Shown: positions 1-32,062 of the stretch, one piece after another | Position numbering within the stretch: position 1 is the stretch's first letter | Layout: each line of letters begins with the position of its first letter | Source: Labilithrix sp. | GTDB lineage: Bacteria; Myxococcota; Polyangia; Polyangiales; Polyangiaceae | DNA: 32,062 nucleotides | Direction of reading: 5' to 3' | Assembly: GCA_028287035.1 (NCBI GenBank) | Contig: JAQBQL010000029.1 | Span: 1-32,062, forward strand | Position numbers and translations under genes: made by a program | Notes under the pieces: model-generated | Database searches by the model: none | What the model saw: only the letters and a program-made list of their open reading frames with translations | Told to the model about the DNA's origin: nothing

Positions 1-2
1 CC

Positions 3-1427
<1,425 letters not shown>

Positions 1428-1436
1428 GCCCTTCGG

Positions 1437-1766
1437 ATGAGCGACGAGCAGCGCGGCGGCGAGCGGCTGACGATCAACAAGGAGTTCGAGTCCTTCGACG
1501 CGTTCATCCAGGAGTACGTCACGAACATCTCGCGGACGGGCGTGTTCATCCGCGCCCACGAGCCGCCGCCCGTCGGCACGCAGGTGAACCTCCGGTTCAC
1601 CGTCATCATGGACGACATCGAGACCATCGAAGGGGTGGGCGAGGTCGTCCGTGTCGAGAAGGACGGCATGGGCGTCGTGTTCCGTGAGCTCTCCGCCTAC
1701 TCGAAGGACCTCATCGACAAGCTGCTCGTCGGGACGGGGACGCGGACGCGCCCCCGGACGCCCTGA
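1437..1766 (+). CDS. PilZ domain protein (small stand-alone, myxobacterial type)
   Basis: A 109-residue protein that is essentially one PilZ domain, the cyclic-di-GMP receptor fold. Visible features are the NISRTGVFI segment (the D/NxSxxG motif), a following beta strand with VGTQVNLRFTV, and the GMGVVFREL segment near the C-terminal helix. The classical RxxxR motif at the N-terminus is not evident, so ligand binding is uncertain. It resembles the small paralogous PilZ family common in Myxococcus-type genomes. The ATG lies 9 bases after the RNase stop, so the two are probably cotranscribed, but no functional link follows from that. The target is unknown. Confidence 0.8.
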   Translation: MSDEQRGGERLTINKEFESFDAFIQEYVTNISRTGVFIRAHEPPPVGTQVNLRFTVIMDDIETIEGVGEVVRVEKDGMGVVFRELSAYSKDLIDKLLVGTGTRTRPRTP

Positions 1767-1774
1767 TTTCGTAG

Positions 1775-1805
1775 TTGTCGAGGGCGCCCGGCACCTTGAT
1801 ATGCT
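1775..1805 (+). promoter_or_regulatory. Candidate sigma70-like promoter before the DUF4398 lipoprotein
   Basis: TTGTCG at 1775-1780 and either TGATAT (1798-1803, 17-bp spacing) or TATGCT (1800-1805, 19-bp spacing). A transcript would begin close to the GTG at 1814, giving a leaderless or nearly leaderless mRNA. No Shine-Dalgarno sequence precedes that GTG. Prediction only. Confidence 0.35.
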
Positions 1806-1813
1806 GGGACGCC

Positions 1814-2191
1814 GTGAGATCCCTCAACGCTTTCCTCGCCAACGCGGCGATGACGTCGCTCCTCGCCACCACGCTCGCTCTCGCCGGATGCGGCAGCAGC
1901 GTCCCTCCGCCCACCGACAAGATGGCCTCCGCCGAGGCCGCCTCACGTAGCGCCCGCGAGCTCGGGGCGTCGGGCGAGCCGAAGGCGGCGCTCCACCTGA
2001 AGCTCGCCGAGGAGCAGATCGATCAGGCGAAGAAGCTGATGACCGACGGCGACAACCGCCGCGCGGAGCTCGTGCTCGAGCGCGCGAGCTCCGACGCGGA
2101 GCTGTCGGTCATGCTCGCGAAGGAGAACGCCGCGAGCCAGGACGCGGCGAAGGCGAAGGAGCGCGTCAACGCTCTGAAGGCGGCGAAGTGA
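1814..2191 (+). CDS. DUF4398-type lipoprotein
   Basis: Predicted 125-residue envelope lipoprotein. From GTG 1814 it reads MRSLNAFLANAAMTSL and then a hydrophobic stretch ending in the lipobox LALAGC; an internal ATG at 1850 would also keep the lipobox but leave no basic n-region. The mature part is a charged helical domain (KAALHLKLAEEQIDQAKKL and onward) of the DUF4398 kind, which in myxobacteria and gammaproteobacteria often precedes an OmpA domain. Here the domain stands alone. The next gene starts inside this stop codon (GTGA overlap) and carries the same domain plus OmpA, so the two are probably translationally coupled, duplicated partners. Function unknown; a cell-wall-associated role is inferred. 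Confidence 0.75.
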   Translation: MRSLNAFLANAAMTSLLATTLALAGCGSSVPPPTDKMASAEAASRSARELGASGEPKAALHLKLAEEQIDQAKKLMTDGDNRRAELVLERASSDAELSVMLAKENAASQDAAKAKERVNALKAAK

Positions 2192-3060
2192 ACATGCGCA
2201 TCGACAGCACGTCTGCTCTTCTCCTCGCGCTCGCCGTCGCCACCGCGGCGTGCGGCTCGAACCTCCCGCCGAAGGAGCTCGTCGACGCGCGCGCCGCGTA
2301 TGCATCGGCGACGAAGGGCCCGGCCGCGCAGCAGGCGCCCGCCGAGCTCCACGTGGCGAAGCAGTCGCTCGACCTGGCCGAGCGCTCCTTCAGCGACGAC
2401 GGCGACTCGCCGGCCACGAAGGACTACGCGTACATCGCGATCCGGAAGTCCCAGCTCGCCGACGCGACGGCCCGCGCCGGCCTCGCGGCGAAGGAGAAGG
2501 ATGCGGCAGAGCGCGAGGCGCTGGCCGTCCAGGCCGCCCAGCTCTCCGACGCTCGCAGCCAGCTCAGCTCCGCGAAGAGCAATCTCGAGAAGACGCAGGA
2601 GCAGCTCGCACGCGAGAAGGCGGCGCGCGAGGAGGCCGAGAAGAAGGCGGCGATGGCGATGGCCGATCTCCAGCGCCTCGCCAGCGTGAAGCAGGAGCAG
2701 CGCGGCATGGTCATCACGCTCTCCGGCGCGGTGCTCTTCGCGAGCAACGAGTCGACGCTGCTGCCGACCGCCGTGCTCAAGCTGAACGAGGTCGCGGATG
2801 CCCTCACGAAGGGTAACCCGGACTCCAACATGACCATCGAGGGGCACACCGACTCGCAGGGTCAGCGGCAGTACAACATGGACCTCGCGCTGAAGCGCGC
2901 CGAGGCCGTGAAGGCGCAGCTCGTCGCGCGCGGCGTCGCCGCCGACCGCATCAAGACGGCGGGCATCGGCCCCGATCGTCCCGTCGCCGACAACAAGACC
3001 GCCGAAGGACGCGCCAACAACCGCCGCGTCGAGATCATCGTCGAGCCCAGCAGGAAGTGA
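2188..3060 (+). CDS. DUF4398-OmpA lipoprotein, peptidoglycan-associated
   Basis: A 290-residue protein with a hydrophobic N-terminus ending in ATAAC (lipobox-like, not ideal). Next come a DUF4398-like helical segment at about residues 25-100, a long charged coiled coil at about 100-170, and an OmpA C-terminal domain at about 173-287. The OmpA domain shows IEGHTDSQG, the RAEAVKAQL helix and GRANNRRVEI, the usual peptidoglycan-binding signature. It is expected to sit in the outer membrane and hold on to the cell wall across a coiled-coil spacer. The start is GTG 2188, overlapping the previous stop by 4 bases, or ATG 2194; both give the same signal peptide. The histidine phosphatase follows after 10 bases. 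Confidence 0.86.
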   Translation: MNMRIDSTSALLLALAVATAACGSNLPPKELVDARAAYASATKGPAAQQAPAELHVAKQSLDLAERSFSDDGDSPATKDYAYIAIRKSQLADATARAGLAAKEKDAAEREALAVQAAQLSDARSQLSSAKSNLEKTQEQLAREKAAREEAEKKAAMAMADLQRLASVKQEQRGMVITLSGAVLFASNESTLLPTAVLKLNEVADALTKGNPDSNMTIEGHTDSQGQRQYNMDLALKRAEAVKAQLVARGVAADRIKTAGIGPDRPVADNKTAEGRANNRRVEIIVEPSRK

Positions 3061-3070
3061 AGGCCGCCCC

Positions 3071-3742
3071 GTGCTGACCATCAAGCTGGTGAGGCACGGG
3101 GAGTCCGAGCAGAACATCGGCAAGGTCACCACGTACGACGTGGGCGATCACGCGGTGGCGCTCTCGGAACGCGGACACGAGCAGGCGCGTGACGCAGGCC
3201 GCCGGATCGGGAGAGAGTTCCTGGACGGCGGCCTGATCTACGTCTCGCCCTACAAGCGCACGCGCGAGACCGTGCAGGAGCTGCTCGTCGGCGCCGCCGA
3301 GGGCGGGCCGCCGCTCGAAGGGCAGGTGCGCGTCTACGAGGACCCGCGCCTACGCGAGGTCGAGCACGGCTACGAGGACCCGAAGACGCAGGACGAGCTG
3401 CGGCGCCGGCACGGGTGGTTCTACTACCGGTTCCGCGGCGGCGAGAGCCCGGCCGACTGCTACGACCGTGTGTCGAGCTTCCTCGAGTCGATGATGCGTC
3501 AGGCCGAGCGGAAGACGACCGACCGCATCGTCATCGTCACCCACGGGCTCATGATCCGCTGCTTCATCATGCGGTTCTTGCACCTGTCGGTGGAGGACTT
3601 CGATTCGCTCGCGAACCCGGCGAACGGCGCCATCGTCACGCTGGGCGACCGCACGACGATGAGCGGCTGCCTGTTCACGTCGGGCGCGTGGGGCGTCGCC
3701 GGCCTGTCCCTCCGCGAGGCGGGGACCGGCTCGGCGGATTGA
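3071..3742 (+). CDS. Histidine phosphatase superfamily protein (phosphoglycerate mutase-like)
   Basis: A 223-residue enzyme of the branch-1 histidine phosphatase superfamily, which transfers phosphate through a phosphohistidine. Visible are LVRHGESEQN with catalytic His9, the SPYKRTRET segment supplying an active-site Arg, an acidic residue in LREVEHG near residue 96, and the second His at 158 in VTHGLMIRCF. All expected catalytic elements are in place, so it is probably active; the substrate cannot be told from sequence. It starts at GTG 3071, 10 bases after the OmpA lipoprotein, and is the last gene of the + strand run; the next gene is convergent with only 10 bases between the stops. Confidence 0.88.
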   Translation: MLTIKLVRHGESEQNIGKVTTYDVGDHAVALSERGHEQARDAGRRIGREFLDGGLIYVSPYKRTRETVQELLVGAAEGGPPLEGQVRVYEDPRLREVEHGYEDPKTQDELRRRHGWFYYRFRGGESPADCYDRVSSFLESMMRQAERKTTDRIVIVTHGLMIRCFIMRFLHLSVEDFDSLANPANGAIVTLGDRTTMSGCLFTSGAWGVAGLSLREAGTGSAD

Positions 3743-3752
3743 CCCCCGATCG

Positions 3753-4427
3753 TCACTGCGTCTGCGAGCAGTTCTCGATCTTGAGCTGGGCCTCGAGGTC
3801 ACACACCTGCGCGCCGGACACGAGATCCTTCGCGTTGGTGCACTTGATGGTCGTCCAGTAGCGGCCCGCGGCGATGCCCTGGCCGCTCGCGGCATCGACC
3901 GTGAACGTGCAGGAGGTCGAGGCGAGCGTCGTCCCCCGGATCGAGAGAGAGACGTTCGCGCCGGACGCCGCGCCCGACGCGTCGGGCGTCGCGTTCATCA
4001 GGAACGAGTCGCCCGCGTCGTTCACGATCTGGAGGTTCGTGTCGGCGTCGAAGCCGGAGCCGGCGGTCTGGACGCGGCACCCGACGATCACCTGGCCGCC
4101 TGCGGTCGCATCGTTCGTGTCCGTCTGCACGCTCGTCGTCGGAAAGGCGCCGACCTCGAGGCTCTGGCCGGCCTTCGTGCACTCCGTCGTGGTGTGCGTG
4201 CCCTGCACGAAGGTCGCGACGAGGATGACGCGCGCCTTCGGGAGGTCGCCGCTCGAGCCGCTCGAGCCACTCGAGCCGCTCGACGATCCGCTGCTCCCGC
4301 TGCTCGACCCGCTGCTGCCGCTGCTCGACGAGCTCGAGGTCGAGCCCGTCGAGGTGCTCGAGGAGCAGGCGGCGACCGCTGCGAGGACCACGGCCGGAAC
4401 CAGGGCGCGAAGGTGAAAGGAGGTCAT
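3753..4427 (-). CDS. Lipoprotein with Ser/Gly repeat linker, unknown function
   Basis: Predicted 224-residue lipoprotein. It has a hydrophobic signal ending in the lipobox VAAC (Cys21), a Ser/Gly/Thr linker at residues 22-60, and a globular C-terminal part of about 160 residues with four or five Cys that could pair in disulphides. I do not recognise the globular domain. The linker suggests a domain held away from the membrane. ATG 4427 is the only reasonable start: no start codon lies just upstream in frame, and a promoter-like pair lies immediately before it. GGAGG lies only one base before the ATG, too close to work as a normal ribosome site. Confidence 0.72.
   Translation of the reverse strand: MTSFHLRALVPAVVLAAVAACSSSTSTGSTSSSSSSGSSGSSSGSSGSSSGSSGSSGSSGDLPKARVILVATFVQGTHTTTECTKAGQSLEVGAFPTTSVQTDTNDATAGGQVIVGCRVQTAGSGFDADTNLQIVNDAGDSFLMNATPDASGAASGANVSLSIRGTTLASTSCTFTVDAASGQGIAAGRYWTTIKCTNAKDLVSGAQVCDLEAQLKIENCSQTQ
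4250..4363. repeat. Low-complexity Ser/Gly-coding tract
   Basis: A run of degenerate short repeats built on gctcgagcc and ctgctc units. On the minus strand it encodes the Ser/Gly linker of the lipoprotein. Such tracts can change length by slippage, so this length may vary among strains. Confidence 0.7.
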
Positions 4428-4433
4428 GCCTCC

Positions 4434-4462
4434 GGCGTACGTGACGGTTCCGTGATCGTCAA
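4434..4462 (-). promoter_or_regulatory. Candidate promoter of the Ser/Gly lipoprotein gene
   Basis: Read on the minus strand, TTGACG (4462-4457), a 17-bp spacer and TACGCC (4439-4434). The start codon follows 6 bases after the -10 element, so transcription would begin at or next to the ATG (leaderless). The -35 is strong; the -10 is weak. Confidence 0.4.
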
Positions 4463-4500
4463 ACAACGATCCGTCAGGGGAGCATCCTGCCGCACCGCGG

Positions 4501-6519
4501 TCACTTCCGGGCGGGACGGCGCCGCTCGTGGAACCAGGCGCGGTAGCTCTCCATGCGCGCGCGCTGGTCGGGCGGGGCATGCGCCTGGCACGTCGCGAGC
4601 TCCTCGCTTGCCGGCGGCGCTCCCCACCGGATCTCCACGCAGTCGTTCGGGTTGTACGCCATCTCGAGGGCCGGGCTACGCGTGAGCACCTCGGCGAGCG
4701 GCAACGTGAAGGCGGTCCCGTTGGTGCGTGTATACTGCACGCTGCGCGCGTGGAGCTCACGGTCGAGGACGCGCTCGAGCTCGGCGGAGACCTCCGCGGC
4801 GTCGTGGCCGACCGGCATCGCGTACCGCTCGGGGCGCCGGCTCACGCGGGCCGGGAAGCCTCGCGCCACGTCGACCGCGATCAGCATGCGAAGGTCCCGC
4901 GACGGCGTCGAGAAGTCCTCCCACGCCCCGCTCGTCTCGAAGATCTCCGGCCCCTCGGGCATCGCCGCCGGAGCGCGCGCACCCTCGAGCCAGCGCCGGC
5001 CGTTGTCGACCGACTTCACGCGGGTGCGGACCTGCTCCTCGAGCGCGCCCAGCGTCTCCATCATGGCGCGCTGCGGATCGAGCGGGCGCGGCGAGAGGAC
5101 GTCGTCCATCCGGTCGTAGAAGCCCTCGACGTCGAGCGCGCTCGCCTCGCGCGAGAGATCCCCGTACTCCGCGCTCTTCGCGATGGCGTCGTCGGCGAGC
5201 CGTTCGAGCTTTCCCTTGCGGCGGGCGACGGGCCGGAACCGCTTGAAGCCCGGGCCCCCGAGCTCCGGCTGCGTCGCGTAGAGGAAGTTGCCGCGCCAGT
5301 ACCGCTTGCGGGCGACGGTGCCGTCGGGCTGCGCGTCAACGGCGATGAGCTGCCCGCCGCGCTCGCTGGTCTGCGGGATGCGTCTGGCGAGCATGAGCAC
5401 GTGGCCGTACGGATCGGCGAAGATGGTGCCGGGGCGGAGGCTCTCGGCGGCGAGCGGCACCGGGTAGTAGTCGCTGCTCGGCTCGTCGAACGGCTGCCGC
5501 GCGGAGCCGGAGTGCGCCTTGTCGGCGAGCGTGCCACGAAGGAAGTTGCCGAACGCCTTCACGGCATTCGCGCCGGGCGGGACGGGCTTGTCGCCGGGCG
5601 CGCTCTCGGTGCGCGGCGCGGGGTCCTCGTTCGTGACGATCACGTCCTTCTTGCACGACGGCGGGATGCCGCCGCCCCCACGGTTGCACTCCGAGACGCC
5701 GAACGGCAGGCGCAGCTTGAAGGCGAAATACGCGCGCAGGAAATACGGGAGATCGGCGCAATCGGGATGGATGGTCGTCGCGTTCGACGAGTCCTCCCCG
5801 GCGGCGAGGTGATCGAAGAGCAGGTTCCGCTTCGGGTCGCGCAGCACCTCGTGGAGGGCGGGCCAGCTCGGCATCTCGCCGTCCGGCGCGTCGAACAGGC
5901 GCTCGATCCACGCCGAGTACAGGTCCTCGAACGAGCGATTCCACGCCCGGTACGTGGGCCAGATGCCGTCCGTCTCCTTGGTCGGGCCGGCGGGCGCGTT
6001 GGGACGGGAGGCGCTCACCGCGATCCGCTTCGCGGCCACGTTCTTCCCGGGGTCACAGGCCTGCTGCGTGAGCGTCGCCTCGTGGGCGCCGGCCTGCGGC
6101 CCCGCGATCTCGGCGACCCAGAAGTAAGGAGGGCCGCCGCCGCGCGCATCGCTCGTGGCAGGGCTCGCCGGGCTCTTGGCGCCGGTCACGCGCAGCTCGC
6201 CCACGAGCGGCTTCTCGCTGACCGCGACGACCCGGAGCGGGGCGCCCGTCCATGGGGTCGCTGGCGAGACGAAGATCGCGACGGCGCTCGCGTCCTCGCA
6301 GCGCGGCGGGTCGGCAGGCGTGGCAGGCGCGGGGCTCGCCGCGAACATCGCCCCTGGCGCGGAGGGCGGCGCGGACCCGTCGGCGTGCGCGGCCGGGGAC
6401 GCCGCAGCACCGCGGGGCCCCGGCACGTCGCTGCTGCCGCCGTGCGAGCAGGCTGCCAGCGCCACGAAGCAAGCGAGCGCCGGGATCGTGAGCCTTGTCA
6501 CCACCGGCTCATAACGCAC
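4501..6519 (-). CDS. Large lipoprotein with probable papain-like (NlpC/transglutaminase-fold) domain
   Basis: A 672-residue protein. The signal peptide ends in the lipobox LAAC (Cys24), followed by an Ala/Pro/Ser-rich linker to about residue 72 and an Ig-like beta segment at about 75-170. The central region has Cys254 at the start of a helix (HPDCADLPYFLRAYF), His373 in DPYGHVLMLARR and Asp395 in LIAVDAQPDG. That order and spacing are typical of papain-like folds such as NlpC/P60 or transglutaminase-like enzymes. The C-terminal 250 residues are charged and unassigned. The start is GTG 6519; two further in-frame GTGs at 6504 and 6501 leave the lipobox unchanged. It is probably anchored in the envelope and may cut or cross-link cell-wall or protein substrates. 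The catalytic assignment is my inference from motifs, not a recognised named family. Confidence 0.7.
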   Translation of the reverse strand: MRYEPVVTRLTIPALACFVALAACSHGGSSDVPGPRGAAASPAAHADGSAPPSAPGAMFAASPAPATPADPPRCEDASAVAIFVSPATPWTGAPLRVVAVSEKPLVGELRVTGAKSPASPATSDARGGGPPYFWVAEIAGPQAGAHEATLTQQACDPGKNVAAKRIAVSASRPNAPAGPTKETDGIWPTYRAWNRSFEDLYSAWIERLFDAPDGEMPSWPALHEVLRDPKRNLLFDHLAAGEDSSNATTIHPDCADLPYFLRAYFAFKLRLPFGVSECNRGGGGIPPSCKKDVIVTNEDPAPRTESAPGDKPVPPGANAVKAFGNFLRGTLADKAHSGSARQPFDEPSSDYYPVPLAAESLRPGTIFADPYGHVLMLARRIPQTSERGGQLIAVDAQPDGTVARKRYWRGNFLYATQPELGGPGFKRFRPVARRKGKLERLADDAIAKSAEYGDLSREASALDVEGFYDRMDDVLSPRPLDPQRAMMETLGALEEQVRTRVKSVDNGRRWLEGARAPAAMPEGPEIFETSGAWEDFSTPSRDLRMLIAVDVARGFPARVSRRPERYAMPVGHDAAEVSAELERVLDRELHARSVQYTRTNGTAFTLPLAEVLTRSPALEMAYNPNDCVEIRWGAPPASEELATCQAHAPPDQRARMESYRAWFHERRRPARK

Positions 6520-6555
6520 CCCGCGGGCTCCGTCATCCCGGCCTTCGCCTCGTCC

Positions 6556-7224
6556 TCACGACATCGAGCCGACCACGAGATTCAGCGCCAGCGCGACGAT
6601 CATCGTGTTGTAGACGAACGACAGCACGGAGTGGAGCAGCACCGCGCGGCGCGCGGCCCGCGTGCACACCTCCACGTCGGACACCTGGAAGCACATGCCG
6701 ACCGTGAACGCGAAGTAGGCGAAGTCGATGTCCGCCGGATCCTCGTCACCGGGGAAGGCGAGACTGCGCTCGCCCGCTTCGTCACGGTAATAGAGGTGCG
6801 CGTAGCGCAGCGCGTAGCTCGTGTGCGTCATCGTCCACGACAGCGCGATGGACGCGATGGTGGCGAGCATCCAGCCGAGCTGCTCGCCGGCGGCGAGCGC
6901 CTTCACCTGCCGCAGCGCGAACGCCGCCGCGAAGAGGCTGAAGAGGCTCGCGGCGAGGCCGACCACGAAGACCAGGTGACGCCCCGGATCATCGCCGCTC
7001 GCCCGTGCCTTGGTGCCGGCGCTGTCGGTGCGCTCGATCACGAACCACGCGAGGCCGACGAGCGTCGCCGCCCCTGCGTCCCACCCGATGATCGCGCGCT
7101 GCCACAGCGCGAAGTGGCTCGGGGTCGCGATCGCCACGGCGACGACGGCAGCCATCACCGCGAAGAGCGCGCGCGCCGAGGCACGGTGGGGTGAGAGCGG
7201 TCCTCGCCGGTGATGCCCGTGCAC
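6556..7224 (-). CDS. DUF1345 family inner-membrane protein
   Basis: A 222-residue integral membrane protein with about five hydrophobic segments. The C-terminal half carries the DUF1345 signature: WTMTHTSYALRYAHLYY, then LAFPG, DFAYFAFTVGMCFQVSDVEV and a last hydrophobic segment LSFVYNTMIVALALNL. Function of the family is unknown. GTG 7224 is preferred over the upstream TTG 7260, because a -10-like element lies between them, the TTG is part of a -35-like element, and 222 residues fits the family better. It lies 63 bases downstream of the GGDEF gene on the same strand, so cotranscription is possible. Confidence 0.84.
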   Translation of the reverse strand: MHGHHRRGPLSPHRASARALFAVMAAVVAVAIATPSHFALWQRAIIGWDAGAATLVGLAWFVIERTDSAGTKARASGDDPGRHLVFVVGLAASLFSLFAAAFALRQVKALAAGEQLGWMLATIASIALSWTMTHTSYALRYAHLYYRDEAGERSLAFPGDEDPADIDFAYFAFTVGMCFQVSDVEVCTRAARRAVLLHSVLSFVYNTMIVALALNLVVGSMS

Positions 7225-7230
7225 AGCGAT

Positions 7231-7260
7231 CCCATAGCGGCGCCGCGCGGTGACGGGCAA
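7231..7260 (-). promoter_or_regulatory. Candidate promoter before the DUF1345 gene
   Basis: On the minus strand, TTGCCC (7260-7255), an 18-bp spacer and TATGGG (7236-7231), with GTG 7224 starting 6 bases later. Weak individually, but the geometry matches the other leaderless-type candidates in this window. Confidence 0.28.
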
Positions 7261-7287
7261 ATCGGTCGCGCCGATCGACGCGCGAGG

Positions 7288-9651
7288 TCAGACGAGGCCG
7301 CGCAGCGTCGACGTCCGCGACACGCCGCGCGCCGGAGCGAGCGAGCCGGCACCGTTGGCCCGGCGCGCGCGCTTCTGCTCGTACATGCCTCCGTCGGCCT
7401 CGGCGAGCAGCGCGTCGAGCAGCGCGGGCTGCGTGGGGTCGAACACCGCCGTGCCGATGCTGAAGGAGAGCCGGAAGGGGCGGCCGGAGCCGGCGTTGAA
7501 GGTGGCGAGCGCGTCGCGCAGGCGGAGCTGGGCACGCCCGGCGTCCGCCTCGCTCAGGCCCTCGGCGAGCACCACGAACTCGTCGCCGCCGAGGCGGCCG
7601 ACGGCATCGTCGTGCGGGAACGCGGAGCGAAGGATGTCGGCGGCGTCACGCAGGGCGCCGTCACCGGTCTCGTGACCGAGCACGTCGTTGATCGGCTTCA
7701 ATCCGTTGAGGTCGACGAAGAGCAGCACGAACGGCGTGTTGCGCGCGATCGCCCGGTCCCGCTTCTTGCGCCCGAGGTCCATGAACCCGCGGCGGTTCAG
7801 GAGGCCCGTGAGGTCGTCGCGATGGGACATCGTGCGGACCTCGTTCGCGTACCGCTCGCGCTCGACCACGCGCCCGAGCTGGACGCCGACGCTCTTCATG
7901 AGCGCGAGGAGCGCGGCATCGGGCTCGAACCGGTCGGTGTGATTGAAGGCGAGCACCGCCGCCACCTCGTCGCCGACGAGCACGGGGAAGCCGAGGGCCG
8001 ACCCGAGCCCGAGCTGCGCCGCCGCGGCCCACCGCGGGTACGTCTGCCGACGCTCGCCGATGTCGAACAGCCAGAGCGGCTCACGCGTGTCGATCACCGT
8101 GGCGAGGTGCGTGCCACCCGCATAGCGAAGGCCGGCGGTCGCCCGGACGAACGGCTCTGCCGCATCGGGATCGGCGAGGTACCAGTGGTCGGTCGCCACG
8201 AGGTCGCGACCGTCGCGGACGAACGCGTGTCCGATGCAGAAGCCGACGTGGCGGGCCACGAGACCGAGCACGCGCTCGAAGGCCTCGGCCGTGCCCTGCG
8301 CCTGGTTGGCGGCAGTCGCGACGTCCTCGAGGAGCTTCGTCGCCTGCGCCTGCTTGCGGATCTCCCGCTCGCCCTGCTTCTGCATGGTGATGTCGTGCGT
8401 CATCACCATGCCACCGGTGACACGGCCGGAGTCGTCGTAGACCGGCGACACGTGCAGGAGCAGGTCGCGTCCATTGCGGACCAATTCGAGGGTGGTCTTC
8501 TGGCCGGCCAGCGCGGTGCGGTAGGTCTTCTCGAGCGCCGCCTGGTTCCGCGCGGAGCCGAGCTCGTGCAGCTTGCAGCCTCGCGCATTGCGCGCGGAGA
8601 GGCCGAGGCTGGTGAAGAGCTCCTCGCCATCGGCGATGAGGACGCGCAGGTCCAGATCGAACAGCACCACCGAGGCATTCGGGAGGTGACGGAGCACGGT
8701 GCGGTAGCGATCCTCGCTGACGCGCAGCGCCTCCTTGGTGCGACGCGCCTCCTCGATCTCCTCGACCGTGGAGATGATCTGGAGGACACGCCCGTGCGGG
8801 TCACGTGCGCTGGAGAGCGTGGTGCGCGTCCACAGGAAGGTGCCCGCGCGCGTACGGTACCGCACCTCGAGCTGGACCACGTCGCAGTCGCCGGTCGCGA
8901 GGGAATCGTAGAGCCGCTCGGCGTGCGGGAGGTCGTCCGGGTGCGCGAGCGAGAGGATGTCGAGACCCTCGAGCTCCGCGTGGGCGTAGCCGAGCATCGT
9001 GAGCAGCGCCTGGTTCGCGCGGCTGATGTGGCGAGCCTCGTCCGCGACGACCATGCCGAGGCCGGCGTGACAGAACACCGCGTCGCCCAGCGCCCGCTGC
9101 GAGGTGAGCAGGCGGACGGCGCGGCGCAGCTCGATCTCGGTGACCACCGCCGCCGTGAGCCGCTCGAGCATCGCGAGCTCGTCGTCCGTCCACGTGTGCG
9201 CCTCACGGCTCACCGCGCAGAAGGCGCCGAGCGTGTGCCCGTCGGCCGTGGTGAGAGGAAACCCGGCGTATGCGGCCACGCCGAGCTCCTCGACCGCCGC
9301 GTTCGTCGCGAAGCGGGGATCGCTCGACGCGTCGTCGACGACGAGCGGCGCCTTCATGGCGACGACGTGCTGGCAGAACGAGTAGCTGAGCGGGGTCTCG
9401 CGGAGGGTGGCCCACGGTTCGCCCAGACCCGCGGCGCTCTTGAAGAACTGGCGGTCGCGATCGACGAGCGAGACGAGCGCCACCGGCATGCCGAGGGCGA
9501 GCTTCGCGAGCTGCGTGAACCGGTCGAAGCTCTCCTCGGCCTCGCTGTCGAGGAGGCCGGTCCTGCGCAGCGCCTCGAGCCTTCCCGGATCACGGACGCC
9601 CGGCAACGGGACAGACGCATCGGTCGGGGCCTCGGGCGGAGCGTGAAGCAT
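7288..9651 (-). CDS. Cytosolic diguanylate cyclase, GAF-PAS-PAS-GAF-GGDEF
   Basis: A 787-residue sensor enzyme expected to make cyclic-di-GMP from two GTP. Domains in order: GAF (about 20-180), PAS (about 185-305), PAS (about 308-425), a short coiled linker, a second GAF (about 440-600), GGDEF (about 610-770). The active-site loop RLGGDEF is intact (GGDEF 688-692), and the metal-site motif FVDLNGLKPIND is present. The RxxD product-inhibition site, expected just before it, reads PHDD, so classical I-site feedback is probably lost. No transmembrane segment is visible, so the protein should sense cytoplasmic or redox/small-molecule signals. ATG 9651 is the natural start, with the first GAF fold beginning at about residue 20. 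Possible receptors in the same window are the two PilZ proteins. Confidence 0.93.
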   Translation of the reverse strand: MLHAPPEAPTDASVPLPGVRDPGRLEALRRTGLLDSEAEESFDRFTQLAKLALGMPVALVSLVDRDRQFFKSAAGLGEPWATLRETPLSYSFCQHVVAMKAPLVVDDASSDPRFATNAAVEELGVAAYAGFPLTTADGHTLGAFCAVSREAHTWTDDELAMLERLTAAVVTEIELRRAVRLLTSQRALGDAVFCHAGLGMVVADEARHISRANQALLTMLGYAHAELEGLDILSLAHPDDLPHAERLYDSLATGDCDVVQLEVRYRTRAGTFLWTRTTLSSARDPHGRVLQIISTVEEIEEARRTKEALRVSEDRYRTVLRHLPNASVVLFDLDLRVLIADGEELFTSLGLSARNARGCKLHELGSARNQAALEKTYRTALAGQKTTLELVRNGRDLLLHVSPVYDDSGRVTGGMVMTHDITMQKQGEREIRKQAQATKLLEDVATAANQAQGTAEAFERVLGLVARHVGFCIGHAFVRDGRDLVATDHWYLADPDAAEPFVRATAGLRYAGGTHLATVIDTREPLWLFDIGERRQTYPRWAAAAQLGLGSALGFPVLVGDEVAAVLAFNHTDRFEPDAALLALMKSVGVQLGRVVERERYANEVRTMSHRDDLTGLLNRRGFMDLGRKKRDRAIARNTPFVLLFVDLNGLKPINDVLGHETGDGALRDAADILRSAFPHDDAVGRLGGDEFVVLAEGLSEADAGRAQLRLRDALATFNAGSGRPFRLSFSIGTAVFDPTQPALLDALLAEADGGMYEQKRARRANGAGSLAPARGVSRTSTLRGLV

Positions 9652-9680
9652 TCTATGGACAGTGGAACGGCCGGCCGGGT

Positions 9681-9698
9681 CGATCCCTGAAGGGGTCG
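9681..9698. terminator. Small hairpin between the proB operon and the GGDEF gene
   Basis: CGATCCC, loop TGAA, GGGGTCG: a 7-bp stem with one G-T pair. It lies 47 bases downstream of the membrane-protein stop and 30 bases before the GGDEF start. There is no T-run, so it is only a candidate termination or processing site. Confidence 0.25.
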
Positions 9699-9744
9699 CG
9701 AGGCATGTTGCCCCGGGGGCGGTGTGAGCGCGCCCTCCGGCGAA

Positions 9745-11061
9745 TCAGGCGGAGCGGGGAGGGAGCACGCGACGGACGGGCGCCGGTCCGTCGCCGGCGT
9801 CCTCCTCCTCGAGCAAGGCGTGCATGCGGTCGCGCACCGCCGGGTCGGCGCACTGCTCGGCGGCGACGCGGAACCGGGCGCGCTCCGACGGCTCGCGGCT
9901 CGTCGCGAGGGCCTCCGCCGCGGCGCGGCGCGCGGTGGTGTCGAGGGACGGGCCCTCGAGCACGCTCCACAGCTGCTCGCGCGAGACGGCGACGCGGCGG
10001 TAGCTGCTTGCGCCCTGCGCCGCGCCGGCGAGCTCGGCCCCGGTCGCGCTCTGGACGAAGCTCACGTCCGGGGCGTCCCGCTCGGCGTTGGCGCGCGCGA
10101 TGGCCGCTCCGATGCGCTCGGCGAGCGCGTCGCGCCGGGCGGCGTCCTTGCCGTGGAGCTGCAGGCGAAGCACCGCTCGCGAGCCGCGCATCAGCTCGAG
10201 GTCGCCGCCGTTCACCCGCGCGCCATCGAGCTCGCGGAAACCCACGAACCGCGTGCGCGAGCTGCCCTTCACGAGCACGCCGTCGATGCCGACCGAGATG
10301 CGCGAGGCCGACCGGAAGGCCGCCGCCGCGCCCGCCGCGACCACCATGTACGCGAGCAGCGCCGCGAAGAAGCCGGGATCACGCATGCGCGAGACGGGAA
10401 GCGCGATGGTCAGGGCGGCCATGGCGACCGAGAGGAGCGCCACCGCGCCGACCGCGCCGCGGGTCTCGCGCGTGACGGCGACCGCATCGAAGGTGAAGCC
10501 TTCCGCGTCCTCGCGAAAGCTCTCCTCGGTCTCCGCCTCGTCGAGCGTCGGGGACAGCAGCGCGCGGAGGCCCGCGCGGGCGAGCGCGACGTTCCCGAGG
10601 AGCACGACGACCGCCGGCAGCAGCAGTCCCGGAAGGAGCGCATAGACCGAGCGGTCCGCGACCATCCGGTACTGGAAGGCCGCGAGCAGCGCGGTCCACA
10701 GGAGCGAAGGTACGGTCGTCAGCTGCAGGAACGCGCCGGGCGCGGCGGCAAAGGCCCGCGCCGCAGCGAGCGGATCGGGAAGGCCGGCGCGAACCCTGGC
10801 GCGCGCGAGGGTGCGCGCGAGGAAGCCGATCGCCGTCGCCACGAGCCCGAGGACGAGCGCCGACCCGTAGGCCATCCCGACCATCCCCGCGAACATGCGA
10901 AACAGGTCGCTGAGATCGGGGTCGATGCGGAAGAGCGCCAGATCGATGCGCGCGACCGCGTGGGTCGCCGAGATCAGGACGGGCAGCGCGACTCCGCCGG
11001 CGACCGCCGCGACGGTCCGACCGGTCCGTCTCCGACCCTCCGACGACGTTGCTCGGGCCAT
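9745..11061 (-). CDS. Polytopic membrane protein with C-terminal cytoplasmic domain, unknown
   Basis: A 438-residue protein I do not recognise. The N-terminal 280 residues contain about six hydrophobic segments (for example VAAVAGGVALPVLI, YGSALVLGLVATAIGF and LLPGLLLPAVVVLLGNVAL). Next comes a beta-rich stretch (ISVGIDGVLVKG, RTRFVGFRELDGARV) resembling the bacterial PH-like domains of other membrane proteins, then an Ala/Arg-rich helical tail. ATG 11061 was chosen; a GTG lies directly before it. It starts 28 bases after the proB stop and so probably closes that operon. The PH-like reading is weak. Confidence 0.7.
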   Translation of the reverse strand: MARATSSEGRRRTGRTVAAVAGGVALPVLISATHAVARIDLALFRIDPDLSDLFRMFAGMVGMAYGSALVLGLVATAIGFLARTLARARVRAGLPDPLAAARAFAAAPGAFLQLTTVPSLLWTALLAAFQYRMVADRSVYALLPGLLLPAVVVLLGNVALARAGLRALLSPTLDEAETEESFREDAEGFTFDAVAVTRETRGAVGAVALLSVAMAALTIALPVSRMRDPGFFAALLAYMVVAAGAAAAFRSASRISVGIDGVLVKGSSRTRFVGFRELDGARVNGGDLELMRGSRAVLRLQLHGKDAARRDALAERIGAAIARANAERDAPDVSFVQSATGAELAGAAQGASSYRRVAVSREQLWSVLEGPSLDTTARRAAAEALATSREPSERARFRVAAEQCADPAVRDRMHALLEEEDAGDGPAPVRRVLPPRSA

Positions 11062-11089
11062 CACGAGAGCCTAGCTCAACGGCGCGTCG

Positions 11090-12172
11090 TCACCACACGA
11101 CGAGCTCGTCGCGGTGGATGAGGGCGGGCTGGTCCTCGCCCTTCTTCTCCTTCTTGCCGGCCATGACGACCGCCTCCGCCGAGGAGTAGCGGGCGAGGCC
11201 GCGGCCGAGCTCTTCCCCGTCGGGGGCGCGCACGCGCACCGAGTCGCCCGCGCGGAAGTCGCCGCGGACGCCCGAGACGCCGACCGCCAGCAGGCTCTTG
11301 CCCTTGCCACGCACCGCGGCTGCGGCCCCGGCATCGAGCCACACGTCGCCGCGCGGGCGCAGCGTGAAGGCGATCCAGTGCTTCTTCGCCGAGAGCGGAC
11401 GCGCGGCGGCCACGAAGAGCGTGCCCTCGTCGGCGCCGGAGAGGATGCGCTCGAGCACGTCGGCCCGGCGCGCGTCGGCGATGACCACATGCGCGCCGGC
11501 CAGCGTGGCGCGGCGGGCCGCCTCGATCTTGCTGGCCATGCCGCCGGTGCCCACGTCGCTCTTCTTCGCGCGCACGAGCGGCAGGGCCTCGGCGACCACG
11601 TCGTTCACGAGGGGGACACGCGCGCCGCTCGCGTCGAGCAGACCCTCGACGTCGGAGAGGAGCACGAGCACGTCGGCGTCGACCAGCGGCGAGACCATCG
11701 CCGAGAGCTCGTCGTTGTCACCGAACTTGATCTCGTCGACCGCCACCGAGTCGTTCTCGTTCAGGATCGGCACCGCGCGCGCATCGAGCAGCGCCGAGAG
11801 CGCGGCGCGGGCGTTGTTGGCGCGCGTGCGGTCGGCGAGGTCGGCATGCGTCAGGAGCACCTGCGCGACCGTGAGGCCCTCGCTCCCGAACGACTCCTCG
11901 TACGCGCGCATGAGGAGGCACTGGCCTGCGGCGGCGGCCGCTTGCAGGCGCGCCATCTCCTTGGGGCGCGTCTTGTAGCCGAGCTTCCTCGTTCCGAGCG
12001 CGATGGCGCCGCTCGACACGAGCACCACCTGGCGGCCGGCCTTCATCAGATCGCGCACGGCGACGGCGAGGCGCGCGTAGGCGCCGGGGTCCCTCGCGAG
12101 CGTGCTCGAGCCGATCTTGACGACGATGCGCCGCGCCTGGGCGACGGCCGTGCGAGGAGACGTCGCGCTCAT
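11090..12172 (-). CDS. proB: Glutamate 5-kinase
   Basis: First enzyme of proline synthesis: it phosphorylates L-glutamate to gamma-glutamyl phosphate in the cytoplasm. The protein has 360 residues, close to the usual 367. The amino-acid kinase domain spans about 1-255, with RIVVKIGSSTLA, LVSSGAIALG, ILNENDSVAV, FGDNDELSA and the VGTGGMASKIEAA loop. A C-terminal PUA domain (about 275-350) includes GRGLARYSSAE. ATG 12172 overlaps the preceding stop by 4 bases (ATGA), which fixes the start and suggests translational coupling to the DUF697-like gene. No proA or proC lies next to it. The open frame continues far upstream, but that extension is only GC-rich noise through the neighbour. Confidence 0.96.
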   Translation of the reverse strand: MSATSPRTAVAQARRIVVKIGSSTLARDPGAYARLAVAVRDLMKAGRQVVLVSSGAIALGTRKLGYKTRPKEMARLQAAAAAGQCLLMRAYEESFGSEGLTVAQVLLTHADLADRTRANNARAALSALLDARAVPILNENDSVAVDEIKFGDNDELSAMVSPLVDADVLVLLSDVEGLLDASGARVPLVNDVVAEALPLVRAKKSDVGTGGMASKIEAARRATLAGAHVVIADARRADVLERILSGADEGTLFVAAARPLSAKKHWIAFTLRPRGDVWLDAGAAAAVRGKGKSLLAVGVSGVRGDFRAGDSVRVRAPDGEELGRGLARYSSAEAVVMAGKKEKKGEDQPALIHRDELVVW

Positions 12173-12828
12173 CGGACGGAGGCGAGGACCTCGTCGAAGG
12201 CCGCGTCGAGGCGGCGGACGACCCACCCCGGCAGCCCGGCCATCGAGATGAGCACGCCGTCGACGAGCTGCTCGCCCTGCTCGCGCAGATCCTCGGGCGC
12301 GAAGGGCATCTCGTCGCGCGCCGGTACTGCGTCGGTCGTGAGGGCCCGCACGAGGGACTGGTCGATCGCGCTCCGCACGATGCGCGCCTCCTCGACGTCG
12401 ATGCGGACGGAGCGGTCGTCGCGCGCTGTGTCGAGGTAGCGCTGCAGCAGGTGACCGAGCGCGTAGGTGCCGAGCGCCGAGCGGAAGGGGCCGATGAGGG
12501 CGAACGGGCCGAGTCGACCGAGCACCTTGGATGCCGCGAAGCGCGCGCCCTGCGAGAAGAACCCGCGCGGGCCTTCGGTGCCGTTCGGCTCGACGAGGAT
12601 CTTCCGCGCCTCGGGGCTGAGCGACAGGCCGCGGCGGGCGGTCACGTCGTGCACGAGCGCGCCGCGGACCCGACGCACCGTCGCGTCCGGCACCCACGGC
12701 AGAGGGACCACGCCGCAGGCCGCGCCGAGCGCGGTGTACGTGCCGAGCCGGCCGCCCCCGAGCTGGTTCCTGGCGAGCGCGAAGGAGTCGCCGGCGCGAC
12801 TCCGCAGGTTGCCGTCGTCCTTGGCCAT
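12169..12828 (-). CDS. DUF697/YcjF-like protein, unknown function
   Basis: A 219-residue protein. Residues 30-70 (LGTYTALGAACGVVPLPW and following) and a second hydrophobic stretch LGRLGPFALIGPFRSALG resemble the paired, moderately hydrophobic helices of DUF697/YcjF-like proteins, which often accompany GTPases. The resemblance is from memory and moderate. The C-terminal half is helical and charged (AIDQSLVRALTTD). ATG 12828 starts 14 bases after the ABC-like gene, and the stop overlaps proB, so this is a middle gene of the operon. No GTPase is encoded nearby. It could equally be an unnamed lineage-specific protein. Confidence 0.62.
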   Translation of the reverse strand: MAKDDGNLRSRAGDSFALARNQLGGGRLGTYTALGAACGVVPLPWVPDATVRRVRGALVHDVTARRGLSLSPEARKILVEPNGTEGPRGFFSQGARFAASKVLGRLGPFALIGPFRSALGTYALGHLLQRYLDTARDDRSVRIDVEEARIVRSAIDQSLVRALTTDAVPARDEMPFAPEDLREQGEQLVDGVLISMAGLPGWVVRRLDAAFDEVLASVR

Positions 12829-12842
12829 GGGCGCGGAGGCTA

Positions 12843-13718
12843 TCACGCGATCGCGAGCGCGAGCGGCACCAGCTCGACCACCACGGCGCCGGTGTCGGCG
12901 GCGAGCGCAAGGACCTCCGACGCCGCGAGCGAGGGGCCGAGGTCGAGGAGCACCTGCGCGCCCTGCACCTCGAGCGACGCGCCGCGCGCCGCGAGCTCGC
13001 GCGCGAACCCGTCGAGCGCGCCGTGGACCCGCGCCACGAAGCGGCGCGAGGACGCGAGCTCGGCGAGGCGACCCTGCGCCGCCAGACGCGAGGCGGTGAC
13101 GACGATCGCCTCGTCGGCGGCAATGGCGAGCGGCGACGTCAGCGCGACGCGACCGAGCAGCGCGATCCAGGCCTTGCCCTCGAGCGCCTTCACGAGCAGG
13201 CGAGCCCACGTGCGCGCATCCTCCTCGGCGAGGTCGGCCAGGGGATCCTGCAGGACGAGGACGTCGGCGCCGGTGGCGAGGGCGGCCGCCACGACGACGG
13301 CGCGCCGGGCGTGCGGGACCGCGCCTTCGAGCCTCGTCTTCGCGAGGGCGTCGAGCTGCAGGGCCGCGATGGCCTCGGCGGCCTTCGTCCGTGCGGCGGC
13401 CTTCGGGAGGCCGGCGAGCCGCGCGCTCCACGTGACGTACTCGGTGGCCGTCCATCGCGGCGGCAAGGGCGGCGCGAACGGCGCGCCGGCGACCCGGCGG
13501 CCACTCACCGCCGCTGCCGGGTCCTCCCCGCGGATGCGGAGGGCGCCGCGAACCGGCGAGCGAAGCCCGGTGAGCGCGTCGAAGAGGGCGCTCGGAGCGC
13601 CGAGCAGCAGCACGTGCTCGCCGCTCGACCGGAGGGTGAGCCCGTCGATGCTGGGCTCGCCATCGGTGTCGATGCGCAGGTCCTCGGCGACGACGAGAGG
13701 CTCGGGGTCGGACGGCAC
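12843..13718 (-). CDS. Degenerate ABC-ATPase-like protein (probable pseudoenzyme)
   Basis: A 291-residue protein with the layout of an ABC transporter ATP-binding subunit but without its catalytic residues. The Walker A position reads LLLGAPSALFDALTGL (37-52), with no GKS/GKT. The signature region near 133-140 reads AVPHARRAVV in place of LSGGQ. Walker B reads ADVLVLQDPLADL (151-163), where a working protein would have LDEP. The switch His is also absent (IALLGRVAL). The fold markers between them remain, such as RWTATEYVTWSARLAGLP, which resembles the Q-loop-following helices. It starts at GTG 13718. No permease gene is present in the window. ATP binding is unlikely; a structural or regulatory role is inferred. 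Confidence 0.68.
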   Translation of the reverse strand: MPSDPEPLVVAEDLRIDTDGEPSIDGLTLRSSGEHVLLLGAPSALFDALTGLRSPVRGALRIRGEDPAAAVSGRRVAGAPFAPPLPPRWTATEYVTWSARLAGLPKAAARTKAAEAIAALQLDALAKTRLEGAVPHARRAVVVAAALATGADVLVLQDPLADLAEEDARTWARLLVKALEGKAWIALLGRVALTSPLAIAADEAIVVTASRLAAQGRLAELASSRRFVARVHGALDGFARELAARGASLEVQGAQVLLDLGPSLAASEVLALAADTGAVVVELVPLALAIA

Positions 13719-13745
13719 GGCCTGCCAGCCTAGCAGGCGCGGCGG

Positions 13746-14546
13746 TCAGGGCGTGGCGGCCTCGCGCGTGCCGGCGCCGAGGACGCGCCGGCTGCCGCGC
13801 TCCTGCACGAAAGCGACGATGCGGAGGCTCTTCTCGGAGGCGCCAGGCGGCACCTTCATCGTCGTCGCGAGCGTCGCGCCGGCCGCCGGGACGGGCCCGC
13901 CGGTGACGAGATCGCGCGCGATCGCGGTGTGATCGAGGGTCTTGCCGCCGTTCTCGCCGCGCTTCACGTCGACCTGCGCGGCGCTCTGGGTGACCGCCAC
14001 GACGAGCTCCGCGTCACGCGCGGGGACCGGCAGCGCGCCGATCTCCACGGTCACCCGGAACGGGCTCCCCGGTTCGCGCGCGCCGAGCGCGACCGCCACC
14101 TTCGCGTGCGGCCGCTTCGCGGCGTCCATGATCGCGGCCTCCACCTGGGCGCGCCGGCTCCCGACCATCTCGGCGCGTCCGTCGATCACCGCCTGGGGCG
14201 TGTACGAGCCGGACCCGAGCGAGGCGTAGCTGCGCTGACGCTCGCTCGCCTTGCCCGACGCGAAGGGATCGGCCCACCCGAGCCGGTCCCAGTAGTCGAC
14301 GTGCAGGCCGAGCGGCACGACGCGGGCCCCGCTCACCGGCTGGGTCTGCTCGAGCGCGGCGAGCACGGCGTCCGCCGGAGGGCAGCTCGAACAACCCTCC
14401 GAGGTGAAGAGCTCGACGAGCACCGGCGTCGCCTCCACGGCCGGCGCAGCGGCGGCCGGCGTGTCGACCCGTCCCAGGGCGACGAGCGCGGTCGCCGCCG
14501 CGAGCCCGAGGAACACGAGCCGCCGCGCGGGCAAGGGCAACGTCAT
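13746..14546 (-). CDS. DUF1223 secreted thioredoxin-fold protein
   Basis: A 266-residue protein with a signal peptide (hydrophobic VFLGLAAATALVAL, cleavage likely near the AAAA stretch at about 31-34). The DUF1223 core follows, starting VELFTSEGCSSCPPAD. The CxxC pair is Cys52/Cys55. Further family marks are LGLHVDYWDRLGWADPF, a RQRSYA segment and YTPQAVIDG. The thioredoxin-like fold and CxxC suggest a periplasmic redox role, but the biochemical function is not established. ATG 14546 was chosen because it gives a normal signal peptide; the frame continues upstream without any. It may be the first gene of the minus-strand run leading to proB (27 bases to the next gene). Confidence 0.9.
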   Translation of the reverse strand: MTLPLPARRLVFLGLAAATALVALGRVDTPAAAAPAVEATPVLVELFTSEGCSSCPPADAVLAALEQTQPVSGARVVPLGLHVDYWDRLGWADPFASGKASERQRSYASLGSGSYTPQAVIDGRAEMVGSRRAQVEAAIMDAAKRPHAKVAVALGAREPGSPFRVTVEIGALPVPARDAELVVAVTQSAAQVDVKRGENGGKTLDHTAIARDLVTGGPVPAAGATLATTMKVPPGASEKSLRIVAFVQERGSRRVLGAGTREAATP

Positions 14547-14676
14547 GGAAGCCGTACGCGGCGAGCGAGGCGCCGGTTTCGCGCGGCCGCCGCGCAGGTC
14601 ACATCCGCCGACACCACGCAGGCGTGCGGGAGGCGCGCTGCACCTGGTACGCTCTGCGAGGTACCGGAGGCTCCGC

Positions 14677-15510
14677 ATGCGCGCTCGTCACCATCTCTGC
14701 ATCGTGGGGCTCTCCGCCCTCGTGCTCCTCCTCGCCGCCAGCGGCTGCGCCGACGACGGCGACGCGCAGGTCATCGCGCCCGTGGTGCTCGGGATGGTGG
14801 AGACCGCCGCGCCGACGTACGACGACGGCGAGGAGCAGATCTACGAGACGTTCACGCCGGTGACGCTGCCGCTCCGTCGCCCCTCCGATGACGAGCGCCC
14901 CAAGGGCCAGCAAGATCCGTATCCGCGCCCGCCATTCCATCTGGCGAGCGATACGCGCACGACGGTCCGCTTCACGCTCTCGAACCTCGAGGACAAGCCG
15001 CACACCGTCGAGCTGCTGCTGAACCCGTGGAACGAGTTCGTGCACTACGAGCCGGGCGTCATCGTCACCGACGAGGAGACGCTCCCGAACTTCAGCGGCA
15101 TCGACCGCTTCTTCGTGCTGCCGCCGTTCGCGCGGGTCGAGGGCATCATCACCGCCGACGACATCGTGGAGCTCGCGACGGACCTCGCCACGGCCATGCA
15201 GATCGCGAAGACGCCGCCCGACGCCGCCGGGCAGTTCGCGGGTCCCGCGCTCTACAACCGCGCGTTCAACCAGCAGAACCGATCGAGCCAGACCGACCCG
15301 GTGCTCGCGCCGTTCATCCCGAAGGTCGTCGCCAACGTCGTCGGCTTCGATCTCGGCCTCCGGTCGTACGACCCCGCGAAGGTCGCCGTGGAGGTCGTTC
15401 TCGACATCGAGGACGTGCAGGGCGACCGCGTGATCCCCGACGGCGACGACACGCGCCGGCAGGGAAAGCCGGGGACCGCGCTCGTCCCGCCGCCGCCGCC
15501 CGACGGCTGA
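14677..15510 (+). CDS. Lipoprotein, unknown function
   Basis: A 277-residue predicted lipoprotein: basic start MRARHHL, hydrophobic segment, lipobox LAASGC. A beta-sandwich-like region follows (TTVRFTLSNLEDKPHTVELLL), then a helical middle (DDIVELATDLATAMQIA) and a beta-rich end (VAVEVVLDIEDVQGDRV). The last residues are Pro-rich. I do not recognise the family. The start is well supported by GGAGG at 14666-14670, 6 bases before ATG 14677, one of the few clear ribosome sites in the window. It is transcribed divergently from the DUF1223 gene, with 130 bases between them. Confidence 0.78.
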   Translation: MRARHHLCIVGLSALVLLLAASGCADDGDAQVIAPVVLGMVETAAPTYDDGEEQIYETFTPVTLPLRRPSDDERPKGQQDPYPRPPFHLASDTRTTVRFTLSNLEDKPHTVELLLNPWNEFVHYEPGVIVTDEETLPNFSGIDRFFVLPPFARVEGIITADDIVELATDLATAMQIAKTPPDAAGQFAGPALYNRAFNQQNRSSQTDPVLAPFIPKVVANVVGFDLGLRSYDPAKVAVEVVLDIEDVQGDRVIPDGDDTRRQGKPGTALVPPPPPDG

Positions 15511-15524
15511 GAACGCCGAGAGGC

Positions 15525-15553
15525 TTGACATGCGCCGGGGGATCGACGAATTT
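15525..15553 (+). promoter_or_regulatory. Candidate tRNA-Ser promoter
   Basis: A perfect -35 TTGACA at 15525-15530, then a 17-bp spacer and a weak -10 GAATTT at 15548-15553. Transcription would start within a base or two of the tRNA 5' end at 15561. Confidence 0.5.
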
Positions 15554-15560
15554 CCGCGGT

Positions 15561-15647
15561 GGAGAGCTGTCCGAGTGGCCGAAGGAGCCTGATTCGAAAT
15601 CAGGTGAGCGTGCAAGCGTTCCAAGGGTTCGAATCCCTTGCTCTCCG
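15561..15647 (+). tRNA. tRNA-Ser(CGA)
   Basis: An 87-nt class II tRNA. The acceptor stem GGAGAGC pairs with GCTCTCC, with G as discriminator base (typical of tRNA-Ser). The anticodon stem CCTGA/TCAGG encloses the loop TTCGAAA, giving anticodon CGA, which reads UCG. The long variable arm and the T-arm AAGGG-TTCGAAT-CCCTT are clear. The 3' CCA is not encoded. UCG is a frequent Ser codon in such GC-rich genomes. Confidence 0.97.
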
Positions 15648-15673
15648 CTAAATTCCCGAAGGTAGCGACCGCG

Positions 15674-17809
15674 CTAGCGGCCGAACAGGTTGAACAGCTT
15701 TCCGAGGACCTTCCCCAGCCGGGAGGGCGGAAGCTTCCACGGGTCCGGCTCGACGGCGACCGGCGCCGTGCCCGCGGCGGGGGCGACCGCGCCGAGCGCC
15801 TTCAGGATCTCGTCGAGCGAACGCGTGCGGTCGAGCCGCGTAGCGAGCGCGCGACCGGTGCGCGCGTCCCGTGCGTCGATCGCCATCACGCAGTGCTCGT
15901 CGAAGGACATGCGGAAGGTGACGCGCCCGCCGTCCGCGAGCGCGCGGTCCTCGACCACCGCCGAGCAGAGATACTCGTTGCGCGTCACGTCGGCCGACTC
16001 GCCCTGGAAGATGGGCATCGCCACCGCGCCCAGGTGGTCGGCATCGATCGTCACTTCACGCTGCGCCGGCAACCGTGCGTTCCGCGCCACGATCGGCACG
16101 AAGCGGAGGCCCGCGCTCGCGTGGCCGACGCTCATGGGAAGGATGTCGATCAGCGTGGGCGCGGTGGAGGAGCCGATCTCCTCGGCCAGCAGCGCAGCGC
16201 CGAGGGCCACCGCCTCGTCGGGGTTGATGCGCTTGCTGGGACGCCGGCCGAACAGCTCCTGCACCGCTCGCTGGACGGCCGGAATGCGCGTGCTGCCGCC
16301 GACGAGCACTACGTCCTGGATGTCGGCCGGGGTCATCGACGCGGCGCGCATCACCTCGGTGGCGATCGTGACCGTGCGCAGGATCAAGGTCGCGGTGATC
16401 TGCTCGAACCGCTCGCGCGTGATCTCCACGCTGAGCGTGCGGATGGGGTCGCGCGTGAACTCGGGAAGCTCGACGAGGTACTCGGTCTGCACGGAAAGCG
16501 CGCGCTTCGCGAGCTCGGCGGCCTCGCGGAGGCGCACGATCTGCTGCGGCGTCGGGTCGAGGTCGAGCGACTCGGCGCGCTGGAACTCGACGAGCAGGTG
16601 CGAGGCGATGAGGTCGTCGAAGTCCGACCCGCCGACGAAGTTGTCGCCGCCGGTCGCGAGCACCTCGAGCTGCTCCGCGCCGAGATCGACGACGGAGAAG
16701 TCGAACGTGCCGCCGCCGAAGTCCCACACCGCGACGCGCGAGGCTTGCGTCTGCTTGTGTCCGTAGGCGACGGCCGCGGCGGTCGGCTCGTTGACGATGC
16801 GGTGCACGACGAGCTTCGCCTCGCCGGCGGCGCGCCGGACCGCCTCGCGCTGCACCTCCGAGAAGTAGGCGGGCACGGTGATCACCGCAGCCTCGACCGG
16901 CACGCCGAGATGCGCCTCGGCGGTCGAGCGCACCTCGGCAAGGATCCGCGCGGCGATCGTGTCCATGCTGATGACCGCATCGTCGATGCGCACGCCGAAG
17001 CGCTGGTCCTCGGCCTCGGCGAGCGGATAGGCGAAGTGCTCCTGGAGCTCCGACGCGAGCTGCGCGCGGAAGGTGCGGCCGACCAGGCGCTTCGAGCCGT
17101 ACACGGTGCGCAGCGGGTGCAGGATCTGGCGGTCGGCAGCGCGCTGGCCGACGTGGAAGGTGCCGTCGGGGTTGAACATGATCATCGACGGGATCGTGTT
17201 CGAGCCGGTCCGCCCCGGGATGACCTTGGGCTTTCCGTCCACCACGTACGAAGCGCAGGTGTTCGTGGTGCCGAGGTCGATGCCGATGATGGTGCCGGTC
17301 CTTCGCACGGCGAGCGGCTCGATCTGCGGCGCGGTCTCGTCGACCTCGCCGATGTCGTCCTCGTCGGCGAGCGCGGCGTGGAGGTGCTCGCCGGGCATCG
17401 GAGGAGGCCCGCCGACCTGGCCGGGGAGCGCGGGCGGCCGCTGCTGGGCGGGCGGCGCGGGCGAGGCGAGCGCCGCGATCAGCTCGGCGTCGATGCCGAG
17501 CGCGAGGAACGCAATTCCCATCCCCTTGGCGGCGTCGACCCAGGCGACCCGCGCCAGGCCGGTCGCGATGCGTCCTCCTTCGTCGTCGAGCAGATCGAAG
17601 CGGATCTCCTCGCCGGCCTTCGCGACCGACTCGGTGGACACGCGCGCGCCCGAGCTGCTGACGTCCCTCAGCCGGTCGATCTGGATGTCGTGTCGACCGA
17701 CGATCGACCACAGAATGCGTGCCGACGAGCCGAGGCGTGCGTGGATCCGGCGATTGGTCGTTGCCAAGACCCGGCAGTGTAAACCGAGGGGGCGGGCCCC
17801 GTCAGGCAC
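15674..17809 (-). CDS. PilZ-Hsp70 fusion protein (DnaK-like with N-terminal cyclic-di-GMP-binding domain)
   Basis: A 711-residue protein in two parts. Residues about 18-115 form a PilZ domain with both ligand motifs: RIHAR (RxxxR) and DVSSSG (DxSxxG). A Pro-rich linker spans about 116-165. From 172 an Hsp70 follows: phosphate-1 loop IGIDLGTTNTC, connect-1 NEPTAAAVAYG, phosphate-2 WDFGGGTFDFSVVD, adenosine loop VLVGGSTRIPAVQ. A shortened substrate-binding region comes next (SVGHASAGLRF onward). The usual helical lid is mostly missing; the protein ends in a basic amphipathic tail. ATPase residues look intact. The idea that cyclic-di-GMP gates a chaperone is inference. Start: GTG 17809 as given, or TTG 17767 (697 residues), which lies just after a promoter-like element and keeps both PilZ motifs. 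Confidence 0.88.
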   Translation of the reverse strand: MPDGARPLGLHCRVLATTNRRIHARLGSSARILWSIVGRHDIQIDRLRDVSSSGARVSTESVAKAGEEIRFDLLDDEGGRIATGLARVAWVDAAKGMGIAFLALGIDAELIAALASPAPPAQQRPPALPGQVGGPPPMPGEHLHAALADEDDIGEVDETAPQIEPLAVRRTGTIIGIDLGTTNTCASYVVDGKPKVIPGRTGSNTIPSMIMFNPDGTFHVGQRAADRQILHPLRTVYGSKRLVGRTFRAQLASELQEHFAYPLAEAEDQRFGVRIDDAVISMDTIAARILAEVRSTAEAHLGVPVEAAVITVPAYFSEVQREAVRRAAGEAKLVVHRIVNEPTAAAVAYGHKQTQASRVAVWDFGGGTFDFSVVDLGAEQLEVLATGGDNFVGGSDFDDLIASHLLVEFQRAESLDLDPTPQQIVRLREAAELAKRALSVQTEYLVELPEFTRDPIRTLSVEITRERFEQITATLILRTVTIATEVMRAASMTPADIQDVVLVGGSTRIPAVQRAVQELFGRRPSKRINPDEAVALGAALLAEEIGSSTAPTLIDILPMSVGHASAGLRFVPIVARNARLPAQREVTIDADHLGAVAMPIFQGESADVTRNEYLCSAVVEDRALADGGRVTFRMSFDEHCVMAIDARDARTGRALATRLDRTRSLDEILKALGAVAPAAGTAPVAVEPDPWKLPPSRLGKVLGKLFNLFGR
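17776..17805 (-). promoter_or_regulatory. Candidate promoter of the PilZ-Hsp70 gene
   Basis: On the minus strand, CTGACG (17805-17800), an 18-bp spacer and TACACT (17781-17776). The TTG at 17767 follows 8 bases after the -10. If real, the GTG at 17809 cannot be the start of this transcript and translation would begin at the TTG, leaderless. Confidence 0.35.
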
Positions 17810-17886
17810 CTTCGAATCGCGCTCCGCCGGGGGATCCGGTCTCCCGCGCGCTATGCTGAGGGTCCTCGCTGAACCGGGAGCCCGTC

Positions 17887-18078
17887 ATGAACATCAAGAA
17901 CGCTCGTCTCGTGTGGAAGAAGATGCTGCCCTTTGCCTTCGGCGCGGTCGTGCTCGGCACCGCCGGAACGGCGCTCGCGCATCGCTACCTCGGCAGCGAG
18001 TGCTGCGCGCAGGGGGCCTCGTGCTGCCATCCCGGCGCGGCCTGCTGCAACGGCGCGCACAAGACAGCCCAGCGCTGA
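17887..18078 (+). CDS. Small membrane or secreted protein with a CC heptad repeat
   Basis: A 63-residue protein. Residues 1-32 are a signal peptide or membrane anchor (basic MNIKNARLVWKK, then hydrophobic to ALA-HRY). The rest holds three Cys pairs at 39-40, 46-47 and 53-54, exactly seven residues apart (CCAQGAS, CCHPGAA, CCNGAHK), plus His48 and His58. This pattern suggests metal binding or disulphide linkage outside the cytoplasm; I know no named family. GGGAG 7 bases before ATG 17887 supports the start, and TATGCT at 17852-17857 may be a -10. The cupin gene follows after 11 bases on the same strand, so the two probably form an operon. Confidence 0.7.
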   Translation: MNIKNARLVWKKMLPFAFGAVVLGTAGTALAHRYLGSECCAQGASCCHPGAACCNGAHKTAQR

Positions 18079-18089
18079 GCGCCCCCGCC

Positions 18090-18611
18090 ATGACCTCGCA
18101 GGCGGCGCGCCCGCCCTTCATCGTGAGCACGGCCGACGTGCCCGAGACCACTCACCGCTACCCCGAGCGCCCGGACGAGCCGATGGCCTCGGGTCGGGCG
18201 ATCGGGCGCGCCGCCGGCCTGAAGAACGTCGGCCTCCACGTCGTGCGCGTGCAGCCCGGCCAGCGCACGTCGTTCCCGCACGCCGAGTCGCACGAGGAGG
18301 AGTTCGCGTTCGTGCTCGAGGGCTCGCTCGACGCGTGGCTCGACGGCGTGCTCCACCCGATCGCCGCGGGCGACCTCGTGGCGCTTCCGGCGGGGACCGG
18401 CATCTGTCACACGTTCATCAACAACGGCGACCGCGAGGCGCGCCTGCTGGTCGGCGGCGACAGCGACAAGGAGGCGAACCGCATCTTCTACCCGAAGAAC
18501 CTGGAGGTCCGGTCACGCCGCAAGGACTGGTGGAGCGACGTCCCCATCGGACCGCAGGGTCCGCACGACGGCCTCCCGGACGCGGTGCGTGCGGCCGCGA
18601 AGAAGCCCTGA
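18090..18611 (+). CDS. Cupin domain protein
   Basis: A 173-residue single-domain cupin, close to the COG3837 type. Motif 1 includes FPHAESHEEEFAFVLEGSLDAW with His and Glu metal ligands; motif 2 includes PAGTGICHTFINNGD with the second His. It is probably a cytoplasmic metal-binding beta barrel acting as a small-molecule enzyme or binding protein; the substrate is unknown. ATG 18090 was chosen because the homologous part starts right after it; the open frame upstream runs through the neighbouring genes and is not coding. It lies 11 bases after the CC-repeat gene. No clear Shine-Dalgarno sequence precedes it, consistent with coupling. Confidence 0.88.
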   Translation: MTSQAARPPFIVSTADVPETTHRYPERPDEPMASGRAIGRAAGLKNVGLHVVRVQPGQRTSFPHAESHEEEFAFVLEGSLDAWLDGVLHPIAAGDLVALPAGTGICHTFINNGDREARLLVGGDSDKEANRIFYPKNLEVRSRRKDWWSDVPIGPQGPHDGLPDAVRAAAKKP

Positions 18612-18628
18612 CCGACCGCCCCGGTCAG
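18608..18628. terminator. Bidirectional hairpin between convergent stops
   Basis: CTGACCG, loop ACCGCCC, CGGTCAG: a perfect 7-bp stem. The stop codons of the two convergent genes lie inside the two arms (TGA 18609-18611 on +, TCA 18625-18627 for -). No T-run on either side, so a strong intrinsic terminator is not proven. Confidence 0.42.
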
Positions 18629-19302
18629 TCGGCGCGCAGGCACAGGATCGCGCTCTCCTCCTGGCACGAGTGCGCGTTGTCGTACGTCCACTTCTTGGTG
18701 AGCTGGCCGCTCTGGCCTGAGGTGCCCCTCACGCTGCTCGTGTCCGCCGTCCAGTCGTTGCAGGTGACGGACCCCGCGGAGGCGTCCCCGCCGGGGATCG
18801 GCGTGCCCGTCCAGAACCCCGAGCTGAAGAGCAGCCCTCCGTCGCCGGTGTGATCGACGCCGCTGCGCGGGGCGTCGGTGAGGGACGCCCGGTCGGGGAA
18901 GACCAGCCGTCCATCGTACGTTTCGATCCACGGCCCGTTGCCCTTCACGCGGGAGGGGAAGGCGTGCGACGGGTCGTTGTCGGAGAGCCACGCCTGGTAC
19001 GTGCCCGGATAGCGGTTCGCGTCCGCCTCCGCCTGGCAGTACCCGTCCGCGGTCGTGATCCCGCCGACGTCCTTTCCGTTCCACCTGCCGGTGGTGAAGA
19101 AGATGTAATAGGGCGACGGCGGCGCCGCGTCGGCGGTGTCCTCCGACGCGTCCACGGGCTCCGCGTCGTGCGCCAGCGTGGCGTCGGGATCGTCCGTCCC
19201 GTGGCCGATCGCCGGGTCGTCACCCGTGCATGCGGCGATGACCAGGCAGGAAAACGCGCCCGCGCAAGCGGCGAGCGTGGTGACAGCAGCAAAGCGCATC
19301 AT
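18625..19302 (-). CDS. Lipoprotein with DUF1554-like (lectin/endostatin-like) domain, copy A
   Basis: A 225-residue predicted lipoprotein. The signal ends in IAAC, followed by TGDD and an Asp/Ala-rich linker to about residue 60. The globular domain opens with YYIFFTTGRWNGKDVGG and continues ADGYCQAEADA, TYQAWLSDNDPS, WIETYDGRLVFPD, ending in conserved Cys (CQEESAILCLRAD). This order matches the DUF1554-type domain known from Leptospira and myxobacteria, related in fold to C-type lectin/endostatin modules. A surface or carbohydrate-binding role is inferred only. ATG 19302 follows the neighbour's stop by 9 bases; the neighbour is a paralogue with the same layout. The stop lies in a hairpin shared with the convergent cupin gene. 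Confidence 0.78.
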   Translation of the reverse strand: MMRFAAVTTLAACAGAFSCLVIAACTGDDPAIGHGTDDPDATLAHDAEPVDASEDTADAAPPSPYYIFFTTGRWNGKDVGGITTADGYCQAEADANRYPGTYQAWLSDNDPSHAFPSRVKGNGPWIETYDGRLVFPDRASLTDAPRSGVDHTGDGGLLFSSGFWTGTPIPGGDASAGSVTCNDWTADTSSVRGTSGQSGQLTKKWTYDNAHSCQEESAILCLRAD

Positions 19303-19311
19303 GGTCCGGAC

Positions 19312-20013
19312 CTACTTCTGGCGGAGATGGGGTTCGCCGCGGATACACACGAGGTGGCGCGGCTGGTCGCAGGTGTCGCGACCGAGGTACGTCCAGTCGA
19401 ACCGGGTGCCCTCGGGGTCTCCGTAGACGCCGAGCAGGCCGGCGTCGCCGCTCGTCCAGCTGGCGCAGTCGAGGCTCTCGAACACGTCGGGGTTCTTGCT
19501 CGCATCCGGGAACGCCTGGCCGGTCCAGAAGTGGGTTCCGTGCGGCACTCCCTGGCCCTTGGCCGTGTAGAGCAGGGGCACGCGCGGCGCGGTCGGCAGT
19601 TTTCCGTAGTCGTTGAAGATCACCGCGTCGTCACGGCGGCGCCACGGGCCTCCGTCCGACTCGATGCGGCCCATGAAGGACGCCTGGTCGCCGTTCAACC
19701 AGGCGACGTGTCGTCCGCTGAGCCCGGCGGCTTCTGCCTCCGCCTGGCACTTGCCGTCGGCGCCCGTCACGCCGCCGACCTCCTGGCCGTTCCACATGCC
19801 CTCGCTGACGAAGATGTAGAAGGCTGCGGACGCGTCCGCCGCGTCGAGCACGTCGACGGCGGCGTCCGTCGGGACCGTCGCGTCGGCCTCGTCGGCGGGT
19901 GGCGCCGTTGCCGGATCGTCACCCGTACAGGCCGTCAGGACGCCGAGCGCTCCGACGCACAGCGAGGACACGAGCACGAGCAGCCGGGCGGCGGGGCGGT
20001 GCATGGGCCGCAT
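19312..20013 (-). CDS. Lipoprotein with DUF1554-like domain, copy B
   Basis: A 233-residue paralogue of the next gene downstream. Both have a lipobox ending AC followed by TGDDPA, an acidic Ala/Asp linker, and matching blocks: FYIFVSEGMWNGQEVGG, ADGKCQAEAEA, HVAWLNGDQASF, GPWRRRDDAVIFND, HFWTGQAF, and a Cys-rich end (DTCDQPRHLVCIRG). The core is conserved while the linkers have diverged, so the pair is an old tandem duplication or is under diversifying pressure. The start is ATG 20013; ATG 20004 is equally possible and keeps the same signal peptide. It is divergent from the lipoprotein gene at 20166, with a 152-base shared upstream region. Confidence 0.77.
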   Translation of the reverse strand: MRPMHRPAARLLVLVSSLCVGALGVLTACTGDDPATAPPADEADATVPTDAAVDVLDAADASAAFYIFVSEGMWNGQEVGGVTGADGKCQAEAEAAGLSGRHVAWLNGDQASFMGRIESDGGPWRRRDDAVIFNDYGKLPTAPRVPLLYTAKGQGVPHGTHFWTGQAFPDASKNPDVFESLDCASWTSGDAGLLGVYGDPEGTRFDWTYLGRDTCDQPRHLVCIRGEPHLRQK

Positions 20014-20119
20014 GGTAGGCGATCTCGAGGCCGCCCCGGACGATCGTCGAGCGATCCGGATCGCGATGTCACGGGCGTCGGCCTGCTCGGCGGTCCGCTC
20101 ACCCGTGAATGACTGCGTT

Positions 20120-20142
20120 GCCGCCACACCCACGTGTGCGGC
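20120..20142. promoter_or_regulatory. Inverted repeat in the divergent intergenic region
   Basis: GCCGCCACAC, loop CCAC, GTGTGCGGC: a 9-bp stem with one bulged C, 23 bases before ATG 20166 and 106 bases from the start of the divergent gene. It could be a protein-binding site or a 5' leader hairpin of the + strand lipoprotein gene. Confidence 0.35.
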
Positions 20143-20165
20143 ACATCGCTTGCTCGAGCGCGGTC

Positions 20166-20687
20166 ATGAGCTTGCGCCGTGTCATCAGCCTGGGTGTCTT
20201 GTCCTTCGTCGTCGCTGCTGCCGTCGCCTGCAGCGATAGCGAGACCGCGGGCTCCACCTCGCCCACCGGCGATGGTGGCGCCTGCACGGCGGCCCTCGAC
20301 ACGTTCGTCTGCCCGGCTCCCGCCCCCGGCACTTTCGAGTCCACCTGGTGTTGTCCGCCCTCCTTCGACGCGACCGCCGAGGCGCTGCCCGCATGCAACC
20401 TGGGCGAACGACAATCGTACTCGGCGTGTCCCGGTGCGAGGGTGCTCACGCGCTCGTTCGGCACGCACGCGATCCAGTGCTTCTACTCGGTCACCACCGA
20501 TGCGCTCGTCGCCGCCCAGAAGGAGGACGACGTCGAGGACCTCTGCGGAGGGACGTCCTCGGTCGCGACCAGCGGCAACGCACCGGCCGCGGGCTGCACG
20601 CCGGACTCGCTGACCCAGGTGACGTGTCCCCGCACGCCGGACGGCGGCTCGGACGGCGGCGCGGACGCGAGCGCGGACGGCGGCTGA
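20166..20687 (+). CDS. Cys-rich lipoprotein, unknown function
   Basis: A 173-residue predicted lipoprotein. MSLRRV, a hydrophobic stretch and the lipobox AVAC are followed by a Ser/Gly linker. The Cys-rich mature domain has about ten Cys (for example FVCPAP, WCCPPSF, LPACN, IQCFYS, DLCGG, AGCTP, VTCPR). The tail is Asp/Gly/Ala-rich. The regular Cys suggest several disulphides in an extracytoplasmic domain. I recognise no family, though this lipoprotein style is common in myxobacteria. ATG 20166 was chosen over an upstream ATG at 20109, which would put 19 non-signal residues before the signal peptide. It is convergent with the next gene, 6 bases between stops. Confidence 0.74.
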   Translation: MSLRRVISLGVLSFVVAAAVACSDSETAGSTSPTGDGGACTAALDTFVCPAPAPGTFESTWCCPPSFDATAEALPACNLGERQSYSACPGARVLTRSFGTHAIQCFYSVTTDALVAAQKEDDVEDLCGGTSSVATSGNAPAAGCTPDSLTQVTCPRTPDGGSDGGADASADGG

Positions 20688-20693
20688 GCGGCG

Positions 20694-21344
20694 TCACTCC
20701 CGGGCGAGCGCCCGCGCCATGTCGCGGAGCGCGACGACCACCGCGCTCGGGAGCACCGCGTGCTCGTCGAGACCAGGGGCCTGCCAGGCGACGCTGAGGA
20801 TTCCCTTCGTGATCGACAGCTCGATGAGGATGCTGCGGATCGAGCAGAGCGCCGAAGCGGCGTCCGGTCCGAACGCGGCGCGCGCGAGGTCCCCGTCGAG
20901 ATTGCCGGAGATCGCGAAGCGCTCCGTCAGCTCGCCGTCGAGCCCCGGTTGCCGCGAGAGGCCGAGGGCCGCGCCCCACGTCCGGAGATCGAAGACCCGG
21001 CGCGGCGTCATGCGGAGCCTCACCTCCTCGGGCAGCGGAACGAGCGCCCGCGCGACCCCGTACGTGTACGCACGCTGGTCGTAGAAGCGGTTCGGCGACC
21101 ACGCCACCGCCGAGACGGAGAGCGGTACCTCGTCGATCGTGGCGAGCACCCCGTCGAGCTGCCACGAGTCGACGCGCGCGCGGAAGCTCTCCAGCCGCGC
21201 GGCGAGCAGCGGCCGCTCGTCGATGACGAGGGCCGCGAGATTCGCGATCGGCGCCCTCAGCCGGGCGGGCGTCGCATACATCACGGGTGCGGGCCGCGGC
21301 GCCCGCCCCACGCGGTAGGCATGCTCGATGCTCAAGGCGCTCAC
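20694..21344 (-). CDS. Unknown protein, last gene of the haem-protein operon
   Basis: A 216-residue protein with no signal peptide and no clear membrane segment. The middle is a mixed alpha/beta region (WQLDGVLATIDEVPLSVSAVAWS; ERFAISGNLDGDLARAAFG; SILIELSITKGILSVAW), somewhat like DUF3137-type domains; that is a weak comparison. The start is GTG 21344, which overlaps the preceding stop by 4 bases (GTGA). An ATG at 21281 is less likely because it would break this coupling. It is cytoplasmic by prediction and the sixth gene of the run beginning at 29881. No function can be assigned. Confidence 0.62.
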   Translation of the reverse strand: MSALSIEHAYRVGRAPRPAPVMYATPARLRAPIANLAALVIDERPLLAARLESFRARVDSWQLDGVLATIDEVPLSVSAVAWSPNRFYDQRAYTYGVARALVPLPEEVRLRMTPRRVFDLRTWGAALGLSRQPGLDGELTERFAISGNLDGDLARAAFGPDAASALCSIRSILIELSITKGILSVAWQAPGLDEHAVLPSAVVVALRDMARALARE

Positions 21345-22096
21345 ATCTTCTGGTGGAAGGGGATCTCGACGCAGGCGCCCACCGTGACGACGCCGAAGGA
21401 AGCACGGAAGCACAGCTCCGGATCGTCGTCGTGGTCCTTGTCGCGGACGCCGATGCTGGCCTCGGCGCCCTCGCTGATGCTGAGCCCGACGGTGAGCTGG
21501 TTCGCCCCCTTCTCGAAGGTCTTCTCGCCCGCCACCGCGGTCGCCAGGAGCCCGCCGTTGAGGCCGAGGCTGCCATCCGAGTTGTGGAATCCGGCATGGG
21601 CCGTGGCGGTCGCCGCCTCCACGGTCGTCGAGCCGCCGCGGTTTCCGAACCGAAGCCCCGTCGCTTGTGCCTCGTTCTGTTCGCCGACCTGGACCGAGAC
21701 GCTGCCCGCTTCGATCTCGAGGCCACTCCTGGGGTCGAGCCCCTTCACCACCGCGACCCCGACGTAGACGCTGTTCGTGTCCTTCGCGTATCCGGCTGCG
21801 GCGTACGGGCTCTCGCTCGCGTCGCGTGCCGAGGTGCGCGCCGCGCTGTTGCCGAGCGACGGAGGCGCGGCGGGCGCGGCAGGCGGCGGTGCGGGAGGAC
21901 CGAACGCCTCGTGAGGCAGGGCCTCGTCCCAGTCACGGTCGAGCGAGCACGAGAGCCTCGGCTTCTCGCTCTGGTTCGGGGTCTTGGCGCTGGCGGTCTG
22001 TGCGCCCGGCGTCTTCGCAGCCTCCGCGGCCTCGGCCTCGTGATCGTCCTCCGGCCTGCGACACGCTGCGTCCGGCCCGGAACGAATGACTTCCAT
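21341..22096 (-). CDS. Unknown protein with Ala/Pro-rich N-terminus and beta-rich C-terminus
   Basis: A 251-residue protein. The first 100 residues are low-complexity (AEAAEAAKTPGAQ; PPAPPPAAPAAPP) with no signal peptide. From about 105 the protein is beta-rich and Gly/Ala-rich, with alternating patterns (VYVGVAVVKGLD; ATAHAGFHNSDGSLGLNGGL; QLTVGLSISEGAEASIGV) that look like repeated hairpins of a beta-helix or porin-like sheet. One acidic run, DKDHDDDP, could bind Ca2+. I recognise no family. ATG 22096 starts 33 bases after the CLC stop; a GC-rich palindrome (CCCTCCGGGGAGGG, 22111-22124) lies in that gap. Its stop overlaps the next start. Confidence 0.62.
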   Translation of the reverse strand: MEVIRSGPDAACRRPEDDHEAEAAEAAKTPGAQTASAKTPNQSEKPRLSCSLDRDWDEALPHEAFGPPAPPPAAPAAPPSLGNSAARTSARDASESPYAAAGYAKDTNSVYVGVAVVKGLDPRSGLEIEAGSVSVQVGEQNEAQATGLRFGNRGGSTTVEAATATAHAGFHNSDGSLGLNGGLLATAVAGEKTFEKGANQLTVGLSISEGAEASIGVRDKDHDDDPELCFRASFGVVTVGACVEIPFHQKM

Positions 22097-22129
22097 GGTC
22101 CGCTCGTCGGCCCTCCGGGGAGGGTGTTG

Positions 22130-23359
22130 CTACCTTTCCTTGCCCCACTTCCGGTGGCGCACGCGCTGCGAGGGATAGATGCTCCGGTCGCCCGTCAGCA
22201 CGTAGGCGATCGCGCTCACCACGAGGACGTGCGGGAGGGTCGCGCCGCCGGCGAGCTCCACGACCATGATCGAGAGGGCCACCGGCGTGTTCGCGGCCGC
22301 GCCGAACACCGCGCCGAGGCCGAGCGCCGCGCCGAGATCGAGCGGCAGCCCGAGCACGCGAGCCATGAGGTTCCCGAGCGTCGCGCCCACGAAGAAGAGC
22401 GGCGTGACCTCGCCGCCGAGGAACCCGGAGCCGAGCGTGATCGCGGTGAAGACGAGCTTCGCGGCGAACGCGAACCACGGTAGCGACGGATCGCTGAACG
22501 ACCGCAGGATCATCGGCACGCCGAGGCCGAGGTAGTCGCTCGTGCCGACGATCTTCCAAAGCACCACGACCGCGCAACCGCCGACGAACATCCGCAGCGG
22601 CAGCCGCCTGATGCGCCCGGCGAGCAGCTTCTTCGAGCGATGCGTCAGCTCGACGAAGGCCACGGTGGCGAGCGCCATCGCCGCGCCCATCACGCAGAGC
22701 TTCCCGAGGACGGGCGCCGTGAAGTCGACGTGCGCGACCTGGGGATACGTCGCGTGCACCACGCCGAGGCGCAAGGTGACGAAGTTGCCGACGACGGACG
22801 CGGCGAGCGCGGGGACGAGCGCCTCGTACTCCATGACGCCGGTGGTGACGACCTCGAGGCCGAACAAGGCGCCCGCGATCGGGGTCCCGAACACCGATCC
22901 GAACCCGCCCGCCATGCCCGCGGCGAGCAGCTGGCGCCGCGTCTCCGTCGTGACCTTCAGCGAATGGGCGAGGGCATCGGCGAGGCTCGCGCCCATCTGC
23001 ACCGCGGTTCCCTCGCGGCCGGCGCTGCCGCCGAAGACGTGTGTGAGCACGGTCCCCACGAGGACCATCGGCGCCATCCGGAGCGGCAGCTGCGGCGCGT
23101 CCTCGTGGATCGTGTCGAGCACGAGGTTGTTGCCGCCCTTGATCGCCTCGCCCCACCGCTCGTAGATGGCGCCGATCACGAGGCCGGCCAGCGGCAGCGC
23201 GTACACGACGAGCTCGTGTCCCTCGCGGAACCTCGTGGCGCGCTCGAGCAGCAGCAGGAAGATCGCCGAGGCGATCCCGGCGGCGGCGCCGACCGCCGCT
23301 CCGAGCGCCACCCCGGCGCCCAGGGTCCGCGCGACCGCCGCCGCTCGGCGCGTCACCAT
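22130..23359 (-). CDS. CLC family antiporter, fluoride/proton (CLC-F) type
   Basis: A 409-residue polytopic inner-membrane protein of the CLC fold. The gating-Glu motif reads GGSAGREGTAVQMG (Glu116) and the first filter motif KGGNNLVLD (75-81). A later filter loop is GFLGGEVTPLFF. CLC chloride transporters normally carry GREGP and a Ser-containing GSGIP. GREG followed by T or V, with Asn or Met at the Ser position, is the mark of the CLC-F branch, which exports fluoride against protons. I therefore call fluoride export, from motif memory. ATG 23359 overlaps the cytochrome-like gene's stop (ATGA), leaving no room for a fluoride riboswitch directly before it. No CBS domains follow the membrane part. 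Confidence 0.86.
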   Translation of the reverse strand: MVTRRAAAVARTLGAGVALGAAVGAAAGIASAIFLLLLERATRFREGHELVVYALPLAGLVIGAIYERWGEAIKGGNNLVLDTIHEDAPQLPLRMAPMVLVGTVLTHVFGGSAGREGTAVQMGASLADALAHSLKVTTETRRQLLAAGMAGGFGSVFGTPIAGALFGLEVVTTGVMEYEALVPALAASVVGNFVTLRLGVVHATYPQVAHVDFTAPVLGKLCVMGAAMALATVAFVELTHRSKKLLAGRIRRLPLRMFVGGCAVVVLWKIVGTSDYLGLGVPMILRSFSDPSLPWFAFAAKLVFTAITLGSGFLGGEVTPLFFVGATLGNLMARVLGLPLDLGAALGLGAVFGAAANTPVALSIMVVELAGGATLPHVLVVSAIAYVLTGDRSIYPSQRVRHRKWGKER

Positions 23360-26300
23360 CAGGGCGTCGCGGGAGGACCTTCGATCGGTCCGCGCTCGCC
23401 AGGCGCCTTCACCAGACCGAACGGCGGCTTGCCGCGCGCCACCGTCGCCGAGGCCTGCGTGACGAAGTCCGGCTTCAGCGCGACGTCCGTGGCCTTGCCG
23501 CTGATCGAGCCGTGACACTGGCCGCAGAGCGAATCGAAGAACTGCGCGCGGAAGGACTGGTGCACGCTCTCGCCGGGCCCGAACACCATCGCCTCGCGCT
23601 GGTAGCGGGGAAGCGCGCGCTCGCGCGAGAGCTTCGTGTCGTCGAGCTTGAGCACCACCGGGAGGCCGCCGGGGATCGCGAACCGTGCCGAGCCATCGGT
23701 CTCGAGCGCCACCGCGCCGAGCGTCCGGCGCCGCACGTAGACGCGCCCGAAGGCATCACTCACCACGTTCGCGCCGCCCTTGTCGAACGAGTCGACCTCG
23801 AGCGGCGGCGGCATGTCCTCGTACACGGTGAACGTGCTCATGTCCGGGTCGAGGAGCCGGCCCGTCGGCGTGTTCTGGAACAGCAAGGAGGACAGGACGC
23901 GCATGTCGAGGACGGTCACGTCCGCCTCGCTCTTGCTCTCGTTGGTCGACGTGAAGCCGTTCGGCTCGTCGACGGCGGACCGGAACACCGCGCGCGCGAA
24001 CCGCTGGAACACCGGCGCCGCGTCGACCTCGGCGAAGCCCGCCTCGCCGAGCAGCTTCGTCTTCGCGCCGGTGACCGGCGACATCACGTAGAGGTCGTAG
24101 TCGCCGCCGAACGCTGCGGCATCGGCGGCGGTCCCGAAGCTGACGACGAGCTGTCCGTTGGGCAGCGCGGCGGGCGAACGATAGAGCCCGCTCGTCGGCT
24201 GGCCGGGCGTCGCATTCGCGCCCGCGTCCGGGAAGCGCAGCGAGTGCAGGAAGAACTGCGGGTCGAGCGCCTGCGCCTGCGCGGGATCGAGCACCCCGGG
24301 ATCGACCGGATAGTCGGCGGCGTTCGTGCTGCGGAAGTCGACCCCGATCGACCGGTTGAACACCGCGAGCGCGCCGCCGCCCTGGGGGGTTGCCGGCTGG
24401 CGGAAGATGGTCGCGAAGTCCTTGTCGGCGAGCTCCACGACCTCGGCGGCCTCGGGGTAGCCGATGGACCCGCGCTGCGCGTAGAGCGGGTGGTAGTCGC
24501 CGCCGTCGAGATTGATGCGGCGGAGCGCGAGCTGGTAGAAATTCGGGGCGCGCTTCTCGCTCGTGTAGATGATGCGGCCGTCGCTCATGAAGCTCGGCGC
24601 ACGCTCCATGTTGAGCAGGTACGTGAGCTGACGGACGCGGTGGGCCGCGCCGTTCGCGGGATCCGGCTCCCACACGTAGAGGTTCGAGTTCGCCTTCGTC
24701 GGGTCGGCGGGCGTCCGCTGCGGGCCCGTGTAGTCGAACGCCTCGTTCCGCACGTTGCCGCGCGTCGATGCGAACACGATGCGCGGCGGTCCGCCCTCGG
24801 GCGGCGCGTAGGTCGGATCGAAGTCGTGGACGAGGAGGCCGTTCTGCGACGCGGGGTGCGCGCCGATCTCGGCGTTCTTCGCGCAGGCGGTGCCGTCGGC
24901 GTTCATCTCGTAGATCGCGAGCGGCTCGGCCGCGCTCGAGCGTGCCGCGAACGCGATCTTCGTCCCGTCCCACGACACCTGCGGCCGGCGGATGTCCGCC
25001 GAGGACGGATCCAGGCCACAGCCAGCGGTGAGCGACGTCTCGGCGCCCGAGGTCGCGACCGCGAGACCGGTCTGCGTGACCGGGACGCGGCGGAGGTCCG
25101 CGCCGGGCGCGTACACGTCGAAGTCCTGCGGGCGACCGACCGACCCGACGGGGCGGCGCACGTAGACGACCGAGGAGAGCGCGGCCAGCTTGAAGACCTC
25201 GCGCTCACGGCGCTGCCACTCGGCGACCACGCAGTAGCCCGGGATCTTGTCGAGCTCGCCCTGGTCGTAGTCGTACTTCGCGTCGGCGCACGCCTTGGCG
25301 CTGGCGGTGGTGCCCGGGAAGTCCTCGAAGAGGGGACCGCCGCGATGCACGATGCCGGAGGGTTTGTCGCATCCAGCGACGGTGCAGACCTCGGGCCGGT
25401 AGAGGTTCTTCCGCACGATGCGGCTGGCGTTCGGGTCGTCGCTCTCGACCGAGAGCTGCGCGAGCGACAGCTCGTAGTTCTTCCGCGTGGCCGAGAGCGA
25501 GAAGCTGCCGCCCGAGCCGCCGCGCAGGCGGAAGTCGTGGAACATCGAGGCCGAGTGGCACTGCACCATCATGCAGCCCTTCTTCACGAGGACCGGCTGC
25601 ACCTTCTGCGAGAAGAACGCGAAGCCGGGGTCGCTGCTGTCGACCACGGGCGGGCCGTGCGCCTTCGCCCAGTCCGTCAGCGCCGCGTAGCCGCTGTCGC
25701 TCGGCGACGTGAAGACGACGCCGCCCTCGTGGTACGCGCCGCCCTGCGCCGGCGCGAGCGGCCTTCGCAGGAGCTCGCTCTGCTCGGCGGTCTGCGCGAG
25801 ATACTCCTCGGCGACCAGGTAGTTCCACCGGATCTGCTCCGGTGACTCACCGCATGTAAAGTACATCGAGTTGGCGAGGGTGCCGTGGCAGTTGCCGGCG
25901 GCGCACGCCGCGTTGCCCTGCTTGCCGGTGAGCACCGGGTTCACCTGGTCGCGGAACTGCGCGAAGTCACCCCGCGGCGGATCCTTCGTGAGGTCGAAGC
26001 CAGCGCGCCCCGGCACGAACGGGTTGCAGGGGAGGCGCTCGACCACGTTCGGCGGCACGCCGGTGTTGTTCTCGGTGGCGCCGTTCTGGATCCAGCGCCG
26101 GAGCGTGGTGTACGCGCTGCCCGACGCGTCGAGGATGCTGCCGCCCGCGTGCTTGATGTCGGTCGTGATCGACACCTTCTTGCCGTCGTAGGTCTGCACC
26201 TCGACCTGGAAGGGCTCGATGTTCTTCACGAGCATCGCCGGCTGCCCGTACGGCCCGTAGTCGAGGAGGAGATCGCGCCGCTTGGCCACGCCGCCGAACG

Positions 26301-26514
26301 TCGCGACGTCGAGGTTGCCGAGCGCGTTGCCGCGCGCGTCCTCCACGTGACAGCCGGCGCCGGTGTTGGTCCGGACGCACGACGTCGACAGGATCGGGCT
26401 GATGGTGCGCTCGAAGTACGTCGACGAGGCGGCGTCCTTCGTCGTGCAGCTCGCGGGCGCGAGCGCGATCACCGCCGCGCAGGCGGCGACGATGCCGGGA
26501 AGAAAGCGATTCAC
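23359..26514 (-). CDS. Multihaem c-type cytochrome-like protein with TolB-like beta-propeller
   Basis: A 1051-residue exported protein. The signal peptide may end in a lipobox (APASC, atypical). The N-terminal 400 residues hold repeated cytochrome-like modules of the form F..(K/Q)V.PVL followed by a haem motif: CVRTNTGAGCH (46-56, unusual spacing), CAAGNCH (205-211) and CMMVQCH (315-321), both CX4CH; CTVAGCD (378-384) lacks the His. From about 440 to 900 there are WD40/TolB-like propeller repeats (VSWDGTKIAFAARS, RIVFASTRGN, MSDGRIIYTSEK). A canonical CGQCH lies near the end (997-1001). It is probably an envelope electron-transfer protein; only the last motif is a standard haem c site. It starts at GTG 26514, 83 bases after the HEAT gene, and its stop overlaps the CLC start. 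Confidence 0.85.
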   Translation of the reverse strand: MNRFLPGIVAACAAVIALAPASCTTKDAASSTYFERTISPILSTSCVRTNTGAGCHVEDARGNALGNLDVATFGGVAKRRDLLLDYGPYGQPAMLVKNIEPFQVEVQTYDGKKVSITTDIKHAGGSILDASGSAYTTLRRWIQNGATENNTGVPPNVVERLPCNPFVPGRAGFDLTKDPPRGDFAQFRDQVNPVLTGKQGNAACAAGNCHGTLANSMYFTCGESPEQIRWNYLVAEEYLAQTAEQSELLRRPLAPAQGGAYHEGGVVFTSPSDSGYAALTDWAKAHGPPVVDSSDPGFAFFSQKVQPVLVKKGCMMVQCHSASMFHDFRLRGGSGGSFSLSATRKNYELSLAQLSVESDDPNASRIVRKNLYRPEVCTVAGCDKPSGIVHRGGPLFEDFPGTTASAKACADAKYDYDQGELDKIPGYCVVAEWQRREREVFKLAALSSVVYVRRPVGSVGRPQDFDVYAPGADLRRVPVTQTGLAVATSGAETSLTAGCGLDPSSADIRRPQVSWDGTKIAFAARSSAAEPLAIYEMNADGTACAKNAEIGAHPASQNGLLVHDFDPTYAPPEGGPPRIVFASTRGNVRNEAFDYTGPQRTPADPTKANSNLYVWEPDPANGAAHRVRQLTYLLNMERAPSFMSDGRIIYTSEKRAPNFYQLALRRINLDGGDYHPLYAQRGSIGYPEAAEVVELADKDFATIFRQPATPQGGGALAVFNRSIGVDFRSTNAADYPVDPGVLDPAQAQALDPQFFLHSLRFPDAGANATPGQPTSGLYRSPAALPNGQLVVSFGTAADAAAFGGDYDLYVMSPVTGAKTKLLGEAGFAEVDAAPVFQRFARAVFRSAVDEPNGFTSTNESKSEADVTVLDMRVLSSLLFQNTPTGRLLDPDMSTFTVYEDMPPPLEVDSFDKGGANVVSDAFGRVYVRRRTLGAVALETDGSARFAIPGGLPVVLKLDDTKLSRERALPRYQREAMVFGPGESVHQSFRAQFFDSLCGQCHGSISGKATDVALKPDFVTQASATVARGKPPFGLVKAPGERGPIEGPPATP

Positions 26515-26597
26515 GACGGAGATCCTATCGCGCTCTCGTCTTCCTGGCGCGCGCTCTCGTCGCGTTGCTGCCTCGCGGGAAGACGCGGAATCAGGTC

Positions 26598-27524
26598 CTA
26601 CAGTCTGCGCAGCGCGATGGCCGCCTGGTCACGGACGAGCCCGTTCGGATCGTTCGCGAGCGCCTCGAGCGTGGCCTTCGCCCGCACGTCGCGGATCTGG
26701 CCGAGCGCGTGCGCGGCGGACTCGCGCACGCTCGCGTCGCCGTCCTTGGTCATCGCGATGAGGCCGTCGACCGAGTCCTTCGCGCGCATCGCGCCGAGGA
26801 GCTCAGCCGAGCGCCGCCGCACCAGCGGGTCGACGTCGCCCGAGAGCTTCGCGACCGCGGGCACGTCCGTGAACGTGTTGACGCGGCTTGCCGAGCCGAG
26901 CGCCGCGAGCTTCACCCGTGCGTCGGCATCACCGAGGGCCAGGCTGAGCGCGCCCGAGCCGTCGTCGTTGAGGCGCCCGAGGGCGGCGGCCGCGGCGGCG
27001 CGGACCGTCGGGTCCCCGTCCTTCGCGATCGCCTGCTTGCACGCGTCGACGCCCGGCTTCGCGAGGAACTCGCCGAGCGCGTTGGCCGCATAGGCGCGGC
27101 GCCGCGGGTTCGGATCGCTCTGCAGCGTGTTCAGCGTGCGCTCGTACACCTCGCCGGGGCCGAAGACGCCGAACATGCGGCGACGCAGCCACCACGCGGC
27201 GATCTCGCGGGTGCGCGAGTTCGCGTCGTAGAGGAGCGGCTCGACGGACGGGATGCAGTCGAGACACTCGACGCGCTCACCGTGCTCGAGGGTCTCCCAG
27301 ATGGCCATCATCGAGCCCGAGGCCGACACGCTCTTGATGCGGTCGCCGGTCGAGAGGAACTCGATCTGGTCGGGCGGGATGTTGCCGTACATGGCCTGGG
27401 TGCCGCCGATGTTCTCCGTGATGCTGCCGGCGGTCGCCGACCTTCCGGAGAGCAGCGAGGAGCACGCGATGGCCGCGGCTGCGAGGAAACCGAGACGGAC
27501 GCCGAGCTTGCGATGGTTGCGCAT
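26598..27524 (-). CDS. Secreted HEAT-repeat protein
   Basis: A 308-residue protein with a Sec signal peptide (hydrophobic LGFLAAAAIACSSLLSG; cleavage probably near ATAGS, although AIACSS could be read as a lipobox). From about residue 85 it is a run of HEAT/PBS-lyase-type helical repeats, each with the pattern D(P/A)xxRxxAAxALG (for example DPTVRAAAAAALGRL, DASVRESAAHALGQI, DPNGLVRDQAAIALRRL). Such repeats form a curved protein-binding scaffold, so it may hold the two haem proteins of the operon together. A CLDC pair near residue 88 lacks the His for haem. ATG 27524 has GGAG 7 bases upstream and lies 14 bases after the preceding gene's stop. Confidence 0.88.
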   Translation of the reverse strand: MRNHRKLGVRLGFLAAAAIACSSLLSGRSATAGSITENIGGTQAMYGNIPPDQIEFLSTGDRIKSVSASGSMMAIWETLEHGERVECLDCIPSVEPLLYDANSRTREIAAWWLRRRMFGVFGPGEVYERTLNTLQSDPNPRRRAYAANALGEFLAKPGVDACKQAIAKDGDPTVRAAAAAALGRLNDDGSGALSLALGDADARVKLAALGSASRVNTFTDVPAVAKLSGDVDPLVRRRSAELLGAMRAKDSVDGLIAMTKDGDASVRESAAHALGQIRDVRAKATLEALANDPNGLVRDQAAIALRRL

Positions 27525-27538
27525 GGTCTTCTCCGCTC

Positions 27539-29881
27539 TCAGTATTTCTGACCGGCGGCCACGGGGTCGCTGGCGAAGGGCACGAAGCCGGTGTTCTGAC
27601 GTGCGTAGAACTGCCCGCCGACGTCGATCGACCGGATGAGGGTCGCGCGCTCGTCGTCGGTGAGGGTGACGCCCTTGTCCTCGGGGTGCATCGCCGGCGT
27701 GCCGTACGCGAAGGTGCCGTCGGCGGCCTTCACGTTGAGCTTCTTGATCAGCACCGACTCACGCGCGTTGTTGACGATGGCCCACTTCGGCGGGATGTCG
27801 CCGGTCGGCTTCGCGTTGCCCATGCCCATCTCCATGACGCCCGGGAAGAAGAGCGACACGTACGAAGCGGGGTAGGTGGCGAGCCGGCGGTCGTAGACGA
27901 CGGTGATCGGGCGGTCCGACAGGTCGAGGTACGGGATCGCGGGGAACTGCTGAGCGAGGCCCGTCTGCGGGTTGGTCGCGGTGACCGTGTAGCTCTTGCC
28001 CGCGAACGGATCGTTCGGGCCGCCCGAGTGACACGAGGCGCACTTCGCGTTGAGCAGGTCCTGGACGACGATCTTCGGCTTCGCGTCGGGGTACGTGGCG
28101 CGGTCCAGCGCCCAGGGCATCTCGATGCGGTCCGGGATGGCGACCTTCCAGTAGGCCTGCGCCTGCGCCTGCTCGGCGACCGTCGGGTTCGAGCCGAGGC
28201 GCGGGGCGCCGGCGCCGGAGCGCTGCTCGTGACAGCCCACGCAGCGGCGGTCCTCGCCGGGCATGCCCTGGATCCAGAGCCGCTGGCTCCGGATCGACAT
28301 GCCGTACTTGTCGATGGGCTGGAGGTGCACCGGGATGTACGGCGGGATGTCGGCGAGCCAGCTTCCGTCGGCGTAGACCGGGGCCTCGCCGAGGATCGCG
28401 GCGCCCTCGTCCATCGTGAGGCCGAACATCGTGACGCCCTTCGCGGCCTCGCTCGAGAAGCCCTCGATGACGCGGACCTTCACCGCGTCGTGGAGCGCCG
28501 CGCTCAGCGGGACGCCGGTGTCGCCGTAGTTGGCGCCCTTCACCGTCTCGTTGAGGCTCGTCTTCGTGATGTCGACCGAGCCGATGCGGACCGGCGCCGA
28601 GTTGTCCTGGTTCTTGCTGACGATGTCGCCGATGACCGGCGGCTCGCTGCGCGGCGCGACGGCGACCGCGTTGAGCGACCACGTCCCGCGGTCGTTGTAG
28701 ACGAGCTGGTTCTTCTTCGTGACGGGGTCGAAGATGAAGATGCCGAACTCGGGCGGCGACACCGACTGCTCGGACAGATCGTTGACGGGACCGTCGGCCC
28801 ACGAGACGAGGATGCGCCCGTCGGGCAGCATCGAGGGCTCGCGGTAGCGGCCCACCGGCGACGGGCCGTTGCCGGTCGGCACGTCGGGCGTCAGGATCTC
28901 GAACTTCGCGTTCTCCTCGTCGAGGCACGCGTGCCCGGTCTGGTCGGCGGCGGGATCGAGGCACGTGGCATCGGCGGCGTTGCGCGCGTCGATCTTCACG
29001 AGGGCGCCGGCGTGGATGGTGCGGTTTCGCTCGGTGGCGATGCCGATCATCACGTTCGGCTCGATCTCGCGGATGCTGAAGAGCGAGTTCGACGGCTTGC
29101 CGTGCTGGCCGGCGACCGCGAGCATCTGCGTGCCGTCGGGGTTCGCCGCGAACAGCTTCACGTCGTTCACGCCGCCGAGGTGCTCCCAGCGCGAGTAGCC
29201 GATCTTGCCGTCGTGGCGCATCCACGGCGCGACGGTGTGCGAGAGGTTCTGCGAGGCGAGGCGCCGGTCGGCATCGCCTCCGTCCACCGAGATGGTCGCG
29301 AGCTGCGTGACCACGCGGCCGTGCTCGTACTCGTCGGCGCGGGTGCCCATCGCCGTGTACATCTCGTTCGTCACGAACGCGATGCGGCCGCCCGGCAGGT
29401 AGATCGGGTTGATGTCGTCGCGGTCGCCGCCGGTCTTCGCGTGGATCTCGAACTTGCCGTCGGGGCCCTCGGCGAGCTGCGCCGTGTAGAGGTGGTACCG
29501 GTCCGACGCGTCGCGCTTCATCGAGAAGACGACCTGCTTGCCGTCGAACGACACGTCGGCGCCGTTGAAGTCGGCGGACGGATAGTCCGCGGTGATGTTC
29601 TTGAGCACGCCGTCGGGCCGCGGCGGCGAGAGCAGCATGAGCGCGCCGCCCGGGACGAACCGCTCGTAGTCGAGCACCTGCCCGTTGCCGCCCGCGACGT
29701 CGACCGCGACCCCCTCGGGCCCCGTCGTCGTGTGCTGCCGCTTGATGAAGAGCACCGAGCTGACCCCCACGCCGGAGTCGGTCTTCGCCTCGTCGCTACA
29801 GGCGACGAGCTGCGACGCCAGAGGCGCGGCAGCGGCGGCGAGCACCAACGTGAACGCGGTGAGGCGGTTGAGGTGTCTCAT
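27539..29881 (-). CDS. Diheme lipoprotein of the hydrazine synthase alpha-subunit (HzsA)-related family
   Basis: A 780-residue lipoprotein (lipobox LVAC, Cys28). Residues about 80-410 form a propeller-like region with DVSFDGKQVVFSMKRD, GGRIAFVTNE, RHDGKIGYSRWEHLGG, RNRTIHAGALVKID and MLPDGRILVSWADG. These are the marks of the HZS_alpha-type family, which is widespread beyond anammox bacteria. Two canonical haem c sites follow: RRCVGCHEQR (547-551) and KCASCHSGG (614-618). Conserved His residues are candidates for distal ligands or a metal site. The family's activity outside anammox is unknown; no beta or gamma hydrazine synthase genes lie here, so I do not infer hydrazine synthesis. ATG 29881 is the first gene of the run down to 20694. 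No Shine-Dalgarno sequence is visible. Confidence 0.87.
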   Translation of the reverse strand: MRHLNRLTAFTLVLAAAAAPLASQLVACSDEAKTDSGVGVSSVLFIKRQHTTTGPEGVAVDVAGGNGQVLDYERFVPGGALMLLSPPRPDGVLKNITADYPSADFNGADVSFDGKQVVFSMKRDASDRYHLYTAQLAEGPDGKFEIHAKTGGDRDDINPIYLPGGRIAFVTNEMYTAMGTRADEYEHGRVVTQLATISVDGGDADRRLASQNLSHTVAPWMRHDGKIGYSRWEHLGGVNDVKLFAANPDGTQMLAVAGQHGKPSNSLFSIREIEPNVMIGIATERNRTIHAGALVKIDARNAADATCLDPAADQTGHACLDEENAKFEILTPDVPTGNGPSPVGRYREPSMLPDGRILVSWADGPVNDLSEQSVSPPEFGIFIFDPVTKKNQLVYNDRGTWSLNAVAVAPRSEPPVIGDIVSKNQDNSAPVRIGSVDITKTSLNETVKGANYGDTGVPLSAALHDAVKVRVIEGFSSEAAKGVTMFGLTMDEGAAILGEAPVYADGSWLADIPPYIPVHLQPIDKYGMSIRSQRLWIQGMPGEDRRCVGCHEQRSGAGAPRLGSNPTVAEQAQAQAYWKVAIPDRIEMPWALDRATYPDAKPKIVVQDLLNAKCASCHSGGPNDPFAGKSYTVTATNPQTGLAQQFPAIPYLDLSDRPITVVYDRRLATYPASYVSLFFPGVMEMGMGNAKPTGDIPPKWAIVNNARESVLIKKLNVKAADGTFAYGTPAMHPEDKGVTLTDDERATLIRSIDVGGQFYARQNTGFVPFASDPVAAGQKY

Positions 29882-29947
29882 GGGTGGAGGGAGATGAGAG
29901 CAGGAGTCGCGCCATCGCAGAAGAGGTTCGGACCCCCGCGATCCACG

Positions 29948-29971
29948 AAGAATCCAGCAGGGCAGATTCTT
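29948..29971. promoter_or_regulatory. Inverted repeat upstream of the HzsA-like operon
   Basis: AAGAATC, 10-base loop, GATTCTT: a perfect 7-bp inverted repeat in an AT-rich island, 66 bases before the ATG at 29881. The position fits an operator or a 5' leader hairpin. No transcription factor family can be named from it. Confidence 0.42.
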
Positions 29972-29988
29972 TTCCGTACATGCTGCAA

Positions 29989-30026
29989 GGGGCGGACGAC
30001 CCCCGCCCCATGGGGGCCAGCCCCCA
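29989..30026 (-). terminator. Two adjacent GC hairpins downstream of cdd
   Basis: GGGGCGG...CCGCCCC (29989-30009) and TGGGGG-CCAG-CCCCCA (30011-30026), 35 bases after the cytidine deaminase stop. They likely separate the nucleoside-salvage operon from the HzsA-like operon. There is no T-run. Confidence 0.42.
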
Positions 30027-30060
30027 CGCGCACATCCTCGCGCATGGCGGGGAAGGAGCC

Positions 30061-30555
30061 CTACTTCTTCGCGGTGCGGGGCGGCTTCGGGAGGCTCGCG
30101 CCCGTGAAGGCCATCGGCAGGAGGTCGGCGAGCTGCACGACCCGGCCGGTCTCGCCCTCGCGTGACTCGAGGCCGACGAGCACGACGGGCAGGTCACGCG
30201 CGAACTCCGAGAGCACCTGCCGGCAGATGCCGCACGGGGTGCCCGCGTCGTCGATGGTGACGATGGCGATGGCAACGGGCTCGGTCTCGCCCTGCGCGAC
30301 CATCTGCATGACCGCGCCGCGCTCGGCGCAGATCGTGGCGCCGTACGTCGCGTTCTCGACGTTGCACCCGGTGAAGACCTTGCCGCTCCTCGTCGCGATG
30401 GCCGCGCCCACGCGGTAGTGCGAGTAGGGGGCGTACGCGTTCTCGCGCGCGGCCTTCGCCTCCTGCACGAGGCGATCGAGGAGCGCCGGATCGACGCCAG
30501 ACCGGGCGGCCCTGGTCCGCTTCGCCGCCGGCTTCTTCTTCTTGGTCGCGCTCAT
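30061..30555 (-). CDS. cdd: Cytidine deaminase
   Basis: Deaminates cytidine and deoxycytidine to uridine forms in pyrimidine salvage; cytoplasmic. The 164-residue size matches the small homotetrameric class. The zinc site is complete: CAE at 76-78 (NVENATYGATICAERG) and PCGICRQ (Cys108, Cys111), with the catalytic Glu78. The first 20 residues are a Lys/Arg-rich extension (KKKKPAAKRTRAAR) that the usual enzymes lack, and the C-terminus is also basic. ATG 30555 overlaps the PNP stop by 4 bases (ATGA), which fixes the start. Pairing with purine nucleoside phosphorylase makes this a nucleoside-salvage operon. Confidence 0.95.
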   Translation of the reverse strand: MSATKKKKPAAKRTRAARSGVDPALLDRLVQEAKAARENAYAPYSHYRVGAAIATRSGKVFTGCNVENATYGATICAERGAVMQMVAQGETEPVAIAIVTIDDAGTPCGICRQVLSEFARDLPVVLVGLESREGETGRVVQLADLLPMAFTGASLPKPPRTAKK

Positions 30556-31394
30556 GCCTCGCCTGCTTTCATGATCCAGCCGCGCAGCAGCCGCTGGAGA
30601 TCGTCGCGCCGCGTCTTCGCCGTGGCCTCGACCTCGGCGTGATCGAGCTCGCCGAGGCCGAGACCCGCCGCCATGTTGGTGATGCACGACAGCGCCGCGA
30701 CGCGCACCTTCATGTGGCGGAGCGCGATGACCTCGGGGACGGTGCTCATGCCCACCGCCTGCGCGCCGAGCGTGCGCAGCATGCGGATCTCCGCCGGCGT
30801 CTCGTACGAGGGTCCGGTGAGCCCGGCGTAGATGCCCTCGCGGAGGGGCAGCTTCTCGTCGGCGGAGACAGCGGCGAGCTGGGCGCGCAGCGTCTTGTCG
30901 TACGCGTTCGTCATGTCCGGGAAGCGCGTGCCGAGCGCGTCGTCGTTCGGGCCGAGCAGCGGATGCTGGAACATGAGGTTCAGGTGATCGGAGACGATCA
31001 TCAGATCGCCCGCCGACCAGCCCGCCTCGAGCCCGCCCGCGGCGTTCGTGAGGAGCACGCAGCTCACGCCGAGCCGCGCCATCACGCGCACGCCGTGCAC
31101 CACCTGCCAGAGGGGATGGCCCTCGTAGTAGTGCACGCGGCCCTGCATGCAGACGACCGGCACCGCGCCGACGTTGCCGAAGCAGAGGTTGCCGGCATGC
31201 CCGACGACCTTCGAGGCGGGCAGGTGCGGAAGCTCCGCGTACGGCACCTTCACGAGGCCGGTCATCGTCTCGGCGAAGGCGCCGAGGCCGCTCCCGAGGA
31301 CGACGCCCACCCGCGGCGCGAGGGTCGTCTTCGACCGGATGGCCTTCACGGTCTCGTCGACCCGCTGCGAGATGCTCGGCTCGTGCTCGCTCAT
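30552..31394 (-). CDS. Purine nucleoside phosphorylase (trimeric class I, Ino/Guo-type)
   Basis: Splits purine nucleosides with phosphate into base and ribose 1-phosphate. The 280-residue protein matches the trimeric, mammalian-like class. Motifs: GVVLGSGLGAF (phosphate loop), GRVHYYEGH, LLTNAAGGLE, IVSDHLNLM, GLTGPSYETPAEIRM with the base-binding Glu, VGMSTVPEVIALRH, and SCITNMAAG with the base-binding Asn; the Glu/Asn pair favours 6-oxopurines. ATG 31394 is preferred over upstream in-frame codons because it begins a normal short helix (MSEHEPSISQRV). It lies 54 bases after coaD and overlaps cdd. Confidence 0.95.
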   Translation of the reverse strand: MSEHEPSISQRVDETVKAIRSKTTLAPRVGVVLGSGLGAFAETMTGLVKVPYAELPHLPASKVVGHAGNLCFGNVGAVPVVCMQGRVHYYEGHPLWQVVHGVRVMARLGVSCVLLTNAAGGLEAGWSAGDLMIVSDHLNLMFQHPLLGPNDDALGTRFPDMTNAYDKTLRAQLAAVSADEKLPLREGIYAGLTGPSYETPAEIRMLRTLGAQAVGMSTVPEVIALRHMKVRVAALSCITNMAAGLGLGELDHAEVEATAKTRRDDLQRLLRGWIMKAGEA

Positions 31395-31448
31395 GGAGCC
31401 CGCCACACTATCACGAGAGCGCGGACCGGGGCGCCTCACGCCGCGGCG

Positions 31449-31937
31449 CTACTTCTTCGCGAACTTCTTCCGGAGCGCGTCGCACACGAGCTCGGGCGCA
31501 TAGCGGCTCACGTCGCCGTTGTGGCTCGCGATCTCCCGGACGAGGGAGGCGCTGACGAAACCGTGCTTCGTGCGCGAGGGCAGGAAGATGGTGTCGATGT
31601 TGGGGCGAATGTCGGCGTTCGCGTGGGCGATCTGGAGCTCGTACTCGAAGTCGGTGGTCACGCGCAGGCCGCGGACGATGACGCTCGCGTTCTTCGACGC
31701 GCAGTACTCGATGAGCAGACCGTCGAACGAGTCGACCGTCACGTTGGGGAGATGGCCGGCGATGCCCTTGATCAGCTCGACGCGCTCCTCGGAGCTGAAG
31801 AGCGGGTGCTTCGTGGGATGGACGCCGATCGCCACGATCACGTTGTCGAACATCGCCGCGGCACGCTCGATGAGATCGAGGTGGCCGATCGTCGCGGGGT
31901 CGAAGCTTCCCGCGTACACGGCGATGCCACGCGTCAC
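31449..31937 (-). CDS. coaD: Pantetheine-phosphate adenylyltransferase
   Basis: Fourth step of coenzyme A synthesis: transfers AMP from ATP to 4'-phosphopantetheine; cytoplasmic hexamer. The 162 residues match the family length. The nucleotidyl transferase motif is GSFDPATIGHL (His19). Other marks are HPTKHPLFSSEERV, DSFDGLLIEY, VIVRGLR, DFEYELQIAHAN and SASLVREIA. GTG 31937 overlaps the upstream gene's stop by 4 bases (GTGA) and is the only start giving the complete first strand. Confidence 0.96.
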   Translation of the reverse strand: MTRGIAVYAGSFDPATIGHLDLIERAAAMFDNVIVAIGVHPTKHPLFSSEERVELIKGIAGHLPNVTVDSFDGLLIEYCASKNASVIVRGLRVTTDFEYELQIAHANADIRPNIDTIFLPSRTKHGFVSASLVREIASHNGDVSRYAPELVCDALRKKFAKK

Positions 31938-32062
31938 TTCGCGGCTCCCTTGCTCTCCGTGGCGCCGGCCGGCTTCGGGGGCGGCGCGGGCCCGATCGGC
32001 GCGGGGCCGATGGGGGCGGCGCTCGCCGGGGCGGGCGAGGGGCGCGGCGCGCTCGGCGCGGG
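31934..32062 (-). CDS. C-terminal end of an Ala/Pro-rich protein, cut by the window edge
   Basis: The frame entering from the right edge reads 42 residues and stops at 31934-31936. It is Ala/Pro-rich with a short repeat APIGPAPIGPAP and a basic end (ATESKGAAK). The stop overlaps the coaD GTG in the same GTGA way as other coupled genes here, which supports real coding. The protein identity cannot be told from this tail. Confidence 0.5.
   Translation of the reverse strand, partial: PAPSAPRPSPAPASAAPIGPAPIGPAPPPKPAGATESKGAAK

What the first reader, a model, noticed from the sequence alone, without database searches (positions are those of the whole stretch)
20694..29881. Six-gene envelope haem-protein operon around an HzsA-related diheme lipoprotein
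Seen: six minus-strand genes with gaps of 14, 83 and 33 bases and two 4-base overlaps, encoding an HZS_alpha-family diheme lipoprotein, a secreted HEAT-repeat protein, a 1051-residue propeller with up to four haem motifs, a CLC-F antiporter and two unrecognised proteins. Known: HzsA in anammox bacteria is one subunit of a three-subunit enzyme; relatives elsewhere have no assigned function. Inference: an extracytoplasmic redox complex, with HEAT repeats as scaffold and the long cytochrome-like protein as electron partner. The last two proteins could be assembly or regulatory factors. This is the best candidate here for an undescribed system.
Basis: partly seen in the sequence, partly recalled or inferred. 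Interest (0 to 1): 0.78.

Follow-up and report, generated by a model that had tools for sequence, protein, structure and literature searches.

The report
Conserved three-gene haem-protein cluster in myxobacteria

Summary
The six minus-strand genes are there, but the conserved unit has three: HzsA-like di-haem lipoprotein, secreted HEAT protein, and the 1051-residue "propeller". In 55 myxobacterial-type loci, HEAT follows the HzsA-like gene in 54 and gene 3 follows in 45; 7 of the 10 misses are contig ends. Of 377 Myxococcota genomes, 42 have the HzsA-like gene at E<=1e-30, 41 of these have gene 3, none of the other 335 does. Gene 3's protein is itself HzsA-like: its last 600 residues match protein 1 and hydrazine synthase alpha, behind three cytochrome domains with invariant CX4-8CH and HxGG. 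HEAT carries an invariant CxxC. CLC-F, U1 and U2 were joined by a rearrangement: in 7 of 9 close relatives homology stops within 10 bases of gene 3's stop codon, and in 8 of 9 a block lying at 11-14 kb in the window follows. Not hydrazine synthase: beta and gamma reach their cut-offs in 0 of 44 carrier genomes; the haem-ligand tyrosine is absent in 67 of 67. Best reading: an envelope-anchored complex with about six haems, substrate unknown.

The parts
27539..29881 (-). HzsA-like di-haem lipoprotein (780 aa)
29798..29881 (-). Signal peptide and lipobox ending at Cys28 (LVAC)
   Evidence: read from the sequence, no predictor run; Cys28 in 117 of 120 relatives, gap in 3
28226..28417 (-). HZS_alpha middle domain, residues 489-552
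28229..28243 (-). Haem motif CVGCH 547-551 (position of haem alpha-I), followed by ExR instead of the hydrazine-synthase tyrosine
   Evidence: Cys, Cys, His in 67 of 67 diverse sequences; Tyr at His+4 in 0 of 67
28028..28042 (-). Haem motif CASCH 614-618 (position of haem alpha-II)
   Evidence: 67 of 67
27686..27688 (-). His732, candidate distal ligand of the second haem (inferred)
   Evidence: His in 65, gap in 2, of 67
26598..27524 (-). HEAT-repeat protein with signal-peptide-like start (308 aa)
   Evidence: PF13646 96.3 bits; adjacent in 54 of 55 loci
27255..27266 (-). Invariant CxxC (Cys87, Cys90) of the HEAT protein
   Evidence: 62 of 62 sequences, 29-79% identical to the window's
23359..26514 (-). 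Gene 3: second HzsA-like protein with N-terminal tri-haem part (1051 aa)
25195..26418 (-). Three tandem cytochrome domains (about residues 33-440, read from the sequence), each CXnCH followed by HxGG
   Evidence: three HxGG in 120 of 120; cysteines and HxGG histidines in 53 of 53 diverse sequences, motif His in 53 except 52 for the first motif
26347..26379 (-). CX8CH motif 46-56
25885..25905 (-). CX4CH motif 204-210
25555..25575 (-). CX4CH motif 314-320
23485..25185 (-). HzsA-like propeller plus middle domain, residues 444-1010
23512..23526 (-). CX2CH motif 997-1001, at the position of haem alpha-I
   Evidence: alignment; 53 of 53
22130..23359 (-). CLC-F antiporter gene: neighbour, not part of the conserved unit
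   Evidence: 6d0j E 5.2e-69; in none of 59 loci
21341..22096 (-). U1, unknown protein: neighbour, not part of the unit
   Evidence: in none of 59 loci; 10 proteins in the database at E 1e-3, itself included
20694..21344 (-). U2, unknown protein (216 aa from the GTG at 21344): neighbour
   Evidence: in none of 59 loci; 1 weak match in 18 relative genomes
11082..23363 (.). Segment whose two ends lie close together in relatives, so it is inverted and/or enlarged here
   Evidence: 8 of 9 relatives align to the window's 11.1-14.4 kb block 0.06-4.2 kb after the end of gene 3; L012 shows no such match

Best explanation
Genes 1-3 encode one envelope redox complex of myxobacteria. Two different HzsA-fold haem lipoproteins work as a pair: the 780-residue one (propeller, alpha-I-type haem, alpha-II-type haem) and the 1051-residue one (three bis-His c-haem domains, propeller, alpha-I-type haem). 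The secreted HEAT solenoid, with its invariant CxxC, holds or matures them. The three N-terminal haems are a wire between periplasmic carriers and the alpha-I-type haem sites, where a small substrate is oxidised or reduced. It is not hydrazine synthase. Shown: gene unit, co-occurrence, homology and fold, conserved motifs. Inferred: secretion and anchoring, haem ligands, physical complex, electron path, catalysis.
For: Adjacency in 54/55 and 45/55 loci. 41 of 42 genomes with gene 1 have gene 3 and 0 of 335 others do, at E<=1e-30; in 32 they lie on one contig and strand, 0.99-1.36 kb apart, room for HEAT. Order kept at about 36% identity (L095/L106) and in L107 and L110. Distance matrices of genes 1 and 3 correlate at 0.95 over 42 loci; against an upstream housekeeping gene 0.84 (20 loci) and 0.88 (15 loci). 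Homology of the two proteins and fold. Invariant haem cysteines and HxGG histidines. HEAT CxxC and WW 62/62.
Against: No complex was shown: no multimer prediction or experiment was possible. In two genomes (L019/G001, L023/G002) gene 3 is not beside genes 1-2 but elsewhere, in two copies each, and in G003 it is on another contig. In 10 of the 41 genomes gene 3 has a second long copy on another contig, so it also occurs without gene 1 beside it. Co-occurrence is confounded by shared descent, which I did not correct for. The models are mediocre (mean pLDDT 64.4 and 54.2; the tri-haem part mostly under 50; TM-scores to 5c2v 0.46/0.47 and 0.32/0.42, rmsd 10.4 and 8.1 in Foldseek). Axial ligands and export signals are read from sequence only. 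No substrate clue from neighbours.
Confidence: 0.55

Rival explanations
1. The trio is a pure electron conduit of the envelope (about six haems in a row) without its own catalytic site; the HzsA-like domains are structural haem carriers.
For: The hydrazine-synthase tyrosine ligand is missing (0 of 67); three bis-His-like domains; lipoprotein signals read from the sequence.
Against: The middle-domain signature (DGS...PGE...CxxCH, with ExR in gene 1) is kept, and Tyr185, His234, His519 and Arg554 are invariant in 67 of 67, more than a wire seems to need.
Confidence: 0.25
2. Conserved neighbours inherited together, acting in separate places.
For: The named carriers look related (Polyangiaceae, Labilithrix, Sandaracinus and the like); two genomes have gene 3 unlinked and 10 of 41 have a second gene-3 copy.
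Against: Nothing else near the trio is kept as well: apart from shadow ORFs over the trio, no other ORF cluster is in more than 21 of 55 loci; presence and absence at E<=1e-30 match in 376 of 377 genomes.
Confidence: 0.12
3. Six-gene operon as first read, with CLC-F, U1 and U2 as working parts.
For: One-base overlap TGATG and short gaps in this window; no terminator-like site between genes 3 and 4; a weak U1-like ORF 680 bases downstream of a distant gene-3 copy in G002.
Against: CLC, U1 and U2 in none of 59 loci; CLC orthologues elsewhere; in 8 of 9 close relatives another block follows gene 3, directly in L001 and L046; a whole-genome search of G002 with U1 found nothing at 1e-3.
Confidence: 0.05
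4. A real hydrazine synthase or another N-N bond former.
For: Gene 1 has the HZS_alpha domain and whole-chain fold; weak gamma-profile matches exist in 42 of 44 carrier genomes (best 60.1 bits) while 0 of 14 control genomes ring.
Against: NCBIfam hydrazine_alpha 39.9 bits against cut-off 800; beta and gamma over the cut-off in 0 of 44 carrier genomes; Tyr ligand absent in 67 of 67.
Confidence: 0.03

Closest known systems
Hydrazine synthase alpha subunit HzsA (PDB 5c2v), Ca. Kuenenia
   Same: Propeller and middle domain with CxxCH, and for gene 1 a C-terminal cytochrome domain; best fold match of both proteins
   Different: No Tyr591-type ligand, no beta or gamma over cut-off in carrier genomes, extra tri-haem part in protein 3, HEAT partner
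HZS-like clades I-IV of Planctomycetota, Desulfobacterota and others (PMC12758564)
   Same: Alpha-like gene in a conserved cluster; no tyrosine ligand (clades I-III, as that paper reports)
   Different: There the partner is a fused beta-gamma protein, in clades I-III with an FG-GAP protein gene nearby; here it is a second alpha-like protein plus HEAT. Words beginning with Myxococc, Polyangi, Labilithrix or HEAT do not occur in that paper's main text
HZS_alpha-domain proteins of Verrucomicrobia and Planctomycetota (L056-L059)
   Same: DGS...PGE...CxGCH signature (PGE altered in some); two such genes side by side in L056 and L057
   Different: Neither of a pair is clearly gene-3-like (gene-3 profile at most 35 bits); no HEAT neighbour found by the window's HEAT query at 1e-4

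Membership tests
Hydrazine synthase (HzsABC) | HZS_alpha domain and whole-chain fold | tested here: met
Hydrazine synthase (HzsABC) | Score above NCBIfam equivalog cut-off for subunit alpha | tested here: not met
   39.9 bits against 800
Hydrazine synthase (HzsABC) | Beta and gamma subunits in the genome | tested here: not met
   0 of 44 carrier genomes over cut-off for each; given were 35 of the 42 carriers plus 9 genomes of other loci; the window's own genome is not held
Hydrazine synthase (HzsABC) | Proximal tyrosine four residues after the alpha-I CxxCH histidine | tested here: not met
   0 of 67 sequences; feature from PMC12607021 and PMC12758564
Hydrazine synthase (HzsABC) | Zinc site with Cys303 | tested here: inconclusive
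   Cys307 and Cys319 of the window protein are each kept in 21 of 67; equivalence to Cys303 not established
Hydrazine synthase (HzsABC) | Hydrazine production | not testable with these tools
   needs enzyme
HZS_alpha superfamily, protein of gene 3 | PF18582 above gathering score | tested here: inconclusive
   18.1 bits, cut-off 26.6, and 17.3-26.5 bits in five relatives; but profile and fold matches are strong
CLC-type fluoride/proton antiporter (gene 4) | Closest solved relatives are CLC-F rather than chloride CLC | tested here: met
   6d0j E 5.2e-69; best chloride CLC 6.4e-8

The most novel reading that the evidence does not exclude
The trio is an undescribed haem enzyme of the bacterial envelope in which two different HzsA-fold subunits, each with an alpha-I-type haem, form a heteromer fed by a built-in tri-haem wire and held by a redox-active CxxC HEAT protein; it would be the first functional system assigned to the large HZS-alpha superfamily outside anammox bacteria.
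Probability: 0.35. Interest if true: 0.75.

Novelty: new variant of a known kind. Interest (0 to 1): 0.56.

Why it matters
As far as the papers I read go, the HZS-alpha fold has a confirmed function only in anammox hydrazine synthase, and a 2025 study asked how that enzyme arose (PMC12758564). A trio kept together in many non-anammox bacteria, some with long contigs (G176, G354), gives a system in which to ask what HzsA-fold haem proteins do when not making hydrazine, and how an alpha-like subunit acquires partners.

Tried and rejected
Rejected: the six-gene operon, after the neighbourhood and breakpoint analyses. Rejected: a hydrazine synthase. The beta profile gave weak hits in 38 of 44 carrier genomes (best 79.3 bits, cut-off 560) and rings in 3 of 14 controls (E. 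coli, B. subtilis, M. acetivorans), so I read these as generic propellers. The gamma profile gave weak hits in 42 of 44 (best 60.1 bits, cut-off 625) and rings in 0 of 14 controls; I take these as cytochrome-peroxidase-like relatives (inference, not tested).

Led nowhere: promoter scan (0 sites, 0.3 expected) and terminator scan (3 sites, 2.7 expected); U1/U2 against PHROGs (none). PF26549, listed as a precomputed domain for many gene-3 relatives, did not appear in the Pfam copy used here, so I do not know what it is. U1 has ten database proteins including itself, those with a name called hypothetical. Literature searches listed nothing that is evidently on this trio; for hydrazine synthase with Myxococc (19 papers, 15 listed) and with Polyangi (5) I saw only the listings. 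Of PMC12758564 I read the abstract, sections 7 and 8 and passages; of PMC12607021 and PMC10732223 passages only.

The VIA lists are filled by the propeller domain, so absence of other folds there means nothing. The genome searches scored only the two best first-look candidates per Myxococcota genome, so further weak copies may be missed. In one search three distances took the far piece of a split match and two the near end of one; one search gives the corrected values.
Full report
What is there. The window codes on the minus strand for a 780-residue HzsA-like protein (gene 1, 27539-29881), a HEAT protein (gene 2, 26598-27524), a 1051-residue protein (gene 3, 23359-26514), a CLC-F antiporter (22130-23359), U1 (21341-22096) and U2 (20694-21344). 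The stated gaps are right; one of the two stated 4-base overlaps is a one-base overlap if the ATG is used. No whole genome is held for the window; the protein database lists gene 1 on a contig of 32062 bases, so the window seems to be a whole contig. The nearest named relatives are Labilithrix and other Myxococcales or Polyangiaceae metagenome records.

Three genes, not six. One scan of genome contigs gave 59 loci: 55 with 46-82% identity to gene 1, titled mostly Myxococcales, Polyangiaceae, Labilithrix, Sandaracinus and the like, a few only Deltaproteobacteria or Proteobacteria; and 4 from Planctomycetota or Verrucomicrobia (24-26%). In the 55, HEAT follows in 54 (the other contig ends inside gene 1) and gene 3, whole or cut by a contig end, follows in 45. 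Of the 10 without gene 3, seven have 0-388 bases left after HEAT or gene 1, L039 has 1.7 kb, and L019 and L023 have 9 kb. The genomes of L019 and L023 carry two full-length gene-3 copies each elsewhere, and that of L039 one on another contig. Apart from shadow ORFs over the trio, no other cluster of ORFs is in more than 21 of the 55 loci (clusters in 7 or more loci listed).

Genome-wide. In 377 Myxococcota genomes drawn evenly by the tool, with the two best candidates per genome scored, 62 have some gene-1 match at E<=1e-3; 42 have one at E<=1e-30, and 41 of these 42 have gene 3 at E<=1e-30 (not G004); none of the other 335 has. In 32, gene 3 lies downstream on the same contig and strand, 0.99-1.36 kb on, room for HEAT. 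Five of the 377 (G001-G005) came in through my own choice of loci without gene 3 nearby; all five are among the ten not adjacent. Without them the numbers are 37, 37 and 32, and the remaining five (G336, G348, G363, G129, G093) have gene 1 close to a contig end: contig lengths for G363 and G093, for G336 from L026/L074, and at most 907 bases left in G129 and none in G348 by coordinates. Against strict pairing: 10 of the 41 have a second long gene-3 copy on another contig. The order is kept in divergent loci too (L106, 36% identical by L095; L107, L110; L108 up to its contig end). Shared descent explains part of this; distance matrices of genes 1 and 3 correlate at 0.95 (42 loci), of gene 1 and HEAT 0.88 (50), HEAT and gene 3 0.91 (43), against 0.84, 0.79 and 0.88 with an upstream gene that I take for a purine nucleoside phosphorylase (20, 18 and 15 loci); on 15 common loci 0.97, 0.94, 0.94 against 0.86, 0.83, 0.88.

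Why genes 4-6 are next to it. CLC, U1 and U2 occur in none of the 59 loci at tblastn 1e-4. CLC orthologues (56-72% identical) exist in 7 of 17 myxobacterial genomes searched (21 searched in all), but none lies within the fetched stretches around the trio. Nine close relatives were compared with the window by blastn. In 7 of 9 the alignment over gene 3 ends within 10 bases of its stop (window 23354-23369; L052 and L049 end at 23433 and 23448). The next alignment is to window 11.08-14.4 kb, turned round relative to the trio: about 60 and 130 bases on in L001 and L046, 1.1-1.5 kb on in L014, L052, L003 and L049, 4.0-4.2 kb on in L002 and L006; L012 shows none. That block holds a glutamate-5-kinase-like gene (proB; named by eye, not searched). 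So the segment from about 11.09 to 23.36 kb was inverted and/or enlarged in this lineage, with one end at the gene-3 stop. A chimeric contig is not excluded. Against: in G002 a U1-like ORF (25 bits) lies 680 bases downstream of a distant gene-3 copy, though a whole-genome search of G002 with U1 gave nothing at 1e-3.

Haem sites. In front of this part gene 3 has three units of the form F/Y...P-I/V-L...C-X(4-8)-C-H...H-x-G-G...W (read from the sequence). The cysteines and HxGG histidines are invariant in 120 of 120 near relatives and 53 of 53 diverse sequences (35-77% identity; first-motif His 52 of 53). I read HxGG as the distal ligand of bis-His haems (inference). Gene 1 keeps both CxxCH in 67 of 67 and His732 in 65 with 2 gaps (33-83% identity). 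The diverse sets (66 and 52 sequences plus the window) come from loci fetched by different calls, identical stretches removed, short ones dropped; some genes may be present twice with different ends. HEAT keeps Cys87, Cys90, Trp111 and Trp112 in 62 of 62.

Not hydrazine synthase. Hydrazine synthase has a zinc-binding His587 in the alpha-I motif, Tyr591 as proximal ligand and beta and gamma partners (PMC12607021, PMC12758564; passages and sections read). Here Tyr is at that position in 0 of 67, the equivalog score is 39.9 of 800, and beta and gamma reach their cut-offs in 0 of 44 carrier genomes (35 of the 42 plus 9 others), with weak matches in 38 and 42 of them. PMC10732223 already suggested that hydrazine-synthase-like proteins may form a wide family with other substrates; PMC12758564 describes alpha with beta-gamma pairs in other phyla. 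Neither describes this trio in what I read.

Mechanism. Most likely an envelope-anchored redox complex of two HzsA-fold proteins plus HEAT, with about six haems. Likelihoods, my judgement: functional unit 0.9, physical complex 0.65, catalytic rather than only conducting 0.55. The substrate is open; small nitrogen or oxygen species are the first to test because the anammox alpha-I haem is the only characterised precedent known to me.

Noticed in passing
L056:5301-11653 and L057:7032-12486: Two HzsA-like haem genes lie side by side also in a planctomycete and a verrucomicrobial contig, so pairing of alpha-like proteins may be wider than the trio.
   Followed up: partly
Verrucomicrobia genomes G740, G757: The first look lists 89 and 91 candidate places for the HzsA-like profile (only 7 scored in each), hinting at a large expansion of the HZS_alpha superfamily.
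   Followed up: no
L102-L105 (G001, G002): Further tetra-haem proteins distantly related to gene 3 (144-167 bits) without a recognised gene-1 neighbour, some next to other haem proteins.
   Followed up: no
10 genomes, e.g. G356:C296, G248:C28, G115:C1, G103:C1: A second long gene-3 copy on a contig other than the trio's; its neighbours were looked at only in G001 and G002.
   Followed up: partly
window 18625-19302 and 19312-20133 (-): Two neighbouring proteins with weak DUF1554 matches, apparently a duplicated pair.
   Followed up: no
window 15674-17809 (-): Hsp70/DnaK-like protein with an extra N-terminal part of about 180 residues that looks like PilZ (read from the sequence and recalled, not searched).
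   Followed up: no
window 15561-15648 (+): tRNA-Ser(cga) inside the segment that is rearranged relative to relatives.
   Followed up: no
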